Positions 1 through 64,000 of a stretch of DNA of 64,000 nt are shown here, piece after piece. The DNA comes from a virus. Each line of letters starts with the position of its first letter. The first letter of the stretch is position 1. Below the pieces are notes generated by a model that was not told the DNA's origin, searched no databases, and saw nothing but the letters and a program-made list of their open reading frames with translations. The stretch covers positions 1-64,000 of IMG/VR virus record IMGVR_UViG_3300047678_000239. One strand, given 5' to 3'. The translations under genes and the position numbers were made by a program.

Positions 1-214
1 CTTCAAATATAGGAAGTCCGGATACGTCATTGATAGAAGACAAAGAGCCGCTCAAGCTGTCAGAGATACCGAATAGAGCGCCCGCGGCTCCGATGAACAC
101 AAGAGAACCGTCTGGCAAGACCTCCAATCTGATGCTAGACGAAGCACTTCCAGTAAATTGGATTGAGGCGTTTAATGACCCGCTTCTATTTGGAAATATA
201 ATAATGTCTGACAT
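1..214 (-). CDS. Tail-fibre-like protein, N-terminal part (runs off left edge)
   Basis: Only the first 71 codons are inside the window. The start codon ATG is at 214-212 and the frame stays open to the left edge. The product begins MSDIIIFPNRSGSLNAS and continues into a serine/glycine-rich module (SIRLEVLPDGSLVFIGAAG, then DSLSGSLSSINDVSGLP). The same module sits inside the 2969-residue fibre at 4325-13234, and the DNA of 1-117 is identical to 9598-9714. It is therefore inferred to be another long fibre or fibre-tip protein. A TATTTATA box ends 3 nt before the start codon and no Shine-Dalgarno sequence is possible in that gap. It is the most downstream gene seen on this strand and follows the LamG cluster after a 15-nt gap. 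The fibre role is an inference from the shared module; the total length is unknown. Confidence 0.7.
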   Translation of the reverse strand, partial: MSDIIIFPNRSGSLNASIQFTGSASSSIRLEVLPDGSLVFIGAAGALFGISDSLSGSLSSINDVSGLPIFE

Positions 215-217
215 ACC

Positions 218-225
218 TATAAATA
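218..225 (-). promoter_or_regulatory. TATTTATA box, 3 nt before start codon
   Basis: In gene orientation this reads TATTTATA-GGT-ATG. It precedes the partial fibre gene that starts at 214. It is one of seven boxes spaced exactly 3 nt from a start codon. Confidence 0.55.
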
Positions 226-229
226 TCGA

Positions 230-1435
230 TTAGAGTCCAAATCTGGAACGATGAACATCATAGTTTGTTTTAACTTCAGCAGGACTCAAGGTTCTGTTAT
301 ATTGCTTGTGAATTGGTATATCTCCGCTCCATCCAGTTCCAATTGTGGTGTCTGCGGTCGAGGCACCCAAACTACTTGTCCACGAAGCTGAATCACAATA
401 TGCTCCGTTGAGATAGAGAAAATATCCGCTTGAACTGTGATATGTCATGGCTAAATGATAATAGCTCTGGGATGTTATCGTTGGTGTAGAGAATATTTTA
501 TCAACCTGTGGGTCGGAGCCAGTAATGGCACTTCCACTTCCAGCATTTAATCTAAGAAAATATGTTCCTGGATTGAAAAATAAAGAACTAAATCCAAGTG
601 GGTGATTGAATACTCCAGTGGAATAAAGTGCTCTATAGCCTCCGTTTGATGTTGATTTGAACCAAAAATCCCAAGTCCATTGAGAGCCGGTTAATTTGGT
701 CGGCGCATTGTTTGTATTACTAATTATAAGATAATTACTTGAGGAATAATATGGAGCCGAAGACGCTGTATCATAACTAGCAGAAATCATATTGACCGTT
801 CTACCATTTGCCAAATCGAATAGACTAGAAGTAATATTTCTAATCGTCGGAGTGTATGGTGTAGCGACTGGCCACTGTTCCAATTGAGGATTATAAACAT
901 CAAATGTATTTCCGATATAAGACGAATCGGAAAAGGTGTTCAATCCAAATGTTAGAATACATGCGTTGTTTGTATTTGCGGATACAGTGAAGTTGTAAAG
1001 AACATACCACCAATTATTCGACAAGGATTGGCTTATGGTTGCTGTGTTTTGAGAAAGTGTTATGGTGCTTCCTGATTCTGGAGAAGATTTTGCAGCAGAA
1101 CAAGCCCAAGATGGTGAAGCGGATTGGGTTCCGTTGTATCTCATGTAACACGAAAATGTATATGGAACATTCAGAGAAACATTTGGTGTAAACATACCTC
1201 TCGCCGTATTTGTCACCGCCGTAATTGAATATCGATTCATTGACCTTTGATTTCTAAATTGGTCATCTGACGTTATTACCGATGCAGCTGAAACGAAGGC
1301 ATAGCTTCCATATGAGAGAGATTGACTGAAAATTTCATTAGAGGTTGGCTTACCAAGATATGATTTTTGGTTGCCTGTATCATATTCAAATACAAGCCCA
1401 GCCGTGATTGTTTTTGCGTTTACATTTATGCTCAT
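230..1435 (-). CDS. LamG/concanavalin-like fold fibre protein, paralogue 5
   Basis: A 401-residue protein, the last and longest of five tandem paralogues. The start ATG overlaps the stop of the upstream gene as ATGA, which suggests translational coupling. The N terminus (AKTITAGLVFEYDTGNQKSY) matches the paralogue pattern of a GLV-hydrophobic-D strand followed by an NPKS/NQKS turn. The C terminus (IPIHKQYNRTLSPAEVKTNY) is the last strand of a laminin-G-like jelly roll, followed by the shared tail ending in R-F-G-L. Compared with the other four, about 160 extra residues are inserted after the first strand (around residues 35-200). These resemble a second beta-sandwich, possibly carbohydrate-binding. 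Known LamG-like phage proteins are usually tail appendages that bind glycans; receptor binding here is an inference from fold and location. Confidence 0.7.
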   Translation of the reverse strand: MSINVNAKTITAGLVFEYDTGNQKSYLGKPTSNEIFSQSLSYGSYAFVSAASVITSDDQFRNQRSMNRYSITAVTNTARGMFTPNVSLNVPYTFSCYMRYNGTQSASPSWACSAAKSSPESGSTITLSQNTATISQSLSNNWWYVLYNFTVSANTNNACILTFGLNTFSDSSYIGNTFDVYNPQLEQWPVATPYTPTIRNITSSLFDLANGRTVNMISASYDTASSAPYYSSSNYLIISNTNNAPTKLTGSQWTWDFWFKSTSNGGYRALYSTGVFNHPLGFSSLFFNPGTYFLRLNAGSGSAITGSDPQVDKIFSTPTITSQSYYHLAMTYHSSSGYFLYLNGAYCDSASWTSSLGASTADTTIGTGWSGDIPIHKQYNRTLSPAEVKTNYDVHRSRFGL

Positions 1436-2142
1436 ACAAATCTACCCTTTATGTTGTTGTAGTTGGTAAGTATTTCCCCAGATGATAGAGCTCTATTATA
1501 AACTCTAACAAACGACACTCTTCCATTATAATTTTTCGCTCCACCAAAAAAGCCTCTACCAATTAAAAATCCTCCGCCTGATGTTGGAATTCCGTTTAAC
1601 AATGACATTGTTCCAACCAAATTACCATTTATATACGTAGTTGTTGCGTTACCGATTACCGATGTTGTTTGAGTGATATGAACCCACTTTAAAAAACCAG
1701 AATCGGATGATGTAATTCCAGATGTTATCCACGTAGCATTATTTACATTCGTTTCAACACTCAGTCCATTTGTAGCTATTGCAAAGCCAAGAGGGCTTCC
1801 TGACTCCGACACTCTCGGACTAACTCCACGAACAGAAGTTCCCATATCAGAGATAACATACATGTAAGTTTCCAACGTCATTTCATTTTTGATTGTATTA
1901 AAATAGCTGTTGGCGGCTGAATAATATGTTGCCGCTGAGGACGTATCCGGAGGAACGAACTCAGCATACTTGTCTGTTATAATCAATGTGTTTGCTGAAC
2001 TATTTGTAAGGGTTATTGGAATTCTATTTGGGCTCAAATCGACCGCGTTACTACTAGAATGAGCAATACATTTTGGATTGGAGAAATCCAAATAAAAGGC
2101 TAATCCATCGGTGATGATTTTGGCTCCATTATGATAACTCAT
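1432..2142 (-). CDS. LamG/concanavalin-like fold fibre protein, paralogue 4
   Basis: A 236-residue member of the five-gene cluster. It has the N-terminal strand pattern IITDGLAFYLDFSNPKC, then a DLSPNR turn. The middle contains a lectin-type strand reading WVHITQTTSV with an INGN hairpin, and the protein closes with VSFVRVYNRALSSGEILTNY. This is a single LamG-like jelly roll with no signal peptide or membrane segment. Both ends overlap neighbours by 4 nt (ATGA), so it sits inside one translationally coupled message. The role as a virion surface lectin or fibre tip is inferred. Sequence divergence from the neighbours is high outside the first and last strands, as expected if each tip has its own ligand. 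Confidence 0.7.
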   Translation of the reverse strand: MSYHNGAKIITDGLAFYLDFSNPKCIAHSSSNAVDLSPNRIPITLTNSSANTLIITDKYAEFVPPDTSSAATYYSAANSYFNTIKNEMTLETYMYVISDMGTSVRGVSPRVSESGSPLGFAIATNGLSVETNVNNATWITSGITSSDSGFLKWVHITQTTSVIGNATTTYINGNLVGTMSLLNGIPTSGGGFLIGRGFFGGAKNYNGRVSFVRVYNRALSSGEILTNYNNIKGRFV

Positions 2143-2873
2143 AAAAACCTCGCTTTCGATGCATTGTAATTTTGCATAACTTCCGAATCTGAAAGGGGTC
2201 GTCTATACACTCTGATGAGCCCAATTTTTCCAGAAAAGTCTTGAAGATTTGAATCACTTCCACCAATTCTAACATTAGTAGCGGATACACTTGAATAAGC
2301 ATATGATAAACTTGTATTGTCTGTGGTGTTTAAAAGAACGCCGTTTAGATAAAATTTATAAATTCCAAAAGAATTTGTTATCACATAATGATTGAATTGA
2401 TTAAATGGAATTGATGTGGTTGAAGAGTTGGCGCTTCTAAATCCATTGTTGTGCCATTGGGCGGAGAATCCAACGATGGTGCTTGTAGCGTTGTTTGGAG
2501 TCAATGCAAACATGACGATAACATCCGCACCAGTTCCAATTCTAATAATTGAAAATACACTGTCTCCATTTGAAGAAGAAGCAGCGGAGCAAAATGATTC
2601 GACGGTATAAGATGCTGAGACTTGTAAAATACTCGATGAGACTATTGATTTAGAAAAATTGTCGGTATAATCTGTGAGATTGAGAAGTTGATAAGAGGCC
2701 GTTTTACCGGAAATCAGAGTAGTTGTGGTCAGATTTGAAGCCACCAAATGATTTCCATATCCTGATAAATCTACCCAAGAAGTTGACCCAGAAACAGCAC
2801 TTTTGGTATTTGCGGCATCAACACAATATACCAATCCGTCTGTTATTATTCTTCCACCGTTTAAATAGCTCAT
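2139..2873 (-). CDS. LamG/concanavalin-like fold fibre protein, paralogue 3
   Basis: A 244-residue member of the cluster. The N terminus (GGRIITDGLVYCVDAANTKS) is followed by WVDLSGYGNHL, the classic opening of LamG-type phage domains. A central FNQFNHYVITNSFGIYKFYL strand pair and YLNGVLL hairpin are followed by the closing element KIGLIRVYRRPLSDSEVMQN. ATGA overlaps with both neighbours imply coupled translation. No catalytic motif is visible, so it reads as a binding domain. Fold call from motif order; ligand unknown. Confidence 0.72.
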   Translation of the reverse strand: MSYLNGGRIITDGLVYCVDAANTKSAVSGSTSWVDLSGYGNHLVASNLTTTTLISGKTASYQLLNLTDYTDNFSKSIVSSSILQVSASYTVESFCSAASSSNGDSVFSIIRIGTGADVIVMFALTPNNATSTIVGFSAQWHNNGFRSANSSTTSIPFNQFNHYVITNSFGIYKFYLNGVLLNTTDNTSLSYAYSSVSATNVRIGGSDSNLQDFSGKIGLIRVYRRPLSDSEVMQNYNASKARFL

Positions 2874-3538
2874 AAATTGTATTTGGTTCTTACTGCTACA
2901 AAATTTTTTGTTATTTCGTCCAAGGATAGTTGGCGGCTATATATCAATACCAATCCAACATTTCCGTTGAATTTTCTAACGCTTCCTCTAATACCAAGAA
3001 CTTGAGTTGAATCTGGCCAACTACAAGAGGCTGTGTTATTGAATTTTGGAACTGTGTCGATGTAAACGTTTTTTGAGCCAGATGAACATGCAAGAACCAT
3101 ATTATACCATCTATTTGAACTCATATTAAAACCAAATTGTCCGCCATCTATAGAATTGGCTGCTGTATCATATGTGGTAAAATATGTCGTGCCGTTTAAA
3201 TGGCCCAAATCCATTCTTGGAACGACTGGAGATGCTTGAGAACTATTTTGTTTTTCGAAATAAGCTGAGTAGCTTGCCGTTGAATTGTAATTTATCCAAC
3301 AGCAAATAGTGAAGCTTCCTGTCAAATCAGGCAATCCATTTAATGAATTTGATGTAAATAATGTATTGGCTGTTCCATTAAATGCCACCGAACTGCTGTA
3401 ATAAGAAATTCCATTGTTTCGGTTATTGCTCAAATCAACCCAACTCAAACTTCCAGTCATATAGCTCTTTGGGTTTTGTGAATCAAGACATAAAATCAAT
3501 CCTCTTGTAACTAAATTTGGTGAATATGTTGTGCTCAT
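2870..3538 (-). CDS. LamG/concanavalin-like fold fibre protein, paralogue 2
   Basis: A 222-residue protein, the shortest of the five. It opens with LVTRGLILCLDSQNPKSYMT and WVDLSNNRNNG. It has the strand GSFTICCWINYN typical of LamG folds, then RWYNMVLACSSGSKNVYIDT, and closes with NVGLVLIYSRQLSLDEITKN. There is one jelly-roll domain and little else. It overlaps the upstream and downstream paralogues by 4 nt. It is probably a virion appendage protein; the alternative that it acts as a soluble or anti-receptor protein cannot be excluded from sequence. Confidence 0.72.
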   Translation of the reverse strand: MSTTYSPNLVTRGLILCLDSQNPKSYMTGSLSWVDLSNNRNNGISYYSSSVAFNGTANTLFTSNSLNGLPDLTGSFTICCWINYNSTASYSAYFEKQNSSQASPVVPRMDLGHLNGTTYFTTYDTAANSIDGGQFGFNMSSNRWYNMVLACSSGSKNVYIDTVPKFNNTASCSWPDSTQVLGIRGSVRKFNGNVGLVLIYSRQLSLDEITKNFVAVRTKYNL

Positions 3539-4323
3539 AATCCAAACCTCCCTTTAGTCGCGGTAAAATTTTGTAGAACTTCAGCCGGTGTTAAAGGTCT
3601 ATTGTAAATTCTAGAAAAGGAAATGGAGCCATTCCACGCCGCATATTCGTATTGATTTGGGGAAGTTCCCAATAAAGTGCTTGTTCCACCTACAGACAGA
3701 GTTCCATTGTTCAAACTAGAAAATCCACTGTATGAGCTGTTTGTTGACATTTGAACACCATTGATATAAATTCTCGTTATTGGTGTTGGAGACACTTCAA
3801 CAACTCCGGTTACATGATACCAAGAGCCAGATTGAATTGGAATAGAAGCCGCGGTCGCTTGAACACCAGCAGCAGCCGATGCTGTGTTTGTATAAAATGT
3901 TGTAAAGCTGAACACGTTATCCGTATTATATGATGCTGCCAATCCTTGATTACTACCGATGGCTCCCAAAAACAATGCTCCCTGTGCTCGGGCAGAGTTC
4001 GCATAACCATTTAGGTTTACGACTGATTCAAATGTATATCCATTGGTCAAAATTCCCAATGAACTATAAGTTAATCCTGTGGTTATTACTCCATATCCGA
4101 CACTTCCCGTATTCATTACTATCGCAGGAATACTTCCTGTAGATGTTGAAAAATTATCTCCATAATTTGAGCCTGACAGATTGGAAAAAGTGCATGTGTA
4201 TTTATTTGCACTTAAATCTATCCAAGATGTTTTTGAACCGCTTGCTAGACTTTTTGGATTTGAAGAATCTAAAAAGAACACCAATCCATTAGTTACTATT
4301 TTTGGTGAATAACTTGTTGACAT
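3535..4323 (-). CDS. LamG/concanavalin-like fold fibre protein, paralogue 1
   Basis: A 262-residue protein and the first gene of the five-gene LamG cluster in transcription order. Its start codon lies 1 nt past the stop of the giant fibre gene. It is preceded by a strong GGAGG ribosome-binding site inside the end of that gene (gene-strand GTGGAGGTATAAAATG). Motifs: KIVTNGLVFFLDSSNPKSL, WIDLSANKYTCTFSN, a GSWYHVTGVVEVSPTPITRI strand with a YINGVQ hairpin, and closing SISFSRIYNRPLTPAEVLQN. The strong site here and ATGA coupling afterwards suggest that the whole cluster is translated from this entry point. The receptor-binding role is inferred. Confidence 0.73.
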   Translation of the reverse strand: MSTSYSPKIVTNGLVFFLDSSNPKSLASGSKTSWIDLSANKYTCTFSNLSGSNYGDNFSTSTGSIPAIVMNTGSVGYGVITTGLTYSSLGILTNGYTFESVVNLNGYANSARAQGALFLGAIGSNQGLAASYNTDNVFSFTTFYTNTASAAAGVQATAASIPIQSGSWYHVTGVVEVSPTPITRIYINGVQMSTNSSYSGFSSLNNGTLSVGGTSTLLGTSPNQYEYAAWNGSISFSRIYNRPLTPAEVLQNFTATKGRFGL

Positions 4324-4324
4324 T

Positions 4325-7300
4325 TTATACCTCCACTTCCATCTTTGGAATATCTACACGTTCGGCCTGAACATAATAGAAGCATTCAACGTATTTGTTT
4401 ATGAGGTTTGTGTTTTCTACAAGTATTCCCGTTTTGTCAATTTTCTTAACAATCAATTTTTGATAATAACCAATAGGAGTCAATTGAACAGTGATTGTAG
4501 AGAAGTCAACCAATTTGCTCCAATATTCCGGAAATTCAATAATTTCTTTTCCATCCAATCGACCTCTTATGTAAACGGAATGTTCAGGACCTTCAACAAC
4601 GCCGTGCTGTAGTTTTTTATTTGGTTTGGTTGGGTGCTTAATTACGAACGACTTCGATGTAGCGGCAAATGAGCCGTTTACTTCTAGTTTATAGGCTGGG
4701 TTGCTTGTTCCGATACCAACGCTTCCTGAGATGGAAACTGTTCCTGAACCACTGATTGTTATTTGTGGAATTTGGTTTGTGAACAATCTTATTCCCCAGA
4801 AAGAAGAAATTCCCAACGTAGTTCCCCCGAGTGGAGTGTCGCTATACCAAGTTTGCCCGTAATTTCTGAAGGTATTTCCACCATAGGAGAATGTATTACC
4901 CAAAGATTGTCCAAGAGTATTGGAGCCAATGTCAATGTGACCGGAACCGACCTGTATTGCTGATGACGTTAACTGAGTCGATATTGTTGCTAGAGAAGCT
5001 GTAAAATTGGACAGAACATTTAGTGAACTGCTGATTGATACACTTCCAGAAAATTGATGAACGTTCGCTAAAGAAGTTCCGTGGAATGTGTTACTTGAAA
5101 TTATTGCTGAGCCGGTTATTTGTAGTCCATTTGCATCAACTAAACCAACCGGAGAGCCGCCGCCAGGCTGAAAGATAATTTTTCTTGCGCTAGGACTTCT
5201 TAGAGTAACATCGGCACCAACGGCGGAGTCCAAAAACAAGTTTCCTGTAGAAATTATTTGAGAATTTCCACCGACCAAACTTATTAGACCAGAAGACAAA
5301 TATAAAGTTGAGCCGGTAATTGTTCCCGACAAAGTTACAGAGGAGCCTGTTATCTGACCGACTGTTAAATTATTTGCCGATGTGAATGCGACTCCACCAC
5401 CGTTACTCAATTGAGCCGAACTCGATACCAAATTTGCAGGAAGACCGGAAATTGCTACAAACGACGCAGTTCCATACAAACTTCCTGTGATTTGTGTGCT
5501 GTTGATAAACGACGATGTTATAGGAACAATAAACGATGCTCCGGTTGAAGTAATTGTTGCTCTTGGTGTTGTTGCTGTAAGCGTATTGAATCTTATTAAA
5601 TCGCTGCCAATTTCAATAGAGGCTTGGTTTCCTCCCTGATACGACAGCGCCATTCCATCGGTCGAGCCGTCCATCAACGAACCTTGAATTACATCGGACA
5701 TTGCCCCGTTGGAAACACGAGAAATGCGAATTATACCCATCCACGTTCCGCTAGAATCGAAGAGAACCCTTGAACCGGTTCCTGCACCAAGAGCGTAATA
5801 AGACAGTTGAGTTCCAGACGAAGAAAACATCGTCTGTCCATTGTTGAATGATAGAGGACCAGAAACAATGTTAACTCCAGAAGCAGTTATTTTTCCCAAA
5901 TTACCAAAAGAACTGGTCAATTGACCTACGTTTATGAATGAGCCGGTAATTTGTGTTGAGTTAAAAGAAGAACTTAATGCCACTAGTCTGTTAGAGAAAG
6001 ATGCCGAAGAAACAATCAGATTAGTTAATCCTATTCCAGCCGATGCAGACAGAGCATTTATTGTTGAAGTAAAAGATGCACTGTCAGTTGTGTTGCTTGT
6101 TGAAAATGAGCTTGAATAAGTCTGAGCGTTTTGAGCAAATGAAGCTGTTCCAAAGAATGAGCCAGTTACTTGAGAACCGCTTATGATAGAAGCCGTAATT
6201 TGCCCAAGTGTTATGTTGTTCGTTGAATTGAACGGTATTCCTCCTCCATTGCTCAACTGTGCCGAACTTGAAACAATGTTTGGAGGAAGTCTAGATGAAA
6301 TAGACGAACTCAATGTGCTTATCGTCGTGTTAAAGGAAGCGCTTGTAGACGTATTGCTTGTGCTAAACGAAGAAGAATAGGCCAGTGCGTTTGTAGCAAA
6401 TGAGGCCGTTCCGAATAGTGAGCCTGTGACCTGTGGAATATTTGCGCTAGATGCGGTGACACTAGTTCCAACGGTTACGTTCAGACCTGTGCTGAATCCA
6501 CCGGACACAACCAACGCGGCCACTGTAGCTGACGTAGAAGGTGTTCCCGATGGGAATAGGGAAGAGACTAAACCAAGTCGGAGAGCATTACCACCAGTGG
6601 TGAACGTGCTAGAAAGCGATTGGCTAACTGAAAAATCCATCGTCGTTCCAATATTGCGAACGTTGATGTTACCATAATTGCCGTCATTAAAAACCACCGC
6701 TCCACCGTAACTACCACCAAGGATAACCGCAGCAGTAGCTAGAGTTGATACTGACGGTGCGGTAATAACTGCGTTCTGCGCTGTTAGCTGTGAAGTTCCA
6801 AACGAAGAAGAGAGAGCAACCAAACGGTTAGAGAACGAACCGGAAGAAACCACGAAGGACGAAGAGACGGCCAACAGTGAAGATGATACCGACAAACTAA
6901 GTGCAATGTCAGCTTGGTTGGATGCGGATAGAGCCGTAATAGTCGTAGTGAACGAAGCACTATTGGCGGTATCACTTGTGCTGAGAGAAGAAGAAAGCGT
7001 TACAAGGCGTGTGGAGAACGAGGCTGAGTCAGCAACAAGGTTTGTTACTCTCGTTGATAGTGAACCCGAAGCTACTTCAAGAGTCGTTGTGCGGCCAGAG
7101 AATGAAGCTGAATCGGCAACCAAGTTGGTTGTTCTGGTTGAGAACGAAGCAGACGAAGCAACATACGACGCAGAGACAGTGAGCAACGAAGACGAAACAC
7201 CAAGGGAAAGGGCAATGTCAGCTTGGTTAGATGCAGAAAGCGCGTTGACCGTAGTAGCGAACGAAGACGAATAGGTTTGGGCGTTCGTCGCAAAGGACGC

Positions 7301-10300
7301 CGTGCCTGTGATACCGTTGGTGACGGTCAAAGAGCCTGTGATTGAGACTGAGCCTGTGAACTCGTGCGCGTTAGCCTGGCTGTTTCCGAAGCGGTTACTT
7401 CCACTTGAATAATTTACAGAACTTGAAATAGTTGTTACAATTAACGTTCCAACGTTCATCACTGACGCAGTGACTTGTCCAAATGTAACATTGTTGCCAG
7501 AACCAAAGGCAACTTCACCATTATTACTTAGTTGGGCGGAACTTGAAACAACATTGGTCGGAAGTATTGCAAATGACGCAGTAACTGCTCTGTTAGCCCA
7601 ACTTGAAGTTCCAAATACTGAACCGGTTATTTGTGTTATGGAAGCAAACGAAGATGTTATTGCACTTCCCGATATTTGAGTGTAATTTCCAACTTCTCCC
7701 ACAATGAAATATTTTCTTGGGTCCGTCCATCTCGGAGAACCAATGGCGGCTGCATCATATACGTTTGGAGAAGAATCACGAGCAATTGTTCCACCATTGT
7801 CATTGAGTGGTAGGTGAACAAGAGCTCCAACTTCCGTTAGTATAATGTCATCAATTGAAAAACTTCCCGACGCTGACAAAGTGAAGCCAAGTTGGAGCCC
7901 GTTGTTTGCGCCAGGAGTCCAATTGTTTCCCACTATATCAATGTTTCCATTTCCAAAACCACTTCCAAATGTATTTTGGACTATTCCACCCGATGTGTTG
8001 ACAACAGAGACGGTTCCTCCAGAAACGTTTCTTAGAGTTGCTCTTATTCTGTATGATTTAAAATGTGGTAGTAATGTATATGTTCCTCCCGCCGACAATC
8101 TGATACCAGAACCAGCAGTTGGGGCCATTACATCCAATTCCTGTGCACCAAAGTCTACTGAAGCGGAGCCGCCGGCACCAAATCCGCTCCAATTTGTTGT
8201 AGCTGAGGTGAAAACACTATCCTTTGCAGAATCAGCTATTCTGTTTGAACCGGTATCAGCCCATTTGAATCTGTCAGGAACTTCTCCACCCAATTCAAAT
8301 ATCTCTCTAACAGCGTCTGAGTTTAAAGCGCAATTATAAAGAGAAGCACAATATAAAGTGAAATTTCCATATACAGATTCAATCGTATTACATATCAAAT
8401 ATGTGTTATCGATTGATTCGGTTACAGCTACCGAACTTGTGAATGAAGGAACGGCATCGATGTAACCACACCAACTTCCCGAAGTTCTAACCAAAGAAAA
8501 ATGAACAACCTTCCCAGCATTTGAAGATACAAAATTTGAAATTGTTCCAACGTTTTGAAAAACATCAGCCGAATTTCTTTTTGCAACTACCAATCCTCCA
8601 CTTGTATCAAGGTAAGTATAGAGAGAGCTTGCGCCAGCATTAGCCACATTGCTAGGTCCCATATACAATCCCCAACCAGCGTTCGAGTCAGGAGGAGAGA
8701 TAGGAACCTTAGCAACAAATGATAGAGAACAGTCTCCAGTTCCAATTGTTATTCCGGATAATGTTGACCTTAGATAAGCAGTAGTTCTCTCAAATACAAC
8801 TCCCGTTCTTGGTGAGAGAGGATTTCTGATAGCCGCCACACTTACTCCATTGACTCTAACTTCCGTTGCTGACACACTTCCACTAACAGCAATTGAGCCT
8901 GTCACGGCCACTGAGCCTGTGAATTGATGTCTGTTTAACAGACTTGTTCCAAAGACGTTATTTCCACTCGAAGTCAAAGCAGTTAAAATAGCATTGCTTG
9001 CGGTTATAACGGAGGCAGTTATTTGAGAACTGTTGAATGAACTTGACAGAGATACCAATCTATTGCTGAATGATGCGGAGGAAGCAATATAAGATGATGA
9101 TACTGCTAATAGACTCGAGCTATCCGCCAACTCCTTCACAGTAAATGAAGCTGAAGCTATCTGAAATGAAGACGATAGAGCTAAAAGACTTCCACTATCT
9201 ACAAATATTCTTGTGCTAAATGATGCAGAAGACGCAACATAAGATGAAGAGAGAGCCACGAAACTCGAGCTTATATTTGTATTGGATGAGCTTAAAGCGT
9301 TGATTGTTACGGTAAACGCTGCGCTTACAGCCGTATCCGTAACCGACAATGATGATGAATATGTTTGAGCGTTTGTAGCAAATGAAGCAGTTCCAAACAA
9401 ACTACCAGTAATTTGGGAACCACTGATAATTGACGCGGTTATATTTTGAGTTACCGAAAGAGAGCCTGTTAGTATTAGACTTCCTGAAACATCCAATACG
9501 CCGGATTGAGGAGATTTTCCAACACCAACTTGGGAACCGCTAACAACCAATGCATTTGTTCCAAATTTACCCATGACTACTTTATCATCGCTGAATACTT
9601 CAAATATAGGAAGTCCGGATACGTCATTGATAGAAGACAAAGAGCCGCTCAAGCTGTCAGAGATACCGAATAGAGCGCCCGCGGCTCCGATGAACACAAG
9701 AGAACCGTCTGGCAGGACTTCCAATCTTATACTTGAAGTTGCGCTTCCTGAAAAGTTAAATGCTGAAGCGGTTATCTGCGAACTTCTAAATGAACCCGAA
9801 AGAGCAACCAATCTGTTAGAAAAGGATGCTGATGCAGCCACAAGATTTGTTAAACCAGCACCTGCTGATGCTGATAGGGCATTTATCGTTGTTGTAAATG
9901 ATGCGCTATTAGCGGTATAGCTTATAGAAAGGGAGCTCGAATAAGACTGAGCATTGATTGCAAACGATGCTGTTCCAAACAAGGAGCCCGTTATTTGTGA
10001 ACCACTTATTATAGAACCGGTAATCTGTGTGCTGTTGAATGAAGAAGAGAGAGCAACCAATCTCTGAGACAACGATGCTGAAGCAACAATGAATGAAGAA
10101 GAAACGGAGAGCAACGATGAAGACACCACAAGAGTCATCGAAATATCAGCTTGATTCGAAGCACTTAGAGCTTGAACAGAACCTGAAAGAGTTATCAAGC
10201 TAGAACTTGCCGCCAATAGAGATGAACTGTTTGTTCCCACGGCCGCTGTAAGCGTGTTTATGGTAGATGTAAATGCTCCACTTGTGGCAGTGTCACTGGT

Positions 10301-13234
10301 GCTGAACGATGATGAGTAAGCCTGTGCATTAATTGCAAACGATGCTGTTCCAAACAAACTACCAGTAATTTGTGAGCCGCTAATGATGGAAGCGGTGATT
10401 TGAGTCGAGCTGATAGAGCTAGATAATGCAATTAATCTATTGGAGAATGAAGCCGATGCCACAACCAAATTTGTTAGTCCAGCTCCAGCAGACGCTGATA
10501 GAGTATTAACGGTTGTGTTAAATGACGAGCTATTGGACGTATCGGTTAAACTAAAAGATGCACTTGTGGCGGTATAGCTGGTGCTAAATGATGACGAGTA
10601 AGTTTGAGCGTTAACGGCGAAGGACGCAGTTCCAAAGAATGAACCGGTAATCTGTGAACCGCTGATGATTGATGCGGTTATCTGGGTCGTATTGATTGAC
10701 GAAGAAATGGAGCCTATTCTATTGGAGAATGAGGCTGAAGCTAAAATCAAATTTGTCAATCCTGCTCCAGCAGACGCGGACAGAGCATTGATGGTAGTCG
10801 TAAATGACGCGCTCGTTACTGTATCACTTGTAGAGAATGAACTTGAATATGCTTGAGCGTTTGAAGCAAATGAGGAGGTTCCAAATAAACTTCCGGTAAT
10901 CTGCGAACCGCTTATTATCGACGCAGTAATTTGGGTTGAGCTAAACGAAGATGATAGGGCTACAAGTCTATTGGAGAATGAACCAGAAGATACAACAAGA
11001 TTGGTCAATCCAGCCCCAGCAGAGGAAGATAGTGCATTTATTGTGGTGGTAAACGATGCGCTATTTGCTGTGTCGGACAATGCAAATGAACTCGAATAAG
11101 ACTGAGCGTTAACTGCAAATGAAGCAGTTCCAAACAAACTACCAGTAATTTGGGAACCACTGATAATTGAAGCCGTTATTTGGGTTGTATTGAGAGACGA
11201 ACTTAAAGATGACAGTCTGTTAGAAAAAGATGCCGACGCAACTACAAGATTAGTCAATCCAGCACCAGACGAAGCGGATAGAGAATTGATGGTCGTGGTG
11301 AAGGAAGCGCTCGTAGCGGTGTCGCTTGTAGAGAATGAACTCGAATAAGATTGAGCGTTCTGAGAAAAAGAGGACGTTCCAAACAAACTACCGGTAATTT
11401 GAGAACCACTGATAATCGACGCAGTTATTTGGGTGGAGTTAAAAGAACTCGACAGAGCAATCAATCTGTTTGAAAATGATGCCGAAGATACAACAAACGA
11501 AGACGACAGAGCCAAAAGACTGGAACTTACAGCCGTATTATTGGTTGATATGGAATTTATCGTTGTTGTAAACGCCGCACTTACAGCCGTATCTGTAGCA
11601 GATAGAGAGGATGAATATGATTGAGCATTGACAGAGAATGAAGCCGTTCCAAACAACGAACCAGTAATTTGTGAGCCGCTAATGATGGAAGCGGTTATCT
11701 GGGTCGTGTTTAGAGAACTCGATAGAGCCACCAACCTATTAGAAAATGAAGCAGATGAAGCTATGAAAGACGAGGAGACGGCTAGTCCAGATACTATGTC
11801 AGCTTGATTAGATGCAGATAGAGCAGACAAAGAGCTTGATATAGGAGATACCGAAGAACTTAATGATTGTAAAGATGAAGATACCAACATCAAACTAGAG
11901 CTACTTGCGTTTGATGTGATTGAAAGACCCGTTATTGTTGAGGTGAACGAAGCACTGAGGACTGAGTTAGTTAAGCTGAATGACGCGGAATAATCGACTG
12001 CGTTTTGAGAGTATGAAGCAGTTCCTTTCAAACTTCCTGTAAATTGAGGAGCATTTACGATGGATGCTGTAATTTCTCCTGTTTGAATGGAAGATGCTGT
12101 TATGTTTCCAAGTGTAAGAGTTATAGCTGGAGTGGTGGATGGATTTGCTACCACACCACTTATTCCGTTTGCTGTAGTGACGCTTACATTTGTTACGGAA
12201 CCTCCTGTTACTGGAGCCCAAGATGCCGATATGGCATTAACTGCATTTACAGCCCACGAAGCTGTTCCAAATAAAGAACCCGTCGGAGACAAGCCGCTTG
12301 GTGGAGCCCAAGACGCACTAACAGAATTTAAAGCCCAACTTGCTGTTCCATTGACTGGGCCATTTACTGTCAGTGAACCGGTAATGATTACGGAACCAGT
12401 TAGTTCTTGAACATTTGATAAATCACTACCAAATTTATTGCTACCGCTACTATAAATAACCGACGAAGACAGTGTTGTTACAACCAACAATCCAACATTT
12501 ATAGCTGAAGCGGTTATTTGACCAAATACAACTTTATCGTTGGTAGTAAATTGAGCAGATGAAGAAATCAAACCTGGCTTATTCACTACGTTTGAATAAT
12601 CTACATACGAAGCAGTTTTAGTAAATTGAGAAAAAGAAGATGATATGGACGTATCTGAAGCAGACGCGGACTTAGCATATTGAGAAAACGAAGAAGATAT
12701 GGATGTGTCCGAAACCGACGAAGACTTAGCATACTGTGAAAATGAAGATGAATTTGAGTTTCCAGCAAAAGATGATGACAAACTCAAAGAAGCGTAATCG
12801 GTGTTTGTGGTATAAGACGCCGTTTGGGAGAATGTCGAATTGTTTGCTGATAGAGCAAATGAGGCTGTAGAAACGTATGAGGCTGTAGCGGCTCTTAATG
12901 CGAACGATGCCGTATTGGCCATGTTGGCCGAAGAAGCGGTTACAGCATAACTGGCCGATATTGTTCTTTGTGAAAAACTAGAGCTTATCGAATATGAAGC
13001 AGATAGTGCTGTTCCGGCGCTCAATGCGTATGATGATGTAGCGACATTCTCAGCATTGGCAGCATACGAAGCAGAAATAACAGATACGCCCGGTGGAAGA
13101 ATGGTAGAACCAACCAAGTGACCACTTGAATTTGTTTGTAAAATCAGGTTACTTCCACTGATATATACTTCAGTCCACGCACTGCCTGTGTCGTTTCTCT
13201 GAATTATAAAAACTGATTTAGGGTCTAGAGCCAT
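4325..13234 (-). CDS. Giant repeat-built, serine-rich tail fibre protein (2969 aa)
   Basis: The N terminus (DPKSVFIIQRNDTGSAWTEV) is followed by coiled SASYA-type repeats. The body is built from units of about 83-90 residues with the core ISGSQ-I/V-TGS-L/F-FGT-A/S-SF; nine copies can be counted. Each unit continues into YSSSF, SASFTTTIN and ASFSNRLVALSSSF stretches, consistent with a trimeric beta/coil fibre shaft. Around nucleotides 7690-8860 lies a non-repeat insert with a LamG-like sandwich (motifs GVVFERTTAYLRS, GKVVHFSLVR, SLYNCALNSDAV) and a second possible carbohydrate-binding module. The last 100 or so residues (HPTKPNKKLQHGVVEGPEHS, FPEYWSKLVD, ITVQLTPIGYYQ) match a C-terminal domain known from marine T4-like phage fibres and some bacterial surface proteins. 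The role is a long fibre that presents receptor-binding tips. One internal module is repeated at the left edge of the window. Confidence 0.8.
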   Translation of the reverse strand: MALDPKSVFIIQRNDTGSAWTEVYISGSNLILQTNSSGHLVGSTILPPGVSVISASYAANAENVATSSYALSAGTALSASYSISSSFSQRTISASYAVTASSANMANTASFALRAATASYVSTASFALSANNSTFSQTASYTTNTDYASLSLSSSFAGNSNSSSFSQYAKSSSVSDTSISSSFSQYAKSASASDTSISSSFSQFTKTASYVDYSNVVNKPGLISSSAQFTTNDKVVFGQITASAINVGLLVVTTLSSSVIYSSGSNKFGSDLSNVQELTGSVIITGSLTVNGPVNGTASWALNSVSASWAPPSGLSPTGSLFGTASWAVNAVNAISASWAPVTGGSVTNVSVTTANGISGVVANPSTTPAITLTLGNITASSIQTGEITASIVNAPQFTGSLKGTASYSQNAVDYSASFSLTNSVLSASFTSTITGLSITSNASSSSLMLVSSSLQSLSSSVSPISSSLSALSASNQADIVSGLAVSSSFIASSASFSNRLVALSSSLNTTQITASIISGSQITGSLFGTASFSVNAQSYSSSLSATDTAVSAAFTTTINSISTNNTAVSSSLLALSSSFVVSSASFSNRLIALSSSFNSTQITASIISGSQITGSLFGTSSFSQNAQSYSSSFSTSDTATSASFTTTINSLSASSGAGLTNLVVASASFSNRLSSLSSSLNTTQITASIISGSQITGSLFGTASFAVNAQSYSSSFALSDTANSASFTTTINALSSSAGAGLTNLVVSSGSFSNRLVALSSSFSSTQITASIISGSQITGSLFGTSSFASNAQAYSSSFSTSDTVTSASFTTTINALSASAGAGLTNLILASASFSNRIGSISSSINTTQITASIISGSQITGSFFGTASFAVNAQTYSSSFSTSYTATSASFSLTDTSNSSSFNTTVNTLSASAGAGLTNLVVASASFSNRLIALSSSISSTQITASIISGSQITGSLFGTASFAINAQAYSSSFSTSDTATSGAFTSTINTLTAAVGTNSSSLLAASSSLITLSGSVQALSASNQADISMTLVVSSSLLSVSSSFIVASASLSQRLVALSSSFNSTQITGSIISGSQITGSLFGTASFAINAQSYSSSLSISYTANSASFTTTINALSASAGAGLTNLVAASASFSNRLVALSGSFRSSQITASAFNFSGSATSSIRLEVLPDGSLVFIGAAGALFGISDSLSGSLSSINDVSGLPIFEVFSDDKVVMGKFGTNALVVSGSQVGVGKSPQSGVLDVSGSLILTGSLSVTQNITASIISGSQITGSLFGTASFATNAQTYSSSLSVTDTAVSAAFTVTINALSSSNTNISSSFVALSSSYVASSASFSTRIFVDSGSLLALSSSFQIASASFTVKELADSSSLLAVSSSYIASSASFSNRLVSLSSSFNSSQITASVITASNAILTALTSSGNNVFGTSLLNRHQFTGSVAVTGSIAVSGSVSATEVRVNGVSVAAIRNPLSPRTGVVFERTTAYLRSTLSGITIGTGDCSLSFVAKVPISPPDSNAGWGLYMGPSNVANAGASSLYTYLDTSGGLVVAKRNSADVFQNVGTISNFVSSNAGKVVHFSLVRTSGSWCGYIDAVPSFTSSVAVTESIDNTYLICNTIESVYGNFTLYCASLYNCALNSDAVREIFELGGEVPDRFKWADTGSNRIADSAKDSVFTSATTNWSGFGAGGSASVDFGAQELDVMAPTAGSGIRLSAGGTYTLLPHFKSYRIRATLRNVSGGTVSVVNTSGGIVQNTFGSGFGNGNIDIVGNNWTPGANNGLQLGFTLSASGSFSIDDIILTEVGALVHLPLNDNGGTIARDSSPNVYDAAAIGSPRWTDPRKYFIVGEVGNYTQISGSAITSSFASITQITGSVFGTSSWANRAVTASFAILPTNVVSSSAQLSNNGEVAFGSGNNVTFGQVTASVMNVGTLIVTTISSSVNYSSGSNRFGNSQANAHEFTGSVSITGSLTVTNGITGTASFATNAQTYSSSFATTVNALSASNQADIALSLGVSSSLLTVSASYVASSASFSTRTTNLVADSASFSGRTTTLEVASGSLSTRVTNLVADSASFSTRLVTLSSSLSTSDTANSASFTTTITALSASNQADIALSLSVSSSLLAVSSSFVVSSGSFSNRLVALSSSFGTSQLTAQNAVITAPSVSTLATAAVILGGSYGGAVVFNDGNYGNINVRNIGTTMDFSVSQSLSSTFTTGGNALRLGLVSSLFPSGTPSTSATVAALVVSGGFSTGLNVTVGTSVTASSANIPQVTGSLFGTASFATNALAYSSSFSTSNTSTSASFNTTISTLSSSISSRLPPNIVSSSAQLSNGGGIPFNSTNNITLGQITASIISGSQVTGSFFGTASFAQNAQTYSSSFSTSNTTDSASFTSTINALSASAGIGLTNLIVSSASFSNRLVALSSSFNSTQITGSFINVGQLTSSFGNLGKITASGVNIVSGPLSFNNGQTMFSSSGTQLSYYALGAGTGSRVLFDSSGTWMGIIRISRVSNGAMSDVIQGSLMDGSTDGMALSYQGGNQASIEIGSDLIRFNTLTATTPRATITSTGASFIVPITSSFINSTQITGSLYGTASFVAISGLPANLVSSSAQLSNGGGVAFTSANNLTVGQITGSSVTLSGTITGSTLYLSSGLISLVGGNSQIISTGNLFLDSAVGADVTLRSPSARKIIFQPGGGSPVGLVDANGLQITGSAIISSNTFHGTSLANVHQFSGSVSISSSLNVLSNFTASLATISTQLTSSAIQVGSGHIDIGSNTLGQSLGNTFSYGGNTFRNYGQTWYSDTPLGGTTLGISSFWGIRLFTNQIPQITISGSGTVSISGSVGIGTSNPAYKLEVNGSFAATSKSFVIKHPTKPNKKLQHGVVEGPEHSVYIRGRLDGKEIIEFPEYWSKLVDFSTITVQLTPIGYYQKLIVKKIDKTGILVENTNLINKYVECFYYVQAERVDIPKMEVEV
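9378..9433 (-). repeat. 56-bp exact repeat inside the giant fibre gene (partner 11115-11170)
   Basis: The 56 bases at 9378-9433 are identical to 11115-11170. Both encode the FGT-A-SF and ISGSQ repeat core. The other seven copies of the core are more diverged at DNA level, so this pair looks recently exchanged or converted. Confidence 0.9.
9598..9714 (-). repeat. 117-bp exact direct repeat of window positions 1-117
   Basis: Positions 9598-9714 are identical base for base to 1-117; the first mismatch is at 9715 versus 118. The copies encode the same fibre module in two different genes on the same strand. The left copy is cut by the window edge, so the identical tract may be longer. Confidence 0.95.
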
Positions 13235-13246
13235 ATATCATAAGTA

Positions 13247-13939
13247 TCAAAAGATGGTCATTTTAGAGGGATTGAAATAGACCAACGGCGCCCTTTTCCA
13301 ACTCGACACTCTGATATAAAAGAACTCTGAGTCATATGATTGTTCTCCATAAAGACCACCATCATTTATCGTGGCTGGCGGCGGAGTTTTTCTAGGAGCA
13401 TCTACAAACGGCAAATTTGAATACCAATATGGAACTTCTCCTGTGTCAGCTTCTCCGTTTCCGAAAATAGCGATTGGTGTTCTATACCACAATCCTCCGG
13501 TTTTAGCATAAAAATAGTTCTCATCTAAACTTCTATCTCCATTAATTCCAACTGGGTCATTGGTATTGGTCGGAGCTGGAAATATCCACGAAAACACTCT
13601 TGTTTCTTGTTTTTCAAGAAACACATCAATGTCATATGCGTAGAACTTCCAATCTGTTTTTGGATGAACTACTTCATATTCATCAATAAAACCATCGCTG
13701 TTCTTAATCCAAAGCTCCATTTCTTGCTCAAACAAAATGAGCTTATTATCTGGAGGCCTTGGTAAAATTACTGTCTTATATGGAAGCTTTATCCAAGTCC
13801 CATACAAATCACCACTTGTATTTAGCCAAAAGTCATTTCCTTTACGGAAAAACCAACCATTTGCAGGAGACTCAATGATGTTCTCAGGGTTAGTTTTTGT
13901 GTAAAGAAATTGCTCATTATAATCTGAAACCCGTGACAT
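13247..13939 (-). CDS. Virion-associated protein with repeated D-x-YFY...W-R motif
   Basis: A 230-residue protein not assigned to a known family. It contains at least two copies of a short motif, GDRSLDENYFYAKTGGLWYR and GEQSYDSEFFYIRVSSWKRA, each about 25-30 residues. The same motif ends the next protein downstream of gp15 (MAVDSNYFYVYTNSKWRRIS in the gene at 13941-14216). An N-terminal segment reads ANGWFFRKGNDFWLNTSGDL, a related theme. Aromatic-rich repeats of this kind suggest a small beta-structured adaptor or fibre-attachment domain. It lies between gp15 and the giant fibre gene, 12 nt before the latter, with no box of its own, so it is likely co-transcribed with both. A role at the fibre-baseplate or neck junction is inference only. 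Confidence 0.6.
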   Translation of the reverse strand: MSRVSDYNEQFLYTKTNPENIIESPANGWFFRKGNDFWLNTSGDLYGTWIKLPYKTVILPRPPDNKLILFEQEMELWIKNSDGFIDEYEVVHPKTDWKFYAYDIDVFLEKQETRVFSWIFPAPTNTNDPVGINGDRSLDENYFYAKTGGLWYRTPIAIFGNGEADTGEVPYWYSNLPFVDAPRKTPPPATINDGGLYGEQSYDSEFFYIRVSSWKRAPLVYFNPSKMTIF

Positions 13940-13940
13940 T

Positions 13941-14216
13941 TTAGAATAGTGAACCTAAACTTATTCTACGCCATTTTGAGTTCGTATAAACGTAAAAATA
14001 ATTGGAATCCACAGCCATTGCTCCTTGCGACCCAGCATCATTTGATGTAGCTGGAGCTGTGCTGTATAAAGAACGTGTCACGAATGCAGCCATATTCGCA
14101 GATGAAATCTTTGTGTTAGTGGTTCCGGATGAACCAGAGTCAACTCCTATAAAAAAGCTTCCGGTGGAAGGATTTGAAATAGTCGAAAACAGAGACATTT
14201 TTAATGGCGTAGACAT
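13941..14216 (-). CDS. Small virion protein with terminal YFY...W-R motif
   Basis: A 91-residue protein. The N-terminal two-thirds (MSTPLKMSLFSTIS, then FFIGVDSGSSGTTNTKIS) has no recognised family. The last 30 residues carry the same D-x-NYFYVYTNSKWRR motif found twice in the next gene, ending in ISLGSLF. A TATTTATT box lies 7 nt before the start codon. It starts a run that continues directly into the 230-residue protein (1-nt gap). It is probably a structural companion of the fibre system: an adaptor that shares a docking motif with its neighbour. Function not known. Confidence 0.6.
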   Translation of the reverse strand: MSTPLKMSLFSTISNPSTGSFFIGVDSGSSGTTNTKISSANMAAFVTRSLYSTAPATSNDAGSQGAMAVDSNYFYVYTNSKWRRISLGSLF

Positions 14217-14223
14217 GGTATTG

Positions 14224-14231
14224 AATAAATA
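14224..14231 (-). promoter_or_regulatory. TATTTATT box
   Basis: Lies 7 nt before the start codon of the 91-residue protein at 14216, in gene orientation, in the gap after gp15. Confidence 0.4.
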
Positions 14232-14240
14232 TAAGGGTCT

Positions 14241-15134
14241 TTACACTAAGTTATTTGAATTTGATGAAAAAGCGGAGGCAGTTAGGTCTGATTCTAGTTT
14301 CTGAGTATTTCCTATGGATTGAAAATCTCCACTAGCTTCCACTCCAAACACAACCTTTCTTGGTGTAAATGCCTTCTGAGTGGTTTGTTTGTGATTAGCA
14401 AATTTCTCAGGAAGAAGATACGCATAAACCATCATAGAGAATTCAGCTTTAACCATTCTATCAGAATCCGCTGCAACTTCAGTTTGAAAATTGTAATCTG
14501 AAATAGACGTTCTAAACTTGAACTTATGTTTATCTCCCCAATAATCTTCAGTGGCAAAGTTGATAGATTCAACCACTCCATTCAATTGTTCTATGAGGTC
14601 TGTCCAAACAACGAAATCATAATTGACAATAATGTGGTCTGGTGCTGTAACCGTATACATTTCTTTAACTGGAGAAAATCCAAGCATAGCTCCAAATCGG
14701 TCATACTTATTCTTTTCAGAAAATTTCTTTGTGGTAGGATATGACAAATAACGATTCAATGTTATTAAGTTGTCATTTCTTTGCATTGTTGTTCTTCTTA
14801 AAGCGATAGCTGGTAATTGAATCTTTCCATTTTTGTCTCTTAGGTATCCATCCTTTCTGATAGCTTTCCAGCGTTCTGGAGAAGCATAATTAATTGGAAC
14901 TTTAACGGACTGGCCGTTGTCTACAATCTGTGGATTGACTACTGTGTCGAGATAGTTAACAATGGTTTCATCTACGTCGATTAGAGTAACGGCAAAATTC
15001 TTTATCTTGTCAGTGTCTCTACGAACGTCATATGCACGGTCATTTATCTTCAACGCATCAGACATTTCTGGTCCAGAACTTATTCTATTTGGAACAGGAT
15101 TGCTTATAGGTTTGATTGGGCCACGCCATGCCAT
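14241..15134 (-). CDS. 15: gp15-like proximal tail sheath stabiliser
   Basis: A 297-residue protein, against 272 for T4 gp15. The recognisable features are the segment VKVPINYASPERWKAIRKDG, which parallels the VPITYAS-x-E segment of gp15, and the later block GFSPVKEMYTVTAPDHIIVN, FVVWTDLIEQLNGVVESINF and AYLLPE. That block follows the gp15 pattern of a SP-x-K-M-Y strand, then an acidic helix and aromatic C-terminal strands. In T4 this hexameric protein caps the tail sheath and joins the tail to the neck. It follows gp13 and gp14 in the canonical 13-14-15 order, 3 nt after gp14, which supports the call. The alternative that it is a diverged tail-completion protein of another class is less likely. 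Confidence 0.7.
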   Translation of the reverse strand: MAWRGPIKPISNPVPNRISSGPEMSDALKINDRAYDVRRDTDKIKNFAVTLIDVDETIVNYLDTVVNPQIVDNGQSVKVPINYASPERWKAIRKDGYLRDKNGKIQLPAIALRRTTMQRNDNLITLNRYLSYPTTKKFSEKNKYDRFGAMLGFSPVKEMYTVTAPDHIIVNYDFVVWTDLIEQLNGVVESINFATEDYWGDKHKFKFRTSISDYNFQTEVAADSDRMVKAEFSMMVYAYLLPEKFANHKQTTQKAFTPRKVVFGVEASGDFQSIGNTQKLESDLTASAFSSNSNNLV

Positions 15135-15137
15135 AAA

Positions 15138-15608
15138 TTATGATGGGTTTCTTTTAACAATGTTGAGAGAACTGTTCTTTGTGTAATGTGTATTCACTAT
15201 GATTGAGTGTGATTTTTCAGCTTGTCCGCCCAAGAGTTGTTCCTGAACAACGTTGTCCACTTCATAATATCTATCATTCCAAAACACAATGTCACCAATT
15301 TCTGGATAAAAATTCAAATCCTTGCAAGCTTTTTCTCTTAACTTGAAAATGTGGGTCTGACTTCTACTTGGGCCAAAATCATCGTAATCCGCACCCATTT
15401 CAGGTCTTTCAGTTAAAGTCGAAATCATGATGGCTGGCTCATACCATTTTCCAGTGGCTGCGGATGCTTCTCCGTAAATGTTAGTTATGGTTTGCTCAGG
15501 ACAGATTTTAAAAATTTCAATTAAATTTTCGATAATATCTCCCATCAATTCTGCGTTGATAGAGCCTACCAATCTTAAATCTCTTGGTGAATAATATCTA
15601 CCTTTCAT
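15138..15608 (-). CDS. 14: gp14-like neck protein
   Basis: A 156-residue protein, shorter than T4 gp14 (256). A conserved-looking middle reads SQTHIFKLREKACKDL, then YPEIGDIVFWNDRYYEVDNV. This matches the gp14 arrangement of a structured strand, a GD-hydrophobic element and a partner-binding strand ending in the E-hydrophobic-x-x-V element. It lies between gp13 and gp15, as in T4. gp13 and gp14 form the head-completion neck that closes the portal after packaging. The start ATG overlaps the stop of the intervening endonuclease gene by 4 nt. The missing C-terminal 100 residues relative to T4 fit a compact version seen in distant T4-like phages. Confidence rests on synteny plus a short motif. 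Confidence 0.65.
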   Translation of the reverse strand: MKGRYYSPRDLRLVGSINAELMGDIIENLIEIFKICPEQTITNIYGEASAATGKWYEPAIMISTLTERPEMGADYDDFGPSRSQTHIFKLREKACKDLNFYPEIGDIVFWNDRYYEVDNVVQEQLLGGQAEKSHSIIVNTHYTKNSSLNIVKRNPS

Positions 15609-16027
15609 AGTTTTCCTTCAATCAATAGTTTGAGTTGTGTAGATGTTATCGGTTCTTCTTCCCGAATCCTGTAGAGTGTGATACCGTAGTCTTTTGCATA
15701 TTTGTTTTTTAGTTTATCGACTTTAAAGCTCTTTTTTTGGTGATTGTAAACTGCCTCTTCTTCTGTTTTTGGGTGCCAGAAAGTTCCATCAAACTCAAGA
15801 AGAACATTGTATTTTGGAAGATATGCGTCATAAAATCTTCCACACAAAGGGTATTGTGGAACGAATTCAATTTTAAGCTCTGTCAACATATTATAGTAAT
15901 GAATTTCCAGAGCGGTGAAGGCTTGTGGTGGATTCAATATTTTCTTTATACCAACGTGAGGTAAGAGAGTTCTCTGTTCCTGTGTAAGTATGTTGAAAAA
16001 TATAGAACGTGATGCTAAAGAAATCAT
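15605..16027 (-). CDS. Free-standing VSR/DUF559-like endonuclease (putative homing endonuclease)
   Basis: A 140-residue protein with a restriction-endonuclease-like core: YPLCGRFYDAYLPKYNVLLE, then FDGTFWHPKTEEEA, then VDKLKNKYAKDYGITLYRIR and EEEP. The E-F-DG-x-x-WH element with the preceding D and the later K-R-rich helix is typical of VSR/DUF559 PD-(D/E)XK nucleases. These often occur as intron-less homing endonucleases in T4-like genomes. It is inserted exactly between gp13 and gp14, 4 nt after gp13, and overlaps gp14 by 4 nt, so it rides on the late neck operon. No extra NUMOD-type DNA-binding motif is visible. It probably cleaves rival genomes lacking the insertion. Confidence 0.7.
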   Translation of the reverse strand: MISLASRSIFFNILTQEQRTLLPHVGIKKILNPPQAFTALEIHYYNMLTELKIEFVPQYPLCGRFYDAYLPKYNVLLEFDGTFWHPKTEEEAVYNHQKKSFKVDKLKNKYAKDYGITLYRIREEEPITSTQLKLLIEGKL

Positions 16028-16031
16028 TGAT

Positions 16032-17240
16032 TTACCCCACGTAAATCAACAGAGGAATTTTGTTTAAGGATTCTTGAAGCTGTTGAGCCTCCAAGGCCTT
16101 GTTCTCCATTTGAGTTTTGCGAGAGGTTGCTTCAAGATTTTCTCTCAATTGAGTAACCAAATCAGTCTTTTCTTGGATAGCTTCCTGGCGAAGCTCTCCA
16201 CCATCGAGAGTGACTTCTGCTCCAGGAATTGGAATAGTTTGATACTTTTGACGAATCGAACCGAGAACTTCCTTACACAAGGCAAGGAAATATTTTCTAA
16301 TCCATTGCTTACCAACTTCGTTGATTTTATTGTAAGGAATAATCTCATATGGGACATTGCTATAGTCACCAATTTCAGAGAAGCTTCCCGTATCCGTTCC
16401 TGTTCCGTTCGTGAATACTGCCGAATTTCTATCCGATTCAACGATGTAATCGATATAGACAATCTTATCCATCGTCGGAATTGGGAACAACTTTAATTTG
16501 TTGTTTACAATTTCGAAACTGTATGCTGATTTTCTAACCAAGTCGTTAAACTCAATGGCTTGCATACGAAGCAAATCTTCGAAGATTGGTGTCATCAAAA
16601 ACTGAGTAGCTGGGGAGTAACCAGCAAATCCCATTTCATTTAACACATTTGAATAGCTCATTCCCGTCATTGAGAATGGGTCATAAATACGAGCCGCGGC
16701 CGGCGGAGCGTTGTGGAAGATTCTCTTAACTTCTATTCTTGAACCAGATTCGACCACATTTCCAACCAACGCTTGTAAGTCATAGGTTTGTTGACCATAA
16801 GAAGCAGTAAAGCCGGCTCTCTTCCAATCAACATAACCACCAACACCAACCTCACTTCCATAAGCTTTGCTCAATTGGATAAGGTAAGGAAGACTAGTTC
16901 CTTGAATATTTCTTTGAGTGACAATTGTGGTGGTTGATTGACCTTGTAGCAACGAAATATTGTTACGAATGTTGAATTGATTTACTTGAGCTCCATATTC
17001 CAATGCCGCTTCTTCTAAACAGGCATAGAAGTTATAGTCAATCATTTCAATGTCAGTAATTGGATAACCCAATCTTTTTGCAGCCCAGTCAGCGGCTCTA
17101 GGAGCGTCATAAATGAATTGAGGGTCGGCGTCGAAGAAGCCAAATGGGGTGCTACCACTGCCTGGACCTACAAAAGACCCAGAGCCTGGCCACCTTACTC
17201 TGTCTTGGTCTACGGTGTAATTAATAGAGGGACTTGACAT
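16032..17240 (-). CDS. 13: gp13-like neck protein
   Basis: A 402-residue protein, against 309 in T4. The N terminus has a Gly/Ser/Pro-rich arm (residues 15-35). The opening domain follows the gp13 pattern: a helix ending RLGYPITDIEMIDYNFYACL, then EEAALEYG. The C terminus has WIRKYFLALCKEVLGSIRQK, IPGAEVTLDGGELRQEAI and EKTDLVTQL, aligning with the gp13 element that ends in LPGG-x-x-x-DG and an E-A-x-x-E-K helix, and it closes with IYVG as gp13 closes with ILVG. With gp14 it forms the head-tail connector that seals the portal after DNA packaging. A TATTTATA box ends 3 nt before the ATG. It diverges from the plus-strand island at 17299. Confidence 0.78.
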   Translation of the reverse strand: MSSPSINYTVDQDRVRWPGSGSFVGPGSGSTPFGFFDADPQFIYDAPRAADWAAKRLGYPITDIEMIDYNFYACLEEAALEYGAQVNQFNIRNNISLLQGQSTTTIVTQRNIQGTSLPYLIQLSKAYGSEVGVGGYVDWKRAGFTASYGQQTYDLQALVGNVVESGSRIEVKRIFHNAPPAAARIYDPFSMTGMSYSNVLNEMGFAGYSPATQFLMTPIFEDLLRMQAIEFNDLVRKSAYSFEIVNNKLKLFPIPTMDKIVYIDYIVESDRNSAVFTNGTGTDTGSFSEIGDYSNVPYEIIPYNKINEVGKQWIRKYFLALCKEVLGSIRQKYQTIPIPGAEVTLDGGELRQEAIQEKTDLVTQLRENLEATSRKTQMENKALEAQQLQESLNKIPLLIYVG

Positions 17241-17243
17241 GCC

Positions 17244-17251
17244 TATAAATA
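17244..17251 (-). promoter_or_regulatory. TATTTATA box, 3 nt before gp13 start
   Basis: Reads TATTTATA-GGC-ATG in gene orientation. It lies in the 58-nt divergent gap between gp13 and the plus-strand island, facing the box at 17285. Confidence 0.55.
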
Positions 17252-17284
17252 TTGGAACATGGATGATTTACAGTAATTGAATCA

Positions 17285-17292
17285 TATTTATT
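17285..17292 (+). promoter_or_regulatory. TATTTATT box before plus-strand island
   Basis: Plus-strand TATTTATT, 6 nt before the ATG at 17299. It shows that the box follows gene orientation and not genome orientation. Confidence 0.5.
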
Positions 17293-17298
17293 ATACTC

Positions 17299-18153
17299 AT
17301 GGCACATATATTGTTAAAAGACCTCATAAATGAAAACCGAATGGAGTTGCTTGACTTTTACAAAGCTGTAAGAGAGAGATGTCCAGTATCCGTTGAAGGT
17401 TATTTTAATAAACACGGTGCCTACAGAGGGTCTAGGGCTCAAAATGGATATGAAAGATATGACCCAACAAATAGATTTAGAAAATCCAAAGATAGCAATA
17501 ATTTTTCTTTACTGATTACCGATACAATGGATTCTTGGAAAAACATTCCAAGTAGAAGTAAGTCTTTGATATTCACCTGTTATAGAGGAAATGCTGCGGA
17601 TTACGGAACAGTAAATGCTGTTTTCATTGAAGGCGACCCAGTTGTTGGTTGGGGAACCCGTATGGATAATTACGACAATTATAGAGCCGGATTTATACGC
17701 TCAGGAGTCGGTGAACACATCACATCGATTGAAAGCTTTGATACAACTCTCAGCCGAATGTTTTCAACATTGTCTAAATTCTTCAATGTTTCTTATAGCG
17801 ATTGTTATCTCACCGCAGTATCTGACGCACAAGACTTGTTGAAAACTGTCGAATCTTTTGATAAGATGATACAATCAAACGATGTAGAAGGCGCATATCA
17901 ATTATTTGATGAAGGTCATGATTCAAGAAGACATAAATTTTTGCTAAAATTGTTTAAAGAAAAAGGTCTGATGAACGTCATAAATACCGTATATGACGCA
18001 GAGATAAACGAAATAAAGTCAGCCCCTTTATCTGAATTTTTGAAACTGGAAACAAGTTCTGAAGCATGGACTTCTGCTCCATATTACATGGTCGCTGAAC
18101 ACGATGTTTTCAAAGCATATTTAAAGGGAGAACCGAAAGATGATGAATTCTGA
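17299..18153 (+). CDS. Putative ADP-ribosyltransferase-like protein, copy 1
   Basis: A 284-residue protein, paralogous to the gene at 18781-19626. Shared motifs in order: AYRGS (residues 41-45), RFRKSKDSNN (59-68), SRSKSLIFT (85-93), YGTVNAVF (102-109), DNYDNYRAG (123-131) and a C-terminal W-T-S-A-P-Y element. The order Y-R-G, then S-x-S-hydrophobic-F-T, then YG-hydrophobic matches a family of phage proteins with an N-terminal YRG strand. By eye this resembles R-S-E class ADP-ribosyltransferases, with R43 as the NAD-contacting arginine and the SKS strand as the STS motif. The third catalytic glutamate is not certain (E252 near the C terminus is a candidate), so the enzyme call is an inference. 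It is the first gene of a three-gene plus-strand operon; the next gene overlaps by 14 nt. Confidence 0.45.
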   Translation: MAHILLKDLINENRMELLDFYKAVRERCPVSVEGYFNKHGAYRGSRAQNGYERYDPTNRFRKSKDSNNFSLLITDTMDSWKNIPSRSKSLIFTCYRGNAADYGTVNAVFIEGDPVVGWGTRMDNYDNYRAGFIRSGVGEHITSIESFDTTLSRMFSTLSKFFNVSYSDCYLTAVSDAQDLLKTVESFDKMIQSNDVEGAYQLFDEGHDSRRHKFLLKLFKEKGLMNVINTVYDAEINEIKSAPLSEFLKLETSSEAWTSAPYYMVAEHDVFKAYLKGEPKDDEF

Positions 18154-18784
18154 TACTTTATTGGAAGGGCCACGCGACCCAAATATTTTTAAAGCTGTGT
18201 TTACCGCTGGAATTCCTGGCAGTGGCAAAACGACTATCGTTAAAAAATTGACAGATGGAAATGGAATGAAAATTGCTAGCTTCGACGCAATTTATGAATT
18301 TCTGTCGTCCAAGGATATTGACCATAAGACCGCTTTGGCTAAATCCGGTCCTATTCTCGATAAACAAATACAAACGTATCTCAACGGACGCTTGGGATTG
18401 ATAATCGACAAGACTTCTTGGGATTATAACCGAATCAGAAATTTAAAGAAAATGTTGGAAAGTCTTGGTTATGAATCATTTATGTTGTATGTAAATACTG
18501 ATTTAAATGTGGCAAAACAGAGAGCATTGGATAGATACAAACAGACCGGCCGCCGTGTTGACCCAGAATACATCGACACAGTATTCAAAAAGTTGAGTAG
18601 AAACATTGGACGCTATCAAGAAGATTTTTCTGATAAATTCGTCATCGTAGATAACACTCAGTCTCAAGACAACCCAGCTTTATTTGAAGAAAATCTCGAA
18701 TTTGCTCAGAGAAAATTAAATAAGTTTCTTCGCAGTCGCCCAACCAATCCGATAGCTACAGATTGGCTTAAACAAAGTGTATGA
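18140..18784 (+). CDS. P-loop kinase of the zeta-toxin / polynucleotide-kinase-like (AAA_33) type
   Basis: A 214-residue protein. The Walker A motif is GIPGSGKTT at residues 24-32, followed by an aspartate after the second strand (KIASFDAIYEF, D47). A LID-like segment reads AKQRALDRYKQTGRRVDPEY near residues 120-139, and a late strand carries VIVDNTQ. This is the layout of small P-loop kinases such as zeta toxins, T4 polynucleotide kinase N-domain and shikimate-kinase-like enzymes. The substrate cannot be told from sequence. It is sandwiched between two putative ADP-ribosyltransferase-like paralogues, overlapping the first by 14 nt and the second by 4 nt (ATGA). Tight coupling implies a shared process. 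An AAGGGAG ribosome site lies inside the upstream gene. Confidence 0.75.
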   Translation: MMNSDTLLEGPRDPNIFKAVFTAGIPGSGKTTIVKKLTDGNGMKIASFDAIYEFLSSKDIDHKTALAKSGPILDKQIQTYLNGRLGLIIDKTSWDYNRIRNLKKMLESLGYESFMLYVNTDLNVAKQRALDRYKQTGRRVDPEYIDTVFKKLSRNIGRYQEDFSDKFVIVDNTQSQDNPALFEENLEFAQRKLNKFLRSRPTNPIATDWLKQSV

Positions 18785-19626
18785 AGTTAAAAACCATACT
18801 TGAAGAAATTAACAAAGACGCTGAAATTATTCAGCGAATCAGAACGGAATGTTCTGATGCTTTGGAGCGTTCACAAGACAAATATGGAGTCCAGCTTTAT
18901 AGAGGTGACGGAACGTTTCATGGTGAAACGTATTATTTGGACCCAAGAAACAGAGAGAGAAAATCAAAAAACACCAACAACATCTTTACAACTTTTGTTA
19001 AGGGAAGTGGTCAATGGGAAGAGGCTGGAATACCCCTTAGAAACAAATCAATCTTATTTACAAACCAACATGGTGTCAGTGGATATGGAAAGGTGTATTG
19101 TGTCTTTCCTATCAATGGTGCTAAGATAGCTCGTGGAGAAGAACGTGATAACTGGGAAAATTTTAGAGCTGGGGCTCAAAAGGTATTTGGGAATGACGGA
19201 GTAGATGTGGACGCTGTAAATGTCCTGATGAAAGAAATTCTTAGAATTGGTGTCGGAGATTTGGAAGCCAGAGAATGTGAAATGGGCGACGATTATGACA
19301 ACCTGATTTCTCAGCTAAAAATTTGCGATACCAAATTACAAGAAATTGTTTCAAATTTTGATGGAACTGATTATCACAATTCTTATTATCACAAGAAAAT
19401 TCAATCAATTCTCGAATATGGTGGAACCATAAAGGCCCTCCATGATTATGTTGACCCTCAAACAAATAACATAATACAGACAGACATTCTCAATGTAGAG
19501 CCGGACATGGATATGCGTGAACTGTGGACGGACTCTCCGTGTTATTTTGTGGCAATCGCAAATGAAACTCTTCTCAAAGAGCTTGGAATTTGGCACCGTT
19601 ATAAAGCCAAACCGTCTTGGGATTAA
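18781..19626 (+). CDS. Putative ADP-ribosyltransferase-like protein, copy 2
   Basis: A 281-residue paralogue of the gene at 17299-18153. Matching motifs are QLYRGDG (38-44), RERKSKNTNNIFT (58-70), RNKSILFTNQ (87-96), GYGKVYCVFP (101-110), DNWENFRAG (123-131) and LWTDSPCYFV near the C terminus. The conserved YRG arginine is R41. Compared with copy 1 the SKS segment reads NKS, so one of the two may have changed activity or substrate. It starts by ATGA overlap with the kinase and converges with the AbrB-like gene, their stop codons overlapping by 4 nt. ADP-ribosyl transfer to host proteins is a known T4-like strategy (Alt, ModA, ModB), but these proteins are not clear relatives of those. Function is therefore inferred. 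Confidence 0.45.
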   Translation: MKLKTILEEINKDAEIIQRIRTECSDALERSQDKYGVQLYRGDGTFHGETYYLDPRNRERKSKNTNNIFTTFVKGSGQWEEAGIPLRNKSILFTNQHGVSGYGKVYCVFPINGAKIARGEERDNWENFRAGAQKVFGNDGVDVDAVNVLMKEILRIGVGDLEARECEMGDDYDNLISQLKICDTKLQEIVSNFDGTDYHNSYYHKKIQSILEYGGTIKALHDYVDPQTNNIIQTDILNVEPDMDMRELWTDSPCYFVAIANETLLKELGIWHRYKAKPSWD

Positions 19627-19934
19627 TCCCTAACGTATTGAGAAATCGAATTTGGAAGCAAGTGACCTTTCACTTCGTCTTCCAATAGCTGTAGAACACA
19701 TTCATTCAATGTAATTCCACACTCATGAGCAATTTCATTCAATTCAGTCAGAACATCGTCAGGAAGTTCTAACTTCATTTCTTCTGTCAAAAATTCAACT
19801 ACCAAAGTTTTCTCTGGAGTCAATTTGAATCTAATTTCTGTGTCTGCATCCGCTCCGACTTGGTCGAGAACTTCTTTTGGAATTGTAATAGACAAATCAC
19901 CAGAGGGATTTAATTTAGCTGTATAGGAGGTCAT
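19623..19934 (-). CDS. AbrB/SpoVT-like plus ribbon-helix-helix-like DNA-binding regulator
   Basis: A 103-residue protein with two parts. Residues 3-48 (AKLNPSGDLSITIPKEVLDQ, then DTEIRFKL and KTLVVEF) look like the swapped-hairpin AbrB/MazE/SpoVT fold. Residues 53-88 (MKLELPDDVLTELNEIAHEC, GITLNECVLQLLEDEV) look like a ribbon-helix-helix segment: one strand then two helices. Both folds bind DNA in bacterial repressors and antitoxins, and their combination in 100 residues is unusual. It converges with the second ADP-ribosyltransferase-like gene and diverges from the lysozyme gene. A perfect 7-bp inverted repeat lies in that divergent gap and could be its operator. It could be a local regulator of the island or a decoy antitoxin acting on host toxins. 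Confidence 0.6.
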   Translation of the reverse strand: MTSYTAKLNPSGDLSITIPKEVLDQVGADADTEIRFKLTPEKTLVVEFLTEEMKLELPDDVLTELNEIAHECGITLNECVLQLLEDEVKGHLLPNSISQYVRD

Positions 19935-19958
19935 TGTTGAATATACTCACATAAAAAA

Positions 19959-19976
19959 TCTCATTTGTCAATGAGA
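19959..19976. promoter_or_regulatory. Perfect 7-bp inverted repeat between regulator and lysozyme genes
   Basis: TCTCATT-TGTC-AATGAGA lies in the 58-nt divergent gap. It could be an operator for the AbrB/RHH-like protein. On the minus strand it is followed by six T residues, so it could also act as a weak AT-rich terminator for leftward transcripts. Confidence 0.45.
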
Positions 19977-19981
19977 AATCA

Positions 19982-19989
19982 TATTTATA
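19982..19989 (+). promoter_or_regulatory. TATTTATA box, 3 nt before the lysozyme GTG start
   Basis: Plus-strand TATTTATA-GAT-GTG. The exact 3-nt spacing is kept even though the start codon is GTG and the gene is on the opposite strand to most others. No Shine-Dalgarno sequence can fit. Confidence 0.55.
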
Positions 19990-19992
19990 GAT

Positions 19993-20679
19993 GTGAAATT
20001 ACTCAAAGATTTATTACCTGAACATGTAAAGAGGCTTGTTAGAAAAGAGGCTGTAGATTTGCCTCCAATTCAATTTCACGTTCCGCCGGCCCATCATCAA
20101 ACAGTAACCAAGTCCGATTCACAGAAACAAAATTTCTATCATAATTCAAAAGCGGACTTTAGCAAACTTACCAAAATGAAAAACTTTGAAGTTACCCAAG
20201 ATTTTATCGATTATATTAAGTCTCTTGAAAACCCACATTTTGTTGGTTATAATAAATCAAGTAAATTGTGGACCCCACACAAGTCTCCCGAAGGTGGTTT
20301 ACCTACAATTGGTTATGGTCATAAAATGACCTCGAGCGAAGTGAATTCAATGTCGGGTGGAATAACTGACGCTGATGCGGAGAAACTGTTGCAAAACGAC
20401 TTGTTGACCGCTTCCCGAGCGGTTAAATCTTATGTGTCCAGTCACTTCGGAGATATTGACCTGACAAATGAACAGATGGAAATGTTGACGGAATTCGCCT
20501 TCAATTTGGGTAGTTTAAATAAATTTCCAAAATTCACCGAAGCGGTTGTAAAAAACAACTGGGAAGTGGCAAACAGAGAATATAAAAGAACCTATGTTGA
20601 TTCTTCGGGAACAAGAAAAGAGTTGACCAATCGAAACGCAGCCTTCTTTGACCGATTTTTATCGAATAAAGTGGCTTAA
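19993..20679 (+). CDS. Phage lysozyme (GH24, T4-type muramidase)
   Basis: A 228-residue protein with a GTG start at 19993. Residues 1-60 are an extra N-terminal segment (LLPEHVKRLVRK, then a His/Pro-rich stretch) without a clear signal peptide. The lysozyme domain begins around residue 64 (FEVTQDFIDYIKSLENPHFV), where the Glu of SLENP is the likely catalytic acid. SPEGGLPTIGYGHKM carries the conserved Thr-Ile-Gly-x-Gly-His element of T4 lysozyme. The late helix NEQMEMLTEFAFNLGS and the R-N-AAFFDRF end are also typical. It cleaves the peptidoglycan glycan chain for host lysis or, if virion-borne, for DNA entry. The 3' end overlaps the convergent membrane-protein gene by 21 nt. Confidence 0.85.
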   Translation: MKLLKDLLPEHVKRLVRKEAVDLPPIQFHVPPAHHQTVTKSDSQKQNFYHNSKADFSKLTKMKNFEVTQDFIDYIKSLENPHFVGYNKSSKLWTPHKSPEGGLPTIGYGHKMTSSEVNSMSGGITDADAEKLLQNDLLTASRAVKSYVSSHFGDIDLTNEQMEMLTEFAFNLGSLNKFPKFTEAVVKNNWEVANREYKRTYVDSSGTRKELTNRNAAFFDRFLSNKVA

Positions 20680-21114
20680 GTCTTTTTTCTTTTTATAGTG
20701 TTCGTAGATTTCTACACCAATCCAAATCGCTCCAATAAGAACTGAGCCGAGGATGAGCCAAGTGGAAACTGGATGGGTTTTTAGTTTAATCAAAAAACTT
20801 TCCCATAAAGTAGGTTCTGGCCCAGACGCGGTGGACATAACCATTGCTTCAGGAACTTCAATAGATGCTGGTGCTCTTGCTCCGGAAACCGGGGAACCTT
20901 CACCAGCCTCACTTCTGTAATATGCTCTTGGAGGAGCGGAACGTTCCAAAGATTCACGAACAATTGGTGTCGGTGGAGCTTCTTTCCACCAAGGTTTCTC
21001 AACCCAAACGGTATTAAAAACAGAACCGATAGCAGTTATTGCCGCGGCGATTGCTGCCCATCTAGCAACTCTGACTGAAGTTGGGATTGGTCGGAAGGAA
21101 CGTTTCTTAGACAT
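20659..21114 (-). CDS. Two-span membrane protein, possible lysis (holin/spanin-like) protein
   Basis: A 151-residue protein. A basic N terminus (MSKKRSFRPIP) precedes a first hydrophobic span at about residues 17-35 (WAAIAAAITAIGSVFNTVWV). A Pro/Ala/Glu-rich loop of about 80 residues follows, then a second span at about 117-137 (STWLILGSVLIGAIWIGVEI) and a basic tail rich in Lys. This predicts both ends in the cytoplasm and the Pro-rich loop outside. It converges on and overlaps the lysozyme gene, so a role in lysis is plausible, but holins usually have shorter loops and the gene is on the opposite strand from the lysozyme. No family recognised; membrane topology is the firm part. Confidence 0.5.
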   Translation of the reverse strand: MSKKRSFRPIPTSVRVARWAAIAAAITAIGSVFNTVWVEKPWWKEAPPTPIVRESLERSAPPRAYYRSEAGEGSPVSGARAPASIEVPEAMVMSTASGPEPTLWESFLIKLKTHPVSTWLILGSVLIGAIWIGVEIYEHYKKKKDLSHFIR

Positions 21115-21123
21115 GAGAATAAG

Positions 21124-21131
21124 TATAAATA
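21124..21131 (-). promoter_or_regulatory. TATTTATA box before membrane-protein gene
   Basis: Lies 9 nt before the start codon at 21114, in gene orientation. Confidence 0.45.
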
Positions 21132-21145
21132 CTCATCTCTAAACT

Positions 21146-21652
21146 CTACGTTTGTTCCCAAAAAACGTTTTTATACAAATCTTTGGGAATGATTAAATTC
21201 TGTGGAATTCCATTTAGACACACTTTGTCAAAAACTCTTCCCATTTCTTCTTCTGACCATCCGGCTAGTTTAGTTCCAATGGGTGTCATGAGAAATTCAA
21301 ATTGAGGATTGTTTAGTATAAACAAGAACATAATCTTGAGTTGTTCTTCAATTTCTTCCAAAGACGTTGTTCTCAATTTTCCAGGATGCTTTATGGTTTC
21401 AATTGCATAGCTCTTTCCACAGCTTCCTTCTTGGAATCCTCTCGAAACACCATATATCGCCCACTTTCCAATTCTATCACTGGAGCCAACAGAAGACTTC
21501 ATTGCTTTGAGAAACCATTCATCTTGTCTCCAAGTATTCTTTGATTCTCCTCGGCAAGCCAATCCAGCAGAACCGGCTCCATGAAATCCTGTGGAATTGG
21601 ACCCGAATATAAAAACTTGATTTGGTTTGAGTTCCATTCCACATTGTTTCAT
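21146..21652 (-). CDS. Macro-domain-like protein (FGSN...HGAG family)
   Basis: A 168-residue protein. Motifs in order: VFIFGSNSTGFHGAGSAG at residues 13-30, GKSYAIET at 79-86, RTTSLEEIEEQLKIMFLFI at 94-112 and FLMTPIGTKLAGWSEEEM at 120-137. This arrangement (FGSN-x-x-G-HGAG-A, then SYA-I-x-T, then T-x-IG-x-x-LAG) is a known phage and bacterial family of unknown function. It looks like the macro-domain fold, whose members bind or hydrolyse ADP-ribose and related nucleotides. It lies between the membrane protein and the major capsid terminator. If the fold is right, it would complement the putative ADP-ribosyltransferases 1.5-4 kb away. Fold by pattern recognition; activity not established. M6 is an alternative start. 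Confidence 0.55.
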   Translation of the reverse strand: MKQCGMELKPNQVFIFGSNSTGFHGAGSAGLACRGESKNTWRQDEWFLKAMKSSVGSSDRIGKWAIYGVSRGFQEGSCGKSYAIETIKHPGKLRTTSLEEIEEQLKIMFLFILNNPQFEFLMTPIGTKLAGWSEEEMGRVFDKVCLNGIPQNLIIPKDLYKNVFWEQT

Positions 21653-21686
21653 TTAACGGTTATAAGTCAATTTAAAATAGGCATAA

Positions 21687-21714
21687 AAAAGGGTGGTCTT
21701 TCGACCACCCTTTT
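21687..21714 (-). terminator. Rho-independent terminator after the major capsid gene
   Basis: A perfect 8-bp GC-rich stem (GGGTGGTC, loop TTTC, GACCACCC at 21691-21710) is flanked by A and T runs on both sides. On the minus strand it ends in a run of six T, 36 nt after the major capsid stop codon. The A/T flanks mean it could also work in the other direction. Confidence 0.9.
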
Positions 21715-21749
21715 GATGTAAACAATTTTGATTATTCTAACTTAGTTGA

Positions 21750-23357
21750 TTAGACCAAGTTCAAATCACCGATAACAATCTTACCGTAGAACTCAGGACG
21801 CAACATCTTCTTCGCGTAACGGGTCATTACTCCGCGACGTGGGGTGAAGTTCACTGGGTCATACACCAATGGTGTTTGAATCAATGGGATGTATGGTGCG
21901 TATACTGCTCCGGTCTCGAGGAAGTTATTTCCACGGAAACCTACCAACATAACGTTATCCGTCATGTATGGGTTCTTGTAGACGGTCCAACGGTTGGAGA
22001 GAGCTCCTACCTTTGCAACGCCCATTGCGAACTTAGCTTGGTCACCATCTGTGTTGGTGGAGAATCCAGGGATGGACTCGATGATTGTAGCAACGTCTGG
22101 TGAACAGACGAGGAAGTTTGCACCTCCACGAAGAGTCAATTGGTGAATCTTGTTAGAAACCTTTTGAATCTTGTTACCTAGGGTTTGGAACCATGTGCTC
22201 TTGACATATGCGGTGCGATTAACAGCCGTGTCAACGAATTGACCTGTCGTAGCGTTGAATTCCTTACCGATACCTGCTGACCAGTATTCCGTTGTTACGG
22301 TTGGTGCGCTTGTTACCAACATGTCGAGGATTTCAAGGTCGATTTCCATCGAAACGTATTCGGACAACAACGCTGTCAATTCTGCTTCTGCATCGATTGA
22401 GTGGTAAGCGTTCAAGTCTTGAGCCAATTCTGGAGTCCAGACGGCCTTCAACTTACGTGTCTTAGCAACGATTGCTTCAGACTTCAACTCGAGGTTGACT
22501 TCTGGGATACCAATGTCGTTAGCGACACCAGTGGTGTTTGGTAGGCCTGCGCCTTGGTCTTCAAAGTCACCACGGGACGTATCACCTGGTTGCTTGTGGT
22601 ATTGAACTGTTGCACCACCGGAAGCTTGGATACCAGAACCAGAAACTACGAAAGTAACCGTGTTACCGGAAACAGATGTGTATGCTGGGAAGAAGTCCAC
22701 GATACCAGATGCGGAAGCAACTGTGAACGCACGAGCGCCGTTAGCGTCGAACGATGTTCCTGTCAAGTCAACAGCGATGTTGAACAACTTTCCTGCCATA
22801 TACGAAGCACTGAGTGTTGGCTCGAAGTTCACGTTAGCGAACGAAGCTGTGGTCAATGTGTATGAAGATGACACGGATTGGTCATTGATTGTGTAACCGA
22901 AACGACCTGCGCCGTATAGACCGTTCGTTGCCGAATCAGTCGAACCCAACTTGTTTCCAGTTCCACCGAATAGTGAAGCAGCGTTGAAGGCTGGCTTACC
23001 AGCTTGTGAAGTTCCATACTTGAAGTCTAGATAGAACACAAGGCCGGATGGGAGATTCATTGGTTGAACCGAAACGAATTCCTTAGCAGCGATTTCTGCG
23101 AACACGCGACGAACCAATGGAAGAGCAACGCCAGCCCATTGTTCGGAGTTTGAAGTCGTTCCCGTGCGGGTAGCTTCATCGATAAGTTGCTTAGCTTGAT
23201 TCTCAAGGAGAATCGACATGTGCGACTTATCCATATCGGACTTAACTCCTTCGAGAAGTCCGGTCTTTTCCCACTTTGCGACAAGGCCGCGGGTTTGGGC
23301 CATAAGCTGAATCATTGGATTCGCTGTCTCACTGAGTAGTGATTTAATGTCTGACAT
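21750..23357 (-). CDS. 23: Major capsid protein, T4 gp23-like
   Basis: A 535-residue protein, against 521 in T4. The key signature is WAGVALPLVRRVFAEIAA followed by VSVQPMNLPSGLVFYLDFKY, the conserved start of the mature gp23 fold. The C terminus ends with YDPVNFTPRRGVMTRYAKKM and KIVIGDLNL, also typical. The first 60 or so residues form a helical prosegment. An I-D-E/A site at residues 59-62 fits the gp21 cleavage rule (L/I-x-E) and is close to the T4 position of 65/66. It makes the hexamers of the icosahedral shell. A good AAAGGA ribosome site lies before the ATG. It follows the scaffold gene by 22 nt and is closed by a strong terminator. Confidence 0.93.
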   Translation of the reverse strand: MSDIKSLLSETANPMIQLMAQTRGLVAKWEKTGLLEGVKSDMDKSHMSILLENQAKQLIDEATRTGTTSNSEQWAGVALPLVRRVFAEIAAKEFVSVQPMNLPSGLVFYLDFKYGTSQAGKPAFNAASLFGGTGNKLGSTDSATNGLYGAGRFGYTINDQSVSSSYTLTTASFANVNFEPTLSASYMAGKLFNIAVDLTGTSFDANGARAFTVASASGIVDFFPAYTSVSGNTVTFVVSGSGIQASGGATVQYHKQPGDTSRGDFEDQGAGLPNTTGVANDIGIPEVNLELKSEAIVAKTRKLKAVWTPELAQDLNAYHSIDAEAELTALLSEYVSMEIDLEILDMLVTSAPTVTTEYWSAGIGKEFNATTGQFVDTAVNRTAYVKSTWFQTLGNKIQKVSNKIHQLTLRGGANFLVCSPDVATIIESIPGFSTNTDGDQAKFAMGVAKVGALSNRWTVYKNPYMTDNVMLVGFRGNNFLETGAVYAPYIPLIQTPLVYDPVNFTPRRGVMTRYAKKMLRPEFYGKIVIGDLNLV

Positions 23358-23379
23358 ATATTATATTTCCTTTTAAGGG

Positions 23380-24753
23380 TTATTTCTTGTTGATACCGGC
23401 TAGCTTTTGGAAGCGAGATGCCATTTGGGCGCCTTCACTCAAAAGTGCTGGTTGGGTCGGCTTAGTTGATGCAACTGTTTTCGATGCGAGACCTTCGGTG
23501 ATGCTCTTGACCGTGGTGCTCTTTGGAGCAACCTTTGGTGCAGGAGCCTTAGCGCCGAAATTTAGCGACTCAGACAACGTAGCGAATACGAGCTTTGCTT
23601 CACGAACCGACTTCGTTAGGTCAAAGGACTCGATAACACGTAGTTTTTGCTCGTTCGTCATGCTGCTGGACTTGAACAATTTGTTCGTGTAGAGCAACTT
23701 GGCGTTGAGCAAGTTAACTTCATTGATGCGGTCACGCAAAAACTTTACAGTGTTGCGATATTCTTCTAGTTCCGCCTTCAAGGAAATGTTTTCTTTCAAG
23801 AATGCTGGCTTATCGTCATCATCCTTGTCTTTCTTCTCTTCCTTATCGTCGTCGTCCTTCTTATCGTCGGACTCGAGCAATTCGTCGAGATTGATTTCTT
23901 CTTCAGCACCGGCTGCTTCAAAAGCGGCTACTGGAGCTGGAGCGGCTGCTGGAGCAGCTGCTGGTTCAGCCATTTCGGCTGATGCTTGGTTGACTTCTGC
24001 CTCAAGTTCCTTGAGGATTTCGTCGAGTGATTCATCATCAACTTCAACGTCAACGTCATCAACTTCTTTCAATGGTTTTGTGGAGGTTGTGTCACCTTTC
24101 TTCCAGGTAACATCTACACCTACACCACCGTCTTGGTCACCAGAAGCAGAGACAGCACGCTTGATTTCTTTTCCACCAGAAGCGGTCTTCTTATAATCAG
24201 AAGATGCTGTAGCGGAAGTAGTGGAAGCCTTTGGCTCACCCTTCGTTACGTTCTTGTCGTCTTTCTTGAATCCCTTGGAAACTTCCTTGGAAGCTCCTTG
24301 TGGGTCTTCTGTCTTAGCACCCTTTGGTGACTTAGATAGGGAATTGCTCTTTTCAGTTTCGAAAAGACCAACTTGATTTTGATTTACGGCGTCTGGATTA
24401 CCAGCGCCAAGTGGTTGAAACTCATCGAGGGACTCTTCATCGTCACCGAAAGGAGCTGGAGCAGCAGGAGCGGCTTCATCTGGCATTGGTGCTGGTGGGA
24501 GGTCAGCCTCAGGAGCGGCTGGAGCTGCGTCGATTGGAGCTGGGGCTTCAACTGGAACATCAGCAACTGGTGCTGGGGCTTCAACTGGAGCTTGTTCTGT
24601 CTCGTCGTCGTTAATTTCTTGCTGTAGCTTAGCGGACAACATCGATTGAAGTTTTGGCGTGAAAGCCTCTTCAAGAGCTGCTCTAGCATTTGCAAGCGCG
24701 GTTGCTCTGACTGCTTTCGCGTCGGCAATGGCTGCTTTTAGTAGTTCTGACAT
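23380..24753 (-). CDS. 22: Prohead core scaffold protein, gp22-like
   Basis: A 457-residue protein in the gp22 position, between protease gp21 and capsid gp23, but longer than T4 gp22 (269). Residues 1-45 are a helix (AKAVRATALANARAALEEAF, then LQSMLSAKL) typical of T4-like core proteins. A long Ala/Pro/Glu-rich section follows (about 50-110), then charged linkers and an acidic Asp/Lys/Glu stretch around residues 285-315. The C-terminal third is helical coiled coil (FLKENISLKAELEEYRNTVK, NAKLLYTNKLF). Scaffolds of this type fill the prohead and are degraded by gp21 before packaging. An 8-bp inverted repeat in the leader touches the start codon. Confidence 0.78.
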   Translation of the reverse strand: MSELLKAAIADAKAVRATALANARAALEEAFTPKLQSMLSAKLQQEINDDETEQAPVEAPAPVADVPVEAPAPIDAAPAAPEADLPPAPMPDEAAPAAPAPFGDDEESLDEFQPLGAGNPDAVNQNQVGLFETEKSNSLSKSPKGAKTEDPQGASKEVSKGFKKDDKNVTKGEPKASTTSATASSDYKKTASGGKEIKRAVSASGDQDGGVGVDVTWKKGDTTSTKPLKEVDDVDVEVDDESLDEILKELEAEVNQASAEMAEPAAAPAAAPAPVAAFEAAGAEEEINLDELLESDDKKDDDDKEEKKDKDDDDKPAFLKENISLKAELEEYRNTVKFLRDRINEVNLLNAKLLYTNKLFKSSSMTNEQKLRVIESFDLTKSVREAKLVFATLSESLNFGAKAPAPKVAPKSTTVKSITEGLASKTVASTKPTQPALLSEGAQMASRFQKLAGINKK

Positions 24754-24754
24754 A

Positions 24755-24825
24755 GTTTAGTGTTTCCTTGTTTAAGGTGAAGCTATTAGAGCCTCAAAAG
24801 TGGTTTACCGTCACTCGCACTAAAC
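24755..24825 (-). promoter_or_regulatory. Scaffold-gene leader with 8-bp inverted repeat next to the start codon
   Basis: GTTTAGTG at 24755-24762 and CACTAAAC at 24818-24825 are perfect complements. In the transcript the second arm lies between the AAGGAAA ribosome site and the AUG of the scaffold gene. A stem closing a 55-nt loop there could limit initiation. The 164-nt gap 24754-24917 holds no gene. Confidence 0.35.
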
Positions 24826-24845
24826 AGTTAGCGCATTTTCATTTC

Positions 24846-24853
24846 TATAAATA
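24846..24853 (-). promoter_or_regulatory. TATTTATA box before the scaffold-capsid transcript
   Basis: In gene orientation, 92 nt before the scaffold start codon, the longest box-to-start distance seen here. This position suits a true promoter with an 80-nt leader. Confidence 0.5.
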
Positions 24854-24917
24854 TGTATGAAAATAGGAAACGTTAGATTTTTTAGTAAAAATCCAAAATT
24901 TCTTTATTTTAATACAC

Positions 24918-25370
24918 TTACTTAGCTTCTGGCACTTCGTTACTTCCGTCAATTTTCTCTTCTGCTCCGACCTTTGGAACAATAGAACCTTCATCATTGA
25001 TGCTAAAGTAACGATTCAATACGTGGCCCATATCTTCGTAAAGAGCTTCCATACGTTGTTCTACAACATAGCTCTCACGGGCCAACTTACCAAACTCTCC
25101 ACTACAACGGGACAATTCCTTCATATTACGGCTGACGGTGTTCTTATCAAACCATTCATCAGTTTCATTGAGAGTAAAACGCTCAGCGGACTTTGCAATC
25201 TCTTGAAGAGTTTGTGCAATTTCCATTAGGTTGTGCTCACGGCGAAGAATACGTCCATACTCATTGTATTTACCAATCATGCCGAGGGCGGCTTTCTTTT
25301 CTTCGATTGACCATTCATCTTTTTTATTGACGAATCCCTCAATTAGACTTTTTAGTTTCATGTCGCTCAT
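24918..25370 (-). CDS. Helical prohead-region protein, unknown
   Basis: A 150-residue protein with no recognised family. It looks almost entirely alpha-helical: LKSLIEGFVNKKDEWSIEEK, YNEYGRILRREHNLMEIAQT, then ERFTLNETDEW. No membrane segment or metal site is visible. It ends in an acidic, probably disordered tail. It lies between the Ala/Pro-rich core protein and the scaffold gene in the head-assembly operon, 21 nt after its upstream neighbour. T4 has small core proteins (gp67, gp68) in this operon, though placed between gp20 and gp21. A role as an internal core or assembly factor is inference from position. Confidence 0.55.
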   Translation of the reverse strand: MSDMKLKSLIEGFVNKKDEWSIEEKKAALGMIGKYNEYGRILRREHNLMEIAQTLQEIAKSAERFTLNETDEWFDKNTVSRNMKELSRCSGEFGKLARESYVVEQRMEALYEDMGHVLNRYFSINDEGSIVPKVGAEEKIDGSNEVPEAK

Positions 25371-25391
25371 TGTTATAATCCTTGTAAGTTA

Positions 25392-26051
25392 TTATGCTGC
25401 TTGTTGACCAACCAATCCCGACATTGCAGACAACAATTCAGCAGCCCCAGGAATGTTCTTAAAAGGAATCATTTCGTCAGAGAAGAGTTGGAACTCTTCT
25501 TGATTTTGAATCTTTAATTTTTGAACCATTTCTGTTGCAAGTGAATCAATTGTGTTTGTCTTGAAAGCGTGGTCAAGAAGCTTTCCTAACAAGAACGTGA
25601 CTCCACCCTGGGAAACCAAGTGGATGTATGATTGTTCTTTTAGCTCTTCTTCTGCTTCACCTTTTTCTGCTTTGGCTTTTTCAAGTTCAGCTGACGCTTT
25701 GAGGGCGTCTTCTTTTGCTTTGTCAACTTCCTCTCCACCTTCTGGAGCAGGAGCGGCTGGGGACTTCCCAACAGGAGTTGCTTTTCCTGGTTGAGGAGCA
25801 GCTGGGGCTTTTGGAGAACTATCGGCTCCAGCTTCTGGGGCTGGTTGTGCAGGAGCTTCTTCGCCTTGTCCAGCATTGTCTTTATCCAATTCTTCTTCTG
25901 GTGGTCTTTCATTTTTAGCCTCTTGTTTTAGGGATTTCTTTTTTGCTTCGGTAATAACACGCCAGTCCAAGTTAATGCGGCCGGTGTTTGATTTGCTACC
26001 AATCTCTGTTAAGAGTGCTTTGAAAGTTGGGTTGTTTTTATAGTCGCTCAT
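25392..26051 (-). CDS. Ala/Pro/Glu-rich prohead core-like protein
   Basis: A 219-residue protein. Residues 1-45 (NPTFKALLTEIGSKSNTGRI, then DWRVITEAKKKS) are a short folded or helical start. Residues 50-110 are a low-complexity Ala/Pro/Gly/Glu tract, followed by a Lys/Glu/Ala helix (AKEDALKASAELEKAKAEKG). The last 80 residues look compactly helical (VTFLLGKLLDHAFKT, then AAELLSAMSGLV). Charged low-complexity sections like this are common in phage core proteins that are cleaved and expelled. It directly follows the protease gene with an 11-nt gap and has a TATTTATA box 3 nt before its start, inside the operon. Function inferred from neighbours. Confidence 0.55.
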   Translation of the reverse strand: MSDYKNNPTFKALLTEIGSKSNTGRINLDWRVITEAKKKSLKQEAKNERPPEEELDKDNAGQGEEAPAQPAPEAGADSSPKAPAAPQPGKATPVGKSPAAPAPEGGEEVDKAKEDALKASAELEKAKAEKGEAEEELKEQSYIHLVSQGGVTFLLGKLLDHAFKTNTIDSLATEMVQKLKIQNQEEFQLFSDEMIPFKNIPGAAELLSAMSGLVGQQAA

Positions 26052-26054
26052 AGA

Positions 26055-26062
26055 TATAAATA
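26055..26062 (-). promoter_or_regulatory. TATTTATA box, 3 nt before a start codon, inside the head operon
   Basis: Reads TATTTATA-TCT-ATG and occupies most of the 11-nt gap between gp21 and the Ala/Pro-rich core protein. A promoter or processing site in so short a gap is notable. Confidence 0.5.
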
Positions 26063-26689
26063 TTAACGAGTTTCAGAAAGAATGTCTCGGATGATGTTTT
26101 CGATGTTAAGATACTTGTCGATGGCCTTGTTATCAGACCCTTCTGCAAGCTTCTTACTGTGGTCTACAGATTCGTTTAGGTTCATGTAAGCGCCGCGAGT
26201 AGATGGAGAAGAAACCAAATCAAAGCAAAGTAATTCGAAATCGTCTTGAACTTCTACGGTGTTTTCTGCCATCTGACGAACCGAACCCAGCCCGCGGCTT
26301 GAGATACCAAGACGAACGTTGTTCTTTACCAATTCACGAGCAATGTTTCCAGATGGGGTGGTTAGAACTTCGATAGTTCCAACTACATCATCACCTTCCC
26401 AGTGACATTCCACAACGTTGTGAGAAACGTTCTTCAAATTGATTACGGAAGAATCTGGGTGGTCAAGTTCACCAAGAGCACGGCGCTCTTTGATGATTTG
26501 TTGGTATTTCTCAACCTCACGTTGTAAAACGTGGCGAGGATATACTCTACCATTGTGATTCTTCTGGCCGGCCTTTTGTAAAATACCTTTCAAGGTAAAT
26601 GCGCCAGTTGAGGACTTAGCCTCACTCAACATTTGAGGAGTTATCTCAAATGGAATAAAGTCTACAAGTAGTTGTTTGATTACGTTCAT
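26063..26689 (-). CDS. 21: Prohead core protein protease, T4 gp21-like
   Basis: A 208-residue serine protease, close to the T4 length of 212. The catalytic histidine is in GELDHPDSS (H77) and the catalytic serine in RLGISSRGLGSV (S130 or S131), matching the gp21 H and S pattern. The N terminus carries GAFTLKGILQKAGQKNHNGR, followed by RVYPRHVLQREV, the substrate-cleft strand of this family. It cuts scaffold and capsid prosegments at (L/I)-x-E sites during prohead maturation and then itself. It starts 1 nt after the upstream stop and has an AAGGT ribosome site. It is one of the most secure calls in the window. Confidence 0.92.
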   Translation of the reverse strand: MNVIKQLLVDFIPFEITPQMLSEAKSSTGAFTLKGILQKAGQKNHNGRVYPRHVLQREVEKYQQIIKERRALGELDHPDSSVINLKNVSHNVVECHWEGDDVVGTIEVLTTPSGNIARELVKNNVRLGISSRGLGSVRQMAENTVEVQDDFELLCFDLVSSPSTRGAYMNLNESVDHSKKLAEGSDNKAIDKYLNIENIIRDILSETR

Positions 26690-26690
26690 G

Positions 26691-27212
26691 TTATACCTTG
26701 TGGCCAGCTATACCCATGTTTTGTGGATATTTGATTGGGCCTGTATTTTTAAGACCAACCTCTGGTTTTGTTACCGAAGAGGCTTGAGGAGCGTCAGCAA
26801 CTTTCGAATCATCTGATTCTGGAGCTGCATCCGATACCTTGATTTTGAATGCTGTGTTTACGTAGTAGTCTTTCTTTTCTTTGTCTTTCAATACAACGAA
26901 ATACTCATCCTTCAACATAAATACACCAACTCCTGTTACGGTGATTGTGTAATCTTTTTCAATTTGACCAACGGCGCCTTTCGACGCACGAAGTGTGACT
27001 TGCTTGTTTAACAAATTTTTCGACAAGGAACTTTCCAAAGCCTTTTTGGCTGTTTCGGTCTGTTTATCGAGTGTCGTTTCAAATTCTTGAAAGTCTTTGA
27101 GAACATCATAGAAATTTTCTCCAGTAGTTCCTGCTGTTGATGGCGCGGCTCCTGGTGTCGTTATTGGGCCGTCTTCATTTAGAATATTGCGGGCGAGGTC
27201 AGCTAATTTCAT
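26691..27212 (-). CDS. Head-operon protein, unknown (gp68-position)
   Basis: A 173-residue protein without a recognised family. A helical N terminus (MKLADLARNILNEDG) is followed by a Gly/Thr/Ala linker. A helix with heptad-like spacing (DFQEFETTLDKQTETAKKAL) and a beta-rich middle (DYTITVTGVGVFMLKDEYFV) come next, and it ends in a Pro/Ser-rich tail. The start MK-x-x-x-L-x-x-x-I-L-x-E resembles N termini of other proteins in this operon and may be a common core-targeting helix. Placed between portal and protease, where T4 has the core proteins gp67 and gp68. Function inferred only from location. Confidence 0.5.
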   Translation of the reverse strand: MKLADLARNILNEDGPITTPGAAPSTAGTTGENFYDVLKDFQEFETTLDKQTETAKKALESSLSKNLLNKQVTLRASKGAVGQIEKDYTITVTGVGVFMLKDEYFVVLKDKEKKDYYVNTAFKIKVSDAAPESDDSKVADAPQASSVTKPEVGLKNTGPIKYPQNMGIAGHKV

Positions 27213-27215
27213 AGA

Positions 27216-27923
27216 TTATTTTCCTATACGTTCGATTTTACGAGCGATGTTTTTAAGGCGAGAGTGAACTTCCTTAATGTCTTGTTTACTACGCTTCCAT
27301 AGCTGGGATTGGTCAACACCGGTTTCCAACTTCAATCGTTCACAGATTGATACTAAAAATTCTACTTCGTGAAGAATCTTCTTCGCTTCACGAATTCCAT
27401 AAGAAACCTTGGCGTGATTCTTCATAATGTTGCTACTCTTGAAATTTGCGAAGCGGCCTTCAGCCACAACTCCACCAGCTACGTCAACTGAATCGGTAAC
27501 TTCTTCTCCAACTACCTTTCCGCCTGGCATAGAACGAGCAGCCAATTTCTTCTTTCTTTCTCCATCACCTTTACCAGAAAATGCCATTGGAGTTTGATAG
27601 CCAGCAACCGCTCCAGTGCCGGTCATTTCGAACATATTTCCACCAGTTACTTCGATGCCAGGCCCAGCAGCTTCTAAAAACTTCTCAACCTGTTCTTTGG
27701 TTCCAGCTAAGGTCATCTTGTAGTAAGATGGGTGGCCAGCCTCACTACTAAGTGTATCTGGAGAAGACCCCTTACCAAAGGTTAATCCAAATTGAGTAGC
27801 AAGTTGAATCAATTCATCTTCTGTGCGCTCAGTCTTGCTATCGTCCAAAGTCAATACAGCATGTGTATTGGAAACTTCAGCGATGACTTCGTTGATTAAT
27901 CGGTATAGTTCGGATTTTTTCAT
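27216..27923 (-). CDS. Head-operon protein, unknown
   Basis: A 235-residue protein with no recognised family. The N-terminal helix (SELYRLINEVIAEVS) is again of the short amphipathic type seen at the starts of neighbours. A middle region is Gly/Ser-rich with VEKFLEAAGPGIEVTGG. A basic patch (GDGERKKKLAARS) is followed by a C-terminal helical bundle (SYGIREAKKILHEVEFLVSI, SRLKNIARKIERIGK). The layout suggests a two-part internal protein. It is separated by 3 nt from its downstream neighbour and starts directly before the stop of its upstream neighbour, so it is an integral part of the head operon. Confidence 0.5.
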   Translation of the reverse strand: MKKSELYRLINEVIAEVSNTHAVLTLDDSKTERTEDELIQLATQFGLTFGKGSSPDTLSSEAGHPSYYKMTLAGTKEQVEKFLEAAGPGIEVTGGNMFEMTGTGAVAGYQTPMAFSGKGDGERKKKLAARSMPGGKVVGEEVTDSVDVAGGVVAEGRFANFKSSNIMKNHAKVSYGIREAKKILHEVEFLVSICERLKLETGVDQSQLWKRSKQDIKEVHSRLKNIARKIERIGK

Positions 27924-28811
27924 TTATTCTTTGATGGTTTCCAACTCTTTGATTAATTCATATGAAAGTAATAGAGCCATAACATGATTTTCTTTAACCA
28001 ATGTTCCCTTTGAAATCTTATCCAATTGATTGACAGTTTCATCAAGTTTAATCTTGATAACTTCATTCTTAACCACACCTTTCAGTTCAAGAATTCTACC
28101 ACGAACCGTTGGAATTTCTTGATTGATATACTGACGAAGAGAGTTTGTATTGCTTATATTGTTGATATACTCTCTGATTAGAACCTTTTGGCGGTCATTC
28201 AAATTCTTGTATTTTTCGTTGAACGAATCCACAAGCAACTTATAAGCCAACAAACGAACCTCTTCATTTTGTTGTTGATAGACCTTGATTAAATCTTTCT
28301 TTTCTGCTTCAGAAATCAAACGAGTAGGAGTCTTGGTCGAAATCATTGATTCTACAATACAATTACGAGACTTGTAGATTTCTCTTGGGTCACAATTGGC
28401 GTTTGATACGGCTTCTTCGAAAATTTTGTAGATTGAGGCGAGAAGCTTGTAATTGCCAATTGCACCCTTTAGAAAATCATCAATTGGATAATTTGAACGA
28501 ATCTCACTGATTAATTCATATTTCTGTTTGAGTAAGACTTGTTCGTTAAGTTTCTTTCTGGCACGAATAACCGTTTCCAATAAACGGTCAGCATGAACGT
28601 TGTCTTTTACCTTCTCTTCGAAGATAATACGATAAAGACGATTTTCCTTTCCAAGCTCAGTGGATTCGGAAAAATATTTACGCAAGATTGAATTTGCCTT
28701 TGAGTCTTCTGAACCGTTTAAAATATCGGCAGTGACCTGTCTGACCAGCAATTCAAATAAGATGCCGCTATTTCGGTATTTCGAGTGTTTCATTTTTTTA
28801 ATTGGAGCCAT
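27924..28811 (-). CDS. Conserved T4-like head-operon protein (KHSKYRNSG family)
   Basis: A 295-residue helical protein. The N terminus KHSKYRNSGILFELLVRQVT is a conserved opening of a hypothetical protein that sits next to the portal gene in many marine T4-like phages. The rest is strongly helical and charged, with RDRQ-type basic patches (NDRQKVLIREYINNIS) and a C-terminal helix (NHVMALLLSYELIKELETIK). No enzymatic motif visible. The position directly downstream of the portal suggests a role in prohead initiation or core assembly, in place of T4 gp40/gp67. A TATTTATA box lies 12 nt before the ATG. Family recognition is from memory of the motif; function unknown. Confidence 0.55.
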   Translation of the reverse strand: MAPIKKMKHSKYRNSGILFELLVRQVTADILNGSEDSKANSILRKYFSESTELGKENRLYRIIFEEKVKDNVHADRLLETVIRARKKLNEQVLLKQKYELISEIRSNYPIDDFLKGAIGNYKLLASIYKIFEEAVSNANCDPREIYKSRNCIVESMISTKTPTRLISEAEKKDLIKVYQQQNEEVRLLAYKLLVDSFNEKYKNLNDRQKVLIREYINNISNTNSLRQYINQEIPTVRGRILELKGVVKNEVIKIKLDETVNQLDKISKGTLVKENHVMALLLSYELIKELETIKE

Positions 28812-28823
28812 AGAAAACTTACA

Positions 28824-28831
28824 TATAAATA
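28824..28831 (-). promoter_or_regulatory. TATTTATA box between portal and next gene
   Basis: Lies 12 nt before the start codon at 28811, in the 47-nt gap after the portal gene. Confidence 0.45.
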
Positions 28832-28858
28832 TGTTTCAACATGATAAAAACTTGATAA

Positions 28859-30751
28859 TTACACTGGTTTGTCATCTTGGACAAGAGAGGACTCATCCAA
28901 CATTGATTTCTTCTCTGTAATTACCTTTTTTACTGTCTTGTCAAATCTAGCTTCTAACTTGGTTTTTATACTCTTTAGTTCTTCGTCGAGAGACAGTGGT
29001 GAACCTCCCCTAAACCTGTGTTTGATTGGATTGGAGGTTGTATCAGCTCTATTTTCGAGGCGTCCCAGTGGGTCTTCTCCACGATTTTTAACCTGACTGG
29101 TTGAGTATTTTTCTTTGTTTCCCGTTTGGTCACGTTCTTTCTTTTCCTCAATGGTCATAATATCTTCCTCAGTGACTTCCTTCAACTCAGGCAAGTCAGG
29201 AAGCTCGTCTCCGCCGGCTGGCGATTCTGATGGAGGTGCGTCTCCACCTCCACCCATATCTTGTGGCTTTCCATCTCCATCAATTGCTTGGTTGCTGGTG
29301 GCTGGGTCATTGCCATCTTCTTCAATTTGGCTCATTCTCCAAGTTTCTTTTTGGTCCTTGATGATTTCTGTGGCCACTTCTTCAATGTCATCCTTAGACA
29401 TGCTCCAAACGTTTTTGTAAATCCAATCTTTGCTGAACATCTTGGCTTCGACCATATCCTTAGCGAGATTGACCTTATCCTGCCAAATAGCCAACTTCTC
29501 TTGTTCAAAGATGGTGGATGGATTGGATAATTCAATTTCGAAATCGACCAAGCTGGCGTCTTTATATCCTTGAATGAACAAATGAACAACAGCAATCTTA
29601 GTTAGTTCAGAAACAATGATGCGTTGAATACGACCAATGGTGCGAGAGAAACGAACATCTTCAGCAGCCAAAGTAGCTTTTCCAGAAATACCTTCTTCAT
29701 AACCAAGGAAAGCCTTTGGAATTTTCAAAGCTGCCATCATCTTGTTACGAACATATTCAATGTCCTCTGTTCCAGTAAATTCCATACCAGGGAGTGTCTC
29801 AATCTGAGTTCCACTGTCAGAACCACGAACTGGTAGATAAAAGTCTTCTACCATGTTATTCAAATTGAATCTCAAGTTGTAATCACCTGTTCTTTCATCG
29901 ATATAAGGAACCTTCTTGATTTGATTCATTATCTTTTGCATGAAACCGTCTATTTCATTTGGTGGCACATTTCCAACATCAATCTTAAAAATACGCTTTT
30001 CCGGTGCACGCATGATACGGTGAATTAACATAGCGTCTTCCATCAAACTCAATTGTTTCCAAACACGACGAGCTCCTTCCAACATTGATTTACCATATGG
30101 TAGAAAGTTACTATCTGAAATTAAACGGAAGTGGGCAATTTCAAAGTTTTCATACTCATTACCTCCGCCCAAACCATCATGTTGATACTTTACATAATTG
30201 ATATTGTTTGGGTCGGAACCTTCGACTCTCGTAATTTCATAAGCACTTAGAGGACGGACGACATAAACTCCATATTCTGGAGACAGTTCCAACTTCAAAA
30301 AGAAGTCTCCATACTTACACATGTTACGAACCCAAGACCACAAATTGAATTCAATATTGAGAACATCGTAAAACAAGTTCTCCAAAATCTTCTTGATATT
30401 TTCGTCGCTTGAGCGAATGGTCAACACCTTACCAAATTCAGAAGGAACCAGAGTTTCATCAGCATAAATGTCGAGCGCGCTGCTCAAGATTGGGTCCATG
30501 TCCATAACATCGTAATCACGAAACAACTCCAAACGAGCTGATTGATATGACAACGACATATCACGGTTATGAAGATTGTAGGTTGAGCTTCTTAAGCGAT
30601 TAAATCTATCGCGTAGGCTGTTTTTATCTGTAGCGTATTGGACTTCATCGGTATCAACTACTTTGAGTTTCTTTCCTCCAATATTACGAACAATTACATC
30701 CGTAGAAAACAGCTTCTTCAGCTTTGAAAATAAGTCTTTTTGTTCTGCCAT
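28859..30751 (-). CDS. 20: Portal vertex protein, T4 gp20-like
   Basis: A 630-residue protein (T4: 524). Diagnostic stretches are SSTYNLHNRDMSLSYQSARL, DMDPILSSALDIYADETLVP, LMEDAMLIHRIMRAPEKRIF, GNVPPNEIDGFMQKIMNQIK and DFYLPVRGSDSGTQIETLPG, all in the gp20 order. The last is the stem/tunnel region next to the DNA channel. Extra length comes from a C-terminal Gly/Pro/Asp-rich extension (after about residue 490) that is likely flexible. The portal dodecamer starts prohead assembly and is the gate for packaging by gp17. It follows TerL by 60 nt, without the sheath and tube genes that lie between them in T4. Confidence 0.93.
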   Translation of the reverse strand: MAEQKDLFSKLKKLFSTDVIVRNIGGKKLKVVDTDEVQYATDKNSLRDRFNRLRSSTYNLHNRDMSLSYQSARLELFRDYDVMDMDPILSSALDIYADETLVPSEFGKVLTIRSSDENIKKILENLFYDVLNIEFNLWSWVRNMCKYGDFFLKLELSPEYGVYVVRPLSAYEITRVEGSDPNNINYVKYQHDGLGGGNEYENFEIAHFRLISDSNFLPYGKSMLEGARRVWKQLSLMEDAMLIHRIMRAPEKRIFKIDVGNVPPNEIDGFMQKIMNQIKKVPYIDERTGDYNLRFNLNNMVEDFYLPVRGSDSGTQIETLPGMEFTGTEDIEYVRNKMMAALKIPKAFLGYEEGISGKATLAAEDVRFSRTIGRIQRIIVSELTKIAVVHLFIQGYKDASLVDFEIELSNPSTIFEQEKLAIWQDKVNLAKDMVEAKMFSKDWIYKNVWSMSKDDIEEVATEIIKDQKETWRMSQIEEDGNDPATSNQAIDGDGKPQDMGGGGDAPPSESPAGGDELPDLPELKEVTEEDIMTIEEKKERDQTGNKEKYSTSQVKNRGEDPLGRLENRADTTSNPIKHRFRGGSPLSLDEELKSIKTKLEARFDKTVKKVITEKKSMLDESSLVQDDKPV

Positions 30752-30784
30752 AAGGTGTAATGATATATATATAAGTCCGCTAAC

Positions 30785-30792
30785 TATAAATA
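30785..30792 (-). promoter_or_regulatory. TATTTATA box before portal gene
   Basis: Lies 33 nt before the portal start codon, in the 60-nt gap after TerL, leaving room for a short leader. Confidence 0.5.
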
Positions 30793-30811
30793 TTGTCCCA
30801 ACGTTCTTTTA

Positions 30812-32458
30812 TCAGAGTAACCAACGCAAATCCTCTTTGGTATGGTCTTTCAATCCAACGTTCATTTTCCAAGGGTCAACTTGAACACCGTAAATATTGC
30901 CGCCCATAATTGGTAGACGAGACGAAGGCTTCTGCCCTTCTGCTGTTGCTGAAGAACCAATTTTGCTTAAAAGTATTTTTGATATAGCCTCACTCTCTGT
31001 TCTAAGCCTCAAGGCGATGTCTCTTATCCACATTGCTATTCCTGCTGCCAGCACAAGGTCATCGTTGTAACCAGACATAGCTTCAGCCTTAGAAGTAACT
31101 CCAGATGCCTTCCAGATGAACACTTTCAATTCTTCAATCAGTCTAGAAGAATGTATAATAAATTCCTTGTTTCTAATATAACTCTCCAATTTCGAAATAA
31201 TGAGAGGGCGAGTTTTATTACTTGTGGTGAATCCAGGTGTCATCTTTCTTTCGGCACTGTTTATCTTATTGGTCATTTGACTTTCAACGTCAACATATTG
31301 AAGGTCGCTTGAACTATAAAATAGATTAGGATATTCATTGTCCAAAATTTCTTGGATGACGGCCCAACCAACGTTGGCATTTTCTACCACCAAAATAGCC
31401 ATGTTGTATTCGGTTGCCATAGACATGAGAGCTCGAGCAAAGTCTTTGGTTGGTATTTTTCCTTTATACTCAGATACTTGTTCCATTGATTCAATGTCGA
31501 TGATTTGGGCTCCTGAAAAGTCCGTTCCATCTCCTCTACTAACGTCTGCTGTAACCATGTATGATTTGCCGGCTGTTGGGTATTCCCAAATCCAATATCC
31601 CTTATCTATTCCACGCTTTTCAATTGGAGGCTTAACGTGTGTTTGTTCATACCAATCCAATACAGGAATTTCGATAACGGTATTACCTGAAGTAGAAAAT
31701 GTGCAATCACATTCTTGAGATGCTCCACGCTCTCCGAGAAGTTTGGTTTGGTTATCTCTCCACGCTTTGTCTCTTTCTGGATGCAAATGCCAAGGAAGAG
31801 TTATTCTCTTAAAATCATTTTCACTTTGTTCTGATTCAATCCACAATTTGTGAAAGAAGTTACCAACACCGTTTGGCGTCGAAAGGATGATAGCCTTACC
31901 TCCGGTAGATAGTGTTGATTGAGCGGACAGCCAAATTTCTTCAACGCCATCAATAAATGCAGCTTCGTCAATGATTAGAAGAGACAAAGCGGACGAACGA
32001 CCAGAGCTACCAGAAGATGAAGCTGCTTTGATTTGAGAACCATTTCCCAACTTTAGAGAGAGTTGGTTATCGATTACAATTTTCTGCTTCAACCAAGATG
32101 GTAAATTGTCATTAGCAAATCTAACTTTGGTAACAATGGACTTTGATGTTTCCTGTGTAATAGATAAACACAAAATTTCCTTGTCAGAATGAAAGGTCAT
32201 CAACCATAAAGCGTAAGCTGATACAAGGGTTGTAATTCCCATTTGACGAGACTTCAACACAATACTCTTGTTATGATTACTAAAATCCTTTAGTGTTTCA
32301 TCTTGAAAAGGATATGTCAAGAATGGTATAGTTCCACGCACAGGGTGCTGAATCTTAACATACTTCTTCATAAAATACAAAGGGTCGGTTGCACATCGTG
32401 CAAATTCCGACCTCATTATATTTTTGAGATTTTTGGTTGTATTTTCTGGATTAGCCAT
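30812..32458 (-). CDS. 17: Large terminase subunit, T4 gp17-like packaging motor
   Basis: A 548-residue protein (T4: 610). ATPase: an adenine-binding region with FLTYPFQDETLKDF, deviant Walker A SRQMGITT at residues 70-77, Walker B LLIIDEAAFI near 161-170, and coupling motif ILSTPNGVGN near 191-200. Nuclease: an RNase H-like fold starting MVTADVSRGDGTDFSG (catalytic D305), a middle acidic strand LVVENANVGWAV, and the last acidic pair in GYNDDLVLAAGIA. It cuts concatemers and pumps DNA into the prohead through the portal. The first 8 nt overlap the end of the Cys/His-dyad gene, so their translation is probably linked. N- and C-terminal domains are both complete. Confidence 0.95.
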   Translation of the reverse strand: MANPENTTKNLKNIMRSEFARCATDPLYFMKKYVKIQHPVRGTIPFLTYPFQDETLKDFSNHNKSIVLKSRQMGITTLVSAYALWLMTFHSDKEILCLSITQETSKSIVTKVRFANDNLPSWLKQKIVIDNQLSLKLGNGSQIKAASSSGSSGRSSALSLLIIDEAAFIDGVEEIWLSAQSTLSTGGKAIILSTPNGVGNFFHKLWIESEQSENDFKRITLPWHLHPERDKAWRDNQTKLLGERGASQECDCTFSTSGNTVIEIPVLDWYEQTHVKPPIEKRGIDKGYWIWEYPTAGKSYMVTADVSRGDGTDFSGAQIIDIESMEQVSEYKGKIPTKDFARALMSMATEYNMAILVVENANVGWAVIQEILDNEYPNLFYSSSDLQYVDVESQMTNKINSAERKMTPGFTTSNKTRPLIISKLESYIRNKEFIIHSSRLIEELKVFIWKASGVTSKAEAMSGYNDDLVLAAGIAMWIRDIALRLRTESEAISKILLSKIGSSATAEGQKPSSRLPIMGGNIYGVQVDPWKMNVGLKDHTKEDLRWLL

Positions 32459-32840
32459 GACCGAGTTGTTCGTATCTATTACCTATTTTAGAATCATATG
32501 TTCCAAAAAAAATTCTTGGTAAAGCCTCATTTACGCTTGGTGAAAATTGACTAATACTACCATCTAAAATTTTATCATCAACTTCTACCCAGTCGTGGTT
32601 TACTTGGTATTCATCATGTCCACTTTCATCATCATATTCCATGTATTTGAATGCGTCTGGATTATCCAATCTAAAACCTCCGATAACGTGTATCGATTTA
32701 ATATTTTTTTCTTTTAAAAGGTCAATTATTTTTGATGTAATAATTCCACAAGCTCCGGTTGGATTTCCAACTGACCTCAAAGCTTTCTCTGCGAGAGCAA
32801 GTATTAATTCCTCTCTTGGAATTTCTTTCGACAAATTCAT
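32451..32840 (-). CDS. Papain/transglutaminase-like Cys-His protein of unknown role
   Basis: A 129-residue protein. A conserved-looking cysteine in GNPTGACGIITSKI (C33) is followed by the strand IHVIGGFRL and then by VNHDWVEVDDKILDGSIS, a strand carrying His with a following Asp. The order Cys, then H-x-WVEVD, then D matches the triad layout of transglutaminase-like and NlpC/papain-fold proteins found in many phages. It could cut or crosslink protein, or remodel peptidoglycan; no substrate is suggested. It overlaps TerL by 8 nt on one side and the zinc-ribbon gene by 4 nt on the other, in a place where T4 has the small terminase. Enzyme class inferred by motif. Confidence 0.5.
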   Translation of the reverse strand: MNLSKEIPREELILALAEKALRSVGNPTGACGIITSKIIDLLKEKNIKSIHVIGGFRLDNPDAFKYMEYDDESGHDEYQVNHDWVEVDDKILDGSISQFSPSVNEALPRIFFGTYDSKIGNRYEQLGHG

Positions 32841-33451
32841 TTGTTCAAAATAACGTTAAGTTTCTCGATTTCTTCTGTAAGTCTTTTAACTTCTTTCAAA
32901 CAACGAACGTGGTCTTTTTTCAAGGACTTCAATAAGTCATTTCTACGAACATCGTTCCATTCTTCAACGAGACCGTTTGAATTAACGAAGGTTAAGACTT
33001 TGGTAGTCTTCATGTATTCAAGACCATCCTTAACTTTCGCCTTTATGTCCAAGATATAACCGAGCTCATTTTCAAACAGTTTCTTTTGTTCATATGCCGC
33101 CCACTTGCCTTCAAGCTTCAATCGCGTTTCGTATTCAACCAAACAATCAAGACACATGCCCGTCTTTGAGAACATTTTTTCATCCTGTTTGGTTCCCCAA
33201 CGAATTTCTTTTTTACAAGAAGTGCATCGAACGTTTGTCTCTTCACGAACAATGTCCATAATTGGAGTGTGAGAGGTCTTTCCATAAGACTTTTGAATCC
33301 AAGTTTTACCCTTAGAATCGGTCCAAATTTCTCCTTCTTTTCGTGTGGAATTATCCTCCACACCTTCATAGCCCACTTGAGTAATCGGCCTTTCGCCGTT
33401 CAAGTATTGCTGAACCATCTCAATATTCGATTTATTTTTTGCGTGTTTCAT
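32837..33451 (-). CDS. Zinc-ribbon plus coiled-coil protein; possible small terminase analogue
   Basis: A 204-residue protein. Four cysteines in two pairs, CTSCKKEIRWGTKQ and CLDC (about residues 76-101), form a likely zinc ribbon. The N-terminal half has EGEIWTDSKGKTWIQKSYGK. The C-terminal 60 residues are a charged helix with heptads (RNDLLKSLKKDHVRCLKEVK). T4 gp16, the small terminase, is mostly coiled coil and lies just before gp17. Here this gene is two genes upstream of TerL and could serve that purpose, but zinc ribbons are not usual in gp16, so the assignment is speculative. It is coupled to the downstream gene by a 4-nt overlap. Confidence 0.45.
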   Translation of the reverse strand: MKHAKNKSNIEMVQQYLNGERPITQVGYEGVEDNSTRKEGEIWTDSKGKTWIQKSYGKTSHTPIMDIVREETNVRCTSCKKEIRWGTKQDEKMFSKTGMCLDCLVEYETRLKLEGKWAAYEQKKLFENELGYILDIKAKVKDGLEYMKTTKVLTFVNSNGLVEEWNDVRRNDLLKSLKKDHVRCLKEVKRLTEEIEKLNVILNK

Positions 33452-33483
33452 AGTTACAACCGTGTAGTTATATATATGAAAAC

Positions 33484-36336
33484 TTAGAGGTTATCGCCCG
33501 AATTGGTTATTTTTTTATCTAACAAAAACCTCAATAGATAAATGATGTAACTTACTCCCTTATAATTGGTAGAACCAATGGCTTCTTTGAGTTTCTTAAA
33601 TTTATCTACCACAAACTTTATTTGTTGGTCAGTTTTTTCAGCGGTGTCTGGGTCAACCGTTGGCTTTACTTTTTCCCATTGTTTTAATGTATCCAACAGT
33701 TCTTTTGAAGATGTGGCTACGGCATCGCTTGCTCTTTTGCGAATATTTTCCGAATCAAGTCTGTCTCCATTTTCTCTGAGCTCTGCAAATACAGCCAATG
33801 CTATTTTATTTAAAGTGACTTCATCTGTTCCAGGCCCAACGGTTTGTCTAGCTGATTGGATAGCCTTGTTTATAGTAGCGGCATGCGTGGTTTTAAATCC
33901 AAACACATTCTTCAAAAATTCTCCATCCAATACTTTTTCCAAGTTTCCAAGAGCTTTTCTAGTTCCCCAGGTTTTTTCAGCGATTTGGTGAAATATTTCC
34001 GAAGTTCCTTTTATAAAAATATCTTCGTCTGGAAGCCTTATTTTCATCACAACCCCTTCAACTGGATATTTTCCGTCGCCATGAGATAGGAATGAATTGA
34101 TTTTCTCAGCATATTGATTCAATGAGCCTTGCAATTGCTTTCTAATGGTCAATATCATCTTCTTGAGGGCGAGCTTCTCCGGTGTATCCTTCCTCGACCT
34201 CAATAATGTCATAGCTCCAGCTAATTTTTTAGGGTCTTCAATGAAATCTTGAACTCCACTGAAATCGAATACAAGACCCTCTCTTGAAAGATTTCCATGT
34301 TGTAAAATGTTATACACCTTCCACTCCGGGTCTTCGGTGTTGATTATCATATTTAGAATTCCATCGGATGTTGTATCTCCATCCTTACTCACAGCTCCAA
34401 AGCAAACAAATGCTCCTTTATTTCCCAATTTTGCTCTATTATATTTAGTTGAAGCAAACACCACATCACCGAATTCATTTCCCTTGTGAGTCAATACCGG
34501 AAACATTTCTGATGTTATTTTGAAAAATCCATATTGCTTAAAGGCGGCCTGTAATCTCCTTTGGAACGGAACATAACTATTCAAAAACAGTAGTGCTTGA
34601 TAAAAATGTGAAGTAAATGGATTGTTGAATCGTTCCGCTAAATCTACAGTTATTTCTCCGCTATTCGCTGATTCGAGATAGAATTTTCCGGATTGATTTA
34701 ATCCAAACATACATGGTGAACCGTCAAGTTTTTCAGTGACGCTTACATTATCGTTGACTGACAAATCCAATTTTCCCGACTTTACAAGAGGCTGAATTTT
34801 CTGAAGAAATCTAAGGAAAGCTCCGTCAGACATTTCACTTGTTCCATGAAATCTTTGAATAGAAATCTTATCTTCTGTTAAACTCGGATTCTTTGAGTCT
34901 GTGTGGGCAGATATGCTTTCTTTGTATCCCTGAATTACTTTATCTCTTATTTCGGGAAACTTAAATGAATTCGACTTGAACAGTGCGTAGACTTTTTCGA
35001 AGGTATCAATGTCGGAGAACGATTTATCGTCACCAAATAGAAATTTAGAGACAAAATTCATATCGTCGGATTTGAATTCTCTTGAAATTTCCTTTCTTTT
35101 ACCCTTTGGAGTGAGTGTAAATTTTTGAAGATAAAAACCTTCTCCTGGGGTCAGCATGTATTTCTGTTTAACTCCTTCAATTGAGCCCTCATCTTCAATC
35201 AATTGAGCGAATATTTCCATTATGAAAAGATTTCTATACTTTGCTTTATATTCACTACCTGGAGCTCCACTATACAGTTTATCTCTCCAATTTCTTTTTC
35301 CCAACATTATATCAAGTTGAACAAATGGTGTGGCGTCTTCTTTGTCCGCTCCAACAAATTCTTGAGGAAATCCATTTGGTTGTTGAGCAATGCCCAATAA
35401 ATGAATTTGATTTAGGCCTGGTGCAAAAACAAACGACTTTGGTGCTCCAATTTTTTCGAAATAAGCCTTAATCGCTGGAAACAATTCTTCTTTGGTTGGA
35501 TTTACTTTTAAAAACTTTGCTAATTCATCTGAATCAATAGCGATGTCAATATCGCCCATAATATCTTTTTGATGATTGCCGATTTTCGAATATTGAATTT
35601 TGTCCAAACCATATAGTTCGAGGGTATGAGAAATCGTGGAATCTAAATTACTTTGTTTGACCTGCGACACTCCTTGGTCAAACATGTTTCCACCTTCTTT
35701 CAGAGGAATCTTTTTTTCTGATTGGCTAAATTTCTTAAACATCAAATCTGACAATTTTAAATCATACCATCCAAATATCTGTTTAAATAAAGTCGGAGAA
35801 TTTTGTGTGGCTATTAAATTTCGTATTTCCGTTCCGCTTAGTTCTCTACCAGAAACCTTAATAGAAGTGTGTGGTAACGTGAGAACATATCCATGTTTTT
35901 TGAAACCTTGTAAATTGTTTTTGTTTTTCTCATAATCTTGAAGATAGGTGGCCTCGCCGCTTTTCTTCGTTCCAATTACCAGTCTACCAGCATCCTTTTC
36001 ACCAAATCCAAAAACAATAGCTGTGTCATCGCTTAGTTTTTCCGTTATTTCGACAGCTGAATATGGGCTCTTTGTTTGAATAATTTTATTTGCAGGAACT
36101 CCATACTTCATCCAAATTTTCTTTTTATCATCAAAATTAAGCGGACTCTTCGCTGGGTCGGTTAAATTTGATGTAGCGACGAATACGTTGTTGGCTCCAA
36201 ATTTCGATACTAACCATTTATACGTTTCAAAATGGTGTAAGCCCGCAGGCTGAAATCGTCCAGGATAAATAGCGACAACTTTATCAGCGCCCATTTCCTC
36301 AATTAGAGATTCAATCAAACTGTCGGATAACGTCAT
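33484..36336 (-). CDS. Three-domain nucleotidyl-transfer protein: NMNAT-like, pol-beta-like NTase, ligase-like
   Basis: A 950-residue protein. Residues 18-180 are a cytidylyltransferase/NMNAT-like domain: AIYPGRFQPAGLHHFETYKW gives the first phosphate-binding loop and an HxxH-like signature (GLHHF), and SGTEIRNLI the ISSTxIR-like motif. Residues 215-420 carry a pol-beta-type core: IGNHQKDIMGDIDIAI (D262, D264) and VQLDIM (D342). Residues 500-800 resemble a covalent ligase: VTEKLDGSPCMFG with K536 as candidate nucleophile, REGLVFDF and VEGVVMKIRLP as motif IV-like elements, and IKGTSE as motif V. The last 130 residues are helical. Known marine phages carry EKLDG ligase-like proteins; the combination with the other two domains is unusual. 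Possible roles are NAD synthesis, tRNA or RNA repair. TATTTATA box 3 nt before ATG. Confidence 0.65.
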   Translation of the reverse strand: MTLSDSLIESLIEEMGADKVVAIYPGRFQPAGLHHFETYKWLVSKFGANNVFVATSNLTDPAKSPLNFDDKKKIWMKYGVPANKIIQTKSPYSAVEITEKLSDDTAIVFGFGEKDAGRLVIGTKKSGEATYLQDYEKNKNNLQGFKKHGYVLTLPHTSIKVSGRELSGTEIRNLIATQNSPTLFKQIFGWYDLKLSDLMFKKFSQSEKKIPLKEGGNMFDQGVSQVKQSNLDSTISHTLELYGLDKIQYSKIGNHQKDIMGDIDIAIDSDELAKFLKVNPTKEELFPAIKAYFEKIGAPKSFVFAPGLNQIHLLGIAQQPNGFPQEFVGADKEDATPFVQLDIMLGKRNWRDKLYSGAPGSEYKAKYRNLFIMEIFAQLIEDEGSIEGVKQKYMLTPGEGFYLQKFTLTPKGKRKEISREFKSDDMNFVSKFLFGDDKSFSDIDTFEKVYALFKSNSFKFPEIRDKVIQGYKESISAHTDSKNPSLTEDKISIQRFHGTSEMSDGAFLRFLQKIQPLVKSGKLDLSVNDNVSVTEKLDGSPCMFGLNQSGKFYLESANSGEITVDLAERFNNPFTSHFYQALLFLNSYVPFQRRLQAAFKQYGFFKITSEMFPVLTHKGNEFGDVVFASTKYNRAKLGNKGAFVCFGAVSKDGDTTSDGILNMIINTEDPEWKVYNILQHGNLSREGLVFDFSGVQDFIEDPKKLAGAMTLLRSRKDTPEKLALKKMILTIRKQLQGSLNQYAEKINSFLSHGDGKYPVEGVVMKIRLPDEDIFIKGTSEIFHQIAEKTWGTRKALGNLEKVLDGEFLKNVFGFKTTHAATINKAIQSARQTVGPGTDEVTLNKIALAVFAELRENGDRLDSENIRKRASDAVATSSKELLDTLKQWEKVKPTVDPDTAEKTDQQIKFVVDKFKKLKEAIGSTNYKGVSYIIYLLRFLLDKKITNSGDNL

Positions 36337-36339
36337 GAC

Positions 36340-36347
36340 TATAAATA
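36340..36347 (-). promoter_or_regulatory. TATTTATA box, 3 nt before the 950-aa gene
   Basis: Reads TATTTATA-GTC-ATG. It sits flush against the stop codon of the 59-residue gene, so it fills the whole intergenic space. Confidence 0.55.
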
Positions 36348-36527
36348 TTAAATAGGGTCTGACTTCGGTGGAGTTTGTTCTGGCTGAGACATAGCTAACT
36401 TAATTAGACTATCCACACATTGAATCGCTCCCTCTATGGCAATTGCAGTATTAGCAGCGTTTCTCTGTTGAGTCTGATAATTCTTTTTGATTTCAATTAA
36501 TTCTTGAAGTGAGATTGTTTTTTCCAT
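36348..36527 (-). CDS. Small helical protein (59 aa)
   Basis: A short gene read directly from the sequence: ATG at 36527-36525, TAA at 36350-36348. The product is MEKTISLQELIEIKKNYQTQ at the start, then a helix with Asn/Ala/Ile-rich spacing (RNAANTAIAIEGAIQCVDSL) and a proline-rich tail. A TATTTATT box with exact 3-nt spacing precedes the start, and a second box follows the stop, so it has the signals of a real gene. Unknown function; possible accessory to the 950-residue enzyme downstream. Confidence 0.6.
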   Translation of the reverse strand: MEKTISLQELIEIKKNYQTQQRNAANTAIAIEGAIQCVDSLIKLAMSQPEQTPPKSDPI

Positions 36528-36530
36528 ACA

Positions 36531-36538
36531 AATAAATA
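36531..36538 (-). promoter_or_regulatory. TATTTATT box, 3 nt before the 59-aa gene
   Basis: Reads TATTTATT-TGT-ATG, again with exactly 3 nt between box and start codon. It supports the reality of this small gene. Confidence 0.5.
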
Positions 36539-36567
36539 TATACAGAATTCAGAATAGACCATTATAA

Positions 36568-36756
36568 TTAGGTATTGTCCGCTTCAAGAATGATTGTTGC
36601 GCCCGTTACATACGAAGCATCTGATGCTCTTCTCAATTCAACAAACAAAGTAGTTGAACGGAATTGACCCAACGGAGCGGTTCTTCCCCAAGAACGGTCA
36701 AATGAAAGACTCATCCACGTATTGATAAGAGCCTGATGCTTTGAAGGATAACTCAT
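36568..36756 (-). CDS. Small fibre-locus protein (62 aa)
   Basis: A 62-residue protein starting right after the stop of the giant fibre gene at 36760. Sequence features: ALINTWMSLSFDRSWGRTAP, a short beta segment SSTTLFVEL-like (RSTTLFVELRRASDASYV), and TGATIILEAD. It could be a small tip cap or chaperone for the fibre, by analogy to fibre-assembly factors encoded directly downstream of phage fibre genes. No family recognised. Translation is likely coupled to the fibre gene given the 3-nt spacing. Confidence 0.5.
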   Translation of the reverse strand: MSYPSKHQALINTWMSLSFDRSWGRTAPLGQFRSTTLFVELRRASDASYVTGATIILEADNT

Positions 36757-36759
36757 ACA

Positions 36760-39700
36760 TTATAGGCAAAGTCCATTGTAACTGTCTTGAACTATAATAT
36801 CGATTCCAACAGTTGCTATATTGTTGTTAGCATCAGTGACGGTGACTTCAACAGGAATTGTGTAATCGTCTCGACATGAGATACCAACACGGAACTTGGT
36901 CGTAGCAGATGTTGGAGAAACGGCCGGACCTGTCCATAGATATGTGTATGGAGCAACCCCATTGTGAGGAGTTGCTGTAACAGAAGCGGTATCATTTTCA
37001 CAATATCCTCCAGCTGTATAACATCCAGCAAACAATGAAGATTGGTTAAGTGTGACTGACAACGGAACTGGAGTAGGCGTTGGTGTCGGTGTTGGAGTAG
37101 GTGTTGGAGTAGGTGTTGGAGTTGGTCCAGGCGTAGAAGTAGGCGTAGGTGTCGGAGTAGGAGTTGGAGCTCCAGGCGTAGGCGTTGGAGTAGGAGTTGC
37201 CGTAGGTGTAGGTGTAGGTGTCGCCGGGACCACACTGTATTGATACCAAATATCTCCATCACTTCCTCCTGATGGAGCTGAAGTTGAGATAAATCTGTTT
37301 CCTGTTGAATTGCTTCCAATCAGAGTTGTTCCGCCATCAATTGATACACCCGTAGTTGTTATTCTAAATCTTTCAACGCTTCCTGAGAAAACTCCCGAAG
37401 AAGAAAATGCACTATTTGAGTAGAATCTAAACGACCCCGTTCCGGATTGTATAAAGTCAAAGTGTCCGTCTTTACCAGCTCTTCTCAAAATGCGAGATTC
37501 ACCATCAAGAAGTCTATTCGTTGAGTGGAAATCAATCCAAGTTGGAAATTGAGTATAAGATGTTTGTAATCCTCCAATTTCAAATCCAATACCACCCTGG
37601 TCAACACTTCCGGTTGGATTCTGTTCAAAGTTTGAATATGCTAGATTTACATTACCACCATTTGTAACTACGAGCTGTCCACCGTTGATAGCAGAACCGA
37701 ATACATTTCCAGCATTTATTGTAGCAGCATTTAATACAAGAGAAACGTTTACAGTTCCAGCATTGATTTTAGAAGCATCGATGTTTCTAATGTATGCCTG
37801 GTCCATATAAACTCCAGCTCCATCTACTGTAAATGGTGCTGTGTTTTGGGTTCCGGAAGCATTTACTATTTGAAATTTATCAACTTGAATAACAAAAGCT
37901 GACGCACTTCCTGCTCCACCAGCATTTGTCAAACGGAAACCAGCCACTCTGTTTCCAGCAGTTACGTTCAATACATACTCAGATGCTACAGAGCCACTCA
38001 ACGTGGCTACAGCTGTTGAGGTTACGCTTACACTGGCCGAAGCATTGTTTGCCACAGCAGATACCGTTGATATTGATTGAGCTGCTGATGAACTATTTGA
38101 TACAACTGTTCCTTGAAGAGTTGTTATTGTGGATGCTAGAGAAGATGAATTTGATGTAGCCGTTGCCGTCATCGTATCCATTCTCGACGCTTCCGACGAA
38201 CTGTTTGTTGTGACGGTTCCCTTTAAAGTTGTGAACGTGCTTGAGAACGAAGAAGAGTTGTTTACAACACTGCTGTTGATTGTATCCATTCTTGTAGCGG
38301 CCGAAGAAGAATTGGATACAACCGTGTTAGCAATTGTTGCCATTGAGGCAGAATTGTTATTTACAGTAGATGAAAGAGACGTTATTGTTGTAGCAAAAGA
38401 CGAGGAATTCGATGATATTGTCGAATTCGTTGAAGTTATTGCGCTTGAAAATGAAGATGAATTGGTCGTTACTGAGCTTCTAATTGCTGTCTCCGATATA
38501 GCAAAAGACGAAGAATTTGAAGTAACTGTGGCACCAAGTGTTACTATAGAAGCGGCCAGTGAAGACGAATTACTTGTGGCTGTTGACCTGATGGCAGTCT
38601 CAGAAACGGCAAATGATGCTGAATTCGAAATTATTGTAGAGTTGGCTGTTACTATACCGGCCGCTAGAGAAGCCGAAGCGGTAGTTGCGGATGCACTAAC
38701 CGTTGTAATTGTTCCGGCTAAGGAGGAAGAATTACTTGCAACTGTAACGTTGGTTGATGTGAGATTCGAAGAAAATGACGAGCTATTCGTGGTTACAGAG
38801 CTTCGTAGAGCAGTTTCTGAAGTTGAGAATGATTGAGAAACTGTTGTTATTGTTCCCTGAGTAGTTACTATTGAACTTGCCAGAGAAGCCGAGCCGCTGG
38901 TGTATGTAGAACTAATTACATCCATTCTCAAAGCGGCCGAGGACGAATTGGAAACTACAGTTGAATTTGTCGTAGTCAGAGCACTTGAGAATGACGCTGA
39001 ATTTGTCGTCGCTGCGCTTCTGATAGCTGTTTCGGACACAGCGAACGAAGACGAAACATTAGTAACTGTTGCATTTGTTATAGCCAACGATGATGAAAAT
39101 GATGCTGAATTGGTTACTACCGTTGAACTCAACGTATCAATTCTTCCAGCCAAAGACTGCGATGTGCTTGTGGCTGTTGTGTTCGTAGTGGTTATGGCAC
39201 TTGAGAACGATGACGAATTGCTTGTCGCTGTGCTTCTTATAGCCGTTTCCGATGTGGCAAATGATTGAGAAACGGTCGTTATGGTGCCTTGAGTGGTTAC
39301 AATACTTGCAGCCAAGGAGGCTGAACCGCTTGTGTAAGTTGCACTGATACTATCCAATCTTCCCGCGGCAGAAGATGACGCTGTTGTAGCAGCCAAAGAA
39401 ACGGTTGTTATTGATGCGGCTAATGAGGATGAATTGGTTGTTACATTTGAACTAATTGTATCCATTCTCGCCGCTGCTGAGGACGAGTTTGTGGTAACAG
39501 TCGAATTTAAAGTAGAAACGGTAGCAGCGTTGTTGTTGACCGTAGAGGTTAGAGCATTGACTGTTGTTGTAAACGAAGCTGAATTAGTCACCACAGCAGA
39601 GTTAACCGTTGTTATACTTGCAGCTAATGATGAAGAATTTGTGACTACCGAAGCACTTAGAGTAGTCGCTACCGTTGCTGCTGATGATGAATTTGACGCA

Positions 39701-42700
39701 ATTGTTCCAGCTTGAGTGGTTATCAGTGATGAGAACGAAGAAGAATCTGATATAGCGTTTGCACTTAAAGTTGTTATTCTCGTAGAAACGGACGAACTTA
39801 GAGTCGTAGCCGCTGCTTGAGTTGTAACAATACTTGCTGCCAATGAGGCTGAAGCTGAGGTTGTTGAGGCTGACAGTGAATCGACTCTTCCAGCTAACGA
39901 GGACGAGGTTGTTGTTAACGAACCTTGAACAGAAATTATACTTGATACGAAAGAAGCTGACGCAATTGCTGTCGAACTACTGAGTGTAGATATGGATTGA
40001 GCCAAAGACGATGAATTTGATACAACGGTTCCTTGAGTGGTTGTGATACTTGCCGCCAAAGAAGATGAAGCGGTTGTTATACTCGACGCCAAAGTATCCA
40101 ATCTAGTCGCAGCAGATGAAGAATTTGTGGTTACTGTAGCTTGTAAGGTGGTTATAACCGCTGCAGCGGATGAGGAATTGGCCGTAACGGAACTTCTTAA
40201 CGCCGTTTCAGAAACAGCAAATGACTGAGAAACGGTTGTTATAGTTCCTTGTGTTACTCCGATACTTGAAGATAACGAAGATGATGCCAATGCTATACTT
40301 GATGCCAAACTATCTTCACGAACCGCCACTGATGAAGAGTTGGTTATAACAGTTGATGATAGACTTACAATTGAGGCTGCTAAAGAAGAAGAAGCATTTA
40401 CCAAAGAGCCGCTAGTGGAAGTGATTCTTGTGGCTAATGAAGATGACGTTATTGTTAACGTTGTGTTCGTAGTTACTATAGAAGCTGCCAACGAAGATGA
40501 ATTGCTGGTCGCGGTTGAAGCGACTCCATCCAATCTAGAAGCAGCTGAAGATGACGCTGTTGTAGCAGCCAAAGAAACGGTTGTTATTGATGCAGCTAAT
40601 GAGGATGAATTGGTTGTTTGTGTGGATGATAACGTGTCAATTCTTCCGGCCAGAGATGACGATGCCGTTGTCTGTGCCAGCTGAACGTTTGTGATGTTTG
40701 CAGATATTGATGCAGAATCTAGTCCGATATATGATGCGGAAAGTGTCGATACTCTCAAGGCGATTGAGCTTGAGTTGGTAGAAATTGTTGTTGACAAGTT
40801 ACCAATCGAAGAACTAAACGAAGAAGAAGAGGCCAAATACGAGCTATTCAATGTCGTAACGGATAGAGCAATTGAACTAGAGTTCGTTGAAATTGCTGTA
40901 GATAATCCACCAATCGAAGAACTGAAAGAAGAAGAGGCCGTTGTATATGAACTGTTGAGGTTGGAAACAACAGCCGCAATTGAGCTCGAATTATTCGTAA
41001 TTGTGGTTGTGAGAGAACCAACTGATGAACTAAACGAAGCAGAAGCGGCCACATACGAACTGTTCAGGTTTGTTACAGTTAGAGCCACAGATGCCGAATT
41101 TGTTGTAATCGTTGTTGTAAGAGAACCAACCGATGAGCTGAATGACGCTGATGCGGCCACATACGAACTGTTTAATGTGGTGACTCTGGCCGCCATAGAG
41201 CTCGAATTGTTAGTATCCGTTGTCGCCAAGGTTCCAATCGAAGAACTAAACGACGATGATGCTGCCTGATAAGAGCTATTGAGGCTCGTAAATACAGACG
41301 CAATTGAAGATGAATTCGTTGTTACAGTTGTTGAAAGATTACCAATCGAAGAACTAAACGACGATGATGCGGCAGTAAAGGAACTGTTCAAACTCGTTAC
41401 AACAATTGCCGCGGAACTTGAGTTTGTGGCTATAGTCGAACTCAATGTATTAATTGATGAACTTAGTGACGATGACGCGGCTAAATAAGAGCTATTGAGA
41501 TTGGATACAACAAGAGCAATTGAACTAGAATTTGTCGTTACACTTGTCGTTAATGAACCAATTGAGGAACTGAATGAAGAAGATGCCGCTGTGTAAGATG
41601 TATTTAGATTTGATACAACCAACGCGACGGATGCTGAATTCGTTGTTATCGTGGTGGATAGACTTCCAATCGAAGAGCTAAATGAAGATGATGCTGTTGT
41701 ATAAGAACTATTCAAAGTTGTTACACGGAGAGCCATCGAACTTGAATTATTGGTATCGGTTGTAATCAACGAACCAACGGAAGAACTAAGTGAAGATGAG
41801 GCGGCTAAATATGAGCTATTTAGGCTTGTGAACACAGCAGCAATTGACGATGAATTATTCGTAATTGTGGTTGTGAGAGAACCAACTGATGAACTCAATG
41901 ATGCTGAGGCGGCTAGGTAAGAAGAATTTATGTTATCCGTCTTCAATGCCATCGATTGAGAAAAGGTCGTCTGGGTCGAATTTGTTGAGGTTATCGACGC
42001 TGCAAGAGATGAAGAATCTGTGGTTACTCTTGATGAAAGATTGTTGAATTGTGAAGCAAGAGATGATGATGTATCAGTCAACTGCTGTTGAATATTCAAA
42101 ACTTGTGTTTCAATTGAACCTGAGTTGGTTGAGAAAGAACCAGACAACAACGTAATCTGCAAAGCTAGAGAAGCTGATTGGGTTGTGAAAACTCCTTGCA
42201 TCGTTGTCATGGATGCAGCCAATGACGCTGATGTGGTGGTGGTTGTGGCCGAAATTGAATCTGCTCTACCAGCAAAAGAAGAACTGTTTGTTATTATCGT
42301 TCCTTGAACCGTGCTAATGGATGCGGATTGATTTAACAGAGAACTTGATTGAATAATTACACTTCCCGACAATCTCGATAACGACGAACTGACTATTGAG
42401 AGAGACGATGAAGTGGTCGTAGTAATTGCCGTCAATGAGCTAGAAACGGTTGTTAATAGCGAAGCGGACGCTCCAGCAGCTGCTCCAAGAACAGACAGCC
42501 CGGTTGCCAATGAAGATGAAATAGTAACTAATGATGCTGATGTCTCTGTTGAGTTTATGCTCACCGACGAAAGAGAAGAAGATATGGCCGTGGATGCTAT
42601 AGAAGTCGAAGACGACACCGCTAAGCTTGTTGCTGTCAAGGACGAAGACAGAGACGTTCTAGCCGTTGAATCTGATGCGGACAATGACGTTACCGCTGCA

Positions 42701-43359
42701 GATGTTGAGGAGGATATAGCAGAATTCGTGACGGTCAACGAAGACGATAGAGAAGCCAACGAAATGTTTACCGACGATGAAATTGAACTTACGTTAAACG
42801 TTATTGAAGCTAAAGACTGAGAAATCGATGAGGATAAAATCGTATTAGCTGTAGAAAACGAAGATGATAGAAGTTCATTAGCCGAAGAAAACGAAGAAGA
42901 ATTTCCGGTGAACGTCGATGAAAACGACGATGAGACAGCCTCCACAGTCGTTACCAAGGACGAAGACACATTTTGAATCGAAGAATTAAACGACTGAGTG
43001 GCAAAATTCAACGACGCTGACGTAGCGTTTATAGAAGAGTAAACATTGGCAAGGTTTGTTGTAAACGATGCTGAAGTTGATACAAAGCTAGCAGATATTA
43101 ATGCCGTGGCAAATTGAATATTTTGATTTGACGAAGACAACGCTTCTACCGAACCAGTCAATGCTGCAATTGAGCTGGTCATTGCGTTTATCAAAGGAAC
43201 ATTTACTGTGTATGGGAGACTTGTCCAGGTTCTAACTCCATCACCGAATTTTATGTTCTGTGTGTCGGTTTCAATACCTTGTTCTCCAAGACGCAATATC
43301 GGATTGACAAAAATCCATTCTGCTGCTGTTCCTCTACGAACTTGAATTGTCATTCCCAT
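36760..43359 (-). CDS. Giant tail fibre/tip protein with Mtd-like start, 36-aa repeats, gpJ-like segment, PT linker and Ig-like tip (2199 aa)
   Basis: Residues 1-55 (IQVRRGTAAEWIFVNPILRL, then IKFGDGVRTWTSLPY) resemble the N-terminal attachment domain of the Bordetella phage Mtd protein. A serine-rich body follows. About 11 tandem copies of a 36-residue unit (LNSSY-x-AASSSFSSS-I/V-GSL, TTIT-NNSSSIA) lie at nucleotides 40760-41935, then looser repeats. A segment near residue 1830 (DKFQIVNASGTQNTAPFTVD, YMDQAYIRNIDASKINAGTV) matches the DUF1983/central-fibre end of lambda gpJ. A Pro-Thr tract at residues 2046-2097 leads to a C-terminal Ig/PKD-like domain with four cysteines. It is the second host-recognition fibre of this phage. 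The stop is followed by a small gene; the start overlaps the upstream stop by 1 nt. Confidence 0.78.
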   Translation of the reverse strand: MGMTIQVRRGTAAEWIFVNPILRLGEQGIETDTQNIKFGDGVRTWTSLPYTVNVPLINAMTSSIAALTGSVEALSSSNQNIQFATALISASFVSTSASFTTNLANVYSSINATSASLNFATQSFNSSIQNVSSSLVTTVEAVSSSFSSTFTGNSSSFSSANELLSSSFSTANTILSSSISQSLASITFNVSSISSSVNISLASLSSSLTVTNSAISSSTSAAVTSLSASDSTARTSLSSSLTATSLAVSSSTSIASTAISSSLSSVSINSTETSASLVTISSSLATGLSVLGAAAGASASLLTTVSSSLTAITTTTSSSLSIVSSSLSRLSGSVIIQSSSLLNQSASISTVQGTIITNSSSFAGRADSISATTTTTSASLAASMTTMQGVFTTQSASLALQITLLSGSFSTNSGSIETQVLNIQQQLTDTSSSLASQFNNLSSRVTTDSSSLAASITSTNSTQTTFSQSMALKTDNINSSYLAASASLSSSVGSLTTTITNNSSSIAAVFTSLNSSYLAASSSLSSSVGSLITTDTNNSSSMALRVTTLNSSYTTASSSFSSSIGSLSTTITTNSASVALVVSNLNTSYTAASSSFSSSIGSLTTSVTTNSSSIALVVSNLNSSYLAASSSLSSSINTLSSTIATNSSSAAIVVTSLNSSFTAASSSFSSSIGNLSTTVTTNSSSIASVFTSLNSSYQAASSSFSSSIGTLATTDTNNSSSMAARVTTLNSSYVAASASFSSSVGSLTTTITTNSASVALTVTNLNSSYVAASASFSSSVGSLTTTITNNSSSIAAVVSNLNSSYTTASSSFSSSIGGLSTAISTNSSSIALSVTTLNSSYLASSSSFSSSIGNLSTTISTNSSSIALRVSTLSASYIGLDSASISANITNVQLAQTTASSSLAGRIDTLSSTQTTNSSSLAASITTVSLAATTASSSAASRLDGVASTATSNSSSLAASIVTTNTTLTITSSSLATRITSTSGSLVNASSSLAASIVSLSSTVITNSSSVAVREDSLASSIALASSSLSSSIGVTQGTITTVSQSFAVSETALRSSVTANSSSAAAVITTLQATVTTNSSSAATRLDTLASSITTASSSLAASITTTQGTVVSNSSSLAQSISTLSSSTAIASASFVSSIISVQGSLTTTSSSLAGRVDSLSASTTSASASLAASIVTTQAAATTLSSSVSTRITTLSANAISDSSSFSSLITTQAGTIASNSSSAATVATTLSASVVTNSSSLAASITTVNSAVVTNSASFTTTVNALTSTVNNNAATVSTLNSTVTTNSSSAAARMDTISSNVTTNSSSLAASITTVSLAATTASSSAAGRLDSISATYTSGSASLAASIVTTQGTITTVSQSFATSETAIRSTATSNSSSFSSAITTTNTTATSTSQSLAGRIDTLSSTVVTNSASFSSSLAITNATVTNVSSSFAVSETAIRSAATTNSASFSSALTTTNSTVVSNSSSAALRMDVISSTYTSGSASLASSIVTTQGTITTVSQSFSTSETALRSSVTTNSSSFSSNLTSTNVTVASNSSSLAGTITTVSASATTASASLAAGIVTANSTIISNSASFAVSETAIRSTATSNSSSLAASIVTLGATVTSNSSSFAISETAIRSSVTTNSSSFSSAITSTNSTISSNSSSFATTITSLSSTVNNNSASMATIANTVVSNSSSAATRMDTINSSVVNNSSSFSSTFTTLKGTVTTNSSSEASRMDTMTATATSNSSSLASTITTLQGTVVSNSSSAAQSISTVSAVANNASASVSVTSTAVATLSGSVASEYVLNVTAGNRVAGFRLTNAGGAGSASAFVIQVDKFQIVNASGTQNTAPFTVDGAGVYMDQAYIRNIDASKINAGTVNVSLVLNAATINAGNVFGSAINGGQLVVTNGGNVNLAYSNFEQNPTGSVDQGGIGFEIGGLQTSYTQFPTWIDFHSTNRLLDGESRILRRAGKDGHFDFIQSGTGSFRFYSNSAFSSSGVFSGSVERFRITTTGVSIDGGTTLIGSNSTGNRFISTSAPSGGSDGDIWYQYSVVPATPTPTPTATPTPTPTPGAPTPTPTPTPTSTPGPTPTPTPTPTPTPTPTPTPVPLSVTLNQSSLFAGCYTAGGYCENDTASVTATPHNGVAPYTYLWTGPAVSPTSATTKFRVGISCRDDYTIPVEVTVTDANNNIATVGIDIIVQDSYNGLCL
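37069..37223 (-). repeat. Six-base repeat tract encoding a Pro-Thr linker
   Basis: The + strand reads as successive GGTGTT/GGAGTA/GGCGTA hexamers, broken twice. On the coding strand it gives (Pro-Thr)n with Gly-Ala-Pro and Ser-Thr interruptions. Such tracts can change copy number by slippage and vary linker length before the Ig-like tip. Confidence 0.9.
40760..41935 (-). repeat. About 11 tandem 108-bp coding repeats
   Basis: Each unit encodes about 36 residues starting LNSSY or LNTSY and including SFSSS and NNSSS/TNSSS. Repeat order is regular; copies differ by scattered substitutions. They form the fibre shaft of the 2199-residue protein. Confidence 0.85.
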
Positions 43360-44963
43360 TATGGGGTTCCTCCGTCAATTAAAATATCTCCGATAACAGT
43401 TCCTACCAACTGCTCTGTCCATCCTTGAGGGTCGGCATATAAATGAGTTTTGATGGGTTCTGCACAATAACTTCCAACCGAATCAAATAATTCTCCTATT
43501 ATTTCAATTTTTTCATTTTGAAGAAGTGGAGTAAATGGAATATCAACGATAAAAGAATCCAATGCGTAATTAATGTCCTTGTAGGCCTTCATAGAAACGT
43601 TTGCTATAGCAATTGTATTGATTCTCTTTGGAACAATAATCACTGTTCCAAACATTGTTTTATTTGCGTAAAATTTGTTGATATAAGTTCCGTTATATGT
43701 AGTTGCTGTATCCTTGTCTAGTTCGCCAAGAAGTAATTTTTGAGTAGACCCCTGTATAGTCGTGGTCACAAAATATATCGAAACTTTGTAATCAGAGTCT
43801 ATTGGTTTGATGTTTGCCCAATCGATAGAAAATTGATACAAGGTGTTCTTCAAAAGTTTCAGAGGATTGCTGTTTAATATGGCTCCGTTGTTCACAACTT
43901 CGATTGAGCTCGTATATGGCAACAATCTTGGGCTAGCAACTGAACAACTATAATACGTATTTGGTTCTTTTTCAAAGTTTGGAAATAGCTGTGGAGAAGT
44001 ATACCAGGCGGAGCTTGTTATGTAGGTGTTTGGAACGTATGTGGAATTTCGTCCAACTTCTCCAGAATTTTCTTTATAGATGACGTAGGCAGTCTCCGAA
44101 TCATTTGCAGCACCGGCCGTGTTCAATGTTATTGAATCAATCAATATGGTTGGTGTGTGGGTATAAGTTAATCCACTTGACGCTAGCCAATAGGTTTGAG
44201 CGTGTAAGGATGTATAAAACTTTCCACCATTGATGAAATCTACATTTGCGTTGTTTGTCAAAAACAACTCTTTTGGTTCAACCCTTCCTGTAGCCATTGT
44301 AACAAAACTTTCAGGAGTATTTGAACTCCTCTTCAATATCCTGAATGTGTCGGGAGAAGAAGACACCTTTAGATTTTTGAAAGTTAGGGATACCAGCGAA
44401 CTAACTCTCAACGAATTGGTCATTAACGATGTATCAATTCTTGGAGAATGAACTATCTCATAAGAACCGTTCTTAATATTCGTAACATAATACTCTTCAA
44501 AATTTTCAAAATATGGAGAGTCTTCCCTCTTAGCTCCAGTTTCCAGAGAAACATTTGAAATTACAATTGGTTTGTCAATTCTTAATGAAGTAGATGTGTT
44601 TACTTCTTTGATTTTTGCAATAAAATCTGTGTTTGTTGTTCCAACAAACGTGCTTGATTTTCCATTTTTACTTGCATAAGAAAGAGAATCAATATCAAGA
44701 TTGGAAAAACGAATCAACGCTCCAACCATTGAGGACGAAAAAGAAGCACCTGATTTAGAGAAAATCGAATATTCAGTGTTGGCCGGCGCTGAACTTATTT
44801 TAGTTCCGTGTGTTGGATTCACCGCAACACCATAAAAACTTCCAGACTCAAGTTTATTGCCGCACAACGGTCTGTGCATCAATGAATAGATTCTCGACTC
44901 AACCGATAGTTCGGGAGGGTCAAAAATGCTTATGCTGGATTGAATTTCACCTATATTTGCCAT
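43359..44963 (-). CDS. Tail-fibre-locus structural protein, unknown (534 aa)
   Basis: A 534-residue protein directly upstream of the giant fibre; the genes overlap by 1 nt. No family is recognised. It is beta-rich with many Ser/Thr/Asn, typical of tail structural proteins: SGSFYGVAVNPTHG, TYSFI-like strands, LYQFSIDWANIKPIDSDYKV and VPKRINTIAIANVSMKAY. No glycosidase motif is visible. It probably connects the fibre to the baseplate or contributes a tip. A TATTTATA box lies 17 nt before the ATG, and the gene is the first of this late transcript. Assignment by context only. Confidence 0.55.
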   Translation of the reverse strand: MANIGEIQSSISIFDPPELSVESRIYSLMHRPLCGNKLESGSFYGVAVNPTHGTKISSAPANTEYSIFSKSGASFSSSMVGALIRFSNLDIDSLSYASKNGKSSTFVGTTNTDFIAKIKEVNTSTSLRIDKPIVISNVSLETGAKREDSPYFENFEEYYVTNIKNGSYEIVHSPRIDTSLMTNSLRVSSLVSLTFKNLKVSSSPDTFRILKRSSNTPESFVTMATGRVEPKELFLTNNANVDFINGGKFYTSLHAQTYWLASSGLTYTHTPTILIDSITLNTAGAANDSETAYVIYKENSGEVGRNSTYVPNTYITSSAWYTSPQLFPNFEKEPNTYYSCSVASPRLLPYTSSIEVVNNGAILNSNPLKLLKNTLYQFSIDWANIKPIDSDYKVSIYFVTTTIQGSTQKLLLGELDKDTATTYNGTYINKFYANKTMFGTVIIVPKRINTIAIANVSMKAYKDINYALDSFIVDIPFTPLLQNEKIEIIGELFDSVGSYCAEPIKTHLYADPQGWTEQLVGTVIGDILIDGGTP

Positions 44964-44980
44964 AGTATATACTACTATGG

Positions 44981-44988
44981 TATAAATA
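44981..44988 (-). promoter_or_regulatory. TATTTATA box before the second fibre transcript
   Basis: Lies 17 nt before the start codon at 44963, in gene orientation. Confidence 0.5.
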
Positions 44989-45042
44989 TCGGTTACTTTG
45001 AGTTATCAATCTTGGAGAATCCGTTTTCCTTGGTAATCTATA

Positions 45043-45809
45043 TCAATACTCTTTTAGTTCTCCAGACTTTTCATTATACCGCAAAAATTTGCATTTTAGC
45101 AAAGATTTTATATTGTCCATTCGTTTCACATCTTTTTGTCTCAACTCATTTCTAACATAATGTCTGGGTTCATCATATTCTACAACAATATTTTTGATTG
45201 GCTCGTAGTAATCAAGCGAATATCCAAACTCTGTCAAGACATATTGAATTCCATTTTTTCCATAAAAAATTCCATTCCAATCAAACTCCATTTCCATTTT
45301 AGTAAAATATTCGGATTCATTTTTTACCAACGTTAGCTCCACCTTTCAACAAGGCTCGAGTTAATGCAGCCTTTCTCATCTTTATTTTACTTTTTTCTGA
45401 ATGATTTTTGCCATAGAAAGGATTGTCTTCTCCGCATCTATAAATTCCAAACATTCCATTTCCTTTTCCCGACATCTTCTTTTTTGTTCCGTCTGAATGT
45501 TTTCTTCCCAATTGGGAACGTGACATTCTTCGCTTAGTTTCAATTGATGGTATTCTTCCAGAATTAACACCTATAGACGCACATTTTTTGCATTTAGTAT
45601 TCTTTCTTATTGCTCGAAGATAATCAATATAATATTTGTAATCAACAACCGACTGGCACCTAGCACATTTTCTTTTTTCTAAATTTCCAATATCGCTGCA
45701 TTCTATCTTCGCAAATTTTTTTCCTGTTTCTATCATAATATGCTTTAGATTTTCTTCTGTTACATTCATTTCTTTCTTCCTTTGTATGATATAATTTTTT
45801 TCTTCCCAT
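45043..45809 (-). pseudogene. Homing endonuclease broken by two frameshifts (NUMOD3 plus PD-(D/E)XK-like)
   Basis: Three overlapping reading frames make one ancestral gene. Fragment 1 (start 45809, strong AAAGGAGG site; stop 45660) begins MGRKKLYHTKEERNECNRRK, a typical phage homing-endonuclease N terminus. Fragment 2 (stop at 45317) has CARC and CKKC zinc knuckles and two NUMOD3-type motifs (ETKRRMSRSQLGRKHSDGTK; GEDNPFYGKNHSEKSKIKM). Fragment 3 (start 45342 as read, stop 45043) has IKNIVVEYDEPRHY and LKCKFLRYNE, a nuclease-like end. Fragments 1/2 and 2/3 are each joined by removing one A from an A run. Two independent +1 events in one gene look like decay, unless they are sequencing errors. 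It lies between a fibre gene and the Mre11-Rad50 gene. Confidence 0.65.
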
Positions 45810-45857
45810 GTTTCCTCCTTTATAAGTATAAATGTAATAACATAAAAGTAACGACAA

Positions 45858-48800
45858 TCAAATATTTATGTAAGAAAATCCGTCTTTTTTTGTTATTTCT
45901 AGTTGCTTTCCAACCATGTCTCTCATCACATCCAAGTGACTTATTATAATAACAAACTCAAAGGTTGTTTTCATGTAACTGAAAAAGGCGGCCATCATTG
46001 GCATATTAGTGGAATCCAATGCCGACATCCCTTCATCTATCACCATGAAGTTCGCTCTCGGTAGATTGCTTACGTTAATAAGAGCAACTCTTAAAGCTAA
46101 CGAAGCAATAAATTTTTCCATACCTGAACACAATTCAAGAGGCCATTTCTTATCTTCGTAATTGATATATACGTTAACGTTCTTTCCGTCCGTTTCAATT
46201 GACATTCCAAAGTCTACAATTTGAGTCAATATGTTATTGACTTCGACTTCAATCTGAGGAATTACATCTGAAATAATTTGATAAGGAATGCCGTTTGGTC
46301 CAATTGCCTGAGAATAATATTCAAACGCGGAGAACTCATTTTCAAATAATTCAATTTCTTCAATTCGTGTTTTGATTGTTTGAATTTGGTCTGAAATTGA
46401 AGTCATTCTCGCATAATCCTTAATATATTCGTCTTCCATTTTCTTCAATACAATTGTCTTGTTCTTTAGCTCCTGATTCAAGGATTCCAATGTCAAGCGA
46501 ACCGACTTGTTTACTTCGATGATTTCTTTAGATTTCTCATACAGTTCTATATCAGATTCAATTTCAGAAATTCTTGCTTTGGATTTTTCAATGGATGAAA
46601 CCAAGCTGTTGAGTTTCAATTCTCTGGTGGACAGCTTATTTTCCAACACAGGCAGTTCAGCAACCAACTGGTCACGAGAAATTTTCTTCTGTCTAAACGG
46701 TTCTAATTCGGCTAATCTTACCTTGTATTCGGAAATAGATTCAATAAGCTTCTTAGCGGATTCTTTATCAGCGTTCAAACTCTCTCTCGTGGAGATAGCA
46801 TCTTTAACGAAAATGTTGTCCATACAATATGAGCAATTTGGGTCATATTGATGTTTATCGAGGTGCTCCAATTTTTTTATCTTTTCTTGGACGAGAGTCT
46901 TCAATTTCTCCATACCACGGTCAGCCTTATCCTTCATGGATAATATACTGTTTGCCTCAGCTTCTTTTTCATCAAGATTTTCCGAATTATAACCTGTTAC
47001 GGAATCTTTTCTATCTTGAATCATGGATTTTAAATCGGGAATCTCAGAGCGTATTGATTCGGACAATGCCTCATTTTGCTTAATTGTTTTTGTGAGAGTT
47101 TCTTTCTCACTGTTCAACGATTCTACATTGGCAGGAACACTCACCAAATTGACAATCTTCTTTGATTCTTCGTTGATAAGATTGGTGGTGGTTGACAACG
47201 AATCTTTTGTAGTAGTAATACTCTTCGTCAAATCAGCAAGTTTCCCTTGAAGCATGTCAATTTCATTAGCCATATCGGCTGATTTCTTTGTATTGTCTTC
47301 TTTATTGAAAGCTTTAATTGCTCCTGAAATTTCTTTGATTCTATCAGAAGAAATGAGGGCCAATTTTTCAAATAAATTCAATCCGATGAACTGTGATAGA
47401 AGTTCTTTTCTTTCCGATTGGCCCATGTCGATAAACGACCCACCGTTACCTTGAAGTGAGAGAGTGGTCAAAATAAAATCATCATAGGTTCCAACATAAT
47501 CACGAATGATTTCGTTTGTGCTCCTACGAGCTTCAGCGTTAAGAGGAACCTTTTCGTCTTTTTCCATCTTGTAAAAATTAACCTCAACTTTTACATTTCC
47601 CTTCTTATCTCTGGCGCCACTTCTTTCGATAAAATAATCAACGCCATTAATTTCAAAATTGAACTTACAACTGAAAGACATTTTTTCGGAGTTGATTATC
47701 TGAGATGCCTTAAAGGCTCTGGCAGACTTGTCAAAGATACAAAAACTCAAAGCATCCATCAAAGATGATTTTCCACTTGCGTTTGAAGCAAATACTCCGT
47801 AAACATCGTTGAGTTTGGTAAAGTCAATTACGTTATTTTCACCATATGAGAACATGTTTGAGAATTCAAACTTCTTAGGCTTCCAACGAATATTTTTGCT
47901 CTGGTCATCCTTACTCAAATTGTCATTAAGCGTTTTGTTAATGTCAACGATGGCGTCCAAGGTAGATTCATCAATTTCTGGATATTTTTCTTTCAAGAAA
48001 TCCAGTATCAAAGTGTTCTGATAATCTACATTACTTATTTGTGTCAGATTGGCAATCGACTGAGAACTTGCTTTCTTTTGTTGAGAATCTGAGTCAACAC
48101 GAACATATACCAAATCGGTTATGTCGCAGATTTTTCTTATCTCCGTCACAATCTGCTTAACCTCTGTGGCAACAGTTCCTTTGCATCTTACTCGAAGCTT
48201 TGGCTTAGCTGGAATATTGGATATGTCTGTAATCAACTTTCCATCTTCAACATCGATTGTATAATAACAATAATCGTTAGGAACTTCAACGTGAATATGT
48301 TTTCTAGTATCAACATTCCACACCGTATAACCATGTCCTTCCAAATTCTCTCCGTGATTCTGCATAATCATAGAACCAGCGTATCGAATAATTGGCTTGT
48401 TATCTGCCGGACTGTATTTTTGTAAATCTTGTATTAAATGAATGTCGCCCAACATCGCAATGTCGTGGCCATCGAACAATGAGGTAGTGATTGTGCGATT
48501 GTTGATTTTATACCCAATCTCAGTTTCTGCATCGTGAACTGGACCGTGAAATAAGGCGACCGTGCAATTGTATTTGTTTTTGACGCTCTTAACAACGTCC
48601 TTCATCGCCAAATATTTTGTCGAATCATCAAACACGCTCATGTTGTTTATGAGTATGTTGCCAGCTCCATATAACTTGGATTCTTTCAAATAGAACAAAT
48701 TTTTGTGAGCCAAATTGTTTACAATTGGAGACAAACTATCGAGTCTCTGTGAATTGGTAAGAAGACAGTCATGGTTTCCGGCAATCAAAATTGTCGGTCT

Positions 48801-49061
48801 GAGGTCTGCCAGTGACTTCAAAAATTCGCTAGCGATTTGAATTGCTTCTGGGCTCAAGTCAACCTTGGAGTGGAAAGTATCTCCCGTATTGATGATGACG
48901 GTATTTGGCGGAGTCTTTTTGATTCCCTCATAAACTTTTTGAAACGCCTCACGATATTCCTCATGTCTTTTCGTAAGGCGGATGTGAACATCTGATAGAT
49001 GCACCACACACTTAACCGTGTCAAATCCAATATCTAATTTTTCGACTGTATCAATTTCCAT
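45858..49061 (-). CDS. Fused Mre11-Rad50 (SbcD-SbcC; gp47-gp46) recombination nuclease
   Basis: A 1067-residue protein that joins two subunits normally made from separate genes. Residues about 14-340 are an Mre11/SbcD-type phosphoesterase: VVHLSDVHIR, INTGDTFHS, LIAGNHDC, ALFHGPVHDA and MLGDIHLIQ give the metal-binding D-H, GD, GNHD, H and G-D-H elements. Residues about 395-1067 are a Rad50/SbcC ATPase: Walker A SNASGKSS (about 424), coiled coils, a zinc hook CSYC (about 740), signature LCSGMEKFIASLALR, and Walker B FMVIDEGMSALD (about 1005). In T4, gp46/gp47 resects ends for recombination-dependent replication and degrades host DNA. No TATTTATA box precedes it; it follows the primase gene by 3 nt. 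Confidence 0.88.
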   Translation of the reverse strand: MEIDTVEKLDIGFDTVKCVVHLSDVHIRLTKRHEEYREAFQKVYEGIKKTPPNTVIINTGDTFHSKVDLSPEAIQIASEFLKSLADLRPTILIAGNHDCLLTNSQRLDSLSPIVNNLAHKNLFYLKESKLYGAGNILINNMSVFDDSTKYLAMKDVVKSVKNKYNCTVALFHGPVHDAETEIGYKINNRTITTSLFDGHDIAMLGDIHLIQDLQKYSPADNKPIIRYAGSMIMQNHGENLEGHGYTVWNVDTRKHIHVEVPNDYCYYTIDVEDGKLITDISNIPAKPKLRVRCKGTVATEVKQIVTEIRKICDITDLVYVRVDSDSQQKKASSQSIANLTQISNVDYQNTLILDFLKEKYPEIDESTLDAIVDINKTLNDNLSKDDQSKNIRWKPKKFEFSNMFSYGENNVIDFTKLNDVYGVFASNASGKSSLMDALSFCIFDKSARAFKASQIINSEKMSFSCKFNFEINGVDYFIERSGARDKKGNVKVEVNFYKMEKDEKVPLNAEARRSTNEIIRDYVGTYDDFILTTLSLQGNGGSFIDMGQSERKELLSQFIGLNLFEKLALISSDRIKEISGAIKAFNKEDNTKKSADMANEIDMLQGKLADLTKSITTTKDSLSTTTNLINEESKKIVNLVSVPANVESLNSEKETLTKTIKQNEALSESIRSEIPDLKSMIQDRKDSVTGYNSENLDEKEAEANSILSMKDKADRGMEKLKTLVQEKIKKLEHLDKHQYDPNCSYCMDNIFVKDAISTRESLNADKESAKKLIESISEYKVRLAELEPFRQKKISRDQLVAELPVLENKLSTRELKLNSLVSSIEKSKARISEIESDIELYEKSKEIIEVNKSVRLTLESLNQELKNKTIVLKKMEDEYIKDYARMTSISDQIQTIKTRIEEIELFENEFSAFEYYSQAIGPNGIPYQIISDVIPQIEVEVNNILTQIVDFGMSIETDGKNVNVYINYEDKKWPLELCSGMEKFIASLALRVALINVSNLPRANFMVIDEGMSALDSTNMPMMAAFFSYMKTTFEFVIIISHLDVMRDMVGKQLEITKKDGFSYINI

Positions 49062-49064
49062 GAT

Positions 49065-50006
49065 TTAGAATCCCAATCTTAATCTCATAATGCGGCTAAA
49101 GTCAAGATATTCCGTTTCTTTAATTGACTGAGTTATTTTTTGGAAACCCAACGAACCGGCGTCTTCGTCTCCCTTTATTTCAACCAATTTTGTCTTCAGC
49201 CCAATTGAAATAAGAAAATCTGCGATTTGAAGAGAATGTTTTATTGCATCCGGGTCGAGAATGATATTAACATCGGGCTTATGTTGAATTAACTCCGTCT
49301 TCAATTTTGTGCTTGGGTATGTTCCAAATAAAGGAATAACGTTTCTTTTCACCGATATAGCATCCAAAGGCCCCTCGACCAAATTGATTGGGTAATGAAA
49401 ATCCACCATATTCTCAAAACCGATTATGTCTCTTGGGGCATCGCAGTTATCATACTTCAAATACACATCATCATAATAGCTTCTTCCGGTAAAGAAATTA
49501 AGTTGATTGTTTTTATCATAAGAAGGAAAAATCAAACGATTTCTGTATCGACCTTCCGTGCAATAACCGATGTTGTGCTTCACTACATCAAATGGGGTTA
49601 TGCCACGCTTTACGGCATAACGAATTGCTTCACGATATTCTCTTGAACCGTCATTGATAGTCAAACTCTTGAATTCTTGAGGCAACGTTAAGACCTTCTC
49701 ACTTTCTGTTGTTTCCTTTGGTCTATAAGATTCTTCCTTAATTCCAGTTTTTTCGAGCTCTTTAAAACTTGATTCCGGGGCATTGATTCTCTTTAAAAGA
49801 TAACGAACACCATTTCCCTTTTCGTGACACACCCAACATTGCCACGGATACGGAGATTCCAAACAAATTTCCAACTTCCTTTTTCTGTGATTACAAAAAG
49901 GACAATGATACTGTAGATTATTACCCTTTCTCAGTCGCCCATTTTCTTTTAAAACCTTATCTAGCAGGCCAGTGAGTTCGGATTGAACAAGAAGACTCAT
50001 TTCCAC
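49065..50006 (-). CDS. 61: DNA primase, T4 gp61/DnaG-like
   Basis: A 313-residue protein (T4 gp61: 342). The zinc-binding site is CPFCNHRKRK with a second pair in WQCWVCHEKG (Cys 35, 38, 57, 60). A TOPRIM core begins INLVEGPLDAISVKRN (about residue 205), with the acidic pair near NIILDPDAIKH. It makes short RNA primers for lagging-strand synthesis with the replicative helicase. It lies next to the Mre11-Rad50 gene in a DNA-metabolism block with no TATTTATA box but with a TATAAT-like element upstream. This suggests expression earlier than the structural genes. Complete. Confidence 0.85.
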   Translation of the reverse strand: MEMSLLVQSELTGLLDKVLKENGRLRKGNNLQYHCPFCNHRKRKLEICLESPYPWQCWVCHEKGNGVRYLLKRINAPESSFKELEKTGIKEESYRPKETTESEKVLTLPQEFKSLTINDGSREYREAIRYAVKRGITPFDVVKHNIGYCTEGRYRNRLIFPSYDKNNQLNFFTGRSYYDDVYLKYDNCDAPRDIIGFENMVDFHYPINLVEGPLDAISVKRNVIPLFGTYPSTKLKTELIQHKPDVNIILDPDAIKHSLQIADFLISIGLKTKLVEIKGDEDAGSLGFQKITQSIKETEYLDFSRIMRLRLGF

Positions 50007-50051
50007 GACGATACTTTATAACCACTTGACCGTCAACATAAAATAACTGTT

Positions 50052-50057
50052 ATTATA
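50052..50057 (-). promoter_or_regulatory. Possible host-type promoter (TATAAT) before the replication genes
   Basis: The 125-nt gap 50007-50131 carries TATAAT on the minus strand 45 nt before the primase start. No good -35 hexamer at 17-nt spacing was found. A 9-bp stem with a one-base bulge lies just upstream (around 50073-50097). Confidence 0.3.
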
Positions 50058-50131
50058 ATGATAGTGCTTGATGGTTTGACCAATCACCAGTCAACCATAC
50101 ACTTCCACCATTTCAATCGTTCTAGAGACGA

Positions 50132-50641
50132 TTAAACCTTGCTCCACAAGGCAATTACAACGGCGTCACGAACATCTTCCATTCGTTTATCTGGCTCGCC
50201 CTTCTTATTTTTAATTTCCCAAGGAGACAAATCATATAATTTGTCCATTTTCATTTTAACAAATTCCTTTGGTTTGATTCCATCAAGTCGAGCCGCTCCC
50301 AGAACTTTTTTTCTAGCGGTTTGAGCTCCGACCAAATTTATCTTTCTTTTGAAATGGTCTTCCAAAGCGTATTCAAATACTGCGTTCCAACGAGCCAGCA
50401 TAACAACAACGGTTCTACTCGATGGGCCAGCAAAACCGCTCAGAGAGCCTTCGAGATTTATATCCGCGACCTTTTCAATCAGAGGATTTTCTTGAAGTTT
50501 TCCAATGACATAAGCCGCTTTTTCACGGTTCCCTTCAATATCTTTTATATTGAAAAAACCAGCATCCAATATCTCTTCATCTTCGGTGAAGGCGTATCCT
50601 ACAGTGGTTGTGCTGGCATCTAATCCAAGATTCATATCCAA
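50132..50641 (-). CDS. RuvC-like RNase H-fold nuclease (Holliday junction resolvase candidate)
   Basis: A 169-residue protein. The first acidic strand is NLGLDASTTTVGYAF (D8), the second is DINLEGSLSGFAG (E64), and the last helix RMEDVRDAVVIALWS carries two aspartates (about D155 and D159). This D-E-D-D layout with GLDAS is that of RuvC/RNase H-fold resolvases, and RuvC-like proteins in T4-like phages have the same size. It may resolve branched DNA before packaging, a job done by endonuclease VII (gp49) in T4. It lies upstream of the primase gene, in the DNA block. Alternative: an RNase H-fold protein of unknown substrate. Confidence 0.72.
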   Translation of the reverse strand: MDMNLGLDASTTTVGYAFTEDEEILDAGFFNIKDIEGNREKAAYVIGKLQENPLIEKVADINLEGSLSGFAGPSSRTVVVMLARWNAVFEYALEDHFKRKINLVGAQTARKKVLGAARLDGIKPKEFVKMKMDKLYDLSPWEIKNKKGEPDKRMEDVRDAVVIALWSKV

Positions 50642-50660
50642 TATATATGGACTAAAAATC

Positions 50661-51011
50661 TCAACCCTTGTATTTTAGAACACTAATCTTGTATTGCTTT
50701 GCAGCGTAATCCAAAGCGCTTGGCTTAAAAGAAGACACGCCACGTTGTGCAAATGCACGAAATTCGTTTTGAACCGTATTTCCTACGTCTATCAAATCGG
50801 ATACTTTTGGTTTAGCTCCACCAGCATCTTTCGAACCCAACCCAAATCCCTTGGTGTTATTATAACGAGCTGCCAAGTCGTTTGTTGGAGTATATGTTCC
50901 TCGCCCAGCGCGAGTGGCGGCACCCATTCCAAATTGTCCGCCCGCGGCGTAACGTTGCTCATCAGTCAAAGTGAGTGATGTTCTGTCGATTGGTTTTAGT
51001 GGGTCTGCCAT
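50661..51011 (-). CDS. Small virion-region protein, unknown (116 aa)
   Basis: A 116-residue protein. It is rich in Gly, Ala, Thr and Arg and probably partly disordered: LTDEQRYAAGGQFGMGAATR, AGRGTYTPTNDLAARYNNTK. The C-terminal third is a helix (SALDYAAKQYKISVLKYK). A TATTTATA box and a canonical GGAG ribosome site (18 nt from box to start) make expression as a late gene likely. It lies between a large propeller protein and the RuvC-like gene. No function is recognised; a small structural or tail-assembly protein is the default. Confidence 0.5.
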   Translation of the reverse strand: MADPLKPIDRTSLTLTDEQRYAAGGQFGMGAATRAGRGTYTPTNDLAARYNNTKGFGLGSKDAGGAKPKVSDLIDVGNTVQNEFRAFAQRGVSSFKPSALDYAAKQYKISVLKYKG

Positions 51012-51029
51012 GATGTGTTATCTCCTTTC

Positions 51030-51037
51030 TATAAATA
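51030..51037 (-). promoter_or_regulatory. TATTTATA box plus GGAG site
   Basis: Box, then AGAAAGGAG, then start codon at 51011. An example in which box and Shine-Dalgarno coexist, unlike the 3-nt-spaced cases. Confidence 0.5.
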
Positions 51038-51042
51038 TAATG

Positions 51043-54000
51043 TTAGGTGTCAAAACGGACGATAATGTTCACCGGCCAGTCGATAAGATTTTTGATTGGT
51101 TTTCCCAATTTTCCGACCAAGAGAAGTTCTCCTGAATCATTGTATAATCCAATTGTTGTAATATATGGAGCCAAGTAAGAACCCGTTGGGTCAAATGAAG
51201 AAGATTCGATGAAATTCAAGAAATTCTTGTTCACTTCAAATTTCTTCTTTCCACTGAACATGTCGATGTAATTCTTTACATCGTTATAATATTTTCTTGT
51301 TGAATTTGAATTTATGAACGTCGCTAATTTTGAATCCGTAAGAGTTCCCATGAAGTAATTAAGCAATAATCCTCCATCACGAATATCAATGATTCCATCT
51401 CCATCAATATCCAACACCATGTTATCAATCAAATTGGACTTTATGAATCCGTATATGTCTGGAGTCAAAAATTCATCGAACTGAGTAACAGCCGTTCCAG
51501 CAACTCCAGCCAATGTTTCAAGATACAACACATCTTCCGATTCTGTTTGTAAAACATCATTGTTCCACCAACTTTCGTCTTTGAGAGTGTCTTGTTCGAG
51601 AACAATTCCATTATCGTCTGTATCTTGGACAGTGTAAAATCTTTGCTTATTTAAAAATCTCAAAATAAGGTCAACGTCTTTTATATCAAATACGCCGTCT
51701 TGATTAACATCAAAAAGCATCGGATAATTGGCCAACGAAGAAGGTGAAGTAGAATAATTGAATTGGCTAGGAGCTATGCTGACCAAATATTCATGTTCGT
51801 AAATAGTGTGAGTGCCTTGATACTTTAGAGAAAATCCTCTTGAACCAGTGGATGACATTATTGTTTTGTAATTTTGCTCTGTTGAAGTTACAACCAACTG
51901 ACCGTTCTTGTAAAATACATTTCCGATTTTTGGATTCTTCTCAAAATTACTTACATTGTAAACATAAGTTGCTCCGTGATTACTTGCTGATATAAAAGTA
52001 TTGTTGTTGAGACTGGATGTGATGATATAATTGAAAGTAGAAAGATTTTGTGGGTAGTTGAAAACCGGACTTCCTACTGCCAAATACATTGAACCAGAAT
52101 ATGAGTCTGACAGAGCTGTAGAATAACCGTAATGATAGTGTGGTAGATTATTCTCTTTGTTTCTCTTCATCGTTCTAATCAAATCCCACGATGTATTTTG
52201 AGCATTGTAAGAGAATAAGGACACTCTTCCCAATACGAACTCTTGGTCTGTGGAACTTGTTGAATATGTTTGCCATTCCTCGATTCCGAACGATGCTCCA
52301 TTGTATGAACCTGTGTAATAAGCCTTGTCGGAACCATATCCAACAGAAGCATACCCACTACTTACAGAAACACTTCTAGCGAAATTACTATTCTTAGTTA
52401 CAGTTCTGTCTCCAAATGTCTTGTGTCTCAAAGCACAATCGTAAACAGAACAATCTTCATCTGTTCCAAAGCTGTAGAAATAAACTGCGCCCAATGATTG
52501 TGTTACTTGAGACGATGAATATGGGGTAAATCCCTTATCATAAAACGAGCATATTGCCAAGTGGTCGCCATCAATAGAAACTTTGTATCCAAATCCATCA
52601 ACCGGCAAATCAACCTGAACAAAGTTAAATGGAGCGTTTCGATTTAAATCCGCCCACTCTTCGTTGCCAACAAATGTCTTGTATCTTGACCAAGAAGCGG
52701 TGGGACATGGTGAGCCAGAATAAGAAGCAGTAAACAACGAAGCGTATCCGGCTCCTGTGGTTATTCTTGTTCCAACCAAAATTTTATCGGACGAAACAGA
52801 TACAGAAGAACCAAAATAATCACCAGCTGTGCTGGATGTGATGACCGTCTCCAACTCCCAACTGTAGTTTCCTGATATGAAATATGGGGCACTTTGTTCA
52901 TTGTAAATTTCCATACTTCCAGATTCAGCTATAATTGTGGTGCATTCGCCATCTTCCGACGAAATTTTTTGCCAAAATGATTGTGTAGGAATTCCTGAAC
53001 ATCCCAACGAACCATATTGCTTCTGTCTATAAACATACACGGCTCCAGCATTGTTGTTTAATCCTGGAGCACCAATAGCCATAATACCTCTGTCGTGACT
53101 TATCGCTGCACCAAATTGTGCATTGGAACCAGAACCTTCCAAAATATTAACCATTCCCCAATGGTCTGGTCCACCGGCATATTTGTGGTAAACATAAACC
53201 ATTCCAGACCCAGTTTGTGTGGCACAAGCATCTTCGGTCAATGAACCAATAGCAGCAAAATCATCTCTAACGGATACACTTGCCCCAAATCCATCTTGAT
53301 AGCTTGTGGTAAATGGAGAACGGAAAGTCTTAACCAATCTGTGCTGATTATATTCAGGGTCAAACTTGTAAATGTCGGCGCGTCCGTTCTTCTTAACAGC
53401 AACCGTTCTAATATCAGTTGGAGAGCCTACCAAAACGTATTTATACCAAGCTGATACAGAATATCCGAATCTTTCGTTTTCTGGTTTAAAAATTGAACCG
53501 GTTGTTACATATTTCCAAGAATCTGATGATGGAATGTAATCAATCAATCCTCCAGAGTTCTTAATGTCTTGTGCTTGAGCGTATGTGATTTCTTCTCCGT
53601 TGTAGTAGAATTGACCTGAGCCAGAGTCCCAAAATGAACGACTCTCTTCGCTGTTGTATGGGAACAATTCGTTCGTAGAAGGAAAGTGACTACCGCTAAC
53701 GAATAAATTGGTGAATCCATCGTCACATATCAACATCTCTTCATGAGGGCTTGAATAGTCGTATAATCTTACACTTTTTGGGTTTATTTTCTCTCCCCAA
53801 AAATCTTTATCAATTCTACCGACAAAAACTCTATCAGAAATTTTTCTAACTTCTTTTTCTTTTGTTATTGGGTTTTCTCCAACAAACTCAACTCCAAATT
53901 GATTGAGTGGATTGTCTTGATTTCTATAAAAAAGAGCATCTGTGGATGAATATGTCAATCTCTTATATTCTCCAGATGAATTCACTGGCTCTTTTGATGC

Positions 54001-54195
54001 ATCGTAATAATCGCTGCTCGATGGATAGAAGCTTCCTGAAATATTCAATCCCTCATTGACCACCATTTTATCCGCATAATAGGTGGAGTCTCCAAATGTA
54101 TCTACGCTAGCGCTATCAATGCTTTGTAATGTCCAATTTTTGTATGTCTTAAATGGACGAACCGTTATGTCGCTCTGCGTAAATTTCTTTTGCAT
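51043..54195 (-). CDS. Tail protein with seven FG-GAP-like propeller repeats and two dockerin-like calcium loops (1050 aa)
   Basis: Residues about 240-750 contain seven repeats of the form FG-x-S/A-V-S-x-x-x-D-x-hydrophobic-AIG, for example RFGYSVSAWYKYVLVGSPTD, GFGASVSVRDDFAAIGS, DYFGSSVSVSSDKILVGT and HYGYSTALSDS. They are separated by about 50-110 residues, as in integrin-alpha-type seven-bladed propellers. Residues about 825-945 carry two EF-hand-like loops: DVNQDGVFDIKDVDLILRFL and DIDGDGIIDIRDGGLLLNYF, as in dockerin repeats. The C terminus YITTIGLYNDSGELLLVGKL is shared with the gene at 55112-56239. It is probably a calcium-dependent adhesive tail or baseplate protein. TATTTATA box 7 nt before ATG. 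Confidence 0.72.
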   Translation of the reverse strand: MQKKFTQSDITVRPFKTYKNWTLQSIDSASVDTFGDSTYYADKMVVNEGLNISGSFYPSSSDYYDASKEPVNSSGEYKRLTYSSTDALFYRNQDNPLNQFGVEFVGENPITKEKEVRKISDRVFVGRIDKDFWGEKINPKSVRLYDYSSPHEEMLICDDGFTNLFVSGSHFPSTNELFPYNSEESRSFWDSGSGQFYYNGEEITYAQAQDIKNSGGLIDYIPSSDSWKYVTTGSIFKPENERFGYSVSAWYKYVLVGSPTDIRTVAVKKNGRADIYKFDPEYNQHRLVKTFRSPFTTSYQDGFGASVSVRDDFAAIGSLTEDACATQTGSGMVYVYHKYAGGPDHWGMVNILEGSGSNAQFGAAISHDRGIMAIGAPGLNNNAGAVYVYRQKQYGSLGCSGIPTQSFWQKISSEDGECTTIIAESGSMEIYNEQSAPYFISGNYSWELETVITSSTAGDYFGSSVSVSSDKILVGTRITTGAGYASLFTASYSGSPCPTASWSRYKTFVGNEEWADLNRNAPFNFVQVDLPVDGFGYKVSIDGDHLAICSFYDKGFTPYSSSQVTQSLGAVYFYSFGTDEDCSVYDCALRHKTFGDRTVTKNSNFARSVSVSSGYASVGYGSDKAYYTGSYNGASFGIEEWQTYSTSSTDQEFVLGRVSLFSYNAQNTSWDLIRTMKRNKENNLPHYHYGYSTALSDSYSGSMYLAVGSPVFNYPQNLSTFNYIITSSLNNNTFISASNHGATYVYNVSNFEKNPKIGNVFYKNGQLVVTSTEQNYKTIMSSTGSRGFSLKYQGTHTIYEHEYLVSIAPSQFNYSTSPSSLANYPMLFDVNQDGVFDIKDVDLILRFLNKQRFYTVQDTDDNGIVLEQDTLKDESWWNNDVLQTESEDVLYLETLAGVAGTAVTQFDEFLTPDIYGFIKSNLIDNMVLDIDGDGIIDIRDGGLLLNYFMGTLTDSKLATFINSNSTRKYYNDVKNYIDMFSGKKKFEVNKNFLNFIESSSFDPTGSYLAPYITTIGLYNDSGELLLVGKLGKPIKNLIDWPVNIIVRFDT

Positions 54196-54202
54196 ATACT
54201 AC

Positions 54203-54210
54203 TATAAATA
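54203..54210 (-). promoter_or_regulatory. TATTTATA box before the propeller protein
   Basis: Lies 7 nt before the start codon at 54195. It is immediately next to the stop of the endonuclease gene at 54212. Confidence 0.5.
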
Positions 54211-54211
54211 T

Positions 54212-55048
54212 TCAGACCGATGCTTTATTGGTTGTCTTCAACACCTTCATTTCTTTCAATTTATCCTCTATGATTGATATGTTCTTTTTTATATCAGATT
54301 CCCAAAATCGAATAACTTCATAACCTCTAACTTTGGCCATATCTTCTTTAAGTCTGTCCTTGATTCTTGCTTTTTCGGCTCCCCAAAAATGATGCTTTGT
54401 GTTAGGATTTCCGTGCCAATAATCTCCATCAATCTCTATAATGATAGGTTTGTTTTTCAACTTGAAGTCGTAAGAACCACATGTTTTTCCGTCGTGGATG
54501 AAAAATCCATAGTGATACTTAATACCCAGCCTATCTAACTCATTTGACACTTTTGTTTCCAGTTTATTCTTACTACGAAGAGACATCATTTTTTCGACGG
54601 CTTCTGGAGTGTGAGTTTTACCGAACATTGGATTTTTCTCACCAGCGGAAAGGCCGTTCTTTATTCTCGTTGCTGAGATTTTGGCTCGGACCTCTGGTCG
54701 AGTTGATGAATTATTTTGGCCCATGTTATCCGGTCTCGGGTGGCTATTTGCTGAGCCTATTTTTTTCTTCGTTTCATCGCTCAGCTCGGCGCCGGTTCTA
54801 TGAGACTTTACTCCCGTCCATGTTTTTCTCATTTCACGGAGGCACTCTTTCGAACAAGAATTTCCCTTTTTTGCCTTAGACTTTGTTATTTTTCCACAAA
54901 TCTCACACTCAACCCATCCCAAAAATCTAAAGTCATCAATATTTTCTTCAACATATTCCTGGAATACTTTTCCGTGACTTTTCAAGTGCATCGGAAACGC
55001 TTTTGGATGAATTTCCCTCTTACAAATCTTACAGGTTATGTTGCTCAT
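54212..55048 (-). CDS. Homing endonuclease, NUMOD-like plus DUF559/VSR-like nuclease
   Basis: An intact 278-residue gene. The start chosen is ATG at 55048 (MSNITCKICKREIHPKAFPM), 3 nt after a TATTTATG box; a longer frame starts with TTG. N-terminal zinc knuckles (CKIC; CEICGKITKSKAKKGNSCSK) and NUMOD3-like segments (GAELSDETKKKIGSANSH; GEKNPMFGKTHTPEAVEKM) bind DNA. The C-terminal nuclease has SYDFKLKNKPIIIEIDGDYW followed by HG, then KVRGYEVIRFWESDI, the VSR/DUF559 core with E-I-DG-x-x-WH. It resembles the broken copy at 45043-45809 in parts and layout. It lies between two tail protein genes and probably homes there. Confidence 0.8.
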   Translation of the reverse strand: MSNITCKICKREIHPKAFPMHLKSHGKVFQEYVEENIDDFRFLGWVECEICGKITKSKAKKGNSCSKECLREMRKTWTGVKSHRTGAELSDETKKKIGSANSHPRPDNMGQNNSSTRPEVRAKISATRIKNGLSAGEKNPMFGKTHTPEAVEKMMSLRSKNKLETKVSNELDRLGIKYHYGFFIHDGKTCGSYDFKLKNKPIIIEIDGDYWHGNPNTKHHFWGAEKARIKDRLKEDMAKVRGYEVIRFWESDIKKNISIIEDKLKEMKVLKTTNKASV

Positions 55049-55051
55049 AAC

Positions 55052-55059
55052 CATAAATA
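55052..55059 (-). promoter_or_regulatory. TATTTATG box, 3 nt before endonuclease start
   Basis: Reads TATTTATG-GTT-ATG; it decides the start codon at 55048 for the endonuclease. Spacing again is 3 nt. Confidence 0.5.
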
Positions 55060-55111
55060 TCAAACCAAATCACCAAAATGCTCACTATCCAGTCATATAT
55101 TAATCAACACC

Positions 55112-56239
55112 TCAAACATCAAGGCGAATTTTTATAAGAGTTTCATTAGAAAAATTCTTGAGCGCAGCTTGGCTTAACTTAGCTACGGCTACAAGGTCGT
55201 TGTTTTCATTGTAAAGACCAACTGTGGTGATGTAAACTTGAGGGTCGGTCGAGAAGCTAGAGAATCTCAATTTACCAACATCACCCGAATCAATTACTCC
55301 AGCATCTGCTTCAGCTTGAGTGTAGACAAAGGTTGGGTTGTTTGAATAATTAAACTCTTGATTCTTAACTCTAATAAAATAATGACGAGCTGGAACGTAT
55401 TCAGTAACTCTAGCTCGGATGGAACCGGTGTGGTTATTGATGATGCAATTTGCAAATCTGTTATGCATCAAAGCGTATGAATTATTTGTTCCAAGACTGC
55501 TTGTTGGAGTGGATAAAGCTCTACCTGTAGGAGACGTTCCCACAATGGAACTGATTACCGATGGGTTCAAGATTACCAACCCGAGGTCAGGATACATTGA
55601 ACCTGCTCCAGAATACACAACTTGACCGAGACTGTTTAGATTTGCTCCACCAGCCAATGTTCCTTGAACAATGTTGTAACGTTTTCCACCAGCGGTTCCG
55701 GATGGTGTCTTATTATAACGTGAATCATCAATGAAAGTGAATGTTCCCTTAGAACCAACCAAAGTTAGTTCAAATTGACCTGGGTCAAGTCTATCCTTAA
55801 CTTTAGCTCCGGAGAAATTGATGGAATAAATGTCAACTGAGTTTACTTCTGATGTAGCAGAACCGGTGTAGAAAGTGAACAAAGCGTCATCTGGAATCAA
55901 CAAGAAGTTTCTATATTGATTGTAAACCGCTTGAGTTGGTTTCAACAAGCTTCCGTTTGATGTATTCAAGTCAAAACCAGAAGAACCAGAACCAGCATAA
56001 TGACCATAAGCTACAGACAAATATACTTCGGATGAAGCGGAGCCGGTTGGTTGGTCATAAAGATTGATATAATACAATCCATTTAGAGGAACCAAAGCAG
56101 ACGAACCGGTGATTTTTGCTTGAGCACTTGAAGTGTAGAACGCTGTCCATTGTGACTGCCCACCGGAAAACATTCCGGTAGATACTTGTTGGACTCTACC
56201 CGAAACAACGTCAGTTTGGTCAAAATTCTTAAAAATCAT
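55112..56239 (-). CDS. Tail/baseplate structural protein with ITT-GLYN C terminus (375 aa)
   Basis: A 375-residue, beta-rich protein. N-terminal motif FKNFDQTDVVSGRVQQVSTG, then GGQSQWTAFYTSS, resembling openings of baseplate-associated proteins in marine T4-like phages. The C-terminal 45 residues (VYITTVGLYNENNDLVAVAK, then ALKNFSNETLIKIRLD) are shared with the 1050-residue propeller protein. This suggests a common attachment element for docking these proteins on the same partner. It is separated by 8 nt from its upstream neighbour. No enzyme motif. Role is inferred. Confidence 0.6.
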   Translation of the reverse strand: MIFKNFDQTDVVSGRVQQVSTGMFSGGQSQWTAFYTSSAQAKITGSSALVPLNGLYYINLYDQPTGSASSEVYLSVAYGHYAGSGSSGFDLNTSNGSLLKPTQAVYNQYRNFLLIPDDALFTFYTGSATSEVNSVDIYSINFSGAKVKDRLDPGQFELTLVGSKGTFTFIDDSRYNKTPSGTAGGKRYNIVQGTLAGGANLNSLGQVVYSGAGSMYPDLGLVILNPSVISSIVGTSPTGRALSTPTSSLGTNNSYALMHNRFANCIINNHTGSIRARVTEYVPARHYFIRVKNQEFNYSNNPTFVYTQAEADAGVIDSGDVGKLRFSSFSTDPQVYITTVGLYNENNDLVAVAKLSQAALKNFSNETLIKIRLDV

Positions 56240-56247
56240 GGTCTAAA

Positions 56248-56871
56248 TTATTTAACAGTAACGGTGACAGGAATAGAAACAGAACCACCACTTTCATTTC
56301 CAACGATTGTCAAACGTGTCGTTGTTGTGGTAGTCAAAGAGGCGTTTGGAACAAAGCGGAATCTCAAACCAAGAGCAACTTGTGCCGTTGTTGAAGAAAC
56401 GTCACCAATGAACGTAGGAATGGTAGCGTTCGTTGATTGCAATTGCTCTCCAATAATTGTTCCTGCATTCTTGTTGGATAGAATTGCTGTGTATCCAAGT
56501 GTTGTGTTGTAAAGAGGATTGGTCGATGGAACAATGATAACTTCACCCTTATAATCGCTGGTGACATTGATTGAACTTTGTCCAAGACTAATAACTGGAA
56601 TAGCAGAAACTCCTGATGGGAGTGTGACGAGCTTATACTTCAAAACTTGTGTTTCATCAGTGAACGCTTCCAAAATTGGTGTGTTTCTGATTGCTAAATC
56701 GTAGTAAGCTGAACCTTGTGGGTGGGCTGGTTGATAAAGCTTGTAGTCGATTTCGTCGTCCGACAGTGCAAACGATGTGATGTTCAATCCGCCTTGAGTG
56801 GCCAAAAGCTCACGACCCTTTTTGGTTAGGACGGCATCTACGGTCACGGTTACATTGTTGAGATAACTCAT
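56248..56871 (-). CDS. Conserved marine T4-like tail protein (TKKGRELLA family)
   Basis: A 207-residue protein. The N terminus VTVDAVLTKKGRELLATQGG, then ITSFALSDDEIDYKLYQPAH and YYDLAIRNTPILEAFTDETQ, is a conserved pattern of hypothetical tail proteins in marine T4-like phages. The C-terminal half is a beta domain with TTTTTTRLTIVG. The start chosen is ATG at 56871 with an AAGGAA ribosome site; a longer GTG start would remove the site. A TATTTATG box lies 17 nt upstream. Function not established; possibly part of the baseplate hub or fibre connector. Confidence 0.6.
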   Translation of the reverse strand: MSYLNNVTVTVDAVLTKKGRELLATQGGLNITSFALSDDEIDYKLYQPAHPQGSAYYDLAIRNTPILEAFTDETQVLKYKLVTLPSGVSAIPVISLGQSSINVTSDYKGEVIIVPSTNPLYNTTLGYTAILSNKNAGTIIGEQLQSTNATIPTFIGDVSSTTAQVALGLRFRFVPNASLTTTTTTRLTIVGNESGGSVSIPVTVTVK

Positions 56872-56888
56872 ATTTCTATTCCTTTCCA

Positions 56889-56896
56889 CATAAATA
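56889..56896 (-). promoter_or_regulatory. TATTTATG box with AAGGAA site
   Basis: Lies 17 nt before the start codon at 56871, with an AAGGAA ribosome site between box and start. Confidence 0.45.
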
Positions 56897-56925
56897 TAAG
56901 GGTGTTTGACATTTTTCAGTAATTT

Positions 56926-59900
56926 TTAGGTTGTGACAGAACTAATAATAACTGGCAAGGAATTATCCAAAATACCACTTCCAGACTGTATTGTGGTTCT
57001 TTCTGTCTGTAGTCCCTTTTTGAAGATTCCCGATGGCCTGCTATAGTTGTCCAAAGTAACCATTGGATTACGGTTATTTAGGGATTTTTTATATTTGTAA
57101 TGGGTTCCATAGTATCCGTTAAGTGGATAGGAATTTAATGGGGAGTTCTGTGAGGACAAATTGTGTCTATATGAATACGCTGAGTCTCTGATTCTGCTAA
57201 AGAAGAATCCACTTGCATTTCCAACAAGAATATCAAACAAAGAAGTATCAGAGTCGAGCGATGATAGGCTTGCTGTCATCATTCCGTTCAACAGATACAC
57301 CTGATAGTTGCTATTATATACGTCGATAGCATTAACTTGAAAATTTGAGCCAGAGCGAATTGTTGCCGTAATTCCCAATCTTACGTTCGCTGAACCACTG
57401 ACCAAGCTGCTGGACACCATATTTGCATCCAGTCCATAATTTTGGAAGCTTCCCACCAACGTAACATCGTTGGATACCGGACCAGACAGATAATTTCCTC
57501 CGGACAATGTAATACCGCTAATAGAACCAATGAAATTCATATTGGCTGCAATAATTTTGAAATCTGGAATGGTTGTTACTGTTGGAAACTTAGAAATATT
57601 AACCTGCTCGTAAGGGTGGATAATCGTTTTAAATTCTCCTCTGTTCGTAGCGTATGCCTCTGCGTCTGACATAGAAGAGGTAGGTTTGTTCTTATTTCTT
57701 ACGGAATAAGATTTATCAATTGGAATAACCTCAACACGCCAATAGTCGTCTTTATAATATGTGACACCATCTTTTGCAAGGATTTCAAATCCAAATGGCT
57801 CCAATCTGTCTGGGAAAAAGAATCCTTCCGAATCTTCATATAGAGACGTTCCTGTTACAATAGTTTTGATGGATTGCGTCAATTGAGGAACCAATTCACT
57901 TGGAACATCCTTTGAAACAAACATTAAATCAGCAACATTGATGTTAACCGTTTCCTGAACGATTGGTTTCAACTGAATTTTTGGTCTTTCAAGGATGGAC
58001 GGTTCTATCAACAATCCGTCTACAAGCTTGGCTCTAACAGGAACCAATTTTTTAATATACTTGAATAGAGACTTATCAAAGTAAGCTCTAACCAAATTCA
58101 TGAAGCTTTGATAATCAACTTGTCCAAATCCTTGACTGTAAAATACCTCTTTAAACTTTTCAAATCTTCCATAGGTTCTCTCATATACATCAGACGGCTT
58201 TCCAATCAAGTCTCCAAATTCAAAATTACCAAAGAACTTGATTATTTCGAGATTTATCTGCTCTGTAGGTGAGAAAAATATTCCAAGTTTATTTGTATCA
58301 ACGGTGGAGTCTTCTGTGGCTCTTAGCGTAGAACGACTGTCAGGCGACAGGTTGGACGATAGAATCTGTTGTTTGTAATTTACTTTATTACTTCTGAACT
58401 TATTCGAACCAAAATTTGGCAGATTCATTGTCTGCCTTGTCTCAAACTTCTTGAATTGATATGGGAAGGTTGGAGTAGCAGTGTAAGTATCACACTCAAC
58501 AGAATTCAATATTTGGGAACCGGCGAATGGAAAATTAGACGCGGAGATTTCTGAGGACATTGTTCTAAACGCAGAGTTTTGAATTGTCAGATTTCCGGAG
58601 CCTGTATTTAGATTTATAGGGGTAGAGAACGAAATTCTTACCAAGTTTTTTTCAACCATCGACTGTGGGTTATCTGTGTCATACGCTCCTTTGAATGATG
58701 CGTGGTGATTGAATCTGGTCGTTGATAAGAAATTTTCCCATATCTTGATTTCATCAATTGTTCCAAAGAAAGCCTCTGGGTCCAAACTCAACGAGGATGT
58801 GTTTTGCTGGTAATTTCCAAGATACAAACGAGTCGGCTGTCTAAAAGATGTATTATAGCTTCCGCTCAAAAACATGCTGGCGGATGCTTGGAAAGTTGTT
58901 CTCGAATCTTCATTTCTGCGAACCAAAACACTGTATCTTTGTGGGTAGTTATCGATGGTCGCTATTGAAGCTGTTGGACTTATGTTGAAATCAGCACTTA
59001 CTTTCGATTTTCTCAATACCAGAGAATATACGTCTCCATTAAAGAATGGTGCTCTTTCAGTCATCGCTGTTAGGGTGTTGCTTCCGGTGTTTTGAATTGT
59101 GAAAAATGCCTTACCCCAATCGTTACCCTTCTCCTTAACAATACCAATAGCCCAATTGGTTCCACCAACTGCCAATCTAAAAATCTTTCCCTCATCACTT
59201 GTTTTATTTGGTTCAAAAGAGAAATTGAATTCGAGGGATTGAGCACTTCCCGTCCAAGGAACGTTGAAGTATTCCCCACTTCCGCTGAAGTATGGCGAAT
59301 ATTTTGTCTCATCAATAATGTATAGTGAATTTTGGTCTAGTTCCGTTGTATATTCAACTCCACCATATTCTTTGATTTGAATGATGTTTCTTGGAATTCC
59401 ATAGCAACTAATCAAAGCGTTTATAGCAGCCTCAGTTCCCTTGGACTTCAATATGAATGGAAGGCTGTTTAGGATTCTCTTCCATATGAACTTGTTTCTA
59501 TCGTCTTCTGACATATCTCCAACCTTGTCATATAGCGGAGAATCTACATCAAAATCGCTCTTGGAAAACGACGCTAGTATCAGCGGAAGGTTTTCTCTAC
59601 CAATTTCTGGCTCCCAACCGAGAGAAGACAACATGTTATAAACAACGTCTTTCGAAATTCCTTCTATTTCCGAGCTAGAAGCGTCATTCTTTTCAGTAAA
59701 TTGAGTGATGTATAGAGTTAAGTTGTCAAAGTAATGACCAATCAAGTTCACAAATCTGACATACTCGTAGTTTTCCGCAACTTCAATTACACTTGACGGA
59801 AGATTGTTTTGCAAACTGTCTCCATTATCTCTGTCATATCTTGAGCCAGAAGACATTCCACTATAAACTCTCGTGTGTTCTGAGAACCAATTTGGATTGT

Positions 59901-61581
59901 TATATAGGAAATTTTCATATCCATCCATAGACGATTCTAGAGAATTCCATTCGGCATTTAAGTCCGACTTCTCTTTGATAAGAAATTCGTCAGTTGGTAA
60001 CAGAACCAACTTCACATCAATGTCAGCTATCAAAGAACGAATTTCTTCAATTCGGTTTTGTTTGTATTCGAACACCCCCAATCTCTCTTCAACAGAAGAG
60101 AATTTTACAAAGTTTTCAAAATATCTGTAGTCTACGTTTGTTGGAGCTTTTTCTTCAATCTTATAACGAAGTTTTGAATACAATTCGTCATACAAAGAAC
60201 CAGACTCTCCTACAATGCTTTCTAGAGAATGTTCAACGGTTGAATTTCCTTCATTTTCCAACTTGATGTTGAAATTTGGTCCCTTAATTGGTATTGTGAC
60301 AACCGCCTGATTTGAAAAGAAGTATAAATCTTGAAGAATCGGAGAACTTACCGAAATGTTGCTAATCCAAAGATTGTCGCCCACGGAGTAACCATCTGGC
60401 AAGGTGTCTCTCAATTTCAAAATCAATCGGCTATGGGTTGATTCATCAGTAGATGGAACCACGCCCGTTCTTACAATTGGAAGAATTGTTCCATCTCCAA
60501 AGTTGATGACGTTCTTTAAGTATCCTGAGAAATTGTCTTTGTATCGATTTTCTATAAAATTGATTGATGGAACGAATATTGAATCGAAATATATCTGTCT
60601 AAAGAAAGAAACTATATCGTCATAATTTTGAGGACGATTGTTTGTTATTTGATTGAGCTCTTGATTTAAAATGTAAGAGAATAGCGTATAAAAATAATCT
60701 TGAATTTCATCAAACGTTGTGATTGATTCATAGTTCTCAAACAAGAAGTTTTTAAATTGGTCAAGGATACCAAATACATTTCTTGTGCTGACCATTCCGC
60801 CACTCTTTAATGAACCTTTCTGGACTCCGTAATATGTGTCTGTGATGAAATTTACCACATCTATATCAGTCTTCAATGAATAGAAAAATTTGATAGATTG
60901 GTCTGTGTCTGGATTTTTCTTTGCTATGTCAATGTATGTTGTGTAAAGTTGGACCTTCTCTAAAGATTCTATCAAATCGTCTATGATGTATTTGGGCTGA
61001 ATTTTTGAATTGGAAAATAGGTCAAATTCCTGATTCAACTTAATATCGACTGGATTGGTAGATTGAACCAAAACATGAGGTATCACAGCAATTTCTGTTC
61101 TACTTGGAGAAATCTCATCAATGACCAACTTTTGAGAAGAATCAAATGGATTTCCTACGACATTTCTAACCGGAAGAATTCCAATCTTGTAATTACCTTC
61201 TTGAATAGAAAGTGATTTCAATACATCTTGAACATTCATTACAATGCTTTGAGTATTTTCATTTCCAACTACTGCAAAATTGCTCTGATATTTTGAATAT
61301 GAATAAACTCTCGTGCTGTTGGTTACGTCAACATACGAACGAGTAAATGGGGTGTATTTACCTTTACTACCGTTCACTGATGCATCAAAATAAGAAGACG
61401 TAACCAAGTCACCTTCTGTAGAAAATACAGTTACCTCAACCAAATCTTTATCACTCTCTCCAAATGGGAAGCTTTTAACCTCACCAACTGTTAAAAATGA
61501 CAATTCATCCGCTGTATAGAAGTATGCGGTGCTTAGAGAAGCAGTTTCCTTTGCAAAGGCTTTGAAACTTGAATAATTCAT
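56926..61581 (-). CDS. Large tail/baseplate structural protein with LamG-like insert (1551 aa)
   Basis: A 1551-residue protein. The N-terminal part has strands such as ADELSFLTVGEVKSFPFG and VDVTNSTRVYSYSKYQSNF. The middle contains a coiled, charged stretch (YKQNRIEEIRSLIADIDVKL). Around residues 745-970 there is a LamG-like sandwich with LRLGNYQQ-like strands (RLYLGNYQQNTSSLSLDPEA, then FFGTIDEIKIWENF). The C-terminal third has SQILNSVECDTY and VNINVADLMFVSKD. Proteins of this size and mix in marine T4-like phages are tail or baseplate components, but no T4 homologue is recognised. It overlaps the next upstream gene by 4 nt. Confidence 0.6.
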   Translation of the reverse strand: MNYSSFKAFAKETASLSTAYFYTADELSFLTVGEVKSFPFGESDKDLVEVTVFSTEGDLVTSSYFDASVNGSKGKYTPFTRSYVDVTNSTRVYSYSKYQSNFAVVGNENTQSIVMNVQDVLKSLSIQEGNYKIGILPVRNVVGNPFDSSQKLVIDEISPSRTEIAVIPHVLVQSTNPVDIKLNQEFDLFSNSKIQPKYIIDDLIESLEKVQLYTTYIDIAKKNPDTDQSIKFFYSLKTDIDVVNFITDTYYGVQKGSLKSGGMVSTRNVFGILDQFKNFLFENYESITTFDEIQDYFYTLFSYILNQELNQITNNRPQNYDDIVSFFRQIYFDSIFVPSINFIENRYKDNFSGYLKNVINFGDGTILPIVRTGVVPSTDESTHSRLILKLRDTLPDGYSVGDNLWISNISVSSPILQDLYFFSNQAVVTIPIKGPNFNIKLENEGNSTVEHSLESIVGESGSLYDELYSKLRYKIEEKAPTNVDYRYFENFVKFSSVEERLGVFEYKQNRIEEIRSLIADIDVKLVLLPTDEFLIKEKSDLNAEWNSLESSMDGYENFLYNNPNWFSEHTRVYSGMSSGSRYDRDNGDSLQNNLPSSVIEVAENYEYVRFVNLIGHYFDNLTLYITQFTEKNDASSSEIEGISKDVVYNMLSSLGWEPEIGRENLPLILASFSKSDFDVDSPLYDKVGDMSEDDRNKFIWKRILNSLPFILKSKGTEAAINALISCYGIPRNIIQIKEYGGVEYTTELDQNSLYIIDETKYSPYFSGSGEYFNVPWTGSAQSLEFNFSFEPNKTSDEGKIFRLAVGGTNWAIGIVKEKGNDWGKAFFTIQNTGSNTLTAMTERAPFFNGDVYSLVLRKSKVSADFNISPTASIATIDNYPQRYSVLVRRNEDSRTTFQASASMFLSGSYNTSFRQPTRLYLGNYQQNTSSLSLDPEAFFGTIDEIKIWENFLSTTRFNHHASFKGAYDTDNPQSMVEKNLVRISFSTPINLNTGSGNLTIQNSAFRTMSSEISASNFPFAGSQILNSVECDTYTATPTFPYQFKKFETRQTMNLPNFGSNKFRSNKVNYKQQILSSNLSPDSRSTLRATEDSTVDTNKLGIFFSPTEQINLEIIKFFGNFEFGDLIGKPSDVYERTYGRFEKFKEVFYSQGFGQVDYQSFMNLVRAYFDKSLFKYIKKLVPVRAKLVDGLLIEPSILERPKIQLKPIVQETVNINVADLMFVSKDVPSELVPQLTQSIKTIVTGTSLYEDSEGFFFPDRLEPFGFEILAKDGVTYYKDDYWRVEVIPIDKSYSVRNKNKPTSSMSDAEAYATNRGEFKTIIHPYEQVNISKFPTVTTIPDFKIIAANMNFIGSISGITLSGGNYLSGPVSNDVTLVGSFQNYGLDANMVSSSLVSGSANVRLGITATIRSGSNFQVNAIDVYNSNYQVYLLNGMMTASLSSLDSDTSLFDILVGNASGFFFSRIRDSAYSYRHNLSSQNSPLNSYPLNGYYGTHYKYKKSLNNRNPMVTLDNYSRPSGIFKKGLQTERTTIQSGSGILDNSLPVIISSVTT

Positions 61582-61808
61582 TTTACTGTGAACTCACGAA
61601 TGACTGTATCATATTTTTCTTCAACTTTCGTAGGGCTGAAAAACAACACATTGATTGGGATTGAAATCGAGCTGCTGCTGGCTGGTTTGGCAAAATAATC
61701 GATTAAAAGATTGCCGGACGAATCATAACTAGAAGACACAGACCCCGATGTAACAATATTCTGAGCGTCTTCGTTTGAATATTGACTTAAATATACATTT
61801 GGTTTCAT
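61578..61808 (-). CDS. Small tail-operon protein (76 aa)
   Basis: A 76-residue protein with ATGA overlaps at both ends. The sequence (KPNVYLSQYSNEDAQNIVTS; ISIPINVLFFSPTKVEEKYD) suggests a small beta protein. It is probably translated by coupling inside the tail operon and could be an adaptor between its two very large neighbours. No family is recognised. Confidence 0.5.
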   Translation of the reverse strand: MKPNVYLSQYSNEDAQNIVTSGSVSSSYDSSGNLLIDYFAKPASSSSISIPINVLFFSPTKVEEKYDTVIREFTVK

Positions 61809-63730
61809 CGAGAAATCTTAAATGTTACTGGGCTGCTGAATGTAGAAATTGAACCACTGATTTCTGACCTAATATCAACCGAGTAATATCTCTCTTGTGG
61901 AAGACCTGTAGTGTCTAGCATAAAATAGTTTCCGTCTGCATCAGAACTCAATTTTGTATATCCATCAAACGCCATCACTGTTTCTTCGGTTTCAGCATCT
62001 TTGATAGAATAATAACTCTCTTCTGGTAGATACATTGGTTCAATGTAATCGGAAACTCTGTTTGTAAATGTCTTGGTTGGATATTTTGGTCTTCCTAAAA
62101 CATTGATTCTAACAATCGACCCACGCTTATAATCTTTATTTAGGTTTACCGATATTACGGATGATTTTGATGTATCCACCAATCTCAACGATGTTCCATC
62201 AGATGCCGTTGGAGACAACGAAACATCTGCCCACATAACATCTAAATGTGGTTGATAGATGGTGTTACTTTCTTTGGAAAAGAATCTTAGCTTACCAAAA
62301 TCATAACTGCTAGTTTCATTGCTATGCATCAAAATAAATCCGTAATTTGGTATGGAGTTGTATATCCAAGCTAAAACAGTATTCGTAACATCCATATAAA
62401 TGTCGGACGACTGATTATCGAAATATTGAACCGATGCGTAGCTTCCAGACGAAACAGTATAAGGAATTGTATTTAGTGGAGCGTCAGTGGACAATCCGAT
62501 TTCATAAGAACCAGATGTTCCCAATGAAGCGGTAGATGACATCATTATTTGACTGGTTGTGCCGGTGAATCTCCAAAGGCCCACAGGGTTTATTGAGAGA
62601 TTTGCGTTGTCCGTTCCTATGATTGTAGTATTCAATACCGAACTTGTGACGTAAGAGCCCCCCAAATACTTTGCATAAATACTTGTTCCACCAGCCGAAG
62701 CTGAAGAATACATGTCAACTGCGATTGATAATGGGTGGCTTCCCGAAACAGAAGAAGTGTAAGGCGAAAAGCCCTTTAGCACAGCATCACCAAGCAAAGA
62801 TTTCAGTGGAGTTGTGTTCGTTCCATGTCCATTAACTAACACAGCGCTTCCACTTAAATGACCGTCAATGGTCAATGTGCTGTCTAGAAAATTTCCTGTT
62901 GTAGAAGAACCAATCAATTTCAATGTTCTTGGAAATGAGCCAGAAGGAACGTTGTAAGAGCCACTTGGAAAATAACCAATACCGTCTCCGGACGCTGTAG
63001 CGACCAAGGTTCCTTGGTCATACAATTCTATTTTGTATGTGGTTGGAGCTGGAGTGGCTCCTGAATTTCCTTTAACAAACGAGCTAAAATTAATCGTGGA
63101 ACCCGAATAAATCTTAACCTCAAGAGAAGAAGAGTTTGTTGAATTAACAATCATTCCACCCGCCTGAACAACGGTGAATCTTCCAGCGTTTGGAATGTAA
63201 TTACAATCTGGAAAAGGGTTGAAAGGATTTGGACTTACAAATGGAGCCTCAGCATATCCAGAACCAGAACCCAATAGACTCGAAGAAACAAACCAAATTC
63301 CTCCTCCATCACAATTTGAAGAAGTGGCTGGAGTATACCATTTTATGCTTCCAGAATCAGAATATCTCCAACTTGCTCCATCTGAGGTCGTGGCTCCATC
63401 GTATTTGTAGCCGGTTCCGTTGTCCCAACACATAGCCAGAGGATATGCGGCGACATTATAAGCTTTTGGAACCTCAATGGATTCAGCTACTTTCAAAGAC
63501 AAATAAAACCTTGGATTAGAAATTCTTCCAAGTGCAATTGACCTAGAAATTTCTGCTAGATTGAATTGGATTAACGCTCTTGAAAGAACAGCGCCTCGTC
63601 CACCTGAACAAGCTTCGTTTTGAATTGTTTTTTCAACTTCCAGTATTTCATCGTGGCCCATGTTCTTAAACAAAAGGCTCGGCTGATTAGATATGGTGGT
63701 GTCTTTTGTTGGGTATAAGAAATAATGCAT
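61805..63730 (-). CDS. Tail protein with DNRLRE/carbohydrate-binding-like sandwich (641 aa)
   Basis: A 641-residue beta-rich protein. The N terminus (MHYFLYPTKDTTISNQPSLL, then GHDEILEVEKTI and SRALIQFNLAEI) has the look of DNRLRE/CBM96-type sandwich domains, which begin with a D-T-x-I strand and a later R-A-L-I-x-F-N/D strand. The last part has DVMWADVSLSPTA and a beta domain near the end (YKRGSIVRINVLGRPKYPTK). It may bind polysaccharide on the host surface or on the fibre. A TATTTATG box lies 20 nt before the ATG, with AGAAAG between. It heads the operon of three genes ending at 56926. Confidence 0.6.
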   Translation of the reverse strand: MHYFLYPTKDTTISNQPSLLFKNMGHDEILEVEKTIQNEACSGGRGAVLSRALIQFNLAEISRSIALGRISNPRFYLSLKVAESIEVPKAYNVAAYPLAMCWDNGTGYKYDGATTSDGASWRYSDSGSIKWYTPATSSNCDGGGIWFVSSSLLGSGSGYAEAPFVSPNPFNPFPDCNYIPNAGRFTVVQAGGMIVNSTNSSSLEVKIYSGSTINFSSFVKGNSGATPAPTTYKIELYDQGTLVATASGDGIGYFPSGSYNVPSGSFPRTLKLIGSSTTGNFLDSTLTIDGHLSGSAVLVNGHGTNTTPLKSLLGDAVLKGFSPYTSSVSGSHPLSIAVDMYSSASAGGTSIYAKYLGGSYVTSSVLNTTIIGTDNANLSINPVGLWRFTGTTSQIMMSSTASLGTSGSYEIGLSTDAPLNTIPYTVSSGSYASVQYFDNQSSDIYMDVTNTVLAWIYNSIPNYGFILMHSNETSSYDFGKLRFFSKESNTIYQPHLDVMWADVSLSPTASDGTSLRLVDTSKSSVISVNLNKDYKRGSIVRINVLGRPKYPTKTFTNRVSDYIEPMYLPEESYYSIKDAETEETVMAFDGYTKLSSDADGNYFMLDTTGLPQERYYSVDIRSEISGSISTFSSPVTFKISR

Positions 63731-63750
63731 GATATGAGTCGCTTTCTACT

Positions 63751-63758
63751 CATAAATA
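63751..63758 (-). promoter_or_regulatory. TATTTATG box
   Basis: Lies 20 nt before the start codon at 63730, in gene orientation. Confidence 0.45.
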
Positions 63759-63798
63759 TAATATTCCCCTGCTATTTCTCCGAAATATATACAGAAGA

Positions 63799-64000
63799 TT
63801 ACAAGCACTTACCCACAACGTCTTTGGTTGGAAATCTTACTTCAAATACACATGGGTCTATTGAAGGATAAACAATCTTATTTTGAGTGGCTCTCTCAAT
63901 GTCATATTCGTATTGAGAATAATCACCGTCTTTGGAAGTTAGATTTTTTAGTTTCAAGTAAGAAACACTTTGAACTCCGTCAATTTTAGCAATTTCCAAT
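63799..64000 (-). CDS. C-terminal end of a baseplate-type protein (runs off right edge)
   Basis: The frame is open to the right edge; the first codon seen is TTG, so it is an internal part of a longer gene. The last 67 residues read EIAKIDGVQSVSYLKLKNLT, then YDIERATQNKIVYPSIDPCV and FEVRFPTKDVVGKCL. The closing pattern Y-D-I-x-x-AT-x-N-x-I-x-YPS-x-DP-x-x-FE resembles the end of baseplate-wedge-associated proteins in marine T4-like phages (possibly gp6-like). This is pattern memory only; the body of the gene must be seen. Confidence 0.5.
   Translation of the reverse strand, partial: LEIAKIDGVQSVSYLKLKNLTSKDGDYSQYEYDIERATQNKIVYPSIDPCVFEVRFPTKDVVGKCL

What the first reader, a model, noticed from the sequence alone, without database searches (positions are those of the whole stretch)
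33484..36336. One 950-residue polypeptide with three nucleotidyl-transfer domains
In order the sequence shows an NMNAT-like domain (GRFQP, GLHHF, SGTEIR), a pol-beta-type core (GDIDIAI with D262/D264, then D342) and a covalent-ligase-like region (KLDG at K536, EGLVF, EGVVMK, IKG). Separate versions exist in phages; all three in one chain is unusual. A plausible purpose is repair of RNA or DNA ends with NAD or ATP made or sensed by the first domain, for example against host tRNA-cutting defences.
Basis: partly seen in the sequence, partly recalled or inferred. Interest (0 to 1): 0.8.

Follow-up and report, generated by a model that had tools for sequence, protein, structure and literature searches.

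The report
Phage three-enzyme end-repair fusion protein
One phage gene encodes three different nucleotide-transferring enzymes in a single chain (a NAD-synthesis-like domain, a DNA-polymerase-beta-like domain and an RNA-ligase-like domain), and many uncultured phages reuse the same modules fused, split or reordered, which points to an undescribed toolkit for mending broken RNA or DNA ends.

Summary
In detail: a 950-residue ORF lies at 33484-36336 on the MINUS strand. It carries a HIGH-superfamily (NMNAT/PPAT-like) domain at about 11-210, a Pol-beta nucleotidyltransferase at 213-485 and an RNA-ligase-like domain at 486-815, then about 135 unassigned residues. The Pol-beta fold is well supported (AlphaFold pLDDT 93; Foldseek to DNA polymerase beta, probability 1.00). 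The ligase is supported by motifs I/III/IV/V, by hhalign to relatives that include a Pfam RNA_ligase member, and by a weak model whose 13 best PDB hits are all ligases. The exact architecture recurs in 6 other IMG/VR contigs (51-58% identity). At least 23 more proteins join the same module types with other ligase-like subfamilies, five in permuted order. Elsewhere the modules sit in adjacent, often overlapping genes, also in cultured phages. A Zn-ribbon gene follows almost every HIGH fusion, terminase often lies downstream, and HAD phosphatases are recurrent neighbours or fusions. Best reading: a phage end-healing-and-sealing enzyme, probably for RNA. The HIGH domain's role is unsolved; its HxGH motif is GxHH. 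No record in the cultured-phage collection has this architecture, and the held papers do not describe it. New variant of a known kind.

The parts
33484..36336 (-). 950-aa three-domain protein (HIGH NTase - Pol-beta NTase - RNA-ligase-like - C-terminal region)
   Evidence: Open frame; whole architecture conserved at 51-58% identity in L086-L091
35707..36306 (-). HIGH-superfamily nucleotidyltransferase domain, residues ~11-210; GRFQPAGLHH and SGTEIR
34882..35700 (-). Pol-beta-superfamily nucleotidyltransferase, residues 213-485; D262, D264, D342
   Evidence: AlphaFold pLDDT 93.3, pTM 0.88; Foldseek DNA pol beta prob 1.00, E 3e-6; D-x-D and Q-x-D invariant in 38 sequences
33892..34881 (-). RNA-ligase-like covalent nucleotidyltransferase, residues 486-815; motif I K536-LDG, motif III E610, motif IV E760-GVVMK, motif V K776
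   Evidence: Motifs aligned across subfamilies; hhalign prob 96, E 4.6e-9 to a ligase group that includes a PF09414 member; L106 passes the PF09414 cut-off; Foldseek top 13 hits all ligases although the model is weak
33487..33891 (-). C-terminal region, residues 816-950, conserved, function unknown
   Evidence: Conserved in L086-L091; fold not tested
32837..33451 (-). 204-aa CxxC...CxxC (zinc-ribbon-like) protein, conserved partner gene
   Evidence: Homologue within 2 kb downstream of the N-terminal-HIGH fusion gene in 111 of 116 testable loci
30812..32458 (-). T4-type large terminase, context only
   Evidence: PF03237 E=7.5e-10, phrog_2 E=1.4e-41; terminase lies downstream of HIGH fusions in many loci

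Best explanation
The gene encodes a multi-domain phage enzyme for healing and sealing broken nucleic-acid ends, most likely RNA (for example tRNA cut by host defence ribonucleases). Shown here: the Pol-beta NTase fold, the covalent-ligase motif set with a link to the Pfam RNA_ligase family, and a HIGH-superfamily domain, in one chain; and these modules recur fused, split or permuted in other phages with HAD phosphatases as common neighbours. Inferred mechanism: a phosphatase (in trans where present) clears the 3' end; the Pol-beta domain (D262/D264/D342) adds back lost nucleotides at the 3'-OH; the ligase domain (Lys536-AMP) adenylates the 5'-phosphate and joins the ends. The HIGH domain is proposed either to make or recycle a nucleotide cofactor or to act on the 5' phosphate itself; this step is the least certain.
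For: Pol-beta fold: pLDDT 93 model, Foldseek prob 1.00. Ligase: window residues match PF09414 weakly (E=0.025), as do L086 and L091 (0.05); L106, a ligase-NTase fusion, passes PF09414 (33.7 vs 27 bits); hhalign of the window ligases to the L106/L099 type gives prob 96, E 4.6e-9; motifs I/III/IV/V co-align; Foldseek top hits include REL1 RNA editing ligase and an archaeal RNA ligase (prob 0.94 and 0.92). Coupling: fused, split and permuted combinations; Agrobacterium phage Atu_ph07 and Sinorhizobium phage Phosso carry a KLDG ligase-like gene overlapping the NTase gene; cyanophage P-TIM40 carries DUF6267 and cytidyltransferase genes side by side. HAD phosphatase-like segments adjacent or fused in several lineages, one weakly resembling the HAD of Swiss-Army-Knife RNA repair proteins (E=0.012). 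The ligase + Pol-beta NTase + HAD combination matches the RNA-repair pattern described for jumbo phages (PMC7824862).
Against: No biochemical test. The window ligase domain alone does not reach the PF09414 cut-off, and its model is weak (pLDDT 63, best Foldseek E 6e-3). Nothing found distinguishes RNA from DNA as substrate. The window gene sits in a tail/packaging cluster, not an early region, and the 97-kb record has no tRNA genes. No kinase domain was found in the window protein.
Confidence: 0.55

Rival explanations
1. The same three activities serve DNA: the protein repairs nicks, gaps or ends of the phage genome around packaging or just after injection, which would explain its place beside the terminase.
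For: Terminase lies downstream of HIGH fusions in all cyt-ligKIDG (12) and cyt-ligKTDG (19) loci that hold enough downstream sequence, and the Zn-ribbon gene follows. Foldseek matches DNA polymerase beta and, lower down, DNA ligases. P-TIM40 and Melnitz keep the split modules next to uvsX/recA and primase-helicase genes.
Against: The ligase links are to RNA ligases. Synteny can reflect common descent of a gene cluster rather than function. Whether the C-terminal region is an OB fold, as DNA ligases have, was not tested.
Confidence: 0.22
2. NAD-recycling ligase: the ligase uses NAD+ and releases NMN, and the HIGH domain turns NMN + ATP back into NAD+.
For: The nearest curated relatives of the HIGH domain are NMN adenylyltransferases (L099 E=1.2e-7, L005 E=3.6e-7); HIGH and ligase modules are repeatedly fused or adjacent.
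Against: The HxGH catalytic motif is [GSA]xHH in most members; no NMNAT cut-off is met; no family search showed an NAD+-binding Ia-type domain ahead of the ligase, and the ligase link is to RNA ligases, which are ATP-dependent by general knowledge.
Confidence: 0.08
3. A virion-packaged, injected polyvalent protein in the sense of PMC5512222 that modifies host molecules rather than repairing nucleic acid.
For: Multi-domain, beside head and packaging genes; the LR756508 homologue adds a ParB-like domain; polyvalent proteins include Pol-beta NTases.
Against: Polyvalent Pol-beta NTases described there are minimal versions mainly in firmicute mobile elements; the repeated coupling to ligase and HAD modules points to end repair.
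Confidence: 0.1

Closest known systems
RNA-repair systems of jumbo phages: ATP-grasp RNA ligase + RlaP Pol-beta NTase + HAD phosphatase (PMC7824862)
   Same: RNA-ligase-type enzyme working with a Pol-beta NTase and HAD phosphatases; NTase and ligase-like genes overlap in Atu_ph07 and Phosso
   Different: This NTase is not RlaP (no PF10127 match in the record; hhalign to an RlaP sequence fails); here the modules are one chain with an added HIGH domain
T4 Pnkp / Rnl (own knowledge) and bacterial Pnkp1-Rnl-Hen1 RNA repair (PMC4411300)
   Same: End-healing plus ligase logic in one assembly
   Different: No kinase or methyltransferase domain found here; Pol-beta and HIGH domains instead
NadM/NadR-type NMN adenylyltransferases of phages (PMC9503650)
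   Same: HIGH-superfamily domain, GRFQP and SGTxxR-type motifs
   Different: GxHH in place of HxGH; fused to ligase and Pol-beta modules, not Nudix or kinase
DUF6267 (PF19782), widespread in marine cyanophages, function unknown
   Same: KWDGSP...GGEGYV motifs; found in the same fusion slot after NTase and HIGH domains
   Different: The window ligase does not match PF19782 and profile comparison gave no support
Polyvalent proteins (PMC5512222)
   Same: Several unrelated enzyme domains in one phage polypeptide near packaging genes
   Different: Different domain set; virion packaging untested

Membership tests
RNA_ligase (PF09414) / covalent nucleotidyltransferases | Motifs I (KxDG), III, IV (EGxV), V (K) | tested here: met
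   K536-x-D-G, E610, E760-G and K776 invariant in the close relatives; motifs I, III and IV align with more distant ligases, motif V only approximately
RNA_ligase (PF09414) / covalent nucleotidyltransferases | Pfam curated cut-off (27 bits) | tested here: not met
   Window 15.2 bits; relative L106 33.7 bits, linked to the window ligases by hhalign E 4.6e-9
RNA_ligase (PF09414) / covalent nucleotidyltransferases | Ligase fold | tested here: inconclusive
   Model pLDDT 62.8; Foldseek top 13 all ligases but best E 6e-3
RNA_ligase (PF09414) / covalent nucleotidyltransferases | Auto-adenylation and RNA sealing | not testable with these tools
   Needs protein
Pol-beta superfamily | G...DxD plus third carboxylate | tested here: met
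   G253, D262/D264, D342 (alignment positions G41, D50, D52, D130) invariant in 38 sequences
Pol-beta superfamily | Fold | tested here: met
   pLDDT 93.3; Foldseek DNA pol beta prob 1.00, E 3e-6; TM-score 0.35-0.39, so core fold only
RlaP (PF10127) | Family profile match | tested here: not met
   No match in G000; hhalign prob 0.1 against the Atu_ph07 RlaP
NMN adenylyltransferase (NadM/NadR type) | HxGH catalytic motif | tested here: not met
   GLHH in the window; [GSA]xHH in most of the family
NMN adenylyltransferase (NadM/NadR type) | Curated NCBIfam cut-offs | tested here: not met
   Window E=0.067; best relative 31.5 bits vs 127
HIGH superfamily (broad) | Sequence relation to CTP_transf_like | tested here: met
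   Relatives pass PF01467 (L005 35.3 bits; P-TIM40 33.7 bits); profile hits PPAT/NMNAT in PDB
DUF6267 (PF19782) | Family profile match of the ligase-like part | tested here: not met
   No hit for the window; hhalign A3-A6 prob 2.5
Polyvalent proteins | Packaged in virion and injected | not testable with these tools
   Context only

The most novel reading that the evidence does not exclude
The HIGH domain with its clade-specific GxHH motif has been repurposed to act on nucleic-acid 5'-phosphates (direct adenylylation or capping, NTP + 5'-phosphate giving a pyrophosphate-linked end), so that one chain holds three chemically different nucleotidyl transfers acting on the two ends of the same break. 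This would be a new biochemical class of end-repair or end-capping enzyme.
Probability: 0.12. Interest if true: 0.85.

Novelty: new variant of a known kind. Interest (0 to 1): 0.62.

Why it matters
Hundreds of environmental phages carry pieces of this module set, mostly named 'cytidyltransferase' or 'hypothetical', including DUF6267, found in 67 cultured-phage records, mostly cyanophages. Tying them together as one shuffled HIGH / Pol-beta / ligase (plus HAD phosphatase and Zn-ribbon) system gives a testable function to several orphan families, and would add a new architecture to phage end repair, possibly against RNA-cutting defences.

Tried and rejected
Plus-strand reading: not an ORF. Single-sequence PDB search: no hits. 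Profiles of the ligase and NTase parts against PDB sequences: only chance hits, so folds were tested by AlphaFold + Foldseek. hhalign of the window ligase alignment to the DUF6267, KIDG and KTDG groups failed; those groups are therefore called ligase-like by shared motifs and equivalent position only, not proven homologues of the window ligase. RlaP membership rejected. PTIM40_181 was suspected of being a third split module but does not match the NTase profiles. Cellular origin: a pattern scan of the collection of 84,980 prokaryote genomes gave only three MAG contigs. Literature searches found no description of the architecture; the library holds open-licence papers only.

Full report
Observation. 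The finding's coordinates are an exact ORF of 950 aa on the minus strand. The window is part of a 97,158-base IMG/VR virus record. The gene sits in a head/packaging and tail cluster: prohead protease, T4-type portal and T4-type terminase on its downstream side, and a 2199-aa tail-like protein upstream.

Domain 1, HIGH superfamily (about 11-210). The whole protein hits no Pfam or NCBIfam family, but hits phrog_395 cytidyltransferase (E=2e-4). A four-sequence profile finds PPAT (E=1.8e-4) and NMNAT (E=0.007) chains in the PDB. Relatives pass PF01467, and the nearest curated families of the better-conserved relatives are mostly NMN adenylyltransferases. In most of this family, the window included, the HxGH motif is replaced by [GSA]xHH; canonical HxGH survives in LR756508, the L098/L099 proteins and the permuted proteins. 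SGTxxR-type motifs are kept. So it is a HIGH-superfamily domain nearest NMNAT, but an NMNAT function is not supported by the motif test.

Domain 2, Pol-beta NTase (213-485). A 38-sequence alignment keeps G, D-x-D and Q-x-D invariant. AlphaFold gives pLDDT 93.3 and Foldseek matches DNA polymerase beta with probability 1.00, E 3e-6; TM-scores of 0.35-0.39 show that the core fold is shared, not the whole protein. It is not RlaP, the known ligase-associated Pol-beta family.

Domain 3, RNA-ligase-like (486-815). Motifs I (K536-LDG), III (E610), IV (E760-GVVMK) and V (K776) are invariant in close relatives. The Pfam RNA_ligase match is weak for the window (E=0.025), but the ligase part of L106, itself fused to the same NTase family, passes the cut-off (33.7 bits vs 27), and hhalign links the window ligases to that group with motifs I, III and IV in register (prob 96, E 4.6e-9). 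The AlphaFold model is poor (pLDDT 62.8), so its Foldseek result is supporting only; still, its 13 best PDB hits are all ligases, led by T. brucei RNA editing ligase 1 and including an archaeal RNA ligase.

Comparative anatomy. In capped scans of IMG/VR, distinct proteins had these layouts: HIGH-NTa-ligA 6 (window included), HIGH-NTb-DUF6267 17 (four cut short or interrupted), HIGH-NTb-ligKIDG 1, NTb-DUF6267-HIGH 5 (order changed), HIGH-ligKIDG 38, HIGH-ligKTDG 20, HIGH-DUF6267 2, NTb-DUF6267 14, NTa-DUF6267 2, and single modules. NTa and NTb are homologous (hhalign prob 97). L146 joins a window-type ligase to a C-terminal HIGH-like domain with canonical HKGH; L106-L108 are ligase-NTa fusions; L099 has HIGH-ligase and NTa as neighbouring genes; L115 and L121 have NTb and DUF6267 as adjacent genes. 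In cultured phages the modules are split or only partly fused: Atu_ph07 and Phosso have a KLDG ligase-like gene overlapping the NTase gene; P-TIM40 has DUF6267 followed directly by a cytidyltransferase; Mel-JY01 has a HIGH-ligase-like fusion. Three modules coming together repeatedly, in different orders and with different ligase subfamilies, is strong evidence that they act in one process.

Partners. A CxxC...CxxC protein (window 32837-33451) has a homologue within 2 kb downstream of the HIGH-fusion gene in 111 of 116 testable loci, but not in the five permuted ones. HAD phosphatase-like genes are adjacent to or fused with the modules in several lineages (phrog_415 polynucleotide kinase match in L006; weak NT5C match in L105; neighbours). 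A terminase gene lies downstream of HIGH fusions in all KIDG and KTDG loci with enough downstream sequence, at 0.9-4.1 kb. Locus counts include overlapping fetches of the same contigs, so they are descriptive.

Mechanism. Established family knowledge and PMC7824862 describe phage RNA repair as ligase + Pol-beta NTase that restores lost nucleotides + HAD phosphatase. This protein fits that logic in one chain, with an extra HIGH domain whose role is open: cofactor supply or recycling, regulation, or direct action on 5'-phosphates. Steps shown: domains, motif conservation, one well-modelled fold, module coupling. Steps inferred: activities, substrate, order of reaction, any anti-defence role. A DNA-end role near packaging remains a serious rival.

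Novelty. No record in the 50,697-record phage collection covers 80% of the protein, and the held literature does not describe the architecture. Multi-domain phage end repair is known as a kind; this module set is a new variant.

Noticed in passing
L006 and L008, 1063-aa ORF: HIGH domain followed by a HAD segment resembling T4 polynucleotide kinase/phosphatase (phrog_415, E=5e-6), other segments, and a KLDGQN ligase-like part in one chain.
   Followed up: partly
L139 4947-9871 (418-kb contig): Three NTase-family genes side by side, the last (989 aa) also carrying a HIGH-type domain near residue 785.
   Followed up: no
L061 5995-8448: HIGH-ligase fusion with an insert between the domains that has a CxxC...H segment and a DHKYSIKDG stretch resembling a homing-endonuclease-type HNH insert.
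   Followed up: no
L005 (LR756508.1) 7635-10382: Jumbo-phage homologue with a ParB-N-like domain ahead of the HIGH and ligase-like domains.
   Followed up: partly
window 32451-32840: 129-aa protein between the Zn-ribbon gene and terminase with a weak match to a papain-like toxin-fold family (PF15645, E=0.012, below cut-off); homologue also next to terminase in L142/L143.
   Followed up: no
L223 12127-15631 and L224 373-1689 (same virus record, beyond the window): UDP-galactopyranose mutase, two glycosyltransferase-like genes and a weak SprB-repeat match; SprB repeats would fit a Bacteroidota host, not tested further.
   Followed up: no
window 4325-13234 and 56926-61581 (minus strand): Very long uncharacterised ORFs of 2969 and 1551 aa.
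   Followed up: no
L026 2847-5326: HIGH-NTb-DUF6267 gene interrupted: the DUF6267 part continues in a separate ORF from 4466, a frameshift or assembly error.
   Followed up: no
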